NCBI RefSeq assembly: GCF_004027225.2
Contig: NC_044278.2
Coordinates: 9,176,001 to 9,240,000 of the forward strand
DNA from: Strigops habroptila
Taxonomy: Eukaryota; Chordata; Aves; Psittaciformes; Psittacidae
Length of the DNA stretch: 64,000 nt
Reading direction: 5' to 3'
Shown here one piece after another: positions 1 to 64,000 of this stretch; position 1 is the first letter of the stretch, and each line of letters opens with the position of its first letter. The notes under the pieces were generated by a model. It ran no database searches. It was not told the DNA's origin and saw nothing but the letters and a program-made list of their open reading frames with translations. The position numbers were made by a program, and so were the translations under genes.

Positions 1-65
1 CTGTTGCTGGCCTTTTGGGGGTATTTTTTGCAGAGCTGGTAAGGGATGCTAGTAGTTTGCATGTG

Positions 66-222
66 GAAAGCTGTGGCTGCCCCATCCCTGGCAGTGTTCA
101 AGGCCAGGTTGGACACAGGGGCTTGGAGCAACCTGCTCTAGTGGAAGGTGTCCCTGCCCGTGGCAGGGGGTTGGAACTGGATGAGCTTTAAGGTCCCTTC
201 CAGCCCAAACCATTCTGTGGTG
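66..222 (+). repeat. CR1 LINE 3' fragment
   Basis: This is a 5'-truncated CR1 retrotransposon tail in plus orientation. It contains the typical run from the words for 'cagtgttcaaggccaggt' through 'ggttggaactggatgag' to the 'ccaaaccattctgtg' end. It matches the other CR1 copies in this window closely. It has no coding capacity. Confidence 0.9.
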
Positions 223-3200
223 ATAACGATGATACAGGGTGCGTGCACACTTGCAGAGGTTTGGAGAGGAAGTGTGGGAGCAACCTTAGTAGCATCATCC
301 TAAGGTCAGCCCAGCATTCATCTGCTGGAGAGGGTTAATAAGCCTAAGACTTTACTGCAGAAAGAGAGAAAGGGCTGTTCACCAGCCACATAATGTACAG
401 GATCTGGTTAAGGACAAAGACTCTGTAAAGCAACCAGAAGTGTGCTCTGGGGGCAGCAAGGACAAAACATCCCCCTGTTTTAAAGCATTCCTGAGTTTCT
501 AGAGATCCAGTTTCTAGTTCTGCAGCTGCCACTTTTACCAGCATTGTGGGGACACTATGCACTGACCATGATGTTCCGAAAGCTTTTTGATAACCAGAGG
601 GTGGTTTCTTGCCCTCAACACAAGGAGAGAGCCAGATTCACCCCCACCATCAGGAGAGCTTCGGATCCATCTCTAAGATTTGCAGCAGCAGCAGCCCATT
701 TCTTGTTTCAACGTGAGACTGCTCTTTGCCTGCCCTCATGTACCGGGCCAACTTGATCTGCCTTTGGAGTGACTCAAAGGGTTCTCAAAGTGCAAAGAAG
801 GATTCAAAATAAGCCTAGCTCATCTTTCCCCTCCAACCAGAAGTATCTGTTCCTCAGTTACTCTATCTAAGGCCAACTGGCAGCCCATGTGTGTGGAAGG
901 ATAGGAAGGACAGTGCTCCCCAGGATGCAGAGATGTAAGAGCTGGGGAGAGGCATCTCCCAGTGTTCTCCTGCTGGTATTTGTGCAAAGAGCACACTCCA
1001 AGCTCAAGGGACAGACAAAGCAACTCACCAGCTTGGAGGGTAGCATCAACCCCTTATTGTATCCAGGCCTTGAGCAGCCTGAAGCACAACGTAAGTACAA
1101 TACAGCATAAGCTGACCTTCCTCCCAAGGGAAGGCTTATAGAGACCACGTGCAGAGACCACTTTCAGCCCAGGTAGTTTTTGTGTGCAACTGAGGAGCAG
1201 AGCAGAGAGCAATCCCTATACAAGCAAGCCATATCCACTCTAAGATAGAGCAGAGTTCGTTTCTCATAGTGTGAGCTTGTTTGCCCTCAATTCCCTCACA
1301 GCCTACCTTGCCTTCCCAACACATAAGCCTCTTCCATTTTAACAGTGCAAGGCATGGAAAAACTGAAACCAAAACCTACACCTTTTCCTTAAGGTGGGAC
1401 TGGATTGTTGCCAGAAAAGGGTGTTTGGCTTTTGCCAGTTCCATCTGTTTACCCAAATGCATCCACTGTGTACTTTTTCTACAAAGAAAAGCTTATTTCC
1501 ATCATGATGCAGGTTATGCTCTGGCAGCTGCTGTCAGTGCCTCAGTTCGGTATTTCAACCGTGGCACTGACTGCTCCCCTGGTATTCCCAGAAGGTGGGA
1601 ATTGCATTTGGGTCTCTTGATCTCAGATGCCCTGGCATCTAATTTGGATGTGGCCTGCCTGTGGTCTGGAATCAACAGCTTCCCTGTGAAGATACGGAAG
1701 GACAGCAGGACATTGGCCATCTCCTTCCTGCCCCTTCTTTCCTTTGCTCCCCTCCTCCCTTTTCATTTCAGATGCAGAGGGCAAGAGAATAAACACTGTC
1801 ATCTTCTGCCTCTCTCATTTTAATTCTGGTGTTTCTTTTAATGGAGCCCAAGCTATACAGGGCAGCTGTGGCATTGAAGGTACAGATCAAGCAGAGGCCT
1901 CTGATGTATATCTATTGCAAAAGACAGTTCTCTAGGTGCCACTTTATTTCTCCATTCCATGTGTGCTTTTAAAAGTGCCTGCTTGACAGTTGGATGCCAC
2001 GCTGCAAGTGGCAAATTTAATGAGTGCTGATGATTTATTTGGAGGAAGAACTCAGAATTAGCATTTTGGATCACCTCAGTGAGCGTATTTCACACAGCTC
2101 AGAGAGCTGCAACAGCACAAATGTCCATCAAGGAGACCAAAGTGGTGTTTCTCCTACTTCTCACTCAACCAACGCCTGCATGATGTCGTGGCAACTCATC
2201 AGTGCTGGCCGCTGTGCTAATCTATGGAGCAGCCACCCATGAAAACATCCTGCCCAAGTTTGCTGTTTGCATGATGCTTTTATTGATCACCTAATTCAAC
2301 ATTCCCAAAACTCCAGGGGATTGTTGCCCATATACATCCTCTGCCCACAGCTGTTTCTGTGCAATAAGGGGTCTGGACTCTGATTCTTCAGGGTGCCAAC
2401 ACACGTGTCACCATTAAAATGCCACTATTTCCACAGGTTTTGGGAAGATGAGAGACATCTCGAGCTGTGCCTTTGTTTTAAATGGTGTAATTGCTGTTCC
2501 ATTCATTTGCAGTGTGATTTTTAGCCACAGCAGCTTCTCCTTTGGTTTCTTTTGCCCTCCCTAGGACTAATCAGGGAGTCCAGCAGGGAAGAGCATTTCC
2601 ACATTGCCTTTGAAAACAGGAGGAAAACAAGCTGTCTGAATCAATCAACAGTGTGCATTAGTGATAGGATGTTCCTCTGGAGGTCTGCATTTGATGTCGT
2701 ATTGACACAGAGCTAAGATCAAAGCCCATCTTTGCATCCTGGCTACTACCAGAGAAACAGCGTTGGCCTTTGGGCCCCGTATCTTTACAAGGAGCTTGTG
2801 ATAAATGTGATTTCCACCCCCCTACCCCAAACTAGCGCCTGTGAAATGTAATTATCCATCAAATAATGCCTTTTTCTCTGAAAAAGTAATTCCTCTCCTT
2901 CTTTGAAAATCCCTCTCCCTCATAGTATTTTGAAGCAAATACTATGGGTTTTTCCTTTCTGCTTTTGTAAGAAAGCTGCAAAACGACAGCTCCCACTCCT
3001 GCTGAACAGGCATCAGCTGTTAACTCAGTAGGGAAAGCTCTGGATGAAATGTATGGATACTTTGGAACAATCCAGTGTTGGTTTTGTTTCCTTAGAATAA
3101 TTTTGCCTCCTTGGAAAAAAAAGGAAAGCTTTATTTTTATTTTTATTTTTTTTGCTAGTGCAGATATTGGGCTGATTCACACTGATACATTTGGAATGAT

Positions 3201-6200
3201 TCTTCTGTAACAGTCATCAGCATCTAAAAAGGACCTTGGTTGTGCCAGAGCTCGGCAGCAGGGGAGAGAAGCCAACGTTTGAATAAGCTTCTGACATACC
3301 TCTCAAGAGAGAATAACTCCAAGCAGTGAGGTCTCTCAGGAGAGAGCTGGCTTTCTCAAGAGACATCTGGTACCTCCTGTTTCTGCTTGGGCCCGAACTG
3401 CCAATCTTTCTCCCGGTATTTCTGGCACCCCTGGATTGCAGCACTGCAGCACAGGGAAAGCGGGATGGTGCAGAGGGCTGCGTCCCTCTGACTCACAGCC
3501 CACCCTTGCCAAAGCCCAGGGGGACAGGAAGGTGATGACAGGTCGCATGGGTTGATCGCGAAGGACGTTTTGGGTCTGGGCTGATTAAAAATAGCCTGGT
3601 TTAGACCTCCTTTTGCAGGCTCTGGAAGGCTCCCTGCCTAGCCGGGCTTTGCAGCCAAGTTCAAGGTCTAGTCTATATCCAAACTGGGTTATCTCCATTC
3701 CTGCTGATAGCCCAGATAGTGCCTGGATACCCTTGATCTACCTGGGGATGGCAGGCTGAGCCACGTGCTGTCTCAGAAGCATTGGCTCCCTCCGGACCCA
3801 GCCAGCAGATTTAATGAGCTTCATCAACCTTTCTTTTTAGGGTTTTTTTTGATGGGGGTTTTTTTTGCCCTTTTTTTAACTTGGGAACAAAGCCCTGTAT
3901 AAAGCATCACCCTCCCCCAAGCTGTGCTGCTCAGACACAAGTCTGGGATAAGGATGCTGTTGGGAAAGGTGCTGTTCCGAGCTGTTTATGGACCAAGCTT
4001 GGAGGAAGATGCTTGACTTGTGTTTGCGCAGGCGATGGAGGGATGGGGAGTGCACGGTGCCGTTCCCCAAGGATATGCCTGGTTTCTGGGCTGAAGTAAC
4101 TGCACTCCCATATGGCAAAGGGATCAGAGCTGGCAGGGAGAGGATGAAGCCTTTCTTTCCATCTGAGGAAGAAGCGCGGGGGCTTGGGAAGGGCGGCTGT
4201 TCCACTGGGAATGACTCACTTCCCCGGGAAGTCATCCCCACAGGAGCCCATGCACTGAACGACAGAGCGTAGATGGGGCTGAGCCTTGAAACCCCACAGC
4301 TGCTGGTAGCTCTGCTCTTCCTGCCCTGGGGAAGGACCTGGCCGTCCTTCCCCGTATTGTGTGATTATTTGTAGTTCTCTGCTGTTTGCCTCTCCAGGGG
4401 GCTCGGTGAATTTTTGCCTTGCCCTGTGTCCCCACCAGCCATAGGGAAGTGCTCGCCTCACTCAGACAGCAAGCACTGCTTGCCCAGAGCCATTCAGGAG
4501 GTCTGAGGCAGAGGGATGACTAAAACCCCCAGCAGAAGAGCACCTTTCCACCAGGACCACAGTGGCCTGCATTGCTTGTGCTACTGAGAGGTCAAGATTC
4601 CCAGTTGTGGCTTCAGGAAAGAGCTTTTCCTTTCCCTAATTCCATCACTAAGATTTCCCTTCTTAGAAAAAAATACTCTTCCCTCTTTTCTTTTTTTTAA
4701 CTTTGTTTTTCAGCCACCCGTTTCCAGCAGACTTTAGGGGAGAAATTGCTACTTGCTAAGCAGAAATCTCCCTTTTCCCCTTCTGTTTCTCACCCCCATA
4801 AGCTGGACATGAACTCCTTTCTCTCCTACTTGGATGCCATTCCTGCAGACCTGTCCCACTGCTGAGAATTGTCCTGTTGTGGCTGTGTTTGCACAGTAAT
4901 TACTCCTGCTTATCCCAGAGCAATAACCCATTCCACCCACTTCTCTGGTTCCTTGAATCCATCCTCCCACTTCATTGTGCACATCTCAAACAGGCAGGAG
5001 GCTGCCCGGGGAGGGGAAGCGCTGCAGCATCTTTGCTGTGTTTCAATTTTCACCAGTGTTGAAGTATCATCTGAAGGCTCTGATGGGCCCAAGGGAATGA
5101 GGGGAGAGGGGACAGCAGCTTCCTGTGGGTTTCAGCAATGCAGAGCCAGAGCCGTTGCTGATCACCACAAATACCAGCACTGCCATGAATTATGCATTCC
5201 TCGTTTAAAGAGAGGTCGCTCTCATCAATAATTGAAAGCTCCCTGCTCTGCCTTCAGCATCACATCTCCCACACCGGGAGTTAGGGGAACTCATGAAATC
5301 TGCATGGACATGAAATCAGCCCCAAGGTGTCCAGGGGCTGCTGAAAAGAGGCAGCAAAACGCAGGCAGAACAAACCACAAACGCTGCTGACTGTTTCGGT
5401 GCGTGAAATTAAGAGTCATCCGCGCCTTCCAACTGCTCTGCTCCAGCTCTGCCCCTCACATCCCTCTCTCCTCCCCTCTCCATGCCTCTTTCCTCACAGG
5501 GTATGCACAGAATAGGCTTACAAACCAAGATCAGGGGGTGTTCCTTGAATCTTTTGGTTCCATTCACTGAGACTAGTTTTCTTTGGGTGCTTGCCTAGAA
5601 AATCTCGACACTGGATAGTGGGATGTTCCCAGGGGATAGTTTGAACTGTGAAGTTTGGTCCTTTGGGAAGATAATGATCTTTAGAGTCTGTGTCTCAGAC
5701 TATAGACATTGAGGGCTGGGGTTGGTCCAGCATTCAGGGTCTCCTAAGCCTGGCCCGGACAGGCTGGTGCCCTGAACCAGAGGCTGCAACATAGGAAAAT
5801 CACAGGCACCTGAACTCACATGTCAGCCTTGTAATCCCCACTCAGCTGTGCCTCTCCCTAACCTTCATCTTTCTCTATCATTCACCCCACATGTCCTTTC
5901 AAACTGCTTTGCAACTCGGAGAAAGTCACACATGTGACATCTTAAAGCTGTATCTGAACGGTGAGGCTGCCTGCCTTGTCCTCCAGCTTATCCCTCTCCC
6001 AATATCCAAGCTGCCCTGCCTGTAACAAACTGTTCCCTGTTGGTAATTAGTCAACAGCAGATGAAGGGATCTGTCACATGTGATGCTCTGAGCCTCAGCC
6101 AGATCTTGCTTTCTTCAGTATCAGTCTAGGGCATTCAGACTAGGTTCTTCCCCGCTATGTGCTTCTCTCATTCTCTTCTCCCAAATCCTTTCAGATTAAT

Positions 6201-9200
6201 GCTCCCTGCATCAGCACAGGAGCTTAAATGGAGACTGGATGGTGTTATGTCCCAGGAATTGAGAAGTGTGACAAAGCAGCGTGAAGCAAGAGTAGTAAGA
6301 GAAACATTCTGTCCCTATCATACTCAGCTGTGTGCTCTGTGTGTGTGTGTTTGTTTATTTTTTAATGGAGAAGAGAAGATTGATGGATGAAATTAAGAAG
6401 AGGGATGTGTAATTGGAAAATAGCTCAAGAAGGCTACAGGCAGCATATTGAAGACATCCATCAAACATCCAGCTAATGTTATTAAGGGTGTGTAACACAA
6501 ACACGGGCTGCAGAAGACACTAGGAAACAAAGGGAAGAGGAAGGGGAATGGGCAGGACAGAGGGAATAGCAAGGGAGGAGAAAAGCCAGCAAGAGAGTAC
6601 AATCAATAATATTTGTATTGCAATCACATCCAACGGCTCCTGTCCGGATCAGGACTGTACAAGCACATTAAGAGACAGTCCCTGCCCTCTACAGCTTAAA
6701 GCCAGGAATTACGGGATGGTCGCTGTGGATAGGTTTAGATAACCACGACGTTTTCTCCTGATCTTGAATCTCATTTAATAGGATCTCCTCTGAACGGGTT
6801 TAAAAGCAGAAGGCAGGTAGCTGGTTGTGCCAAGAATACACACGGTAATGCCTGCCAGCAGGCATGCAATTAATCTGAGCCACTTAGGGGACTTTGGTTT
6901 TAATTATCAAAAGTAGGTAAAGATATGTGCAGTAAACCTCTGCAAGCCCCACTGGAGCCATCAGCAGGCTACCCAGAGGCATTGACATGTGCGTGGGGTT
7001 TCAGAAGGATGGGATGATGCTTTAATGGACCACTTTGTGGGAAATACTCCATGCGGGGTGGACATTAAGAAAATGCAAAAGGTCTTTGTGTGGGGAAGGA
7101 GAGAAGACAAAGGATAAAATTATTTGTAAGCCAGAGGATTCCTCTAGTCCTGGAAATAGGGAAGAATGGAGGCTCTTAAGTACTGAGAAAAGGCAGGTGA
7201 AAGATGTAAGGGAACAGAGAAGAGCACAAGCGTGATGAATGCAGAGGGCAGAAGTGGGGGAGATAAGGTGATGCCTTAAAGAGAAAATGAAGCATCCCAA
7301 GACAGACTTTCTGAAAGCAGTGTTCAGGTCAGCTCCTCTGTGAGGTTCACAAGTGGCCTGGTGCTTTATGCGGGGTTTAACTGCTTTAGCATCGCACGCT
7401 TCAGGAAAGCAATGGAGAGGAGCACCAGAGGAGTTGCACACACAAACAGCATCTCCACTTGTTTGCAGTGTTCAGGAAGCATGAACAGGGCTGGCTGTGA
7501 GGAGGAGGAGAAAGAACTAGAAAGGGAATTGGTTAAAGCTCTTCTACCTCTGATCCACTCTCCTCTGTGCTCTCCTGGTAACAGAGCTGCCACCTCTCTG
7601 CCACCTCCTCCTCTCCTTCCTTCCACAACCAACCTGTGCAGGCCTGCTGCATAGAAACTGTGCCTGTGTAATTAAGGCCTTTTATTAAAGGGAATTACTC
7701 TAATGCAGGGATATTTGTAATTGCAAGCATCCTAGAGGAAGTAAGGAGCTGTGATGACTCTGAGCCAGAGCCTAGGTGGACCTAAGCTTCTGCTGCTGTT
7801 ACAAGGCAGTGCAGAGCTCTCCTTGGATTTTTTTTGATGGCTCTGTCTGTTCTCATGAGCCCAAGCGATGGCAACCTTTGCTCTGTGCTGGTAAAGGAAC
7901 GGATCTCCTGGAGGGAAAGATCTGTAGCTTACCAAAGACCTATGCCTTCAGCACTAACACTTGAAGGAAGCTCTTGTACCTGCCTTGGACCCAGCCATCA
8001 GAAAGCAATGAAGTAATGCAGAGCCAGCACGTTTGCTGCACAAGACTCCTGCAGCATCACCAGAGCAGTCCTGTGTACCTCTGACCACACAGGTTCCTTG
8101 GCCTACTTCCACGTCAGTTTTCCACAGCTTGAAAATAGGGGGATGGGCAGCATGGTGTTTCCTGAGTGAGGAGCTAAGAAGCGATAGAGATTATTACCAT
8201 GAACGGTTGGTTTGAGGAGCAGTGGAGGTAGGTTACCATGAGGGATTGCTCCAGTGTGGTATTGCTGGTGTCTGACACTGAATGAGCTCATGGTGCAGCA
8301 GTCTCCTTAATAGGGCCTATGAGTATCTATCTACTCACCTGCCAGAAGACTTGCTGAGACATGCTAGACTTGTGTCAGATTTGGCTGAAATGGGTTTGAC
8401 AGTCATTGCTGGTAGGGCACTGATGAGCCCTGCGATCACATAATCCTTGTTTTTTTCAGGACACTAAATGTCAGGTTAAAAATTAATGACAAGTCCTAAG
8501 AAGGTCCCAAAGGATGAATTTAGAATTCTGCAAAGCAGAGCCCTTTTGGACCGATCATCATGTTTCTTCTCATACACTTCTCTAAGGCGGAAGCAAGGCA
8601 ATCCTTCTGCTTTGGATAGATGAGGAGCTGCTGGGCTCAAATCCTGGGCAAGGAGTTTCCTTTGCACAAAATGTGCCTATGTCCCTTTGAGGACCTTGGG
8701 TTTAGGTGACTGGCCTTCAGTACACCTAAGAATTTAAAGCCAACCAGTTTGAGCCTTCTTTCCATCCTTTGTATCAGTGTGATGCCACATCACTCTCTTC
8801 CCTCAGACTGCCTTCAGCCTCGGAGAGCAAGAGGGCCTGGTGGGGCTGTGGCGTTCAGCAGCTCTTCAGGTCCCAGGGGGTTTGTTTCCTAACAGAAATC
8901 TCTCTGCAGGAGGCTAATGGAAGTTTTATGCTCCCTTTAGGCTCCTAATGAGCATCGCTGTGGTAGCGAGGAAGTCCTCCGGGAGAAGTACTTGTCATCA
9001 GAAAGGTAATCTCACAGGAGACAGAATACAGATGTTACCAGGAGGGAGAGGGGGATAAAATCCAGCTATCAAACACCAGACAGCCTGCTTGGAGTGGCAG
9101 CAGAAAGTTCTAAGATGCTAAAGAGTAGCTTTGCTCTGTACCCTTCAGTCTTTCCATGGACAGCAGATGTGGATCCCTCTTTCTGGAGCACTGCTTTTAT

Positions 9201-10290
9201 TGGTGGTGTGTAATAACAATATCAGGAGATTTCATATCCAGAGAGGGACCAAAGCAGAAGCTAGAAGTTAGAGGAAAATGTTCCTGGCTGTGCCAGAGCC
9301 ATATAGAAGGAAGCACATGCACTAGGCAAGCCCATTTGTGAAAAATGAAATTACTGCTATAGCTTGGACCATCTGTAAATAGGCCACCCCCTGTTGTTGA
9401 TTATTCCTGATACTTTTGCCCTTTATCCCTCTTTATTTCCTTCTAGTTCATCTTGTTTTATAGAAGGAGTTCTGAAAGCAAATGTTAACTGTTGTGATTC
9501 CTCAGCTCTCATGATCATGTACATTACAGAAGTGCTAACAAAGCAATTAAAGTATTCTGAAGGCTGTGATATATACTAAATGCTGCAGTGGCCAAACACA
9601 GCAAGCCAGGATGTGGAACAATTCAACTTTCAGCACTGTGGAATGACGGAGGCAGGGATTTCGTGGCAAACTTAGTAGGTGATAGTGAATATCCCTGATT
9701 GCCTCAATGCATGTGCATAATTAAAGCAGCTGGAATGAAAGAGATGCTGGCTATCTTGAGGATGCCTGATGTCTTCTGTTTTGTCCAGTTGCATATGCAG
9801 GAATACAACTCTTGCACACAGTTCTAAAACATTCCGCAAAAGAAGCAAATTAAACACTCACCACAAAGATCAGGAATTAATACCAGTGCCAGAGAGGGGG
9901 CAAGTAACTCTGGCTTCAGAATCAGCAACAGGAACAACCCGAAGTCAAGGACAGTGGGTTCATCATGGAGCAGCGGGAGGTTCTTTATAGCAACATAAAT
10001 AGATAAAAGCTTCTATTGAATAGCACAGGAATTGGCCAGGGCAGCTGGATAACGATTTGGGCCACAACCTTAATGGGGCTCCTTGTAAACTTATACTTAG
10101 ACAAATGCTTTGCTGGATTGGAGCCCAACATTTATCATGCCTCCCTCCAAGCAAGCCAAGCTCAGCCTATTAGTTTGGCCTCTAGACTCACTGTCCTAAT
10201 GTTTGTGGTGACTGATATTTCAGAGGCCTTACTCTGTTTTTCTGCTCTGAAAGGTAGAGAGATGCCTGGGCATTGGAAGCTCTCTGCAGC
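223..10290. other. Gene-free stretch before the B3GAT1-like gene
   Basis: I found no exon with recognisable protein similarity on either strand. Open frames here are short, lack splice context and look like chance. The only simple features are a short GT run near 6339-6351 and A/T-rich runs near 3116-3155 and 3840-3880. Unseen 5' noncoding exons or enhancers of the downstream gene could lie here, but nothing in the sequence proves it. Confidence 0.6.
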
Positions 10291-10402
10291 ATGCTGAGGA
10301 GACGTAACCTTCTGACCACGATCCTGATTGCCTTGCCATGGGCTCTTCTCCTAACCTTGTGGCATCAGTACCCAACCACCCACTACCTCAGCCTGCTGAG
10401 AA
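10291..10402 (+). CDS. B3GAT1-like: B3GAT1-like exon 1: cytoplasmic tail and membrane anchor
   Basis: Start codon at 10291. The exon encodes MLRRRNLL then a hydrophobic segment ending near W24, and the beginning of the stem. It ends one base into codon 38, followed by a consensus GTAAGT donor at 10403. No further in-frame ATG lies just upstream, so this start is preferred; human B3GAT1 starts similarly with a basic tail and ALPW-like core. Confidence 0.9.
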
Positions 10403-13400
10403 GTAAGTGCAAGAGATCTGCTGCCAGCGTGCTGGTGGCCGTGATGATTCCTGGTGCGAACCCTTGGTAGGAGATGCTCAACTCATGGGATGGGATAAAC
10501 AAAGACAAACTTGTCTGAAGGCCCCCTCAGGGTTTGCCTATAGCAGGCACACAAACTGTTCTTAAGAGTTAAACATACCCCTCAGGCTGGCTTTGAGGAG
10601 AGGGTGCTGATGCAGGGGGGTTGGAACTAGATGATCTTAAGGTCCTTTCCAACCCAAACCATTCTATGTGCTGAGCACTGACTCCAGACAGATGTGTCCC
10701 CATCACTCCTTGGAGAGGAGGCAGTGATTAGCTCTCTAACATCTTTCTTCTTCTTCCTTTCTTCCTTCCTTTCTCCCCAGAAGAGACAGATGAGAACGTG
10801 ACCTCTAAAGCTTTCCTCAATGGTACATCTGCACTGAGAGAAGGCGGCCTCCCATCATGCATTCGGCAGCAGCAAAGCACAGGGGCAACGCCAAGAGTCA
10901 TCCAGAGTTATGTGTACTCCAGGCCTCCCCCATGGTCAGACACCCTGCCAACCATCTTTGTTATCACCCCTACCTACACCCGGCCAGTGCAGAAAGCTGA
11001 GCTGACCCGTCTGGCCAACACCTTCCTACACGTGCAGAACCTGCACTGGGTGGTGGTGGAGGACTCGCCCCGCAGGACCAATCTGGTATCCAACCTGCTG
11101 GAGAAGGCAGGGCTCAACTTCACCCACCTCAATGTGGAGACACCCAAGAGTCTGAAGCTGGGGCTGTCCTGGATCCCATCCCACACCCCAAGGGGGACAC
11201 TACAGAGGAACCTGGGGCTGCACTGGCTGAGGGACAGCTTCAGCAACACCGCACCACCAGAAGGGGTAGTGTATTTTGCCGATGATGACAACACCTACAG
11301 CCTGGAGCTCTTTGAAGAGGTAAGAGCAAATTACATGGGGTAGAAAAGCAGGATACAGCTTCAAAGCCTCTTAAGGCCAGATGCACTTGCAAAGACCTCT
11401 AAGACAGGGCTACCATGTGGACTTTTAGCATCAACTGGGAGGCGAGGACTCCTGCATGCTGCCTACAGCCCTCCTCACACACCCTGCACTCAGTGGGAGC
11501 TGAATATAGGGCAGATGCAAAGCTATAAATATGCAAACCCAGTAGTCACGCTCTAAAGGTCTGAAAGAGCAAAGAGCAGGTCTGCCATGGTATAGGCTCA
11601 CACGCACCATTGCATCAGCTAGAGCCCTTTTTGCCAGGGACCAGAGGATATATAGCCCAGTATTTATACCTCTCCTCAGGGAGAGCTGACCTGATTTAAC
11701 TAAACCCAAAGACAAACTTCTGGCAAAGCATAAACGTGCAGTGTTGCAGGGGTGTGATGAGTAGAGGACGGTAGAGAAGCCGACAGGCTTTCTAATCCAT
11801 CTTTTTTCCTTGGCTGCCCTTCTGTAGCCTGAGTTCCAAGCACCGCAGCAGGGCTGTGCCCCTGGCACCACAGAAGCTTGCCCAGGCTTCTGCTGGAAAC
11901 CCAGCTTTTGTGAGACTCCAAATCTATTGTAAACCTGCAAATATTCAGTAAACTCCCCTGTCCCCAATTTAAGCCAAACTGTACTACTTGAAACACAGAG
12001 TTCTGCACCACAACACATTGCCAGCTTTCAGAGGCTTTTTAGATGTCTGTTAAGCTCATCCTTTCTTACTTCTTTCTAGGTCCTTTCTGACAGTTTAAAT
12101 AAAAGCTCACTCTTTTAGGCAGTAGCCATGGATGGAAGAACAAGGATGGGGGGAATTTGTGGACCAGGCGTGATGGGTTTAAACTGAAATGCTGGCACAA
12201 ATGAGGGCAAAGATGCATCTGTCAGGGAGGGAGATTACTTGCATGAGGGTGAAGTTGGAGTGAGTGGAGTTGATCATACAGAGCTAGAGGCCTCGTGGAA
12301 GTTTTGTAAATGCCAAACATTTACAATTACGTTTGTAAATGCCAAGCATTTACAAAAATGATAAAATTTTATCAAAAAATTACAACAGTTCAGATGAGAT
12401 CAGAAAACCAAAGGTTTTCCTTCTGAGAGACTGAATATAGAATCAGATAATCACAGACTGATTTGGGTTGGAAAGGACCTTAAGATCATCCAGTTCCAAC
12501 CCCCTGCCACGGGCAGGGGCACCTTCCACTAGAGCAGGTTGCTCCAAGCCCCTGTGTCCAACCTGGCCTTGAACACTGCCAGGGATGGGGCAGCCACAGC
12601 TTCTCTGGGCACCCTGTGCCAGCGCCTCAGCACCCTCACAGGGAAGAACTTCTTCCTTATATCCAACCTGAACTTCCCGTTTCAGTTTAAACCCATCACC
12701 CCTTGTCCTATCGCTGCAGTCCCTGATGCAGGGTCCCTCTCCAGCATCCTTGTAGGCCCCCTTCAGTTACTGGAAGGCTGCTGATATGGGCATGGAAAAG
12801 CAGTGAGTTTGGTGTTCAGAGAAGAACGTGCTAAAACAGCCTTGTGGCTTTGCAAGCTGTAGCCCTTCAAGCAGGAGCATGGGTGAACAAGAGCTTGTGC
12901 CGCCTAGAGCTGTGTGATTGTGTGGGAAGCCAATGGAGGAGGATAGGTGCCAATGAAAACAGAGGGTGGCACACTAATGGGTTGGGACAAAGGTAGCAGG
13001 GTTGAATTCTCACAGCACTGTTTCCTTCTGGCCCTCAGATGCGCTACACAAGGAGGGTGTCAGTCTGGCCCGTGGCTTTCGTTGGGGGGCTGCGATATGA
13101 ATCCCCAAAAGTGAGCCCAGCAGGGAAGGTGGTGGGCTGGAAAACCGTCTTTGACCCGAACCGGCCCTTTGCTATTGACATGGCTGGATTTGCTATCAGC
13201 ATCAAGCTGATTCTGGAGAAGCCTCAGGCCAGTTTCAAGCTGGAGGGAGTTAAAGGAGGCTACCAGGAAACCAGTCTGCTGAAGGATCTAGTGACTATGG
13301 ATGGGCTGGAGCCCAAAGCAGCCAACTGCACTAAGGTGAGTAGGACAAGAGACCTTGAAGATACATTCTCCTTGCTGAGTCCTGGCTGCTTTTACAGCCT

Positions 13401-13912
13401 CAAGCCATGTCCCTCCACCTTCCACTGTGCCATGTGCTGGCACATGTCAGTGCTGATTGGGGCTGGGACAGACAGATAGACAGGGCCTGCCAAATTCTTC
13501 ACTCAAGGCTCTGAGTGCACTGAGGAACAGTTAGTGCTGTGTGCTCTGTGTTAATAAAGAGCCTCAGATGTACAATTCATGCCCAGATTGCTTCTCCAAG
13601 ATCCTTAAGGATTGGCAGAGGGTTGGTCTGGTTTTGGTCCAGAATCATCCCTCCTCCTTGACACTGTTTCATGTGCCTGTGAATTCTCTCCCAGGCTCAA
13701 CCCCTTTGAATGATGCTTCAAACAGCTGTGAGCCCTGGGTTTCTGAGGATCCCACCCCATGGATGCACTGCTTTTGGCATTTCCCTGGCATCCAGAGCCC
13801 CTGAACTCTTTGTGATTCCCTCTAGGTGTTGGTGTGGCACACAAGAACTGAGAGGCCCACTCTGGTTAACGAAGGCAAGCGTGGATTTACAGACCCCAGA
13901 GTAGAGGTGTAA
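10291..13912 (+). CDS. B3GAT1-like: B3GAT1-like beta-1,3-glucuronyltransferase, 4 coding exons, 344 aa
   Basis: The coding exons are 10291-10402, 10781-11319, 13039-13335 and 13826-13912, all with GT-AG introns and consistent phases, totalling 1035 nt. The product is a type II Golgi membrane protein of the GT43 family, expected to transfer glucuronic acid from UDP-GlcA to terminal Gal-beta1,4-GlcNAc, the precursor step of the HNK-1 epitope. Residues 7-24 form the signal anchor after an RRR cytoplasmic tail. Residues 38-80 are a variable stem with N43 and N51 sequons. From residue 80 on (YVYSRPPPWSDTLPTI) the match to B3GAT1 is strong. Visible key residues are the metal-binding DDD at 205-207, D264 in AIDMAG, the likely catalytic base E294 in GGYQE, and H321 in VWHTRTE. 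B3GAT1 fits better than B3GAT2 or B3GAT3 because of the RRR start, PPPWSDTLPTI and the PRGTLQRNL region. Whether it is B3GAT1 itself or a separate paralog cannot be settled from this window. Confidence 0.93.
10612..10668 (+). repeat. CR1 3' tail fragment in B3GAT1-like intron 1
   Basis: A very short CR1 tail: 'gggttggaact' through 'ccaaaccattctatg'. It lies within the 378-bp first coding intron, in the same orientation as the gene. Confidence 0.75.
10781..11319 (+). CDS. B3GAT1-like: B3GAT1-like exon 2: stem and UDP-GlcA-binding half
   Basis: The exon follows a long pyrimidine tract and CCCCAG acceptor. It encodes residues 38-217: the stem, the PTYTRPVQKAELTR donor-binding start, the VVVED strand, PRGTLQRN and the FADDDNTYSLELFEE metal-binding motif. 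It ends in phase 0 before GTAAGAG. N150 in NFT is a sequon conserved in human B3GAT1 as NYT. Confidence 0.93.
12304..12374. repeat. Two tandem hairpins plus a perfect palindrome in B3GAT1-like intron 2
   Basis: TTGTAAATG at 12304 pairs with CATTTACAA at 12318 across a 5-nt loop. The same 9+9 hairpin recurs 29 bp later (12333-12341 with 12347-12355). It is followed by the perfect 16-bp palindrome TGATAAAATTTTATCA at 12359-12374. A reversed CR1 begins about 60 bp downstream. The origin is unknown; a short cruciform-forming element or MITE remnant is possible. Confidence 0.85.
12436..12783 (-). repeat. CR1 LINE fragment, reverse, in B3GAT1-like intron 2
   Basis: The reversed CR1 tail starts with 'tcacagactgatttgggttgg' and continues through the complement of the ORF2-distal and 3' region to about 12783. 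It lies antisense to the gene between exons 2 and 3. Open frames over it are repeat-derived. Confidence 0.92.
13039..13335 (+). CDS. B3GAT1-like: B3GAT1-like exon 3: acceptor-binding catalytic half
   Basis: This 99-codon phase 0-0 exon encodes residues 218-316. It runs from MRYTRRVSVWPVAFVGGLRYE through WKTVFDP, RPFAIDMAGFA and GVKGGYQE to EPKAANCTK. These segments are nearly identical to human B3GAT1 as I recall it. The acceptor is CCCTCAG and the donor GTGAGT. N313 in NCT is a sequon. Confidence 0.95.
13826..13912 (+). CDS. B3GAT1-like: B3GAT1-like exon 4: C-terminus
   Basis: The exon encodes VLVWHTRTERPTL and then NEGKRGFTDPRVEV followed by TAA at 13910-13912. It is preceded by the acceptor CTCTAG. 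The WHTRTE motif with H321 and the FTDP ending match the B3GAT1 C-terminus, so the protein is full length. Confidence 0.93.
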   Translation: MLVWHTRTERPTLVNEGKRGFTDPRVEV

Positions 13913-14367
13913 GCAGAGAGCCAGCTCCAGGGTGTGAGTACTCTTGTCTTTACTGCTTTTGGCAAGGCAAATAATCTGTACCTGTTTCCTTATTCACGCT
14001 ATTGTTTCCTCCAAGACTATACATATGATTGTCCCAGTAACTCCCCTACCATGCCACCCTTTGCACAAGAAGTAGATTCCCATCTTTACCCACTGATGTT
14101 CTGCCTCCTTGCAGTCCACATGGAAGCTTTGCCTGCATACAGAGAGAACAGTGGCAGAAGAACCTGTGGTTTCACTCAGTAATAATGACAAGCCACTTTC
14201 CTCGCTCCCCTATTCCTGCCACCTCCAAACTCTCTTTAGTGTGGGAGGTGTCCTATGGTGTGTGGAAAGAAATGACACTCCTGCAGACAAGCTTTTCCCC
14301 CAGCGGCCCTCCCACCTCTTCAGTGCTCCATGCATCCACCTTCAGCTTTTACCCTGCATGAACAACT

Positions 14368-14384
14368 GTGGTGGTGGTGGTGGT
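14368..14384. repeat. Short GTG microsatellite
   Basis: About five to six GTG units in the probable 3' UTR of the B3GAT1-like transcript. In one frame it would encode a tryptophan or valine run, which is a non-coding artefact. Confidence 0.7.
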
Positions 14385-14704
14385 TCGGCAGGGAAAGGTT
14401 CATGGGATGCTTACACCACCTCGAAACAGGAAGCAGCAAAGTGCAACCTACACAGGCTCCCACAGAGTTGGAGGGGTTTGGTACCACAAAGGCATTAGCA
14501 GTGCCTTTGTGGTTCACAGAGGTTCAGCAGCAGGATGGGGGATTATGGCAACCACAGATGAGGGTAGGAATGTATCAGAGATCAGTGCTATGTTCTTAGA
14601 AGTAGAGACTGATGAAGAACAGGCTTCAGAGAAGCTGTGACCTCCTCTGCCCTCTGATCCCAATGTCTGCCCTTGGCAGATTCCTAGCATAAAAGTCCTG
14701 AAAG

Positions 14705-14710
14705 AATAAA
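14705..14710 (+). terminator. Candidate poly(A) signal of the B3GAT1-like gene
   Basis: An AATAAA lies about 790 bp after the stop codon on the coding strand. A second AATAAA is at 14867-14872. Either could define the 3' end; transcript data would be needed to choose. Confidence 0.5.
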
Positions 14711-17700
14711 GGTATCCACTTTGGGAGTACCCAGCTCTTTCTGGAATGACTTTTATCTGTGGCAGGATAGAGGATGCTGAATGATTTATTCCTACTTTGG
14801 AAGATATTCCAGGGCTGCTTTCAGCCCTGACCCCAATATACACCTCAGCTGAGCTCTACCAGTGGAAATAAAACTGACAGCTTTTATACAGGCAGTCATG
14901 AGTAGTCCGACTTCTGCACTGATCTGCTGTGTGCATTACTGGTAGCTGCATACAGCACTTCCACATCACCTCATCATCTTGGAGTGACAGCCATACGAAG
15001 AGTGGAAAGCAACCCCAGTGCCTGCACACCCACCAGCAGATGAGAGACACAGTTGCCCAAACAGAGATACCTGGTGCCACCATGGGGACCCTGGGGCAGC
15101 CTACCTTTAGGGCACTAAGCCTGTACCATATCTGCCAGCTTTCCATCACTATCTCAGATATCCCAGCAGCCCATAAGTGATACTAGACAACTATGCAAGG
15201 GCAAAAGCCCCTCTTTTAACCTGTGCTTCCATGAAATCCACTAGCAGTAACAGGCTCATTTTGCACACCCACCATGCTGTAGGCTAAAGCTATGATTGTC
15301 CAAACTCAGCTCATAAGGACTCAGATTCCAGTTAACTGCTCTGGAGGTACCACTTTGTAAAGGATGAGCAGATTAGACCCGCCTTGCCTACTTGTCAGAA
15401 GAGGGGTAGACTGCTCCACTACAGATGCAAAGTGTGGATGTGATGCTTTCATAAATGTGCCATTTATGCATCAGCACTTTTGTCCTCATCCTCTCCCAGC
15501 CACACTCAGCCATCCTCCATGAGAAATGCCACACACCTGCTATGGAATCTCATGGGAATGGTTCCCCATACGTCATTTGTTGTGGGAAAGGGAAGCAACC
15601 AGCCTGATAGAGCAAGGCACTGCCACTCATTCACCAGCAGGACTTGCACCTTTATCTAGAGCCATCCTGCGCTTTCCAGCCAGAGTGTCAGCTGGGTCAG
15701 CTCTGCATATTTATAAGGAGCCTTCCACTTGCATTAGCAGTGAATTTGACCACAAGCCCTTCTGCATCCCTGCCAAGTGGGCAGGTGGCATCCTCTTGAG
15801 GAGATACCTGCAAGGTAAATTGCTTGACTGCCCAGCCCAGTCAAGCAAAATCATTAGATTCCCCCCCTTAAAGTTTTAAATTGAGATCTCTGCTGATGGC
15901 TGCAGTGTTTTAAAGGTCCTTACTATCAAGGCTGCTGAGCTTCAGAACCTTGACAGACATGATCTAGATAAGCCAGCCCTGAGAAAGAAAAAGAAGGTAA
16001 AATTGCTCCCCTGAGGATTCTGTTCTTAGACACAATAGGGAGAATATTTCTGTCTTTCCCTCCTGGCAATCAGTCCTTGCTGAGGATAAGATCAAGTCAG
16101 TCAAGCCCAAACCTTCCAGAGGCCTCTTTCCCCTTTAACACTTGCAGATGTGAGCCAGGCAGACTTGGTGTGGGATTTGGTGCTCTGTTGATCTCTAGTT
16201 GGACCACTTGCATGGCTGCTTGGCACACATGTTGGTGGATTGCCACCAAGGGGCCTGCTGATCATGTGAAGATCAGGCTTCAACACGCACTGCATAAATA
16301 GCAGGTATTTTGTCCCAGCTGGATTCCACTGTCTTCCTTGCCCACATTCCCACCACCTTTAGCTGTGTCCAGCTGAGCCTGGGGGAGAAAACTCTATGCG
16401 CCAAAGCAGATCTGCAAAGGGGGAGCAATAGGACACATCAGGGTTCTGCTTTTCATGAGAGACAACAAGAAGATGAGCTCCTAAGTTTTAAAACCAGTGG
16501 TTTTCTTTTCTTCACCAGAAAGTCTGAGATGTGCTGGGATTGGGTTGAGAGCCTCAGCTACTTGGTCAGCCTCTTCAAAGTAGAGGAGGGAGAAAAAGGG
16601 GGTCTCTGAGCCCATCTTCAGCTGGACAAAGGCTTTCACTGAGGAGGTGTTGTGGGAAATGGCTGTAAGCCTGGTCTCTGAGAAACACTGTGGGGACATG
16701 CAGAGTAGGAAGGGGAATGTGGAGAATGGGGAGAATCCTTGAGATTTTCTGTATTGCAACCAAAAGCTCTCCCAGCATACATCTCTACTGACTGTAACAA
16801 AACCCCCTCAAAACACAGGATTTGGCTTCTAAAAGCAGGAGGCAGAAAACAATTTTGCTTTATACTTTTCTTTGTTAAAGACTGGTGTTATAAGAACTAT
16901 GTATTCCTATTGCTAACATCTATTTACAAGCAGCCGAAAGAGAAGAGTTTGCTTAGGTTAGCACAGAACTCCTGCTGCCTTGTGGTATTTGGAAACGGAG
17001 GAAGTTGTTCATCTGCATTTCAGAGCTCCCAGACAGACTGAACAGCGATCCTCAGATCTCGTCCTCCTGCTTTTTCTTTTAAGATGGGCTAAAATAATTA
17101 TTTTATGGGGAGAAAAAATACCCTTCAAAAACTCTTTCTGATCCATAAATAATATCTCCCACCTAGGACTCTGTAGTGCAGATGGAAAAAGCAGCTCTTC
17201 AGCCATATCCTAGCCCAAAGCTGTGTGTGGTGTGGTCAAGGAATCTGATTACTGCTGCCTGCCTAGTGCCTATCTGAGCCAGGGGACAGCCGTGTTGGAA
17301 AAGCATCTCCTGCCCTGCTGTACTGGATGTGGCATCAACACCTCTAACTCCTTCTCACCTCACCTTGTGTTTGTTTTTGACAGAGGCAGCGGGCAGTGAT
17401 CGCTCCCAAAGTCTGTCATCAACCCCAGTGGCCTGTTCTGCCCAGCTCTGCTTCACTGCTGGAGGATGCTAAACACCCCCAAGCCTCACCACACCGATCC
17501 GCTCCCGCTGCCTGAAAGGTGGTAACAAGCAGGGACAGAGCTGATGTGGTGCCCTGCGATCCTACAGCTCTTCACCCTTGACTTCATGCACTGGCTCCCA
17601 TTGCCCACTTGGGAGAGGAGTGTTTCCCTTCCCCTGTGGGCTCTGTGTTTTTAACTACTCATTAGAATTTATTACATGTGATCTCCATTCTCGGCTGTGC

Positions 17701-20700
17701 CAGCATAGAGGCTGAAATCCAGGATGGGTCTCTGAAGGTCTCTCCTGGCATAACGTAAAGCCTGAGCTTCAGTGGTTCAAGGACAGGAGTTAGCACAAAA
17801 GCACAAACGTGGACCTGCTGGCCTGAGGCTGGTACACTCTCAAAACAGCTTTAAAACAAAGCTAGCCCGAGAGAGGGTCTCCCTCTGAAGGATGCACATA
17901 GATACCTACACAGATCAGCCTTCAGTACTGGAGAAGGACCAGCGCTGAAGCACATCATTTGGGGTTTGGGAGTTCCAAAGGGATCTGGTGCCTACGCCCC
18001 AGCTGAGAACTTGAACTGCCCTCACTTAAGGTTGTTTTGGAAAATGCTGTCCCCCATCTTCAGGCCCAGAACCCTCTGGATTAAGTTCCTCTCCCACTCA
18101 GGGAGACCCAGCAGGTACCATGTCTCCTTATCTCGCTGCAGAGACCAGAAAGCAGGGGCAAAGATGGGTGGACCTGAAAGTGTTGTTCCTCACCTTGAAG
18201 CCTTCGGTAGCCTCAAATCACATATACAGTCTTGCTTCCCAGGCCTGCAGAGAGGAAGACACCTCTTTGAGATGGAGGTGGGTGAGAAATGCTCAGAGAA
18301 GAGGAATTCGCAGCCTGCACTCATCTCCTGTAAGCACAGAGAGGAATGTGGAGTGGCATCAGCGGGAACCTTATCTTGAGCACATGGATGCCAACTGAAA
18401 TAGCAAATGTGACAATGTTTTCCAGTTGAACTCTGAAAGGCATGCGTGGCGCTGTGAAGAGAGAGGAGACAGTGTCATGCAGAAGGGTTTCCCTTTCCCT
18501 CAACAACACAGGAAGGCAGCCAGGTGGAAGGCAGCCCACAAAGGAGGAGGTGACAAATGAGGACTGAAGGAAGGATGCACCAGATTAAAAGCACAAGTGT
18601 TGGTACCATGTGTGTGTGCGTGGGGAGTGGTGTCGCTGTGACTTTTCCAGGAAGAATCCTCGAATGACCCAGAAACCCCTCTGAGCATATCCTGACATCC
18701 ATCTTCACTCAGGCCATGAGAAACAAGGCTTTAGGCATTCAAAACACATCAAGGGGGAAAGCTACGAGCAATTGAGTCATCCCCCAACCCAAGAGATTCT
18801 GGGCTGGCAGGAAACGTATTTATTTGTTGATTTATTTATACCAGAATTCTTCTCTGCCTGTTCCTTGTTTAGTTTTGGGGTTTTAGCTTAGGTCACCTGA
18901 GGTGTTCCTGAAGAAAGAACATTTCCCCCCTCGCCGCGGAGCAGCAGAGCCTGGTGTTCACCGATGAATGTCCTATGTTCTGCACTCCTTGGGGTTTCTT
19001 CACAATGGTGTCTTAAGCACCATTAAAAACCATCTTAAACACGTCAAAAACACAGCAAGGAAGGGAATTACAGTTCCTTTATGCAAGAGATGTGGGTGGG
19101 TGGCACTAAGCTTCTGGCCCCCAAGCAAAGTAAAGAACATGTGCAAAGGAGGGCTTCACTCAGCGGATAGTCCCCATGAGATCTCAGGAAGCCTCCATGA
19201 AGGGAGCTCTTTGAAGGCTATCTGAATGAGGAGGTCAGTCCATGTTTCCTCAAATGGGGAATGAGCAGTCCTATATCCTGCTATAGGAGGCGGGCTAAAG
19301 CACAGGAAGGGGCAAAGGGGGTGAGATGCCTCCTGTCAGAGAAGGAGGCAGGAGAAATCAAAGTTAGAGCAGCAAATAGAGAAATGGAGACTGTGTTTAG
19401 TGAGGCTGAGGCTGGGGTCCCTCTGAATGAACACACCCAGCACTACAAGGCCACCCTGCCAGCCATCACAGCGTGAAGGAATACTGAATGGGCCATAACT
19501 TTTGTCTCCTCTGGGCCCTGGGAAGGTTCTTACAGAGAAAGGGTCTGGCATACTGGCTCTGGATAGCATGAAGGAAGCCCAGCATCCACAAAACACTTTT
19601 CATTCTCCCTGTGTCAGAGCTTTGTGCCCTGTCTTCTGCACAAGGTAGCAGGCCTTGCACTCCGGTGCTTTGCCAACCCATCTTGCCACCGGGCAGGTGG
19701 GCTCACTGCTTCCACCCAGCATTAAACCAAGTCCCCTTCTTTGTGGTTTCAATGAATGAGCAAGAGCGAGGGAATAAAGGAGTTGATTTGTGATCCTCCA
19801 TTTCCTCCTCTGAGATGGGCAGGGTTTCTGCCCGCATGAACAGGGGGGGATATGGTGATTAATTCCCTGGACTCTGCTCTCACACAGGTTCTACGCAGGG
19901 GTTTGGCACTGACAGTGGGTGTTTGTAGCAAGGATCTATTCCCATTGCAAAGGATACCCCCACGTACATGCTTTTAGAAAGCTGTTCTCTCTGCATCCCT
20001 ATAATAAAGCAAAATTATTATTCCTGGTTTTTCCCACTGGGGACCTGGATTGCAGTGATAGGCACTACACCATCAGTTCAGTGCCGGTCAGCATCTGCTC
20101 TCAAGACCAGCCCTATCGTGCCATCTCCGTTCTTGCCCCAGCCTGGCCCTGTGGAGGAGACCTTCTGTGAATCAAGAATCAGCCACAGGACCAAGACCTT
20201 GTTTGGACAGTGTGGATGGACACAGCTGATATTGCAGGCTAGCAGACATTTGGACCTGCTCAGCACTAATACTCTTTTCCCTGTAGAGCAGCTTAAGGAC
20301 TGCTGCTTGCCAGGGTGTATCAGCTAAGGGTAGGTAACAGACCTCACAGGTTAAGAGGGTTGTTTGTTGGCAGGGCTGGGTGGAAGAGCCAGAGCCAGAG
20401 TTCCAGGCTGCAGGGGAAGTAAGGATGGAAGCTGCAGGTGAAGCCTGAAGCATTTAAAGAAGAGAAGGTATCCCCACGCCTGGTTTTTACTAGCATATTA
20501 GTATCTGATATTCATGTTCTCTGAGATTCATCCAATTCACCAACCAGTGAATATTACTAACATTTCCTGTTGCAGAAAATACTGTTGATGAAGGAAAGAG
20601 AATGTCAAGAAAGTACTTTTTAATGGTTATTTATTTATATTGAATGCTACTAGAGCGTTATTAAATATGATGTGAATAGTACGATATTACACCGTTGTCT

Positions 20701-20983
20701 TGTCTTGCAGTGTAAACTCTGCAGTCTCATGACATCTCTAGCTGTCATTTTGGTGGCATCGTGACCATCCCTGCTGAGATAGGAATGATCACATCTTGGA
20801 AGTGAGTGGTGGTCAAAACATGCCGCAGGCAGGCAGTTCTCCATCACAAGGGAGAGGGGAAAGGTGCCACAAGCTGCCTTAGTGTAATAGCAAGCTGCAT
20901 TTGCATGGTCACGCATAAACAAGGCTGCTGCTGGCAGTCAGCAGGCTGCTGATTTCTGTGGAGGTCTGCTGTGTGACAGTACT

Positions 20984-21180
20984 CATAGAACATGGAATGG
21001 TTTGAGTTGTGAAGGGACCTTAAAGCTCACCCAGTTCCAACCCCCTGCCACAGGCAGGGACACCTTCCACTAGAGCCAGTTGCTTCAAGCCCCTGTGTCC
21101 AACCTGGCCTTGAACACTGCCAGGGATGGGGCAGCCACAGCTTCTCTGGGCACCCTGTGCCAGCGCCTCAGCACCCTCAG
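20984..21180 (-). repeat. CR1 LINE fragment, reverse
   Basis: The reversed CR1 tail runs from 'catagaacatggaatggtt' through the complement of the standard tail to 'gcgcctcagcaccctca'. It is intergenic, between the B3GAT1-like and B4GALT3-clade genes. Confidence 0.9.
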
Positions 21181-22322
21181 GCTTGTGGCCCTCTTCAATA
21201 CGGCCCAATACATCTTCTGGATGAGGGGGAGACACCCAGGAGCAGCAACCGACAGGATAAGGCATTACAAGCTCTAATCTTCCTACCAACTGCGTGCTGT
21301 GTCAGACCCTACTTCTTCCAGCCCCTGTAAGCTACAACCCACAGGGAAAAAATGTATGAACGCCCACTGGGGAGATGTCAGTGCAATGGGATCAGGTAGG
21401 GAAATGACTTTAGTCCTTCCTTCTCTCTCCAGACTGCAGGATAATGGATGGGCCTATTTGACAGCAGGCTGCTGTTGGCTAATCCACAAGCCTGGGAGAA
21501 GCTAGCAGACCCAGGTTACTACTGTTTGTAATGCTCTCACTGATTTACTCTGTCATTTGGCCAAGGTACATGACATCAGCTATCTGGTATTATTAACAAC
21601 AAGAAGGGATCCACCTCCCAGAAACATAGAAGCACTTTTAAGACTCTTTTGAGGAATCATTGCTAAAAATGTAGCATACTAGAGTACAAACTCAATCTGC
21701 TCCTGTGTAATAAAAAATCACATTCACAAAGATGTTGCTTAAAATGCAATGTGAAGTTTACAAGCAATGGTCCTGCAAAAGGCTGAGGAAGAACTGCCAT
21801 GGCCAAAGGGACCTGAAACATCCACCCCACTAGAAAACACAGTCACCCCCAAAAAAAGAGGGACAGCTCTGCTTGGTTGTAGTGGCTGAAAGCTCCTACA
21901 ATGCCTGTACAAGGCTAATGTTACCTTCCTCTTCCCTTGATAGAAACCGTGGGGTTTGGGAGGGTGTTAGGTAAGACACACTGACTGACACTGCAGGAGC
22001 ACCCTGCTTGGTATCACTATTAGAACAGCACATCCTTCCTCTCCTCTCCGAGCACTGCATTTTCACAGCCAAGCTTCCCAGCCACTCTGCTGCATTTTCA
22101 ACAGGGATGTAGTGCAGGCCCCAGGAGACAAGGCGTGGAGGAGAAGGGGAAAGAGCAAGAGCAAGCAAGAATGAATCTTTCTTATTAAACAGAGCAAGGT
22201 ACCGCTCTCAGTCTCACATCACGTTCAGGGCTGATGGGAGGGAGGGGAAGCCCCCTCCCCGGGGACAATCCAGAGGCTCTCACACAAACTTAATTTCAAG
22301 CTCTGTTGAAGATGGTGTTTGT

Positions 22323-22339
22323 CTTTTTTTTTTTTTTTA
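22323..22339. repeat. Poly-T run
   Basis: An uninterrupted T homopolymer of about 16 bases in intergenic sequence; no retrocopy was recognised next to it. Confidence 0.8.
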
Positions 22340-24171
22340 ACACATTCAATTTAATTTCTCAGGCAGACATGTGAAAATGAGAAAGGCAGACCTTTGACTG
22401 TGAAGACAGCCTGGTGCCTGCTTCTTACACATCCAAACTCTCACATTGTTCTCCTCCATCACTGCCCTCAATAAATCTGTGCGCAGGGGTTACTAAAATG
22501 CCCACCATCTTCCTTCCACACTTCACTGGAGATGGTTACATGGGTTTGTTTGCATTTAAGCATTCTGATTTATTTTTAATTCAAAACACAGCCCAGCTTT
22601 CCGTGGTTGTGTTTAAAACAGGAGCACTGTGACCTTGAAAAGGACCTGCAGGCACCAGGAGGTTCTGATCCATACGCTGTTGGCCAGTCCGTATTTGCTT
22701 GCTGTGTTTCAGATCCCCCCGTTTCCGTGACAATGGTTGAAGGAGGAGAGGAACTGCGTTTAGTTTTGGAAGGCTCCTGACAGAGATGTTCCTGGAAATT
22801 CAGCTCTCCCAGCCCGCACAGATACATGCAGGCAGTTGGTCTGGCTAGTTGTATGTTAGTTTTCCAGTCTCAAGAGCATATATACACCCAGGTAACAATA
22901 GAGATTGGGGTAGGATTTCCAGCTGACCTGCTGCTTCTGCCCTAGAACTGATAGAAGGTGGCAATCTTTACAAGTAAGCCCTCAATGAGAGGAAGTTAGC
23001 AGAGATGCTGGCACAGGACAGATCCAGATCCTGCCTCTGAGACAAATGGAGGCCGACAGACCCTGCCCAAGTCGTTCCTACATTGTGATTTCCTACTGTG
23101 ACCCAAGGGAGGAGTGCAAGCAAAGCATAAAAACATAAAGCAGAACCAGGCTCTACAATAACTGCTGTCTGCAACCCTGGGTCACACCACAAAAATCTTG
23201 GTTCCTTTGTTTGTTTCATGGTTGACGCAGATATTAATTCTTTCCTGCCTATGGCATTGTACTAGCCGGAGCTTTCAGCAGAACATCAAGTGTTGCTTTG
23301 TTTTATGGAGGTGAAGACAAGCTGGGTGGGTTTGCTGTGCTGGTGGAGGGAATGGCCCAGGGAGAATGTAAATGGTAGAGACTCAGAGCAGCGTGCAAGA
23401 AAAGCAATCTGTGCAGCAGCATTGGGTGAGTGGGTTTCGGTAAAGCAAGACTTTGCCCAGGCAAAAGGAATGTTAAATAGGCTTTTTGTTGGTTTTCTTT
23501 TTAAATAAAAAAAAAAACCCAATTAAGTTAAAATGAAATGTGAAATCACAATTTGCATTCAGGCCTTAAGCAATCCACTTAAATTGGGTAATGGGTTGTT
23601 CTGTGCAGCAGAATGACTGAGGTCAAGTTTCCCATGGACTGGAACCCAGCTGTGATGCAGAAGTGCTCCCAGCTCCCCATAAAAAAGCTGTCACCCTATC
23701 CACCCCTCCTTCGTCCCATGTCACCCAGTTCGGAGGGCCAACAGCAGCACTGGCCTCGCTGTTTTGGTGCTGGGCGCCCTGGCTGATGGGCACCTTGGGA
23801 GGCTGAGCTATGGGACCTGTCCCCTCTCACAGGCACATGTTTTATTGCTCTCCTTAGTGCAAACCCAGCTGCTGACTGCTCTTTGAAGCCTTGCAGAAAT
23901 TTAGTATCCGTAAGACTTCCTTTTTCTGCGCCAAATTTAAGTGAAAATGGGCAACATGTGGAGAATCCGTTAGGAGAGCGGGCAGACAGACCATCGGCAC
24001 AATCTCATAAGCCACATTAAGGAATCAACCAGTAAAGAGACGGATGTAAAAGCCAAAGTTGTTTGGTGCGGCGAGACCACGGAGGGAGGACCCTCGCTGT
24101 GGAGGCTGTGCTGCTGCAGTCCCTTCAGGCAGAGGTATTCACTCCAGTTCACCTTTCTCCGCTCAGTTCAT

Positions 24172-24278
24172 AGCATCATTCAATCACAGCCCGGTTTGGG
24201 TTGAAGGGACCTTAAAGCTCTTCCAGCTCCAACCCCCTGCCATAGGCAGGGACACCTTCTACTAGAGCGGGTTGCTCA
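24172..24278 (-). repeat. CR1 LINE fragment, reverse, next to the CpG island
   Basis: A short reversed CR1 tail with 'ggtttgggttgaagggacc' and 'caaccccctgccataggca'. It ends about 20-30 bp before the GC-rich promoter region starts, marking the distal edge of the island. Confidence 0.88.
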
Positions 24279-24459
24279 TAGCGCATAGCTACCAGCCCAT
24301 AACTAACTAAAAGCCGGCACATCCGCCGTGTGTTAACAGCGGAGAAGCGCCGCGGTGCCGCTCAGCACCCCCTTACCCCTCTCCCTTCCACCCCACAGCG
24401 CCATCACCCACCCCCTCAGCTAAGGGCCGCGACCGCACTGGGCCTGAGGGAGGGTGAGA

Positions 24460-24478
24460 ACTACACCTCCCAGCATGC
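24460..24478 (+). promoter_or_regulatory. ZNF143/SBS-type promoter motif
   Basis: ACTACACCTCCCAGCATGC closely matches the known ACTACAnnTCCCAGnATGC element bound by ZNF143 (with THAP11/HCFC1 reported at such sites). It lies inside the CpG island about 500 bp upstream of the start codon. Binding is inferred from the motif alone. Confidence 0.8.
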
Positions 24479-24522
24479 TCCGCGGCGGCGCAGCGCAGCC
24501 GGGGCCCTCCCTGCCCCGCTTT

Positions 24523-24541
24523 GCATGGTGGGAGCTGTAGT
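24523..24541 (-). promoter_or_regulatory. Second ZNF143/SBS-type motif, inverted
   Basis: On the minus strand this reads ACTACAGCTCCCACCATGC, one or two bases from the SBS consensus. It faces the first site with 44 bp between them. Confidence 0.75.
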
Positions 24542-24910
24542 CCAGCCGGAAGGCGCTGCTTGCGAAGGGCCGCGCCGCCGGCCGGTAGCTCCACGGCGGG
24601 GTAAGGGGTGGCCCCGGGGCGGGGTGGAGCGGGAGGGTTCCGGGCGAGCCTGCTCTGTTATCTCCCGTAGGCGCTCGGTCGTGCTTTCCGCCGCTGCCTC
24701 CGCCTCGGAGCGCTGTCCCGGCGGGGTAGGCGTAAGGGAGGGCGGGCGGCCGGGCGCTGCGCCTGTGGCTCTTGTGCTCCGGGTGGCCCTGAGCGGCTTC
24801 TTGTCTCCTTCATTCCGCCCTGCAGAGCCCGTAGTGGGAAGGGGAGGTGAAGCCGTGCTAGAGGAGCGCTCCGAAAGTTGAGGAGGAGGAAGAGGAGGAG
24901 AAGGTCTTCC

Positions 24911-24970
24911 ATGCACAGCGATGTAGCCCTGAACGTGGAACAGCAGTTCAGCTCCCAGAGCATGGGCTAA
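24911..24970 (+). other. Upstream ORF, 19 codons, ending 5 bp before the main start
   Basis: An ATG at 24911 opens a frame that closes with TAA at 24968-24970, five bases before the main ATG at 24976. Its start context is weak (T at -3). The arrangement could favour leaky scanning or reinitiation at the main start. Translation of the uORF is not shown. Confidence 0.6.
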
Positions 24971-24975
24971 AAACG

Positions 24976-25213
24976 ATGTCCCTCTCCCGTGCCGAAAACC
25001 CGTGTTTTCTGCTGTTCCTGTTTGTCTTCCAAGCGGTGTTTATCCTGATACTCTACCGAGGTGGACCTTCCCATGTGTTCCGGGGGTTTTTAGACACGCC
25101 GCAGGTTCTGGATTACTCCAAACCTCACGATGTGTACACAAACCTCAGCTTGTTCACTCGAGCTCCTAATGAAGAAGCTAAGCCCTACTGCTCGGCACAG
25201 TCACCGATATTTG
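24976..25213 (+). CDS. B4GALT3-like: B4GALT3-like exon 1: anchor and stem
   Basis: It encodes residues 1-79 plus one base: a short tail, the hydrophobic anchor [16 protein letters not shown], a short stem with [14 protein letters not shown] (sequon N56) and YCSAQSPIF. The donor GTAGGT at 25214 is chosen because it joins to TTGGTCCA of exon 2 to give SPIFVGP, matching SPLLVGP of human B4GALT3. Confidence 0.9.
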
Positions 25214-28200
25214 GTAGGTATGAACCCACAGCGTTTGAAGGAACTGCTTTGCAACGTGGTAATGCTGAACGCTTTGTAAATGTAAGTTGTGTATTATCCC
25301 CAACTTTTCCACTTTAAAACTGTTACGCTGGTGTAAGACTTTCGCTGACAAATTTTTCTTGCCTTAATTGACCCGTTTTTATCGGTTATATGAGGAAAAG
25401 TACTTTATTAACCTGAAAGCTTCCAATATTAAGTATTTGGCTGTGCAGAGATTGTAGAACAAGAGTGAAAACAGTGCATATGGGGTTAATGCCAAGTAAG
25501 TAACACTTTGGATTTTTTCCTTTGGTAACTGCATAATTTTGACCTCTGACTCACTGTAACTCCAGGGTTCTTTGTCTCAGCCTTATATCAAGCCTCTATC
25601 TCAATAGAAATCAATTAAGTTGGCTTTAAGTATTGTTTGTATGAGAATGTAGCTTGGCACCTTGCTCTTCGTGGCCATCTTTGTGGCCTGTGATTGTTAT
25701 GCATCCTTTAGACTTAGAAACTTCTCATTTAGACATAAAAGTCTGGTCACAGGCTAATTTGTATTTTCACTAGGACCAAGTTAGAGCTGACCCTAGAGGC
25801 AGCATTCATCCAGCTGCTGCACTGCTAAAAACAGTTGAGAAACTGTAAGTAAATACATAGTGAAACCCACAAAGCAAGTTTGTTGGTAGTAAAGTGGTGC
25901 ATCTCCAATAGTAGGGAATCAGGTCGACTGAGACAGCAGAAAAAGGTGAGTTGGTAAGTATGCACTTACAGCTGGTTTGGGGACACCTACTTCTGTGTAG
26001 TAAGTTACCCTTGTCTGGTTTTCTGTACTGTGCAGGTTTCTGCTTATCCAAGTCTTGAATATACTACTTGAAACTACTACTTAATAGTTGCCCTGCTGTT
26101 GTAGGAAGGCTGATCACCTCACGTGGAGCACGGTGGAGCACAGTAAAAGCAAATGGCTCTTACCACCTGGTTCAAGGTCAAAGTATTGTGGAAAGCCAGT
26201 GCTGTGATTACTCTTGTGTCAAGTTGCTTACTTCAGTTAAGAGAACTCTGCTTTGGATGAGCCTTTTTAGACTGCAGTCTTTGTAATGATGCTTGTTCTT
26301 CTGGGAAGGTTTCTTCCTTCCTCTGTTGCTGAGGTTAAATGAAATACGTGCAGGATGGATGACGAAACTGCATGATAACTTTTAGGGTATATACTTCAGC
26401 ATTTCCCTTGGAAACAGCTCTACTGAAATAGTACAGGGCCTTTTTGCACAGGTGCCAGATGGAGTGGGCTTTGTGCAGTCTCTGTTCATCGCTACCTACA
26501 GCCCATCAGTTCTTTTGGGAAGCTACAGTTCTGTGCTTCAGCCTGACTTGTTTTATTGGAACAAGCACAGCAGAAATGTGCCTGCACCCTGCTTGTCTCT
26601 GCTGCTGCGAATCTGCTGCCCTGCAAAGAGTCAAGTGACAGAGCTTTGGTCTCAAAGAAGACAAGCAACAAAACTGGGTGCAGTTCTGTGCAGCCTGCCA
26701 GCTATCAGATAAGTAAGAGTCATGACCTATATAAAGGAGGCAGACACAGAGTAAAATAACACTGATTGGTGCACTTAGAGCTGTGAAATCTTTTTAAGAC
26801 CTCTTCTGCCCATCCCTGATTCAGATCAGCTGAATTAAGCTGCAACTTAACTTTTACTCAGTGCTATTTCCCTTTAAATATGAGAAGTAAGTTGTTCCTT
26901 CTGGTATCACTATATGCCAGCCTTTCTGGGTGGTTTGGTTGGGGTTTCTTTTAGCAATGTGTACTACTCTGCAAGGTGGTTGCCCTTTGTTCTGTATGTG
27001 ATGGGCACATATGAATAGATACATGAATACTTCTTTATAAATGCCTTGATCAGCTTCTCTCATGGGACTGAGAGAATGACTGAGGCTTATGAGCCTTTAA
27101 TTTCCTAACGCCATTAAATGAGACTTCAAAACCATTCTCGAGGACTCCAGTCTTCAGTTCAGAGCTGTGTCCACTCCAAAGCGTGTTAAAGGAACTGGGA
27201 GAATGCCAAACAGCTTAAATGGTTTCTGCATCAGGGCTTTCATGAAGTACAGCGCTTCTTCCACTTATGTATATAGTAGATCATCTCGATCAGCTCATCT
27301 GTCTCCCACCTACCTCATAAATCTACAGCATCTTGGCTCTTCCAGGCCTGTGGAGGAAGAATTAAAGTATAATTGCTGAACATCTTTGCCTTGGAGGGAC
27401 TGGACTTGCTGACTGATGTTACTTTTTTAACACTTAGTAGTGTCCACTGAGCATTTTGTATCCAGCAGCTTGAAAAGCATTGTCCTAGATACTCAGTGGC
27501 TTCATTAACACTGTGAATAAATCACTCGAGTTCCTTTAAAGGTTAAAGTTTCTACACAAATAACCAGTTGCCTGTTCTCTCCTCCTTCGTCCTTGGAAAA
27601 GGCAGAGTGTCCTCTGGCTTTCTCACATTGCATGCAAGATGTGCTGTTTCAGCTCATCTTTTCCTCTTAGCAAGAACAACTTTGGTGCTAGAAGACTTCA
27701 AGAGGTACCTTCATGCACGGTGTGTGCTGAATGAGTTTGTTTGGCCCTGGAGGGCTTTAACAGTTGAAAGTTCTGTTTGTAACTCTGCTGTTTATAATCT
27801 GCTCATGCTGTGGAAGCATTTCTTTTCCTCAAAGCCCTTCTTAGACTAGTAACTGCCTTTCACTCCCTGTCATAACCTTGCCATGAGTGTAACCATCTAT
27901 TGTGGTAATGAGTAGGTAGCTCTTGCTACCTTTTCTAATGGAGGCTCTCCTGTTAAGAGTTTCTTCTCTTGGATTTAAAGAGCAGTAAAAAGGCGGTAAT
28001 GCTGAGATTCGTTTTCAGGGGCAGTTGAGGCAGCCTTGTATTCTGGTATTAGAAACTGGTTCTTAAGTTAAAGCTGTTGCTCTGCTTTTTTTTCTGCTGC
28101 TTCATTCAAACAGCGGTAGAATTGTACAAGTGTGACTCTGCTAATGCAGTGTGTGGTGCTGCACTTTCTCAGTGAGGTATTCATCCATGCTCCTGTTCCC

Positions 28201-31200
28201 ATTTGTTCAGCTTGTGTAAGTTCTGTTTATTCTCTTGGAAATGTGTAATTACAGCTGCTAACTCGAAATGTGTAGCAAGGAATTGAGAAGTCATGTCGTT
28301 TCTTTCCTAAGATGGGATGGATGTGGTCACAATCAGTAGATTCCCCCTGATAGGCAAATGTGTTGCCTAGAAAGTAAAGCAACAGGAGTGTGCTGTCACT
28401 GGCACCAGTGACAAGTCAGACAGGGAATTGTGGGGTTTAACTCTACACACTAAAGTTTCACATCAGTTAAACGTTGTGTGATGATACAGGCACAGGAAGA
28501 GCTTAGGAACCAGCCTATGGGGAAATATCTTGGATGCTTCAGGGTGTTGATCCTGCACCTTGTCTGAATTGGGATCCTGTGCTTTCCAGCATGTCTAAGA
28601 TGGTTTTTCCTTCTTTCCCAGAGCTGCACTCCAGCAGTTCTGTTTCTCTTTGTTTGGTCCAGCCTGCAACTGCTCTGTTCACATCTGGGATTTAACTGGA
28701 TTACAGTGCATTAGCCTTTGGGTAGTTGGGAGACTGCAGAGCCACAAAGTAGCTTGTACCAAGCAGTGTAGGGCAGCAGAGGTTTCAGGGACGTAAGTCA
28801 CAGACTAACTTCTTTTCTTCCGTGTTTCCATGGCATATTGAGTTTCTGAGCTGAGGAGTTTGAGGTATGGAGCTTGGTAAAACGTGACATCTTGAAACCC
28901 TGGGAAAATGCAGATGTTGCCCTCTTGAATAGAATCCTAGGATCAACTCGGTTGGAAAAGACCTTCAAGATCATCAAGTCCATTACCCCAGGACTGCCAA
29001 GACCACCACTAACCCATATGACTGAGGGAAATGAATATGCTTGGGTATGGAAGGAGACAACAGGAGTGAAACTATTGCATGTTACCTTACTCATTCCCTT
29101 ATGTCCAAATTTAGATTGGATTGTTTAGACTTGAAGGATTATTGCTACAGAATCCTACTCTGCAATACAAAGAGCCCTGATTGTATTATAGAACACAAAA
29201 CACTGCTGTTATGTGAGAACAAAAGGGATTAATTCCCTATATCTTATATTTTCCTTGGAGCAATGATGTGTAGTTGAAATCCAATCTGAATATAACATTC
29301 CTTTAGCAAGCTCCAGTTGTTATCAAATCAGTGGGTAATGGTGCATCAGTTAAAGATCTGATCATCAGGGAGTTCATAAATCTAAAAAGCAATAAAAACT
29401 ACAGGTTACAAACAATGTTGGACTGAAACGTGGTGGTCTTAAAGGCAGAAAAAGAAACTGCATAGAATCATGGAATCAGCCAGGTTGGAAAAAACCTTTA
29501 AGATCACCAAGTCCAGCCGTTCCCCAGCACTGCCAAGGCCACCACTAACCCATGTCACTGAGGGCCTCGGCTACACGGGGTGTGAACGCTTGCAGGGACG
29601 GTGACTCCAGCACTGCCCTGGGCAGCCTGTTCCAATGCCTGAGCACCCTCTGGGGAAGGAATTGTTCCTCAGCTCCATCTAAACCTCCCCTGGCGCAGCT
29701 TGAGGCCGTTACCTCTTGTCCCATCCCTTGTTCCTTGGGCAAAGAGACTGACCCCACCTCGCTCCATCCTCCTGTCAGGCAGTTGTAGAGAGTGACAAGG
29801 TCCCCCCGAGCCTTCTCTTCTCCACACTAAACCCCCCCAGGTCCCTCAGCCGTTCCTCATCACACTTGTGCTCCAGGCCCTGCACCAGCTCCATTGCCCT
29901 TCTCTGGCCCTGCTCCAGCAACTCAATGTCTCTCTTGTAGTGAGGGGCTCAGAACTGACACAGGATTCAAGCTGCGGCCTCACCAGTGCCCAGCACAGGG
30001 AGAAGTAGAGTAGAAGTAGGTAATAACTTCATAAAATCTTAACCATAGCTATGACCTAGATTCGTGGGCCCACAGCATGATTCTCTGAAACAATGCTCCT
30101 CTGTTTGAGGTATGGCAACATATTCACACTTCCTACTGAGGGTAGCACAGTCAAAATCAAATTCCCCTGCATTTGAGATACTTCGGGAAGGCCTGAAAAG
30201 CGAGTCAGCTATTGCAAGAGCTTGCTGACAAACAAAAGTCAGGTTGTCCTTTTAAAACCAAACCTAACCTAACCAATAAACCCCATGAAGTGGGATTCCC
30301 AGCGGCTACACCTTTCTGAAAGCATGAGGAATGGGATCACTGGCTTTTCAGACTGACCCTCACAAAGTGCCCTTGTGTGTTCCTTGAGGAGGGAAAGGAG
30401 ATACTTCCCAATACAGGTTTGCCCATCAGAAATGGGAGTTACACCAACTTGCACATACTAGGAAAATGTTCCCAGTTCTGAATGGCCAGCTGGAAACTTG
30501 GGCCCAAATTTAGTCCCTAAGCCTTGTTAGGGCTCAGAACACCCCAAACTTTCCCCCAAAGCAGTGGAGGGGTGTTGCTGCTTTGTGTCAGTTAAACAGG
30601 ATGTGGGGTGAACACAGGCTCTTTTTTTGTTGTGGTTAGAATTGTAACAGGAACTTGACTATAGAATGGGCTGGAAGAAGAACCTTGTGGACTCAACTGC
30701 TTCAATACTTAGACTTGAAACACGCCTGTACCTTGCCCTGCTCAAAGGCAAGCTACTCAACACCAGGCCTAAATATTTGCTCTTTCTTTCAGGCTTCAGA
30801 GAACGATTGATTTCTGGGGTTTAAGAGGGAGTCTGACTTACAACATCCTGAAAACTCAGTCTGAGACATTAAGAATGAGCTTGGAAGGAAAAGAAGATCT
30901 TATTTATAACTATTTAAAACCAAAATCAAACTAAACCAAACCACCAATAATTTACCTGGCAGGCTTCTGGTGCAGAACCGTACGTTGTCTTTGGGTAGCA
31001 TGGTCTGCAGAGAATTGTTGGTCCTACTTCAAACTCTCATGTGAAATCATCAGCTGTTAATTGTGATTTAGGTGAATCTTTCTAGTTCATTTAAGGAATA
31101 GATTTTAATCTTCTGCATTTGTGCTCTCTGTTTTCCTACGAGTTGACAGTGGTTGGAAGCCATGAAGAGACACTGGTTTAATATAGAAACTAATAGACCT

Positions 31201-34200
31201 CTTCTGGTAGTTCTGGAACCTTCTCTCGTTGCTCAGAACAGATATTGAAATAATTGATTTGTTTCTTCATACTGTAGCACTAGCAGACCTCTGTTAAAAT
31301 GGTAGTTGACATTTGCTATAGATTCTTTCTTACCTGTGACTTGTCAAGCTGTTTCCATCTGATGAACGGAAGAATTAATCTAAAGATGCAGATTTTGATG
31401 AGGTAAGAACTGAGGAATACATCCAGTATGTTTTGTGTTTACTATCAGAGTGCTGAGCAGAGAAACACTCAGATGTGCCCTGTGCTTCTTCCTGAAAATG
31501 TAACATATCTCTCTTCTTCCTTCTCAGTTGTCACCTGCTGCTCCCCAAATTCTGAAGCACTGCCTGCTTATCATGGTGTAGATAATTAAATGATACAGCA
31601 AGAACAGCCTTTGTGGCATGTAACTAGAACATCAAATTGAGCTTGAAACTGTTTTAAGATCAAGCTAACATTTCCTAAAGCATTTATATTCATCTAGGCT
31701 TTAAGCTATTTCTTCCCCAACCTGCTGAATATCCTTTTGGACATCCTCTGTGCCAGTGTCTGAAGGGGCCTACAAGGACGCTGGAGAGGGACTCTTCATC
31801 AGGGAGTGTAGCGATAGGACAAGGGGTGATGGGTTCAAACTGAAACAGGGGAAGTTCAGGTTAGATATAAGGAAGAAGTTCTTTACTGTGAGGGTGCTGA
31901 GGTGCTGGCACAGGTTGCCCAGAGAAGTGGTAAATGCTCCATCCCTGGCAGTGTTCAGGGCCAGGTTGGACAGAGCCTTGGGTGACATGGTCTAGTGTGA
32001 GTTGTCCCTGCCCTTGGCAGGGGGTTGGAACTGGATGATCTGAAGGTCCTTTCCAACCCAAACCATTGTATGATTCTATGTGGGTACATCTGTGGTGGTG
32101 TTACCTGTTCTGCAGGAGGGCTGATGTCTGAAGTAGTAAACGTGTACCTAATGTGATAGGTGTGAATGAAGGTTGAGAAACATCGCTGATCTTTACTTTT
32201 TTTCCCTTTTTTCTGTCTTCTCCTCACAGTTGGTCCATTAACCATCACCTTCAGAGTGCTCCCTAGTGAAAAAATGATCATCAGAAAAAACCCTTTCGTT
32301 CAGGCTGGTGGCACCTACAGGCCACCTCACTGCCTGCCCCGCTACAGATCAGCCATCCTTGTAGCCTACAGGAACCAGAAGAAGTACCTTCAGCACCTTC
32401 TCTACTATATCCATCCTTTCTTGCAGCGCCAGCAGCTCAGTTACACCATCTACTTGATTCAGCAGGTAAAGCTCAATCAGATGTGCCTAGTGGGGTAGCT
32501 GAGCTGCTCAGTTCAGGGTTAGGTTCTGAACAAGGAACCTAATCCTATTCTTCTGTGGAAGTACCAATTTCATGCATGGGCTGAGAGGAGGTCAGGTTTA
32601 TGCTGTCCCATCTCCATACCATCATTCTGCTATTGATTGGTTCTACTTTTTCTCCTGCAGAGGGATAAAGTCATTAAAGTCATTAAGTGGTAACTTGTGT
32701 TTTCAGCTCCTCAGGAGTTGAATGTGGCTTGTCTGTAGCTTGTCACTGTGGCTACTGAGCAAAACTGGGGAGACTAAATGCTAAAGTGAAATTAGGTATT
32801 TTTTAGTCTGTATCAGACAAAAACATCTGGTTTGACCCTGCTGAGGGGCAACCTGGCTTATGGGTCTTTTAAAAGTGAGCCTTCTTCAGGTGCCCATGGT
32901 ATATAGCCCCTGGCACAGCAAAGGGTACAACTGAGAACACTGTGAAGAGAATGGGTGACATTTTTAGAGGCTGGGGCATGAAATCCGCAGCCAATATTGA
33001 TTCATCCCAGGTTTATTCCATCAAATAAGGTTTTTTTGCTTACATAAATGGAAATGGAGTTCTCATCCTTGTTGTTTTGGTGAAGAAATGTAGGTTTGCT
33101 TTTCCAGGTGGGAAATGGTACCTTTAACCGAGCAAAGCTGCTCAATGTCGGTGTCCGGGAGGCCCTGAAGGATGAAGACTGGGACTGTCTGCTCCTGCAC
33201 GACGTCGACCTGGTACCTGAGAATGATTATAACCTCTATGTTTGTGATGAATACTATCCCAAACACATGGCCAGTGCTATGGATAAGTTTCAGTACACGT
33301 AAGTGCCTCTGTTTCCTTTGGATATGTATTCTAATTGCACTTTGGCATAGAAAGTAGGAATGGGGACAGTGAGAGATACACCTTTAAGAGGTTTTCTGTT
33401 TGTTAGTTTTGCAGTAGTGACTTCCCCAGAAAAGGGTGTTCTTAACCTTAGGTATGCAGTTAGGAACAGTGAGGAACAGTTAGGAGCAGTTCCTTACCTG
33501 CAGTTCCCTGTTGCACTCTTAGCTCAGCCTGGCAAGTGAGTGGCAGATTCCTGTTTGCCTTTCCTTCCAGAACAAAAGTAGAGGGTGGGAATTATTGGAT
33601 CAAGTGGAAGGTGTGTGATAGGATGCAGGTCTTTTGAACTGCCCCAAGATGTGACTTTCAAAACCAGCTTTACTTCAGTCTGCTGGGGGAGAAGGTGGTA
33701 GGGATGGGAGGGGAGGAATTACACTGGGTTTGCTGTTCTGGATTTGAGCACTGTTATGGCGGCGTCTGTGAGGTATGTGATTGATGTATGTGTGACTTGG
33801 ATGATGATGTTAGTTTGTGGAGGGCTGGTATTATCCTTCAATACTGATATTTTTTTCCCTTTCTCTTTTAGTCTGCCATATAAGTCCTTTTTTGGGGGTG
33901 TATCTGCTCTGACTCCAGAACATTACATGAAGATGAATGGGTTTCCAAACACGTACTGGGGCAGTGGTGGTGAAAATGATGACATTGCTACCAGGTACTA
34001 ATGCTGAAACAGAACCAAGCTGGCTCGTGACCATGTAGCATTATTACCCTGAGAAAGGAACTGAGATGATGGATGTTCCTTCGTGTGGTTGCAGTATCGT
34101 TATAATCCAAAATGCTGTTGGCATTGGGAATGGTTAATGTCAGCAGATGCTCAGAATCTCTGAATCCAGTCATTGTATGCTGGGAGGACAAGGCTTTCCG

Positions 34201-37200
34201 CAGACTCTGGAGGGCACAATGTTACTTCAGGTCCTTGTGCCTTCAGTGGCTCTGAAGTGTGTCCAAGGGGTTATAACCACCAGTAGCTGACAAGTGACTC
34301 CCTTGACATTACCAGTCCCAAGGGAGGGAAGGAATCTGCAGGCTTGATGAATAAAAAACCCTAGAAGGTGCTTAATAATGCTCAGCCAGTTGGGAATTTA
34401 AGTTATGTGAAGTGCATTTAGGTTGCTCCAAGTGTTATCTAATCACCAGTACTTAGAATTAAGGAAGACAAGGAGTTGTGGCTGCAGTGCTGAGGGATGG
34501 AGAAGCCTGTGTACTCCTGTGAGACAGTGACAGCAAATCTGATGGGGTTTCTTGAGTTGCCATGGCAGCAGCACGCTGTACAAGTGAATACAATGAGTTT
34601 AGTTCCAGCCTAACTCAAACCCTTCAAGTACAAAACCAGGGCTGTGGCTGCTTTATTCAGCTTTGCTGTTGCATTGTGCACCTTTATCTCATGCAAGCTC
34701 ATGAGGAGTTTAGTGCACCAGCACTAAAGGCCTTGTGTGGATTTTGTCTTGCCCAGTGTGAGAGGTTACACAGGTTCAGTGGAATGTTCTGTTCCGGGAC
34801 TGTAGGAGTTTTTAGAAAGCAGTATTCTTCTGGGAATTGAAAGTCAGCTTTTCTAACATAGAATTCCTCTTTTTCCTTTCAGAGAAAGCTTAAGTAAAAG
34901 GGTGTAGGATTGTTGAGAGATTCAGCATTTCCTAAAGGAATGGAATGCTGGGGGAATAGATCTTTCCATCAAACATGGGTCTATTCAGCTGTTCTTAGTA
35001 CAGCTCAGGCACCTAACATGGTTTTCAATACCATGCCAGCTATGGCTGCCCTAGGTTATGTACATCTCAAAATAGCCCTTTGGTGAAGGGGAGTAAATCC
35101 TGTGGTGTTTCTCTGAAGCTCATGCTAATGATTAGCAGTGGGGTGGCCACAGGTACACAGAGGCCAGGGCAGGGCCTGTTAATGATTTATCCATCCTCAA
35201 CCTGCTGGAGCGGGGCCAGAGAAGGGCAATGGAGCTGGTGCAGGGCCTGGAGCACAAGTGTGATGAGGAACGGCTGAGGGACCTGGGGGGGTTTAGTCTG
35301 GAGAAGAGAAGGCTCAGGGGGGACCTTATCGCTCTCTACAACTGCCTGACAGGAGGATGGAGCCAGGAGGGGGCTGGTCTCTGCTCCCAAGGAACAAGGG
35401 ATGGGACAAGAGGAAACGGCCTCAAGCTGTGCCAGGGGAGGTTTAGATGGAGATGAGGAACAATTCCTTCCCCAGAGGGTGCTCAGGCATTGGAACAGGC
35501 TGCCCAGGGCAGTGCTGGAGTCACCGTCCCTGCAAGTGTTCACACACTGTGTAGCTGAGGCCCTCAGTGCGATGGGTTAGTGGTGGCCTTGGCAGTGCTG
35601 GGGAATGGTTGGACTTGATGAGCTTAAAGGTCTTTTCCAACCCGGCTGATTCTGTGATTCTAAGTTGGGAATGAGCTGCCTGATCGTGAATGACCAGCTT
35701 GATGCACCTACTGGGATTTGGATTTTAGAGGGTGCTCACACACTTCTTACCATGTAGCAACAAAATGACTATTTGAAATTGGACACTGAAATGCAGTACT
35801 TGTCTTAGCAAACACCAGGATCTACCTGTTATTAGAAGCAAACACTAAAACTGGAAGCACTTACATGTTGACATTATCAGCTCCAGGGAAGTCTGTTGGT
35901 TTCTTCTTAACAGTAAATGAATGTATTGACTCTTTCGTGTTACGGTTTTAGTGGAATCTTGTAATGCAAACCCAGTAACAGCAAAGCTCGTTCAGGGTTT
36001 GTGCTTTTTCTTGTCTCTTTGATTGAATCTGCTTATGTTCAGAAAACAAGAAACCTTGTCTAAAACTCAGTCGGACATGACAGTGTGTCAGACTGTCAGT
36101 GTTGTCATTATGTGATGGCTCCAGACTAACAAATCCCTTCAGATCTGTAGCCTGTGCCAGCTTTGCAGCATTCCTGGTTCAGTGCACTTCGCTGCTGTAC
36201 CAGCTCTGGTACACATGTTACAAACATGCCACTGAGGTGACCTCAGTTGAGCAAACATTAGTTCTTAGGATCACGAGTGTGATGACGGAGGTTTGCTGGC
36301 CCTGGCACTGCTGCAGGCACTTGGGATGGGAAAACTACCATAGGTGCCATCCGCAATGGGTTACAGCATCTGAAATGCTGGGTTTAAGAGCTCCCTTCTG
36401 GAATTCTGAGCCTTCAGCTCACTCTGTTCTTATCTAACTGCCCCGCAGCTGAGTGGTTCGGGTTGGTTTGGCTGGTGCCTGTGGTTATCACAGACCATCT
36501 GAGTGAATGGCACTTCTCAAAGAACAGAGGGAGGCTTAATCAGGACTCTTCATCAGGGACTGTACCGACAGGACAAGGGGTGATGGGTTCAACTGAAACA
36601 AGGGAAGTTCAGGTTAGATATAAGGAAGAAGTTCTTTACTGTGAGGGTGCTGAGGCGCTGGCACAGGGTGCCCAGAGAAGCTGTGGCTGCCCCATCCCTG
36701 GCAGTGTTCAAGGCCAGGTTGGACAGAGCCTTGGGCAACATCATCTAGGGTGACATGTCCCTGCCCATGGTAGGGGGTTGGAACTGGATGATCTGAAGGT
36801 TCTTTCCAATCCAAACCATTCTGTGATTCTATGATCTGAAACTCGGCACTGGCTTCCTTTCAGAAACTGCAAGTTTATCTTTTGGGGTTGTTTTCATTTC
36901 GGTGATGGAGGCCTAGGCAGTGAAAGCTCTGCTCTTGCAAGGGAGTGAGAATCATGCTCAGTTGTGAGATTGAAGGGGATAGCTCTGGAATGCTCTCTGT
37001 GCTGTTGTTCATTCCCTGCTTGCTGTAATCCTCTTTGTACACTGTCAAAGCACCCTGCAGCTGCGAGCTTTCCAGCCCAAGCCTGTGTAGGACTTGCTAG
37101 AGGAGATAACATGGCACTGTGGTGTTAAACCCACTCCCATCAGCCTTTTGCTTTTCCTGCATTAGCACTGCAAATCATCCCTGGGTTTGCATTCCCCTAT

Positions 37201-38452
37201 ACCTAAGCCTAGAAATGGCATCTTTATGCCTAAAAGCAACCATTTCCTTTGTTATTTTAAAGGATTCAGTTGGCAGGAATGAAAATAGTCCGGACCCCGC
37301 CTCACCTGGGACGCTTCAGAGTGATGGACTATGATAAAAGGATGGAGACACAAGAGCCTTGGAGAAGGTAAGTGTTGTGGGGGGGTGGTGTGTGGAGTTA
37401 GGAGGCTGCTCTCTGCCTTGTTGCCATCATCTGCCTCAGAACAGGCAGTAAGTGTCACTATGTCTAATGCCACTGCTTGTTCTTCCTGCTTTCATGTGGC
37501 TATTTAAAGGAGTCTCCCAGGAGCAGAATGATTCAGTTGCAACTGACTGTTTTGAAGGGTTTCTCCTGGTTTCCTACCTTTTTCCCTATTGTTAAGGACA
37601 CATGCTAGCTAGGAAGCTCACACATGTCAGACTTACTCCCTGATGCTTAAAACTTGGGAAAGGAAATACTGCCTGTCTTGTAACTAGGGAGAGTTCAGTG
37701 TGAAGAGGCACTTTGTTACAACTTCTCTCTAATACAAACCTGCTCTTCAGTCTGTGTGGATTTACAATGTGCTGTTAAAATACTGGCAAGCAGTAGCCTA
37801 GTGTGAAGACATGAGGAAAGGATTGTGAGAGACATTATTCAGTTGTATCTAAAAGAGCTGGAGGAGGGTGTTGGGTCAAGTGTGGTGAAGGCTTCCCTTT
37901 ACCATTTCAAACCTCAGGCTTCCATAGCAACCCTGTTTTAAAACCCACCTAGAGCAGCGTGTGTACATCATTGTTCTGAGCCCCTGTGGTGCACACCCTG
38001 CTCTTGCTCAGCTGCTGCTGGTTCCTGGTTGCTTTCAGACTGTAGTTGTCACCTCACTGGTCTGATTAGGTTCCAGTCCTAATTGTTCTCCGTGTTTAGA
38101 ATACTCAGAGTGAACTTAATCTGATCTGTTCAGTTTTACAAAGCGCCTTCTCTCTGGATTAGGGATTATGATTAATCTGTATTATATGAGAAGAATTTTC
38201 TTGGGGCTTTGCTGCTGACAGCTTTCCCCTGCTAAACCCTTGGAAGGCTGTTTCTTCAGCTGCAAACATCACCTTTGTTCTTATAACTGCAGGTATTCTT
38301 CCTTCCTCAGGCCTGCTTCCCGCCACAACACCAGGAAAACATGGAAAGATGATGGAATGAATTCATTAGAGTTCAAGCTCCTCTCCAGGACAAAGCATCC
38401 TCTTTACACCAACATCACTGTGGACATTGGTTATGTTCCCCCCTTTTCTTAG
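24976..38452 (+). CDS. B4GALT3-like: B4GALT3-clade galactosyltransferase homologue, 6 exons, 344 aa, probable pseudoenzyme
   Basis: The coding exons are 24976-25213, 32230-32465, 33108-33298, 33872-33994, 37263-37367 and 38311-38452, totalling 1035 nt in one open frame with GT-AG introns. The product is a type II GT7-family Golgi protein with a hydrophobic anchor at residues 10-27. B4GALT3-like marks are [12 protein letters not shown] near 47-58, [26 protein letters not shown] and DIATR plus LAGMKI. The family [10 protein letters not shown] motif (189-198), FNRAKLLN and the C-terminal DDGMNSL and YTNITVDIG are kept. However, against bovine B4GALT1 numbering it shows P187A (A125), R191Q (Q129), Y289F (F228), W314S (S253), D318N (N257), M344V (V283), H347Y (Y286) and F360P (P299). 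D254 (D192), E317 (E256) and D319 (D258) are kept. Classical beta-1,4-galactosyltransferase activity is therefore doubtful, although the intact frame argues for selection. The start has A at -3. Family assignment is firm; orthology to mammalian B4GALT3 is likely but untested. Confidence 0.9.
28928..29027 (-). repeat. CR1 LINE fragment, reverse, second subfamily
   Basis: A reversed CR1 tail of the type reading 'ggttggaaaagaccttcaag' then 'accaccactaacccatatg'. It shares this 3' end with the copies at 29462 and 41508 rather than with the 'gggttggaaaggacct' type. Confidence 0.85.
29462..30005 (-). repeat. CR1 LINE fragment, reverse, about 540 bp
   Basis: A longer reversed CR1 covering the 3' tail, the 'cactgccctgggcagcctgtt' block and the distal region up to 'accagtgcccagcacaggg'. 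It lies antisense within intron 1 of the B4GALT3-like gene. Open frames within it are repeat-derived. Confidence 0.92.
31748..32081 (+). repeat. CR1 LINE fragment, plus, just upstream of B4GALT3-like exon 2
   Basis: It runs from 'gtgtctgaaggggcctacaa' to the 'cattgtatgattctatg' tail. It inserted in sense orientation about 150 bp before the exon 2 splice acceptor at 32229. Confidence 0.92.
32230..32465 (+). CDS. B4GALT3-like: B4GALT3-like exon 2: start of the catalytic domain, altered donor-binding motif
   Basis: It encodes residues 80-158 ending in phase 0 (IYLIQQ). HPFLQRQQL is the family signature. Where active members read PHRNR or PFRNR, this gene reads AYRNQ at 125-129, losing the Pro and the second Arg that line the UDP site. 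The donor is GTAAAG. Confidence 0.9.
33108..33298 (+). CDS. B4GALT3-like: B4GALT3-like exon 3: DxD motif exon
   Basis: It encodes residues 159-221 plus two bases: [20 protein letters not shown], then [16 protein letters not shown] with the DxD motif at 190-192, and MDKFQY. All expected residues in this exon are kept, including the FNR turn. The acceptor is TTCCAG and the donor GTAAGT at 33299. Confidence 0.92.
33872..33994 (+). CDS. B4GALT3-like: B4GALT3-like exon 4: mutated WGWGGEDDD exon
   Basis: It encodes [18 protein letters not shown], then [23 protein letters not shown]. The near-invariant WGWGGEDDD has become WGSGGENDD through codons AGT at 33963-33965 and AAT at 33975-33977. The donor-specificity Tyr is Phe at residue 228. 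The 123-nt size equals that of B4GALT4 exon 4 in this window. Confidence 0.92.
35205..35663 (+). repeat. CR1 LINE fragment, plus
   Basis: It runs from 'cctgctggagcggggccaga' through 'gagcacaagtgtgatgagga' to the 'ggctgattctgtgattct' tail. It belongs to the same 3'-end type as 29462 and 41508. Confidence 0.92.
36543..36834 (+). repeat. CR1 LINE fragment, plus
   Basis: It runs from 'gactcttcatcagggactgt' to the 'cattctgtgattctatgat' tail, in sense orientation in intron 4 of the B4GALT3-like gene. Confidence 0.92.
37263..37367 (+). CDS. B4GALT3-like: B4GALT3-like exon 5: metal-ligand exon with ligands lost
   Basis: It encodes residues 264-297 with split codons at both ends: [19 protein letters not shown], then [16 protein letters not shown]. 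Active members have an M-x-x-H metal motif here, MIRH in B4GALT1 and MIFH in the adjacent B4GALT4. This gene has V283-M-D-Y286 instead. The 105-nt length is unchanged and the donor is GTAAGT, so the change is by substitution rather than by indel or mis-splicing. Confidence 0.88.
38311..38452 (+). CDS. B4GALT3-like: B4GALT3-like exon 6: C-terminus
   Basis: The exon follows TTCCTCAG and encodes [21 protein letters not shown], then [19 protein letters not shown] and YVPPFS before TAG at 38450. The DGMNSL and YTNITVDIG segments are typical of the family. The acceptor-pocket Arg (R298) is kept but the following Phe is Pro (P299). At 142 nt it equals B4GALT4 exon 6. Confidence 0.92.
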
Positions 38453-38897
38453 GGGAACGGAAACAAAAGGGGTGTTTGGGTGCAGCATGTGGGCCTTCAG
38501 CCTCTACCTCCTGGTGGCAGTCTCACCTGAGACTAATCCTTCTGTCTTTCATGCATTTCTCTTTTCTTCTGGGTAAAAGTTAGAAGAAAAGGCTTCAGGA
38601 ATAGGGTATGACAGCAAATAACCAGGCTGGGGCTTACTGTACACTGTAAAACTAACTCCTGAGCCAGAGCCACCTCCCAGCCCTCAGGGATCAAGGTCTC
38701 CTTAACCAAGTTCTCTGGAACCTTTGTTCCAGAGCTGGATGGCTCTGTCCTGCTTTGTACTTAAATGGTGATTGGGATGAAAGCTCTTAAAATACATGCT
38801 GTATTTTAAGTATAAAAGCTGGTTAAGTTCTGTAAGTATCTGGTGAATTGGAGTTGTGTTTGAGTTCACACTTTTCTAGGATATTTACTAAGAGTGT

Positions 38898-38903
38898 AAT
38901 AAA
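38898..38903 (+). terminator. Candidate poly(A) signal of the B4GALT3-like gene
   Basis: The first AATAAA after the stop codon lies about 450 bp downstream and would give a short 3' UTR. Confidence 0.6.
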
Positions 38904-38919
38904 GGAGAAAGCTCTTTCC

Positions 38920-39862
38920 TTGCCTGCTCCATCACTGTTTAAATGTGGTTATTGTAGCTGTGAGGACTTGAGGGTGAATGAGAGCTGAGGCTGTCACCAA
39001 GCCTGACCTCGTGCTCAGAACACGGAAATGAATTCAGTAACTCAGCTGTAACTCAAATGCCAATTACATTTCAAGGTTGAGCTGTCTTTAACATAAAAGA
39101 CTTCTGAGAAATTAAATACTTCAGGAAGAAAGAGTCAAGCATGGCAGGAGTGGGGCTGGGACCCTGCAGGAATGCACTTGTACTTACCTGAGTGCCCAAT
39201 GCCTTGCCCTTTCTGCAGTCTCTCCTTCTCCACACAGCTCCTGTTGCTGTGTGAGCATCACAGGGGTTGTTTTGCTTGTTACATGTAGATAATAAATCCC
39301 CTGTTTGCTGAAAAGCTGCATCTATCCCACTAACACCCACAAACTTAGTTAGTTAAAGCTTCAGTCTTCTCTGCAGGTGGAGGAATGGGGCAACCAGCTA
39401 CAGCATCACTCTTCGATATGTAAAGCAGAAGTTGCTTTTTGGCATGTGCTGTGTCCTAGAAGAAACTCTCCAAAGCCTGGCTTCCTATCTGTCCCTAATG
39501 GGTGCATATCCAACAAGCAGGTATAGAATGCAGTAAGGAAAGGGAAGTGCTCTCATCAAGACTTTAGAAGTGCTGTGAAACAGTTCGCCACAGACTTCCA
39601 CCAGTCCTCTAAAACCAGAATCACAAGTAATAACTGCCTGGGTCTAACTCTTAACAGTGTGGCCCAAAGCATTAGAACCAGGGGTAGGAGTTTCTCTCCA
39701 TCTGACTTGGCCACTGCATCTCCTTCCACATCTCTCCACAGTAACACACAACCCACAGCACCAAGACTTGTTTTGACACAGGACACTTCCACCATCCCAC
39801 AACAGGGCGAGCTGAGCTCATGAAGCACAGGAGAAGAAGCCTTCTGCAGTCAATGGAGTGTA
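38920..39862. other. Gap between convergent 3' ends
   Basis: About 0.95 kb separates the plus-strand poly(A) signal of the B4GALT3-like gene from the minus-strand signal of B4GALT4. I see no gene or repeat in it. Confidence 0.6.
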
Positions 39863-39868
39863 TTTATT
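39863..39868 (-). terminator. Candidate poly(A) signal of B4GALT4
   Basis: TTTATT on the plus strand reads AATAAA on the minus strand, about 390 bp downstream of the B4GALT4 stop codon. Confidence 0.6.
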
Positions 39869-40256
39869 GAGAGATCTTTAACATCTCCTCACCCATGACC
39901 ATACTCCTTCCCTCACACACAGGCTGGAAAAAAAAGCAGCTTTCCTCAGCAAGTTTGGACTTGGTGAAGGATTCTTGTCCTTTTAATGAGCCCACAAGAA
40001 ATTTAGGAATAGTTGCAAGAGCAAGTCTTTTATCCACAAGACTTGGTTCAAGTCCTTCCACTGGCCCAGCCCAAAGAAGGGCACTAATGTGAATGTCCCA
40101 GCAGAACACAAAGACCTGTCCCATGGCTCCAGCCCTCACAAAAGGGAATTCCCAATCAATCAGACACTGTGAAGAAAGACTCTCCTGTGCTACTGAAGTC
40201 CTCTTTCAAGCAAACAAGATCTGTTGCCATTTGCATACCCTGTGTGTTGCTCACCC

Positions 40257-40398
40257 TTATGAGACCTTGGGCTGCGCACTGAAGTCCACCGTGATGTTGA
40301 TATATAAAGGGTTACGTTCCACTGAGAGCAGTTTATATGAGCAGGAGTTCAGCCCATCTGTTTTCCATGTTTTAGACACCTGACTTAGAAGCTTCATC
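40257..40398 (-). CDS. B4GALT4: B4GALT4 exon 6 (last coding exon)
   Basis: After a TTCTCAG acceptor it encodes [20 protein letters not shown], then [19 protein letters not shown] and SAQPKVS with TAA at 40259-40257. The sequence follows human B4GALT4 closely until the last few residues, where the human WFGA end is replaced. Confidence 0.94.
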
Positions 40399-43300
40399 CT
40401 GAGAAGAAAAGAGGAGAAAATCTTCACTGACATGCACAGGAGAGAGGTGTTTTGAGCTCTTTCCCACTACTAGTAAACTTGGAAGCAGAGCTACTGCTGT
40501 TCTGTACTGCTGGCAACATAAAATCATGCTTTTCCTGTCCTCAGCATGGACAATCAGACATGAAAATGCCCATTTGGCCTAGAACAAAGCTCTTGGCCCC
40601 AGGTGCTTGGCTACATGGAAGGTGGGACCCTGTTCCTGACTCACCTCTCTTCATTCTCCTCATTCCCATGGTCTCGCTTGTGGAAGATCATTGTATACCT
40701 GGCTACCTCAGCAGGTGGCCTCATCACTCCCATCTTCTGCAGGTGAACCCTGGAAGAAGCAATAGTGCCATGAGCAAAGCTTCACCTATAAACAAACTCT
40801 CAAGGAAAAAGGAAACAACAACATTTGGAGACTTCATCTCTCGTGGATGCCACGGAAGCAAGCACAGAGAACAGCAGGAAACTCATCTACATCTCTTCCA
40901 CAGCCCATCTCGCCAGAGAAATGGGGCTTAGGGTTGTGTTTCTGGAGAACAGAGCCAGCAGGGTGACAGATGCCCCTTTCTTTTGGTAGCAGGTAGCTAC
41001 TACAGTAGAGGTCATCCAGAGCTTAAAGCACACGTTGTACAACAGAGCTCATTTAAAATAGTATGGTCTGGTCTAGTCTGTGCTACCCTGTATTAACCTG
41101 GGAGGGCTGGAGCAAGATCCCACATGCTTTGCAGCAAGTTCATCTCAACTCCTGCCATAAAACCTTTATATACTTGATAGTTCTCCACTTGAAAAGGGGA
41201 AAAAACCACCCAAAAAAGCTTCTTTTCTTTTTCACTAGTTGGCACAGAGCTGCAAAACTTGTATTTGTCCACATGAAGAAAAAGTCCTTTCTGACAACAG
41301 GGCCAGAAACCCTGAGCTCCACACATGGATTTAAGTGTTGGACATCAGGCACCCAAGTGGAGCTTGCTTTCGCATATCTGTGGAGCACAGGAGGTTTGCT
41401 CTGTCAGCAGAAAGGGTTAACTTCATGCCTGGAATTAAGGAACAGCCCAGGTCTTTGCACTCATGTCAGCAGCTGGGAGAGCAACAGGAAACCAAGAATT
41501 GAAGAACCACAGAATCAACTTGCTTGGAAAAGATCTTTAAGATCATCAAGTCCAACCGTTCCCCAGCACTCCCAAGGCCACCACTAACCCATGGCACTGA
41601 GGCCTTGGCTACACGGTGTGTGAACACTTGCAGGGACGGTGACTCCAGCACTGCCCTGGGCAGCCTGTTCCAATGCCTGAGCACCCTTTGGGGAAGGAAT
41701 TGTTCCTCAGCTCCATCTAAACCTCCCCTGGTCCAGCTTGAGGCTGTTTCCCCTTGTTCCTTGGGAGAAGAGACCGACCCCACCTCACTGCAACCTCCTG
41801 TCAGGCAGTTGCAGAGAGCGATAAGGTCCCCTCTGGCCCTTCTCTTCTCCAGACTAACCCCCCCCCAGGTCCCTCAGCCGTTCCTCATCACACTTGTGCT
41901 CCAGGCCCTGCACCAGCTCCATTGCCCTTCTCTGGCCCCGCTCCAGCACCTCAATGTCTCTCTTGTAGTGAGGGGCCCAGAACTGACACAGGATTTGAGG
42001 TGCAGCCTCACCAGTGCCCAGCACAGGGGGACAATCACTGCCCTGGCCCTGCTGGCCATGCTATTGCTGAGCCAGGCCAGGATGCTGTTGGCCTCTTGAC
42101 TGCCTGGGCAGAAGCTGCTCGTGTTCAGCTCCGTCAATCAGCACCCCCAGGTCTTTTTCCATGAGCAGCTTTCCAGCCACTCTTCCCCAAGCCTGGAGTT
42201 GTTGTGGCCCAAGAGCAGGAGCTGGCACTTTGCCTTATTGAACCTCATATTATGTATTAGCCACAGCCCATCGATCCAGCCTGTAAAAAACCGAGCCCCT
42301 GACAGCTTTCCAATGACTGTTTGTAGCAGGAAAATATCAAATAAATACAAGAAACGATCTGAAAAGTCTCCTTGTGATGCACAGCTTCGGAAGGGACCCA
42401 AGAGAGCCCACCACACTTAGCACAGTAGGACCTGAGAGCACTCAGGCCCTGAGTTCTTCAAGATACTGAAGGGGATGGTGCCATCTGCTGCCTTTCCTGG
42501 GGAAGGCTGCAAGATCCCTGCACAGCCACCCACCGGGACAGCAGCACCTCATTCCCTACCCACTGCAGACTCCCTAACCAGCCCAGTCCAAGATCCACCC
42601 AAGAGGAAAGGCATGAGCCAAGTCCATGCACTCTGGGTCATGCGATGTGGTTTCCATGCCAGGACCTCAATAACTAGAGAGTTACACAAGCAAGCATCAC
42701 TTCTGGTTCCAACCCCTTGCAAACATTGAGGAGACCCTCAGTAAATCCTGCTGCTCTGCTGCCCACGGCAACACCACCATCACCTTTGTTTGCACCTTAA
42801 CTAGGACACTTCTTGGAAAGGTGGGGAATAAGATGGTATCAAGCTGTCCCCTACCACTATCAAAGCCAGCTCCCAAGAGAAGTTGGTGTCTCTAAATAGG
42901 AGTAGGGAGAAAAAAACCCAGCTGTGATTAAGAAGGGACAGAAATCCAGGTCTCCAGTAGCCCTTTTAGATTTCTTGAGGTACAGCTGCCTGACACAAAG
43001 GAAAACTTCCATTTGGAAGTTCCTAACTCTTAACACACTTGATTTCACCACTCTAATCATTGAACATCGCCAGGGAGATGAATTTATGTCCCAAAATGGT
43101 TGGTTGTATATTTAAGCAACTGAAAAGGACAAACACTGAAGAATGATGTAGACTTAAGTTACAAATCGATGTGCTCTGCCAGCAGAGCTTGGGGGATTGT
43201 GGTTTATTCCTGTTGGGTTTGTGTTCTGTTTGCCCCCTTCCCTTTCCTTCACTAACAGCAATGCAGGATTAGAGGTTTCCTTTCAAGCAAAGGGCAAAAG

Positions 43301-46300
43301 ATCACCAGCAAAGTTTGGTTGTGTCCTTTGTGCCATTCAACTTCTCAACCTGACAGGTTTCTCCTGCTTTGAAAGGCCCATCTGCAAAGCTGGATTTCAG
43401 AAGCACAAAAGGCACATGCAAATACACGCAGCCTTTCTAAACCTCAAGCTATTCACTATGTTAACTAGAATCAACACCACCCCCATACAAACTAAGCTGT
43501 GCTTGGAGTAAATCATGGTAGTCAATGAATGCAAAAAAACCCCAATCCCACCAAACCAAACCCCTCCCACACTCTTACAAAGCACTGGAGCTGAATACAT
43601 CTGTGTCTCTTTGGCAAATCACCCTCCAGACTTCAACATTCCTGCTGCTGTGATAACCAATTCCCAAGTGACAATGCGAATCCTGTGTGGCTGAGACAAC
43701 CCCAACCCAAAACCTAACAAAGCCCCCACCCAACCAGCAATACTTGTCAGGGAGAAGACCAGGTCTCAGGCATGCCCAACCTTTGCAAAGAGGAAACTGT
43801 GCATCCTGTACCCCAAATCCCCACTGTTTGGAACAGAAGGCTCCTGTCGTATTCCACATTTGGGGGCCAGGTGGGAAGTCACATCCATTTCTATTTTTTT
43901 AGGCACCATTTCTCTCTAGCCTTTTATTTCATAGAATGGTTTGAGTTGGAAAGGACCTTCAGATCATCCAGTTCCAACCCCCTGCCATGGGCAGGGACAC
44001 CTCACACTAGATCACATCGCCCAAGGCTCTGTCCAACCTGGCCTTGGACACTCTCAGGGATGGAGCATTCACCAGTTCTTTGGGCAACCTGTGCCAGTGC
44101 CTCACCACCCTCACAGTAAAGAACTTCTTCCTTATACATAACCTGAACTTTCCTAAATGATTGACTTTTTACCTGATTCGTAGGTCATCATCTTCTCCAC
44201 CCCAGCCCCAGTAGTTGTTAGAGAATCCATTCACCTTGGCAAACTGATCCCTTGTTAGAGCAGTTACACCTCCAAAATATCCTTTGTACCGTAACCTAGA
44301 AGTACACGAGAGGAGAGAATGAAGAATTAAGAGTCAAATTCTACCAACAACGAAAACCTCACCCTGAAACTCTGGATTTAGACATGTCTTTCACAGAGCT
44401 GAGGGTGCACAAACCCATGAGGTTGCTCTGGTTGTCCTCCTCTTTTCACAAGAAGATGGTGATTTGCTCTAGGCCAGAAAGATGAAACTCTCCAACTGAG
44501 AGAACAGCTCCTTCTTCAACAGTTTCCCTCTTCACACAACTCCCCTGGCCAGGCAAAGAGCACTTCACCTCAAGGACTCCCATGAGTACAAAAGGAACAA
44601 AGCCACACACTCACATAGCAGAAGCTCAAACGGAAGCCACTGACTACCTTGGAGCTGAAGCTGAGAAACCTGGAATGAAACCAGGTCACAGCACAGGGAC
44701 ACGTGCACTGAGATACTGCAGGAACAACTCCAAGGTAAGGTACAGTGTGAGTTGCTAAGTAACCTATTGTAATGGTGCTCAGCTCTAAAGGAGATTCAGT
44801 TCTACCTTCCTTGTCCTGGGAACTGCAGCTGCTTTAAAGGTATTTACACACCACGTTGTTTATGTTCTTACATCATTTTGCTACTTGCTTTTTATGATCC
44901 CCTCCTCTTGCTGGGCCCTTAAGGTGAGCAGTACAACACAGCCCCTGCTACATTGCCACTGCCAGAGGTGATGTGCCCACAGCTGCAGGTTCCATTTGGA
45001 TTGCTAGATGGATGTGAATCCAAACAGGTGAACAAATTGCCAGGGCTAGAAAACACCCATGATGGCAACTTACATGCCACAGAAGCAAAGGTGTGAGCCT
45101 TATTGCTATTTCTGGTTTACCAGGAACCTAATTTAAACACACACACAGAGAATACAACAAAGAAAGCAAACCCACACCACACAACCTCCCTCAGACCAGT
45201 TTTGGTGGCTGATTTGTGCTCCTGTTATAGCATCACAAGAGAACTGCAGAGCTTGAGGGGCCTCTGGAGATGAAGGAGTCCAACCCCCCTGCTCAGGGTC
45301 TGCTACAGCGAGTCACTGAAGACCACGTCCATTCAGGTTCTGAGCATCTCCAACGATGGAGAGTCCACAACCTCTCTGGGCAGCCTGTTCCAGTATGTGA
45401 CCACCTTCAATGTTTTAGGATAGAAACCTTCCTTTCTGAAGGATCTAAACCTGTAGTTTGTGTAACTAAACATAAGGTACTGACTTCTCCAAAGCTGCCA
45501 AGATCACCATAGATGATGCACCCACATTCCTGCCCAGGATGTTGCGTGTTAATGCACAACATGCACAACTTCCATACATCTAAGTGACATCTCTCAGTAT
45601 GCTCACCTCAGCCTAAGCAAAACACTAAGGTCACCCAACTGGGCTTTCAACCCCAGGTGTCAGCTCAGTTCAGGTATCATTCTTGAGTTCAGGACCTGAA
45701 TTCCTTCAGATGTGCTCAGGAATTCCTTTGGAAACACAGTGCTGTTATCCTCACTTCATGGATGGGTAAAGAGAGGCAGTGACACAGAACAGAAAGTATG
45801 AATCAAACTCCAACCACCAGTATCCCAGCAAATATTGGTGCAGGGTATTCACAACAACCACATTTTGTCTGCACCCTTTAAAGCCAAAGCTTAAAGCTTT
45901 CTATTCTTTAAAGCACTCTTTTTAAGTACTCTTTAAAGCCAAAGCTATAACTAACAGTTCCTTTCCACAAGCAGGAGAAACCTGAGGAAATCCATAGTAA
46001 GAGGATCCTGCAGTAAAAGCAAGACTCCATCCACTTAACTAAGCAGAACACCTGCAGTAAAACTGAGGCACAGGAGGTTAAGTAAAGCACCTCAAGATTT
46101 GTGCTATGTTATCAGCCTAAATTCTACATGCCTGTCCATTACCCAAAGCAGTGTTTCTGGTGCTTTGGTGCACTGACCATCCCGTAGCCCTCAGCATTCT
46201 GTCTGCAAGGCAGAGTGCTCCAAAAGCCTGTCACAAGCCTAGTTCATACGTGCTTGTTCCAGTTTGCACTAAATGACTGGGAAGTGAATGGTATTCTGCA

Positions 46301-49300
46301 TAAGAAGTTGCACACCCCACCTCTCTCTCATGTATTTAAGAAAGGAAACCCAGAAGTAAAGCAGAGCTTTGCTTCAAAGTACACAGAGATCAGCTGTTGA
46401 AAAGCCCACTTGGAATTTATATTGAGATGACATGACAGAGAAGGTAAATCTTGAAAGAAAAAAGTTCAATGGAAACACTCTGGTCATTAAACTCACCAAA
46501 CTCAGGAGCCTTTTCTTCTCTGAGGTGGACTGAACCTGACTTTTCACATCGCACCAGCACTTAGAACACCCATTTCAAACCCAGAATTACCCTCTATGAG
46601 ACACTGCCCAGCCATGTCCTTAAATACAACCCTATCCCTGGGCAGGTTCTCATACTTGAGCTCTCTATACCAGATGTTCCCTCTTCAACAGCAAAAGGCA
46701 AGTGGCAAGTTTTTCTATAGCAAGATCACACCCCCAAATCACAGGACCAGGGAACTGCAAATGCATTTCTAGCTTTGACAGAAGGTCTCTGCACAACCTC
46801 TGGCATGTTACTTTCTTCTTGGAACACCCTTTACCTCAGCCCAGAAACCAGAATGATGACAATGATCACCTATACAGGTGACCATGGGGCTGACTTAAGA
46901 GATGCCCACACAGTTCTCTTTTGACTCCAGAGAGATGAAGTGTCACCACCAGAAACCTGGTGTCAGGAGGAGGGGTAGATACAGCACAGAGCTCCATCAG
47001 AAGAGGAACATTATCAGTAACACGGCATTTCCCAGTTGGTATTCTTTCCATATGCCTCGTTTCCTACCTGTATCCAGTATTGTTCCTGCCAACTACAAAG
47101 TGCTTTGGTCCGGGGCCACACGTGTAAATGTTAAAGTCATTTTCTGGCACCAGATCCACATCATGGAAAATGAAACAGTCCCAGTTAGCTTCTTTTAGGG
47201 CCTCTAGGTATCCTACATTCAGCAGCTTAGCACGATTAAATTTGGTGCTGCCAGCCTGTGGAAGAGAATGGAGAAAACCTCTGAAGAAGCTGTCAAACCT
47301 TTAGAAGCAGAACTGCTCCCAGATACTTGTTTGGATCACACAGTTCACAACCGCATCCGTGCGCCACCGCCCTTCCAGCCAGTAACCGCACACAGAGCTG
47401 CCCCACAGCACTGGTGACAGCACCACAGTGGCCAGTGACACAAAGAACAAACAGAGCCAGGGCCAGGAGAGTCTCTGGTTGTCTGGGCACCTGGAGCATG
47501 CATCCTGCATGACACAGTCTCACTGCTATTGCTGTTCCCATCCGGCTACGTAACAAAAGAGGTACCAGTAAACAGCTCAGAAACTGGTGCCCCATACGAT
47601 GTGTCAGCAAAGCTTCTGGAAGGTGTTTAAAAAAGCCAAACCCAAAACACATTACTCCCATTCTTATTAGTTTATCCACAGCAGAGCACCTGCCCCAGAC
47701 GATTCATGCTTGTTCTGCAGTTCAGAGGACAGCAAGGCCGGAGGAATTCATTGTATTTCCGCAGCTCACACAGTAGGTGGCAGAGTGGGAAATAAAAAGC
47801 AAGTCTCTTCATTTCTAACTCCTGTCTATAACCTAAATATTACGCTGCACAGGGACTCCCCCTAGAATGGGGCTTCGCTTGACTTTTACTAGTCTTGTAC
47901 AGGCTGAGAAAGTTGGGGCTGTTCAACCTGGAGAAGAGAAGCTGCGTGGAGACCTCAGAGCAGCTTCCAGTGTCTGAAGGGGCCTGCAAGGATGCTGGGG
48001 AGGGACTCTTCATCAGGGACTGGAGTGATAGGACAAGGGGTGATGGGTTCAAACTGAAACAGAGGGAGGCCAGGTTAGATCTAAAGAAGTTCTTGACTGT
48101 GAGGGTGCTGAGGTGCTGGCACAGGCTGCCCAGAGAAGCTGTGGCTGCCCCATCCCTGGCAGTGTTCAAGGCCAGGTTGGACACAGGGGCTTGGAGCAAC
48201 CTGCTCTAGTGGAAGGTGTCCTTGCCCATGGCAGGGAGTTGGAACTGGATGATCTTAAGGTCCTTTCCAACCCAAACCATTCCATGATTCTATGATTTTC
48301 TAGAGCTGGGAACTTGATGTACTTGAAAGATAAAAAGCAATTTTCAAGAGAAAGGAGTCATTTGCTAGAAGGTGCCTGGACTGGGAGAGGCTCAGTGGAA
48401 GATGAGATAGAATCTGGCCTCCCCAGGCTGAGAGAAGGTTAACTGGAGGGAAAACAGTTGTGTACAAAGAGTGTTTCACTGTTCTATAAAGTAATGCTTT
48501 GCTCTGAAGCAGCAATTTGTTCACCATCACTAACAGCCATCTGCTCCTGAACAAAGAAGATTTATGGGATTTATGGCTCCATACCTGCAGTTAGGGAGAT
48601 CCAGCCCAATGCCCACTCTGAGAAATGAACAGAGGGATCATCAGTTGCTTCCATTCCGAGTCAGGGAAGGAATTTTCCAAGAAGAAAACTAGATAAAATT
48701 CCACTAAAACGTAGGAGGTCAAATTTCTGACTGAGGGGTTTTGTGTGGTTGGTTGGTTGGTTTAAAGTGTCCTGTATATGAAAGCATCCATCAGAGAACC
48801 TTCTCCTGATGATGGAAACAGGCTATTGAATGAAGAGAACAATTCAGATGACTGACAAAGAACACGCAGAGAACTCCACTTGTGTTGGGTATTGAGTGCA
48901 ATTGAAGCACAGACCATGTGCTCCAGTTGTGTCTCCCCTCCCTTTGCCCACTTCCTGTGCAAAGGCAGCCAAACAACAGCTAAAATGACTGTCCAGGAAG
49001 GGAGTTTTCCATGTTAGACTTCATGCTGAACAGATAGCAAAGTTTACTCTCATCTTTTAATGAGAAAAGAATTGTCCTCCTTTGTTTCTATGGGAGGAGA
49101 ACACCAACCACAAGACAAACTTACGTTGGGAAATAAATTACCCACCCTTCAGGGATTATAAACTCACTTTTTTCCAGCACTCCACTCACCTATGCACACG
49201 TTTGTGCAGAGAAACATGATGTTCAACATGTTCCAATTAGCTCATAAAGAAGAGAACTGGAGTATGCCCTTCAATGGCACACAGAGATATAGAAGACTCA

Positions 49301-52300
49301 TTTCTTAATCTTCCTCCCACGTAAACTCTGTGTATTTTCATAGTTAAATCCTGGTTTTAGCTATTTCTTTCCTCAAAAGATACTTAAAACCAATGATGAC
49401 ATCACAAATGGAGAGTGAAAATGGATTTGCCATAAAAGAGCTTTGTTATACCCACTTTTCAGTTTTGGGCATGTCTATCTACAGGGAAAGGGGAAGCCAA
49501 AGCTTTCAATCTTCAAAGTGAAAACTCTGATAGAACAAGTCCAGACTTGACACTGCTGCTCACATCAGACAGAGCTTTCATACTCCTGTATTTCTTTTTG
49601 TAATGTGCCATCAGCTGTTCTCCACCTCACAGATTTCAGTAGATAAAGAACCAGGCTGGACACAGGGGCTTGGAGCAACCTGCTCTAGTGGAAGGTGTCC
49701 CTGCCCGTGGCAAAGAGTTGGAATTGGATGAGCTTTAAGGTCCCTTCCAACTCAAACCATTCTATGATTCTCTGGTAACTTACTGCTTACCACTGCTTGA
49801 CTGTGGTTAAGTGGAGCGAGCCATTATGTGTATGATTACAATACACATTCAGGCAGAAAAAAGCCTCAGTTTCTCCACTCTATGGGCCACATGACAACTC
49901 TAAAGAAGGGAGGACCAGTCTATTCCAACTGAAAGTATATATCCTGCCATGACTTTTGTTGCTGTTCTGCTGTGCCATTGAGCAGAAGTGTAGGCTTTCA
50001 CCTCGAATGTACTGCCTCATGCTGGCTGATTGACTTTTTGAACAGAAGGGAAGAGAAACTCTATTGATTTATCACCTTTTCCTCCTGCTGTCTGAAAAAT
50101 CTGTTTAGGCTCAAGGCAGAACACGTAAGTAAATGAGAGCAAGAGAAAGCAAACAACAAAAGATCAAGAAAAAGACAAGATATTACAAAAGGGAAATCTA
50201 TATCTTAGATGAAAACCAACATGGCACAAATCTCTATGCTGAAATTTTAGCTGTTGACTCACCACACTAGAAAGAATGCAAATAAATCAGTAAATCTCTC
50301 AGGAACTAAGTGCTCTGTCATGACTACTTCTGCCCACAGCCCTTGCTGGGCAAGTAAAGCACCCACAAGCAGTAGCTGTCATGTCTGGTTTGAGCTGGCA
50401 GAAATAAGTACAACACACAGCTTACTACACATGACAGCCAGCAAGCAGATGGGAGAGTAGAGCTGGATACAAACTGAAGCCTTCGATCCAAACAACTCCA
50501 AAGGAAAAGACAGAAAACATGTCAGCGTAGTTACTGTGTGTATGCTGCAGGAGAAGTGAGTTGCATTAGTAATGGGAAAGATGCTAACCTTGAATTGTAA
50601 GTTAGAACTAGTAAGTTACTCAGCCTGAGAGATGGACACCAGTTGAAAACACTGTTAGTTCTTTCCAGCTTTGCTAACAGCAGCTGAGATCCTGCAGTGG
50701 TACCAGCAATGGCTGCATGCACCACTGCATCCCTCAGCAAGTGTTGGAAACACATGCGGAGGACTGATGTTAGCCAGCAGAAGCAGCAGCAAGCCTCTCC
50801 TTGGCCTGCAGAGCATCACCCCCAAACACATCTCTGCCTCACCTGGTGGATAACATAGATGCCATAGTCCAGCTGCTGCCTCTGCAGGAAGGGGTGGAGG
50901 TGCTCCAGGAGGTACAGCAGATGCTTCTCTCGGTTGCGGTGTGGGATGATGATGGCCACGTGGTGCTGTGCGGAGCACTCCGGAGGGTGGTACCGACCCT
51001 TGGCTACCTGAGGGTTCTCCTTTTGCACTTCTTCTAGTGTGAGAGATGCTTTGAAGGTGAGTTTGCTGGCACCAACTGTAGGAGAAGCACAAGAAGCTTT
51101 CCCCAGTTATTTCGGACTGTGGCTAGTCCAGGCATCTAATGGGGCACTCTGTAACAGCCGAAGAAACCCAGGATCAAGCCCCACTTGGTTTCCCTGCATT
51201 TCCAAGAGGAAAGTAGTGCCACAAGGGTATTATGCAGGCAGTGGAAGGAGAGGGTATCAAGTGTTTCATTGCTTAAACTCATTATAGAGCAGTGATGATA
51301 AAAAATAATAATAATTAAAAAAAAACCAAAACAAGTTCCTATGGCAGGAGAATTGGCTTCAAACGGCTGCCAGGGCAAAGCAGAGGAGAAGGAAATGGAA
51401 AGAGACATAGGACTGTGGCCATGAGAAGCTATCTCTACTTAAAGCATGAAAAAAAACCATCACAGGCTTAAGGTTATACATTTGTAAGATAAAACCAAGG
51501 CTTCCTGTAGCCAGATTTTCATCACTTCTCTTGCACTGAGCTATCACTTCATCCCCTTTGGGCTCAGCAAACCCACTGAAGAGAATGACACAGGGCACTG
51601 TGATGGCTACAGCTACAGTGCTTTCACATAGGCAAACACATCTGTGGGGCAGGGATGGGAGTGTGCAGTGAGACAGCAGCTTTTTGGATTCCATCAGGGA
51701 AGAGGGAAGAATCCAGTTTCCCAAACAAATCCCTAATCAGGTCCACAAAAAGAAGAGGAAAGTGACAGTGCCGTGATAGTGCAAAGCAGAAGCCTGGTGC
51801 TGCCAGCAATCCCGAGACCAAAAGAAAGAGTTGTTGGGAAGATAAACACTGCAACCATGAACATCCCCCCTTCCTCCTTTCCCTGAGCTTTTATGGCTGA
51901 GCATGGTAAATGGTATGCTCATGTTGTATGGAATATCCCTTTGGGCAATGGAGCTCAGCTGTCCTGCTGTGTCCACTCCCAACCTCTTGCCCACCATCAA
52001 TCTACCAAATATTAGGAGGCCAAGATAGAGACAAAGCCTCAACATCGTGCACACACTGTTCAGCAGCAGCCAAGTCACTGGTGTGTTACTAAAGCTGTTT
52101 GAGCCACAAACGCAAAGCACCACACCATATGGGCTGCTGTCCCAGGCAGACCCAGCACAAAAGTCACTTCCTCACCCAGAAGTGCTTAGTGGGACTGGTT
52201 GTGTTTTTGTTTCACAGGAAAAGTGTCCAACTGTAAAACACTAGGAACAAAACCAATCAGCAATTGTAAAGCAGGTGTAACTTGTTAGAAAGGGCAAGAA

Positions 52301-52580
52301 AGCAGCATCACTTACTCAGGTACGGAGACAGAGCTGGGCACTCATCCTGAAGTGATTTCACTGTGGGAACTGCAACTGATTCCATCTTCTCTTGCTTCTG
52401 GCTGCGCTCCAGGCTAGTCACCTTCCTGAAATCCTCCACCATACTCTTAGCTTTAGGAATTTCCTGTCTGGAGTCCACATAGTAATTGACCGTGGCCCAT
52501 AGCACCATCAAACACAAAGTGACAAGCACCAACACTTTGAACTTATAGAAGAGGTGAAAGACATAGAAGCTCAAGGCCAT
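40257..52580 (-). CDS. B4GALT4: Beta-1,4-galactosyltransferase 4, 6 coding exons, 351 aa
   Basis: The coding exons on the minus strand are 52580-52316, 51075-50843, 47255-47068, 44295-44173, 40749-40645 and 40398-40257, totalling 1056 nt with GT-AG introns. The protein is a type II Golgi GT7 enzyme. The family transfers galactose from UDP-Gal to GlcNAc; human B4GALT4 is known for acting on glycolipid and 6-sulfated GlcNAc acceptors. The N-terminus ([20 protein letters not shown], then [14 protein letters not shown]) is diagnostic of B4GALT4, as are [19 protein letters not shown] and [20 protein letters not shown]. Catalytic residues are intact: PHRNR 133-137, HDVD 197-200, Y235, W260-GGEDDD and the M290-x-x-H293 metal motif. 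The C-terminus ends in [14 protein letters not shown]. The start ATG has A at -3 and G at +4. It is convergent with the B4GALT3-like gene. Human B4GALT4 is 344 aa, so this copy is full length. Confidence 0.96.
40645..40749 (-). CDS. B4GALT4: B4GALT4 exon 5: metal-ligand exon
   Basis: It encodes [20 protein letters not shown], then [15 protein letters not shown]. The M-x-x-H manganese motif is intact (M290, H293), in direct contrast to the neighbouring B4GALT3-like gene. The donor is GTGAGT. Confidence 0.93.
41508..42330 (-). repeat. CR1 LINE fragment, reverse, about 820 bp, longest in the window
   Basis: It begins with 'cacagaatcaacttgcttgg' and extends past the usual tail through 'agtgaggggcccagaactga' into a further upstream part that includes 'cagcacccccaggtcttttt' and 'gagcaggagctggcactttg'. 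It is in sense orientation relative to B4GALT4. Long open frames across it are repeat-derived, not genes. Confidence 0.9.
43930..44152 (-). repeat. CR1 LINE fragment abutting the B4GALT4 exon 4 donor
   Basis: A CR1 in sense orientation to B4GALT4. Its 5'-truncated end lies about 20 bp from the exon 4 splice donor at 44172, so nearly the whole intron start is repeat. Confidence 0.92.
44173..44295 (-). CDS. B4GALT4: B4GALT4 exon 4: WGWGGEDDD exon
   Basis: It encodes [18 protein letters not shown], then [23 protein letters not shown]. The donor-specificity Tyr (Y235), acceptor-lid Trp (W260) and acidic cluster are all intact. The donor is GTAAAA. Confidence 0.95.
45232..45470 (-). repeat. Older CR1-like fragment, reverse
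   Basis: It includes 'aggagtccaacccccctgct' and 'cctctctgggcagcctgttc', recognisably CR1 but more diverged than the other copies. It lies in B4GALT4 intron 3. Confidence 0.75.
45876..45946. repeat. Direct repeat of a 16-bp word
   Basis: CTTTAAAGCCAAAGCT occurs at 45876-45891 and again at 45931-45946, with further TTTAAAG words between. It is a small local duplication in B4GALT4 intron 3. Confidence 0.7.
47068..47255 (-). CDS. B4GALT4: B4GALT4 exon 3: DxD motif exon
   Basis: It encodes [20 protein letters not shown], then [20 protein letters not shown] and [20 protein letters not shown] plus GYR. DxD is at 198-200. The donor is GTAGGA and the acceptor CACAG. Confidence 0.94.
47893..48298 (+). 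repeat. CR1 LINE fragment, plus, antisense in B4GALT4 intron 2
   Basis: It runs from 'caggctgagaaagttggggc' through 'gacctcagagcagcttccag' to 'cattccatgattctatgat'. Confidence 0.92.
49653..49773 (+). repeat. CR1 LINE 3' tail, plus
   Basis: A short tail from 'ggctggacacaggggcttgg' to 'cattctatgattctctgg', in B4GALT4 intron 2. Confidence 0.9.
50843..51075 (-). CDS. B4GALT4: B4GALT4 exon 2: start of the catalytic domain
   Basis: It encodes residues 89-166: [20 protein letters not shown], then [20 protein letters not shown] and [38 protein letters not shown]. The UDP-site PHRNR is intact. The acceptor is CCTACAG and the donor GTGAGG. Confidence 0.95.
51866..52166 (-). mobile_element. Diverged retroviral LTR-like fragment in B4GALT4 intron 1
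   Basis: It shares with the element at 59457 the order 'tatggaatatccctttgg', 'cagctgtcctgctgtgtcc', 'ctcccaacctcttg' and 'cactggtgtgttact'. This is a non-coding old repeat; family naming would need a repeat-library search. It lies about 150 bp downstream of the B4GALT4 exon 1 donor. Confidence 0.65.
52316..52580 (-). CDS. B4GALT4: B4GALT4 exon 1 (first coding exon): anchor and stem
   Basis: It encodes [20 protein letters not shown], then [20 protein letters not shown] and [13 protein letters not shown], ending in CPALSPYL plus one base before GTAAGT. The hydrophobic anchor is about residues 14-30. The start at 52580 has a strong context (ACC ATG G). The frame stays open upstream but holds no ATG there. 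Confidence 0.95.
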
Positions 52581-52792
52581 GGTTCTCCCTGACCCACTAG
52601 CTGCCTCCTCTGCTCTGATGCTGAGGCAGGCCACTGAGCAGCCACGGGGGATGAAACCAAGGGTTCCAAGAAGAATGTCACAGTAGAGGAGTAAAGCTGG
52701 ACGTAGGTAGGGCTGCCACACTTGCTGCAGTTTTGCAATTCATGGAGCCCTGGTGCTGTTTGCTCTTCAAACGTCAGGAAATAGGACTTAAC
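52581..52792 (-). other. B4GALT4 5' UTR part of the first coding exon
   Basis: On the minus strand a pyrimidine tract and GTCCAG end at 52793, giving a plausible splice acceptor. The exon would then carry 212 nt of 5' UTR before the ATG, implying at least one upstream noncoding exon. This is inferred from splice-site shape only. Confidence 0.5.
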
Positions 52793-53348
52793 CTGGACAA
52801 AAAAAGAGGCAGGAGTTAGTTTCTACCTCTCTCCACTGCTGTACCTTCAGGAGAACAGCTTATGACCGAACATGAAAGGCACAGCAAGTATGAACTACTG
52901 GTCAGAAACAAAGACACTGAGCTCAGGCACAAACCGGCTGCACGATTTTAGGCAAATCACCTTCCTGCTTTGTTCTCCACTCCCAACCTTTCTGTCTTTT
53001 TCCTCCCAGAACAGAAAGCACAGCTACTGCCCCACGTTACATCTGAGTACATTGCCTGGCAATACACTGGCTTTAGTGCTTCTGCTCCTACAAAACTTAA
53101 CAACAGCTGTAAGGTACGAGATTCTGCTGGCTGTGAGTTAGCTGTCCCCACCCAAACTGAAAACCACATGAATTCTCTCCACAATTCAACTGGTTTCTTC
53201 TGAAAGAGAGTATTATTGACGCTCTGTTGCACTGCACCACGCAGTGTGCATCCTGCAATACCTCACTGGCACCAGAGGGTCTGTAGCTGCTGCCTGCCCA
53301 GTGTTCCCCTCTCACACGCTGCTGCAGGAAGCAAATCTGCTGCTTTTC

Positions 53349-53412
53349 AAGGGGAAAGTTCAGTTTTGCAAGGGAAAGGTTCAGTTTTGCAAGGGAAAGG
53401 TTCAGTTTTGCA
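53349..53412. repeat. 21-bp minisatellite, three copies
   Basis: The unit GTTCAGTTTTGCAAGGGAAAG occurs about three times in a row, the first copy with one base shifted. Because 21 is a multiple of three it keeps open frames in several readings, but nothing indicates coding. Confidence 0.88.
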
Positions 53413-54573
53413 GTGTCAGGTCTGTGAGGATCCAATCCTTTGCTGTTTCCTGCCCTCTTTCAAGAGCTCCGTTTTCCTACACTGCCATCACACTAGAAGG
53501 TTACATTGCAAATACTTTTGCCTGTTGCTATCAGCTCATAGCAGAGAAAGAATGACATTTTAATAGCAGAGAGCTTTGATATAGAAAACACGCAAGAAAA
53601 CTGCCACGTGTAAGAAGATGAAGGACTGAGGCTAAGTGAAGCAAGGCAGTGATTAAAGCCAATGCACACAAAACAGGCTGGATCAAAGAGAAGAAACACT
53701 AAAACATGGAAGGTTATTTTATAACAGCTTTCAACATACACCTGAGATACCGAGGCAGAAGGAATACAGTAACTCTACATTCCCACTAGTTTAGTCCAGG
53801 TGTCTTCTGGAAAAGTCCATTGATTCACAGGGATGTATGTGGGAGCCAGACCTTGGACTGACAAGATGAACTACTCAATGTACTGCCCAAACTTCTTGAG
53901 GTTCCCTGGGAATGGCCAGCTGCTGTTCCTCCTGCAGGCACTACACAGAGGGGATAACCTGCTCTCTCCATCCACATGCAAGGCACAGCGCTGCTCTAAG
54001 GAAGGCACAGAAGAGTTTTCAGTGACCTTACCACCAGCAGTGAAGGGTCTCCACATCCACTTCAATCACAGAGAAGAAAGCTTGGTGCCACTTCCGCTAC
54101 ATCCTTTTCTGCCTTGCTGCTTTCCAGCCTGCTGGTCCTTAGCATCTAATTGTACAGAGACATCCCTCCAGCCTTCAGGCGCTTCTCCCAGTCACCATGA
54201 TCAGGCAAAGATGATCCAGAGTCACCTGGCAGTGACATCCTGCAGAGGGAACTCACCCAGAACTCATGGGTGCATCCCATCATGGTCCATGAGCCTGTAT
54301 ATGTCCAGTTCACCCAAGTATTCCCTGATCTCTTAAGTGATTCTCTTCTACCAAGGGTACATCTTCCTTACTCCAGCCTTTCCACCTAGTCTCTGACACC
54401 TGGGATTCCCGAATCCTGGTCTTACTAGTAAAGACCAGGTGAAAAAAAAGGCATTTGGTAGTTCAGCCTTCTCCATGTCCTGCATAACCAAGTCCCTTAT
54501 CTCATTGAGCAACAGGCCCACATTTTCCTTTGTCTTCCTTTTGTTACCTATGTACTTACAGAAGCCCTTCTTG

Positions 54574-55095
54574 TCATAGAATCATAGACTGGTTTGGGTT
54601 GGAAAGGATCTTCAGATCATCCAGTTCCAACCCCCTGCCATGGGCAGGGACGCCTCACACTAGACCATGTTGCCCAAGGCATGGTCCAGCCTGGCCTTGA
54701 ACACTGCCAGGGATGGAGCATTTACCACTTCTTTGGGCAACCTGTGCCAGTGCCTCACCACCCTCACAGTAAAGAGCTTCTGCCTTATATCTAACCTGAA
54801 CTTCCCCTGTTTCAGTTTGAACCCATCATCCCTTGTCCTATCACTCCAGTCCATGATGAAGAGTCCCTCTCCAGCATCATTGTAGCCCCCTTCAGACACT
54901 GGAAGCTGCTCTGAGGTCTCCACGCAGCTTCTCTTCTCCAGGCTGAACAGCCCCAACTTTCTCAGCCTGTCCTCATACAGGAGGTGCTCCAGCCCCTGAT
55001 CATCCTTGTGGCCTCCTCTGGACCTGCTCCAACAGCTCCATGTCCTTCTTATGCTGAGGACACCAGAACTGCACACAGTGCTGCAAGTGGGGTCA
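54574..55095 (-). repeat. CR1 LINE fragment, reverse, about 520 bp
   Basis: It runs from 'catagaatcatagactggtt' to 'cacacagtgctgcaagtggg', in sense orientation to B4GALT4. Open frames across it are CR1-derived. Confidence 0.92.
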
Positions 55096-55687
55096 TCTTT
55101 GATATCCCTAAATCAAACCTGACATAGGGGGAGTAGGGGGTGGTGGTGAATAAAGACCACCCAGTGAGACATTAGAACATGTACAAACTATAGTTCAATC
55201 CAAAATTCAATACTAAACAAATCTTGCTACAAACAATAACCTCCAACATGCCGGAAATGTCATTCTTCTACTACGCTTTGTAACTCGGGGTGAGTAGCTC
55301 TCAAACATGGGTGGGAAAATACCTGTGGTGCAACTGAATTCTTCTCATAGTTCTTTAACTCGACCCTAGCTCTATCTGACCTTCATCACAGGTATCAAGA
55401 AACTTTCACAGGAACAGAAAGTGCAACTGTTCTTATGAAAGAAGTTCTCAGTGAAGCATAACCAAAGCCAGTTCAAAGTTACAGCTAACTAGAAGGGCAC
55501 AGCACTTCAGGCAACAAGGTTAACACCACCATGGTACCCATTTCTAAATCCATGAAATGGATTTGAACTAAAAAACCATAGTTATCCAAACATGGCATCA
55601 GCCAGAATTCCTAAAATCAATGAAGAAATGAGAAAGGTCTCCATCTCTATGCAGGCACTGAAAACACACTTCTACATATATCCATGA

Positions 55688-55978
55688 TTCAACAGGGACT
55701 GTAGCGATAGGACAAGGGATGATGGGTTCAAACTGAAACAGGGGAAGTTCAGGTTGGATATAAGGAAGAAGCTCTTTACTGTGAGGGTGCTGAGGCGCTG
55801 GCACAGGTTGCCCAGAGAAGCTGTGGCTGCCCCATCCCTGGCAGTGTTCAAGGCCAGGTTGGACACAGGGGCTTGGAGCAACCTGCTCTAGTGGAAGGTG
55901 TCACTGCCCGTGGCAGGCGGTTGGAACTGGATGTTCTTAAGGTCCTTTCCAACCCAAACCAGTCTATGATTCTATGAT
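55688..55978 (+). repeat. CR1 LINE fragment, plus
   Basis: It runs from 'caacagggactgtagcgata' to 'ccagtctatgattctatgat'. Confidence 0.92.
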
Positions 55979-57112
55979 CACACCAAGGCCCATAAATACT
56001 GCATGATCTGTGTTCCCTAACATCACATCTATGCCAATAACTGTCCCTGAGCTCTGCAGTTTGCCTGCCAACACAAGGTCTGGAGCCTGCTGGGGTTTCT
56101 GAAGCATATGCCAAGCCCTGCTTGCTTGCTCCTAAGTTCCCAACACTGTTCAGAACAGGCCACCTGTAGGAACCGATCAGACATGCAGCGCTCCAATTCC
56201 TCCATGAACAGGGCGTTCGGCTCTGATCCTTGCGTCTGTTGGCATGAACACAAAGCCCTAACTCACCCCAGTAAGCCCAAAATAGTAAGCAAGGTTCCAG
56301 CATGGACAAGACACCTTCCAAAGCAAAGTAGGAAGATCAGAACCCCATCCATTTTCATTCAGAAATACACATAGTGAGCAACATACATACAAGCTGGTTC
56401 CCCATGTAAAGGCTGCAGCCTGATTGAAGCCACCAGCATTACCAAGCTCAGAGACACCCCAAAATTGTAGACTGAAGGTTGTTCCTGTTGATCTAAGCCA
56501 AATTCTACACAAAGACAGGAGCAGCAGGAAGATTGATAATTGGTAGCCCTGAGCTAGATGGTAGTGAAGGAAAGTAACCTTATGAACAAGATTTGGTATG
56601 GAACTGGAGGTGAAAACTCATTCTTTTCCAAACCCTTACTTTTCCCTGCTATGTCTTTAGATGTAAATTGATGACTATGCTAAAGCCTAGATTCACATCA
56701 CCACTTACGGAGAAAAGTGACTTTTAACAGTATAAATAATCAGTGAGAACACATTGCCTACATGTTATTTTTCATGTGCTTGCATTTAAACGAATTCACC
56801 CCGTATGGAACATCTGCAGGAAGGCTCCAGAGGGATACTGTCATTTGCTGCATGGAAAATCAACTTTTAACTTACACAAACTACCCTTCTGACTCTACCT
56901 GTTTCATACTGCCCAGCAAGGACAGGTTTCTTATGTAGGGTTTTCCAGAAGCCCTTCGACTTCCTCAAGCTCACGCAGCAATTCCACAGACAGCAGAACA
57001 GGTTCAGCAGCATAAAGGATTCATTTCAACCTAACTTTTAAAACCCTCAGAAGTTTAAGCAGGAAATGAAGCGTGATAGAGTTTCTTGGCACTGCCTTTA
57101 TCAGCTCTGTAT

Positions 57113-57160
57113 TATTAGTTAGTATCTTATCTCTGCAGACTATTAGTTAGTATTTTATCT
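57113..57160. repeat. 28-bp tandem duplication
   Basis: TATTAGTTAGTATCTTATCT at 57113-57132 recurs at 57141-57160 with one mismatch. Confidence 0.85.
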
Positions 57161-59456
57161 AGACCAAAATAAAAGCAGCAATGGGTTAGCTCTGCTGTGG
57201 CTTTTCATGCTACTCCCAATCTTCTCCATTAAACCCTCCAAGAAGGAATTCAGTTCTTTACAACTGACAAGGTAGAAAGACCACTGTACAGCATCAGCTT
57301 AGCAGCTCTTCTATGCGAGACAGTTCAAGCCCCCAATTTTCACATGAGATGAAACTTGCTCCTTTCACAGGCATTTCCTTCTTTTCAGTAGATTTCATTT
57401 GTAGTAGAGCATGAAGCTAACAGTTTTTAACACCTTTGTTATATGACACTTATAATCCTGTTACCTCTTCCTATTAAAAACCTCACTAAGTGCACTGGGA
57501 AATGGTGAATTCATGGGCTAAGCAGAAGAACAAACAAAAGCAACCCAACCCTCAGACAAATACCTTTTCCACTTATCCAGATTTCAAGCCAAATGAAGCA
57601 AGCCCATTAAACCACTCACTGCTGCTGCCACATTCCTCCCTCCTGTAGAGCAGTCACTCCAAGGAGTATGGAGAGCGCTATCCAAGCGCGGACACTCTTC
57701 ATGCAGGAAACCCTGCACCATAAAGAGATCTCTGTTACCTCTCACATGCTGCAGGAAAGAGTCAGCACAAACCTGGCAGGATGACAAATAAAAAGAGCCA
57801 ACACATCCTGCTTTTCGCCAGCCCCAAGAGGAGGGGCATGCGGGACGGCACAAGTCCCAGCAGCCCAGGATGGCAGCCAGCTCTCTCCTTTCCCCCCAGC
57901 AGAGCAGAGCCAGCACGGGCACACTCAGGTGTACCTCGACACAGCACTATGCCAGAAGCAGAGCTGCACACAAAGAATCCCTGTAACAAACCACAGGCTC
58001 AAGCCTTTGCTCCTAGAAGCAAGCATCAATTTCTATTTCAGCCCTTTTGCTATCTGGTTTTAATGTTAGAGATGCCCTTCTTACATACACCAAGCTGCCC
58101 ACCCTCTTCTCCATACTTGTGAAGCCCAGGTTCTCTTCTCTATTATCACCCACCCATAACTGCTGTTGACAGTACCACCACAGACAGAAGTGCAGACTTT
58201 AAGCCTGGCTTACTGACCAGTCTTTTCACAATATATAAGTTATTATTACAAGGCTGTCCCTCCCTGGTGCTTCTCCCACCACTCTGCCTCATACCACTCC
58301 TCTAGCAACCTGGAAACAACAGAGGTGTCTCTTTGCCATCCTGCCGGTCCAGAGCGACGAGGGCAGCAGCAGTGCAATGTCTGCTGTGCTGGCTGAGCTC
58401 TGATCTGGCACAGATCTGCCACGAAGAGCTTTGCTGCCAACCTACCTCAGCCTCCTCCCCTATATATTAAGTTGACAAACACACTTCCTTCAGTTGCATC
58501 CATGTTAGAGCACGCCTCTGTCAGGTAAAGGGTGGGATGTTCAGTCAACATACAGAGAATCACAAAAGACATAGAAAGGATGAGACCTGAGTACAAACAG
58601 GGTACACAGCTAAGAATGACTGTACTAGAGGTGGGGACAGAAAGGATAAGCACAGCCTCATGACAAGCGTTGATCTCCTGTAACTCAAGCTTGTTTGAGC
58701 TCTGCGTGTGATATGTACATTTGGAGCAGGTAGATATTTCAAAGCTTCCCCATTAAGCCTCCTCTATGCCACAAAGGTCCTACTTATTATTAGGACTGCA
58801 CAAGAGTTTTGGGGAAAATTCCTTGTTTCAGACACTTAGTAGTGCAGAGCGAACCTTTAGGACTCCTTTATGTTTCGACTGGTCAGCCACATAAAGTCAG
58901 ATCAGCCTGGATGAAAACTGTCAGTGTCTCACCCTCATCTCTGCTCCAGTTCCCAAACCATCCTTTCTCTGCACTGCAGCGGCTCTCATGCAAACATGGG
59001 TTAGCCATATCAGGAGGCAAGCAGTGAATCTAGCAACCTTGTGTGACCCTCCATCTAACCTTCCCAACTGAAGACCTGGTACCAGCAGAAAAGGAGTAGC
59101 TCAGTTTCGGTTGAATAGGAACAGTTATTTTAGGAGGATGATAATATCCATTTCCAGGCAATAAGTGGTAATATTCCACAGGCTGTCTCAAGCCAGACTA
59201 TAAGAAGGAGCATATGAGTTCAAAAGAAACAGACCAAGGTGCATTTGTGATTAGAATAACAGCCACTGCCAGCTAAAACATTCCAGTTGTGTGGAGAATA
59301 CAAACAGATGTGCTGCCTCCACACTCTTTTCTTGCTATTTATTACTTGATAACTGCTTGGTACTCCGTGTAAAGGAACAAAAGTACCAGCAGCTCCAACT
59401 CCTGAATCACAAACTGAAGAAGATAAAGAATACATAACACACCAGGAAAGAACTGT

Positions 59457-59975
59457 TATGGTTTAACCCCAGAGGGCAACTAAACACCACACAGCTGCTG
59501 ACTTGGCAGGATGGGGAGGAGAACTGGAAAACTGAGAAAACTCATTAGCTGAGATGATGACAGTTTAATGGGACAGAAAAGGAAGGAAATAATGATAATA
59601 GTAATGATAATAATTAGAATATACAAACCAAGCAATGCAATTGCTCACCACTCACCAGTCAATGCCCAGCATTCTAAGCAGCAGCCCTCAGCCAGCTTTC
59701 CCACCAGTTTATGTATTGAACATGGCATCATATAGTTTGGAATATCCCTTCGGCCTGCTTGGGTCAGCTGTCCTGGCTGTGCCCCCTCCCAACTCTTTGG
59801 ACCCCTCCAGCCTTCTCACTGGCAGAGCATGAGAAGCTGAGAAGTCCTTGACTTAGGATAAACACTAGCCAAAAACCACCAGTGTGTTACCAACATTATT
59901 CCCATACTACATCCAAAGAACAGCACTGTGTACTGGGAAGAAAAGTGACCCCATCCCAGCCCAAACCAGGATAAT
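59457..59975 (-). mobile_element. Avian endogenous retrovirus LTR-like element, probably solo
   Basis: It starts on the plus strand with 'ttatggtttaaccccagagg' and ends near 'cccaaaccaggataata'. Read on the minus strand it begins with 'cctggtttgggctgggat' and has a TATA-like 'acataaactgg' downstream of 'tatgatgccatgttcaat', as expected for an LTR promoter. No retroviral coding sequence flanks it on either side. Exact ends and any target-site duplication are unclear. Confidence 0.7.
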
Positions 59976-60973
59976 AACCGAGATATTTATCTTAAATATT
60001 GTCTCTGTGTGTGTGGGCATCAGGGAAGAAGTGACTGGAACAGATGTAAATGAGGAAAGGCTTAGCAGGCAAACACAACAAATCCATTTCATACAACAGG
60101 AACATCCCAGCAGACAAGCACTGAAAGAGGCCTCTGCACACAACTGACATGCAGGACAGGTAAGAAAACAGGAGTGTCTCAGTATCTCACCTATCCCCAA
60201 CAGGGATGCCATTCTTCCACCTAACATTACCCAAACAAGGAGTGCTATTCCCCTGTTCCAACCTGCTTTGGTTTATGATCAAAGAGCTGCACAACTTGCT
60301 CCACAGGGAATGCACTGGACAAAAGCAGCAGCCCCTGAGCGCTGGTGTGGGTGAAGTCCATCGTCCTTCCAATGCGTGTTGCTGGTTTTCTGGCTGCCAG
60401 AAACCCTCCCAGCCACGCTCTCGAATATTAGACAGTGGATATACGGCTACTTTTAACATTCCCACTTACAAAACAGAGGCTCAACTCTTGGTAAATACTC
60501 AGCACCTAACACATCACATTAAGATTTCTGAGATGACCAAAGGAAAAGGTGATGTTTTCTTTATTAAGCACATAGACAGCTTTTGCTGCAAATGGCCCAA
60601 CATCATTACCAAGCACAGGCCAACTGAGCGGGTGCTGTTTTCACTTTCCTAAGATGTACTGAACCCTGATTTTATGCTAGGAAATGCAATCTAAGGTCTC
60701 CAGGCCAGGAAACACATTTATGAATGGCCTCTCTTGTTACACAACTACAGCTGAGCCACTGACCTCACTGTAAAGGACACAGCACTGTCAGACTGAGTGC
60801 AAAGAGATGGATCAAGGCATACGGCAAACAGAACTGACACAGCCTGGAACTACCTGACTGCTTACCACAGCAATACCTTTTAAAACACCTTCCCCTCCAA
60901 AGTCAGTGGAATAGCCTGAAAAAGCACACGGTGAAACAGGTTTGGGTGAACACAGGAATCTCATGTGGATGGA

Positions 60974-61213
60974 AAGCTAAAACAGGGGAAGTTCAGGTTA
61001 GATATAAGGAAGAAGTTATTTACTGTGAGGGTGGTGAGGCGCCGGCACAGGGTGCCCAAGGAAGTGGTAAATGCTCCATCCCTGGCAGTGTTCAAGGCCA
61101 GGTTGGACAGAGCCTTGGGCGACATGGTCTAGTGTGAGGGGTCCCTGCCCATGGCAGGGGTTTGGAACTGGGTGATCTTAAGGTCCTTTCCAACCCAAAC
61201 TGTTCTATGATTC
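60974..61213 (+). repeat. CR1 LINE fragment, plus
   Basis: It runs from 'aaacaggggaagttcaggtt' to 'caaactgttctatgattca'. Confidence 0.92.
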
Positions 61214-63814
61214 AACTCTGCAATACCCTACCTTTTTCTGGCAGCTGTCCCCTTGCTGGAGTGGCACGTGTCAGTATGGATGCCACATGTCAGAGACTTT
61301 GGCACTGCACAAAAAAAACCTCAACACATCTCTGGCCAAATCCCTCCCTCACCTCTCTCCTGCACAAAAAAAGATAACACCTGAGAAACACACTGTATTA
61401 CAACAGCACAGATTCTTACTTCGGCTTTAAGTACTTCACAATATGCTTTTTAAACCAAAGTGCCAACCACAGACAGCTAAAGCAAGAGAGGACAGAAGCT
61501 GAGGTAAGAAGCACTGTGGCCACTTCACACATTTAGGAATTTCAGTTTACAAGTATCTATGAACAAAGCTGTGAAAAAAAAGGAAAACCCAAGTTGTACC
61601 TGTATTATGAAAGCATAACTAAGAACAGAATCCCTTTCTTTGTTTCTCATGAAGGTACTTTGGCATGAGAGCTGCCAAGAAATTCCCACTGAAGCTTCCT
61701 TGGGCTGTGTAGATGGCATTTCAGCTATTAAATGACCAGGACCTTTTCCATCTTAGAACACAATTTACATCTATGCTGATTTTCAAACAACCTGCAGATG
61801 GATTTTTATGCAGGAGAAAGTTTTTAAACATACATTTTAAGCCCCCTAACTCACATCCTTTGGAAGCGTTATGTCCTAGAATAGCATTTGACAGAATTCA
61901 AAACTGCTCCAACGATTCCACTTCAAGCTCACAACAAACAATTGTAATCAATGTCCCGTGGGAGCACTTCTAAAAGCATAACTCCTGAGAATCAGGATAC
62001 TATTAAACCTTTTGGACAAGCAGCTCAGCAAAATTTCAGGCAGAGGGAGATAGCGCATCTCTCACCTTCACACTCAAGTTATTAACCTCTTTTCCCCATG
62101 TCACCAGATCTTGTCTGGAGAACTAAAGGTGAGATGTGATGTGGGCTCCTCCTCTTCTACTCCCTCAGGGTTAAAGAGCTCCTGTCCCTCCTCCTCACCC
62201 AAGCAGCAGCAGGCTCTAGCTCTCTCCAGGAACAAAAGAGAAGATAAGGGGGATGATACTTAACTCAGAAGCAGAGAAGGGGAAAGTGGCTCCTTTCCAG
62301 CCCTTCACTTCTCATCACTGTGAAGGTATTACCCCTCCCTATCTCACCCATGAGTAAAATCAGCTGCAAGAGTACAAAAGCCAACTACAGGACTGGATAC
62401 AAAACCTTTACTATTATATATGATTGTGTACATTTAGAATCATTGCGATATCAGCTTAAAAGGATTACCTGAAGTATAATATGTGATAACTCCATACCAC
62501 AAGTCACTGCCTGACAAAAAAGCATTACCCAGTTGTTGCTCTCAGCAGCAGCACTGCTTTAAGGACAAGAAGATGCCACAATCCAGGCTGTAAAGCATGT
62601 TACTTGTACATATGCAACAGCAGAAATAAAAGCAGAGACGGAATGCTTATAAAACCCCCTAAATATGTTAAAAACTACAAAGAAAAAAAGACATGGAAGC
62701 TCCCTCCCATTGTTTTACAGTATTTCAAAGGTCACATTTATGCATAGAACAAACCCTACAGCCTCCTAAGCATAAAAATGTCTTTTTATGCCTTTTTTTG
62801 AAGTCACCCAGCCCAGTTGCACACCTGTGGGGTGACTTTTGGACAATGTATTTGCCTAAACAAATGGGTTTAAAACTAAACTCTTGCATCAAAGCAGGCA
62901 GTCATTCCAGCAGGCTCCAGAATCTGCAAGCATAAGTTCAACCTAGCAAAACCCAAGTTCACCCAACTCATTCCTGCAACTTAGCTTTAGGATCAGAGAA
63001 TAAAAAACAGAAATCAAGCACCCCTCAACTTCTATTTTTTTCCTATGTATGATTTAAAAGGATGTGGCAACTCGAAGCAGAGAGAAAAGAAAAACCCTTC
63101 CAAAGCTGAAGGAACAAGTTTTTTACTTCTAACTGAAAAGTATTCGTAAAAATGGAAAACAGCTGTGACAGAAATGAGAAGGAAATACCTCACTACATCA
63201 AACCCAAGATCAAACATACTTAAAGAAAGCATTTCTCAAGAAAGCTCATTGACCCTAACAGTATCTTGGATGAAAAGTGATCTACTTCACAGTGTTAAAG
63301 CAGCATGATGCAAGTTGAACAGCAAGAGAGAATAATACAAAACCCCAAAGGTGTGGTTTTCAGTGTTCTAATCAGAATTGTAATTAAAAATTGAAGATTT
63401 ACAGAATCATCACCCAGTTACTGAGAAAAAATAAATCTTTAAAGAGCACCTCACCTAACTACCAACCTTCCTGATAAAAAGTGCAAATAAAGTTAAAGGC
63501 TATCAGCAGATACAAGAGTTTATTCCTTTGTTCTGGTTTTTTAATGTTAGCCATGTCAATGACATCAAACTTTCACCTTACTTTTCTCTAATCCTCTCTG
63601 TTGAAAACTGAGCTCTACTAAAGCGACTCAGGTGTCCCTTGGGAACTTCCTAAGCTGTAAAGTGAAAGGGTGGAAAGAATGTTCAATCCACAAGACACCT
63701 TCTTTGTTAACTCTTTGAGACAAGCAGGTATTGTAGGAAATTGAATAGACATATTCTCCTTTTAGACTGTTACTAAAGTCTAAATAGTGCTGTGAAAGTC
63801 TTACGTCTGCAAGC

Positions 63815-63931
63815 CCAGGTTGGATGGGGCTTGGAGCAACCTGCTCTAGTGAAAGGTGTCCCTGCCCCTAGCAGGGGGTTGGAACTGGATGAGCATAAGG
63901 TCCCTTCCAACCCAAACCAGCGTGCGATTGC
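63815..63931 (+). repeat. CR1 LINE 3' tail, plus
   Basis: It runs from 'gcccaggttggatggggctt' to 'ccaaaccagcgtgcgattg', near the right edge. Confidence 0.85.
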
Positions 63932-64000
63932 AGTTGAATGCAGTTTCTAATCATATCAGAGCTATACTTTAAAATCGTTTATATTATGACCCAGAAACCA

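Follow-up and report, generated by a model that had tools for sequence, protein, structure and literature searches.

Does a gene that has kept its reading frame and lost its catalytic residues still encode an enzyme? A stretch of 64,000 nucleotides of the Strigops habroptila genome (the window) raises this question with a gene annotated "B4GALT3-like", here called B3L. Six exons at 24976-38452 on the plus strand join into 1035 nt, that is 344 codons and a stop, with GT-AG at 5/5 introns and an intact frame, so that the splice-site and frame check agrees with the preliminary description of this locus, which had proposed the same frame. Coding exon 1 (24976..25213; donor GTAGGT) carries the ATG, cytosolic tail, membrane anchor and stem, with an N-glycosylation sequon NLS at residue 56. 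The catalytic domain begins in exon 2 (32230..32465; AG acceptor, GT donor), which holds the replacements P187A and R191Q, and exon 3 (33108..33298) keeps the DVD motif. Exon 4 (33872..33994) encodes the Trp loop, with an altered 11-residue segment (W314S, D318N), and also carries Y289F; the lid starts in exon 5 (37263..37367), where two Mn ligands are gone (M344V, H347Y); and exon 6 with the stop (38311..38452) has an NIT sequon at residue 332. On the same strand, a CpG-island promoter region lies at 24300..25000 (GC 0.67, CpG observed/expected 0.79 versus 0.26 at 23000-24000 and 0.12 at 26000-27000) and a candidate polyadenylation signal AATAAA at 38898..38903.

The neighbouring B4GALT4 (40257..52580 from start codon to stop, minus strand) stands tail to tail with B3L, and its strand had not been given before. 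With its 10-residue active-site motif intact, it served as an internal control outside the finding itself. Counted from the splice sites, exons 4-6 measure 123, 105 and 142 nt in both genes, as previously claimed. Like B4GALT3 and B4GALT4 (GT7), B3L has both Pfam halves above cut-off in the window protein (PF13733, E 2.7e-54; PF02709, E 4.1e-23), a predicted GT-A fold and a type II anchor. Moreover, all four luminal disulfide cysteines, C72, C114, C185 and C204, are present and presumably pair into two disulfides.

With F360P, the replacements above make up the eight that the preliminary description had named, and all eight are found in a residue table that follows bovine numbering, with Cys342 of 1fgx as its anchor, and is based on a 122-row alignment of 120 database rows, the window protein and bovine B4GALT1. 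The Trp loop WGWGGEDDD with the catalytic Asp318 is absent from the window protein. Two of the three Mn ligands are lost (Met344 to Val, His347 to Tyr), as had been stated; the third, Asp254, is kept, and the DxD motif is intact (LHDVDLV). The claim that B4GALT4 retains all eight residues held for seven, position 360 being Met. F360P itself, though present, is weak evidence, because active-looking anamniote B3L rows vary there (F 10/27, Y 9/27, H 5/27) and the window B4GALT4 differs as well. Misalignment was ruled out, since the residue table holds across the anchored alignment, and so was sequencing error, because independent species lost the same sites.

Which gene this is was decided by phylogeny. 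The preliminary description had assigned it to the B4GALT3 clade; this placement was not recovered, and the trees indicate that B3L is a separate, ancient jawed-vertebrate paralogue. In a 61-row tree, a B3L clade of sauropsid, amphibian, shark and ray-finned members stands apart from true B4GALT3 (SH-aLRT 100), with the sauropsids forming one clade (support 100). A smaller second tree again gave the B3L clade a support of 100, and both trees rule out an identity with true B4GALT3. In the smaller tree, the shark rows P0129 and P0114 (annotated B4GALT3 or 3-like) attach beside B3L with a support of 93, which leaves the shape of the true-B4GALT3 side unsettled and the B3L clade unaffected. Birds and reptiles also keep true B4GALT3, with its active site intact. 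No mammalian B3L orthologue was found among the organism-named rows in the best 120 rows of each of three homologue searches, the only mammal named there being platypus (P0144), which groups with true B4GALT3. A search with the tuatara protein listed no further sauropsid B3L row among its matches.

The orthologues date the loss. Orthologues of sauropsid B3L occur in amphibians and fishes (Xenopus laevis 'beta-1,4-galactosyltransferase 3-like 1' is one); unlike sauropsid B3L, their rows covering the sites have WGWGGEDDD, Met344 and His347, and judged by these residues they are presumably active. Keep counts were made over 52 sauropsid rows (birds, turtles, gharial, tuatara, lizards and snakes; P0078 assigned by similarity alone) and 69 others (amphibians, fishes and true B4GALT3), with gaps set aside. 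Trp314 is kept in 0/46 sauropsid rows covering the position versus 69/69 others, and, with a few isoform rows possibly misaligned near 344-353, His347 in 1/46 versus 66/67 and Asn353 in 0/40 versus 67/67. Asp252 and Asp254 are kept in 40/52 and 44/52 sauropsid rows, one or the other being gone from many squamate and a few bird rows. These residues suggest that the active site disappeared in the common ancestor of birds and reptiles, on a stem placed at about 280 My; the reading that we favour, with some reserve, is the fixation of a Golgi pseudo-galactosyltransferase on that stem.

The loss is selective. Three sets of rows served for the selectivity, entropy and tail/anchor statistics: 37 of true B4GALT3, 27 of anamniote B3L and 24 of sauropsids, the last made up of the window protein and 23 complete or almost complete sequences. 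Another 28 sauropsid rows, for the most part fragments or isoform models, stood outside these statistics, and the anamniote rows P0072, P0074, P0076, P0080 and P0084 were in neither selectivity set. The active-site column list is assumed to follow the structure papers from which it was taken. Of the family-invariant columns, sauropsids lost 17/25 in the active site versus 12/76 elsewhere (Fisher p 2e-6, treating rows without correction for shared ancestry, as all column tests here do except the Fitch counts below), the other 64/76 staying fixed. The corresponding losses were 10/25 and 6/76 in birds, 11/25 and 11/76 in turtles, gharial and tuatara, and 21/25 and 16/76 in squamates, the last figure speaking against the explanation preferred below; the controls lost 1/22 and 2/76 in frogs and 2/23 and 2/72 in fishes. 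All ten residues of a core active-site list were lost (10/10), versus 20/93 in the rest.

Furthermore, what was once the pocket is now about as variable as ordinary columns. Among sauropsids, columns of the former active site have an entropy of 1.04 bits, the other invariant columns one of 0.24 and the never-invariant ones one of 0.89. Fitch counts, which alone correct for shared ancestry (made over the 23 sauropsid rows of the tree, which lacks P0023), give 3.48, 0.74 and 2.96 changes per column, respectively, with 10 changes at 314, 7 at 347 and 10 at 353. Only 8 sauropsid-specific columns are conserved in at least 22/24 rows, three of them in the tail or anchor and one (F289) in the pocket list.

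Outside the pocket, much is maintained. Over the 24 sauropsid rows, the commonest residue accounts on average for 0.85 of a tail column and 0.87 of an anchor column. For the Falco orthologue, which shares 91% identity with the window protein, a B4GALT1-type GT-A fold is predicted (pLDDT 81), and the model matches bovine 1o0r_B in Foldseek with a TM of 0.91 by target length and 0.73 by query length at 45% identity; the mean pLDDT of lid residues 291-300 is 45, versus 72 in the frog orthologue. The W314A structure 1pzy is also among the Foldseek matches of the Falco model, and W314A reportedly has a strong effect on B4GALT1 activity. Identity between birds and turtles is 0.77 for B3L (catalytic domain) versus 0.88 for true B4GALT3, and between birds and squamates 0.67 versus 0.87; B3L evolves faster, indicating that its constraint is real but looser. 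Frameshifted orthologues, proposed earlier as the sign of a decaying pseudogene, were not seen among the orthologues listed: frames of about 340-360 aa are intact in birds, turtles, gharial, tuatara, lizards and snakes.

B3L is most simply taken to be transcribed and spliced, as 'lgn' contigs, none longer than 2349 nt, are the sole source of P0008, a whole 361-aa B3L, compared with a coding-exon span of 13.5 kb in the window. Five birds have annotated models of 301-304 aa that lack the Trp-loop exon 4 (P0015, P0017, P0018, P0020 and P0021). A frog (P0122) has such a model too, so exon-4 skipping was discarded as a mark of a pseudoenzyme.

How, then, should an intact gene with a drifting pocket be explained? 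The database names, beta-1,4-galactosyltransferase 3 or 3-like, and the two Pfam halves would suit an ordinary active enzyme that tolerates its replacements; we regard this as very improbable, given the near-complete retention of Trp314 and His347 in all other rows and a report, citing earlier work, that M340E alone costs B4GALT1 94% of its activity (PMC6198961), several such losses being combined in B3L. Judged by its residues, B3L is very probably inactive in canonical Mn/UDP-Gal transfer. Slow decay, in which the constraint is a leftover in a protein without function, draws on the faster evolution of B3L, on the heavier losses in squamates than in birds and on the lack of mammal-named rows in the best-120 lists, by which the gene may be dispensable somewhere. 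It is improbable in view of the intact frames, the CpG-island promoter and the 64/76 fixed non-catalytic columns; moreover, in a neutral simulation of the B3L coding sequence (substitutions only, 0.6/site), 0/300 runs stayed stop-free and mean identity fell to 0.34, versus the 0.77 observed between birds and turtles.

A pocket rebuilt for another donor, acceptor or metal-independent mechanism would account for the kept predicted fold, the frequent retention of Asp252 and Asp254, and Y289F in 45/46 covered sauropsid rows, at a position known to set donor choice in B4GALT1; the near-uniform F289 (23/24) and P360 (21/24) could likewise be explained by a rebuilt site. A new enzyme should fix its pocket, however, and positions 314, 347 and 353 changed repeatedly, F289 is the only pocket position among the eight conserved sauropsid-specific columns, and many squamates and a few birds have dispensed with Asp252 or Asp254. 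We therefore consider this neofunctionalised arm of the preliminary interpretation unlikely, because most of the former pocket was not re-fixed, while its pseudoenzyme arm is strongly supported by the orthologues, with loss on the stem and then drift as fold, anchor and cysteines were kept. Also unlikely is a lectin-like or sink role, in which B3L would bind glycan or nucleotide without catalysis rather than an enzyme partner: at least 90% of the 24 sauropsid rows retain Phe226, Arg228, Tyr311, Trp312, Gly316, Asp319, Asp320 and Arg359, but on the acceptor side Y289, W314, D318 and F360 have been replaced, and most of the lost pocket positions are drifting. In birds, where Asp254, Phe226, Arg228 and most of the DxD survive, B3L may retain weak nucleotide binding or residual activity.

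We thus prefer, on balance, a pseudo-galactosyltransferase that acts through a partner. B3L has an active-looking ancestor, has lost catalytic residues and is conserved in the rest, the marks of a Golgi pseudo-glycosyltransferase. It would be a type II membrane protein, for which we infer a Golgi location, with an apparently active beta-1,4-galactosyltransferase as its ancestor. Its losses on the Sauropsida stem would be the Trp-loop tryptophan, Trp314, and of the lid/Mn-ligand residues Asn353 and very probably His347; later lineages would have lost Asp318, Met344, Arg191, Pro187 or even Asp252/Asp254, while selection would still maintain the folded luminal domain, cysteines, tail and anchor for what is probably a non-enzymatic job. 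By heteromerising with an active Golgi transferase, either another B4GALT or a sialyltransferase acting after it, B3L may tune the activity, stability or location of its partner; by analogy with known systems, we give this partner or regulator mode an even chance. B4GALT4 and B3GAT1, named in the preliminary description, would be candidate partners.

Such systems exist in other families. COSMC (C1GALT1C1) and CHPF are transferase relatives that support an active partner, as a chaperone and a polymerase subunit, respectively, and CHSY3-CHPF structures are among the weak Foldseek fold matches of the Falco model. MGAT4D (GnT1IP-L), a mammalian GT54 pseudo-glycosyltransferase, resembles B3L in being a paralogue of active Golgi transferases, but B3L belongs to a different family and is sauropsid, not mammalian. 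MGAT4D was reported to be active in medaka and inactive in mouse, and loss of the lectin domain in mammals did not by itself explain the inactivity (PMC12616123). The luminal domain of GnT1IP-L was reported to inhibit MGAT1, with which it forms heteromers in the Golgi, and not to interact with B4GALT1 (PMC4572887), so the precedent names no B4GALT as a target. The Glu/Arg pair reported to form the dimer salt bridge of human B4GALT1 (E313/R330; PMC6198961) is kept in 21/24 and 23/24 sauropsid rows, but as it is conserved in all GT7 enzymes, its retention may serve the fold. Other dimer-interface positions are changed, namely 289 (F 23/24), 360 (P 21/24), 363 and 364, and H343A in human B4GALT1, the equivalent of the lost histidine, was reported to abolish homodimers in cells (PMC6198961).

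No published description of sauropsid B3L was found among the titles and abstract starts listed in searches of open-licence papers. If our explanation is correct, B3L would give the B4GALT family a pseudoenzyme clade that goes back to the sauropsid stem, and its active-looking orthologues in frogs and sharks would serve as natural before-and-after controls. Since databases name it a galactosyltransferase, glycan-pathway models built on annotation would be wrong in birds and reptiles. It is conceivable, though we hold it only tentatively, that an ancestral enzyme lost outright by mammals became in sauropsids a dead B4GALT subunit regulating another B4GALT, contributing to the glycan differences between mammals and birds or reptiles. 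The non-catalytic role of a Golgi transferase would become directly testable in chicken cells.

The coding exons of B3L, the gene annotated as "B4GALT3-like", lie on the forward strand at 24976-25213, 32230-32465, 33108-33298, 33872-33994, 37263-37367 and 38311-38452, spanning 13.5 kb. Rejoined across introns that all show GT-AG splicing, they form a 1035-nt frame of 344 codons and a stop, confirming the six-exon model of the preliminary description. The start is covered by a CpG island (24300-25000; GC 0.67, CpG o/e 0.79), and an AATAAA motif is present at 38898 (+). The protein carries a tail, membrane anchor and stem, and matches both GT7 domain halves (PF13733, E 2.7e-54; PF02709, E 4.1e-23). 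Intronic repeats of ~100-540 bp (28926-29028, 29464-30003, 31753-32080, 35203-35661 and 36543-36836), which are 74-93% similar to other copies in the window, are presumably CR1-type elements. B4GALT4 (40257-52580, reverse strand) lies tail to tail with B3L; counting from its splice sites reproduced the described lengths of exons 4-6 (123, 105 and 142 nt). A glucuronyltransferase gene of at least three exons (10780-13909, +; last coding piece 13826-13909), whose best solved-structure match was B3GAT1 (361 bits; B3GAT2 265, B3GAT3 234), may be B3GAT1 itself or a second copy beside B4GALT4.

All eight replacements described for B3L, P187A, R191Q, Y289F, W314S, D318N, M344V, H347Y and F360P (bovine B4GALT1 numbering, used throughout), are present, and Asp252 and Asp254 are intact. 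F360P is not diagnostic of lost activity, because position 360 varies among active-looking B3L orthologues and the neighbouring B4GALT4 has Met there. The use of B4GALT4 as an internal control fails at this position but holds for the other seven; its 10-residue active-site motif is intact.

A protein search with B3L returned 1123 matches, the best 120 of which were surveyed. These included B3L from birds, turtles, gharial, tuatara, lizards and snakes and, at ~55-64% identity, from frogs, salamanders, caecilians, sharks, gar and bichir. In a 61-row tree, B3L rows formed one clade (SH-aLRT 100) separate from true B4GALT3, contrary to the B4GALT3-clade placement proposed earlier, and sauropsids formed a clade within it (SH-aLRT 100) broadly tracking the species tree. 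Together with the amphibian and fish orthologues, this tree argues that B3L is an ancient gnathostome paralogue and not B4GALT3 proper, although databases label it "beta-1,4-galactosyltransferase 3-like" or plain "3". No mammal-named orthologue was among the matches listed in three protein searches; a platypus row was rejected, as it groups with true B4GALT3.

Residue retention was counted over 52 sauropsid and 69 other rows, with rows covering each site as denominators. Trp314 is kept in 0/46 sauropsid rows versus 69/69 others, so that its loss is best placed on the sauropsid stem, at roughly 280 My. Similar contrasts were found for Tyr289 (0/46 versus 67/69), His347 (1/46 versus 66/67) and Asn353 (0/40 versus 67/67), while Asp318 (15/45 versus 69/69), Met344 (14/46 versus 67/67), Asp252 (40/52 versus 69/69) and Asp254 (44/52 versus 69/69) are partly retained. 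Asp318 and Met344 were lost later than Trp314, and repeatedly (8 and 5 Fitch changes on the sauropsid tree). The only sauropsid row with His347, a Euleptes gecko (P0019), has lost Trp314, Glu317, Asp318 and Asp252; in Gavialis (P0014), a deletion shortens the Trp loop by one residue (PNTYWGAGSEDDI). In-frame isoforms skipping exon 4, which removes the whole Trp-loop region, are annotated in birds (P0015, P0017, P0018, P0020, P0021) and a frog (P0122).

Constraint was assessed at 101 invariant columns, where the bovine B4GALT1 residue occurs in ≥95% of 27 anamniote B3L and of 37 true B4GALT3 sequences; 25 of them are active-site columns. The 24 sauropsid rows had lost 17/25 active-site versus 12/76 other columns (odds ratio 11, p 2e-6; column tests ignore shared ancestry, for which Fitch counts partly allow). 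The losses were 10/25 versus 6/76 in birds, 11/25 versus 11/76 in turtles, gharial and tuatara, and 21/25 versus 16/76 in squamates, against 1/22 versus 2/76 in frog and 2/23 versus 2/72 in fish controls; a stricter ten-residue core gave 10/10 versus 20/93. Sauropsid entropy at former active-site columns (1.04 bits) resembled that at never-conserved columns (0.89 bits, p 0.47), whereas other invariant columns stayed mostly unchanged (0.24 bits); Fitch changes per column were 3.48, 2.96 and 0.74, respectively. On average, the most frequent residue at a position accounts for 0.85 of sauropsid rows in the tail and 0.87 in the anchor, and all four luminal cysteines are present. Neutral simulation of the coding sequence reduced identity to 0.34 at 0.6 substitutions/site, with 0/300 runs stop-free, against an observed bird-turtle identity of 0.77 in the catalytic domain. 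Constraint on B3L is nevertheless looser than on true B4GALT3 (bird-turtle identity, 0.77 versus 0.88; bird-squamate, 0.67 versus 0.87).

The model of the Falco orthologue (91% identical to the window protein), of fair confidence (pLDDT 81, pTM 0.80), adopts the B4GALT1 fold (TM 0.91 by target length to 1o0r_B). In B4GALT1, the lid closes over substrate; in the Falco model it is among the weak parts (residues 291-300, mean pLDDT 45), versus 72 for the matching Xenopus block, both models being built from the same 70 sequences. The stem and loop 211-230 are weak in both. One full-length B3L (P0008), grouping with a grouse, is known solely from "lgn" contigs no longer than 2349 nt; given the 13.5-kb span in the window, these are most simply read as spliced RNA, although they may represent a retrocopy.

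Without the Trp-loop tryptophan and one of the main Mn ligands, B3L should no longer carry out canonical transfer, as M340E, a change at a weaker ligand, alone costs B4GALT1 94% of its activity according to earlier work cited in PMC6198961. The preliminary description had left open a pseudoenzyme or a neofunctionalised transferase. A rebuilt pocket is disfavoured, because the lost positions, except F289 and P360, carry no new near-uniform residue across sauropsids; loss of catalytic columns with the rest constrained favours a pseudo-galactosyltransferase. No published description of such a B3L pseudoenzyme was found among the titles and abstract starts listed in searches of open-licence literature.

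Sauropsid B3L retains a membrane anchor and a domain of predicted GT-A fold, which might serve to bind partners. Golgi transferases are described as assembling into both homomers and heteromers (PMC6198961, PMC4572887). As a precedent, GnT1IP-L/MGAT4D, a mammalian Golgi paralogue that lacks activity, is reported to form heteromers with MGAT1 and inhibit it through its luminal domain (PMC4572887). A regulatory role for this pseudo-galactosyltransferase is therefore favoured. The medaka orthologue of MGAT4D is described as active (PMC12616123). The Glu/Arg pair of the B4GALT1 dimer rim, noted as conserved across GT7 (PMC6198961), is kept in 21/24 and 23/24 sauropsid rows, while other dimer-interface positions are changed. 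H343A, at the human equivalent of the lost His347, reportedly abolished B4GALT1 homodimers (PMC6198961), which means that B3L would have to contact a partner in a different way; the lack of GnT1IP-L interaction with B4GALT1, as stated in PMC4572887, also counts against a regulator. We consider the finding real, the gene being ordinary in structure and unusual in evolution: in birds and reptiles alike, B3L is a conserved and probably dead galactosyltransferase.
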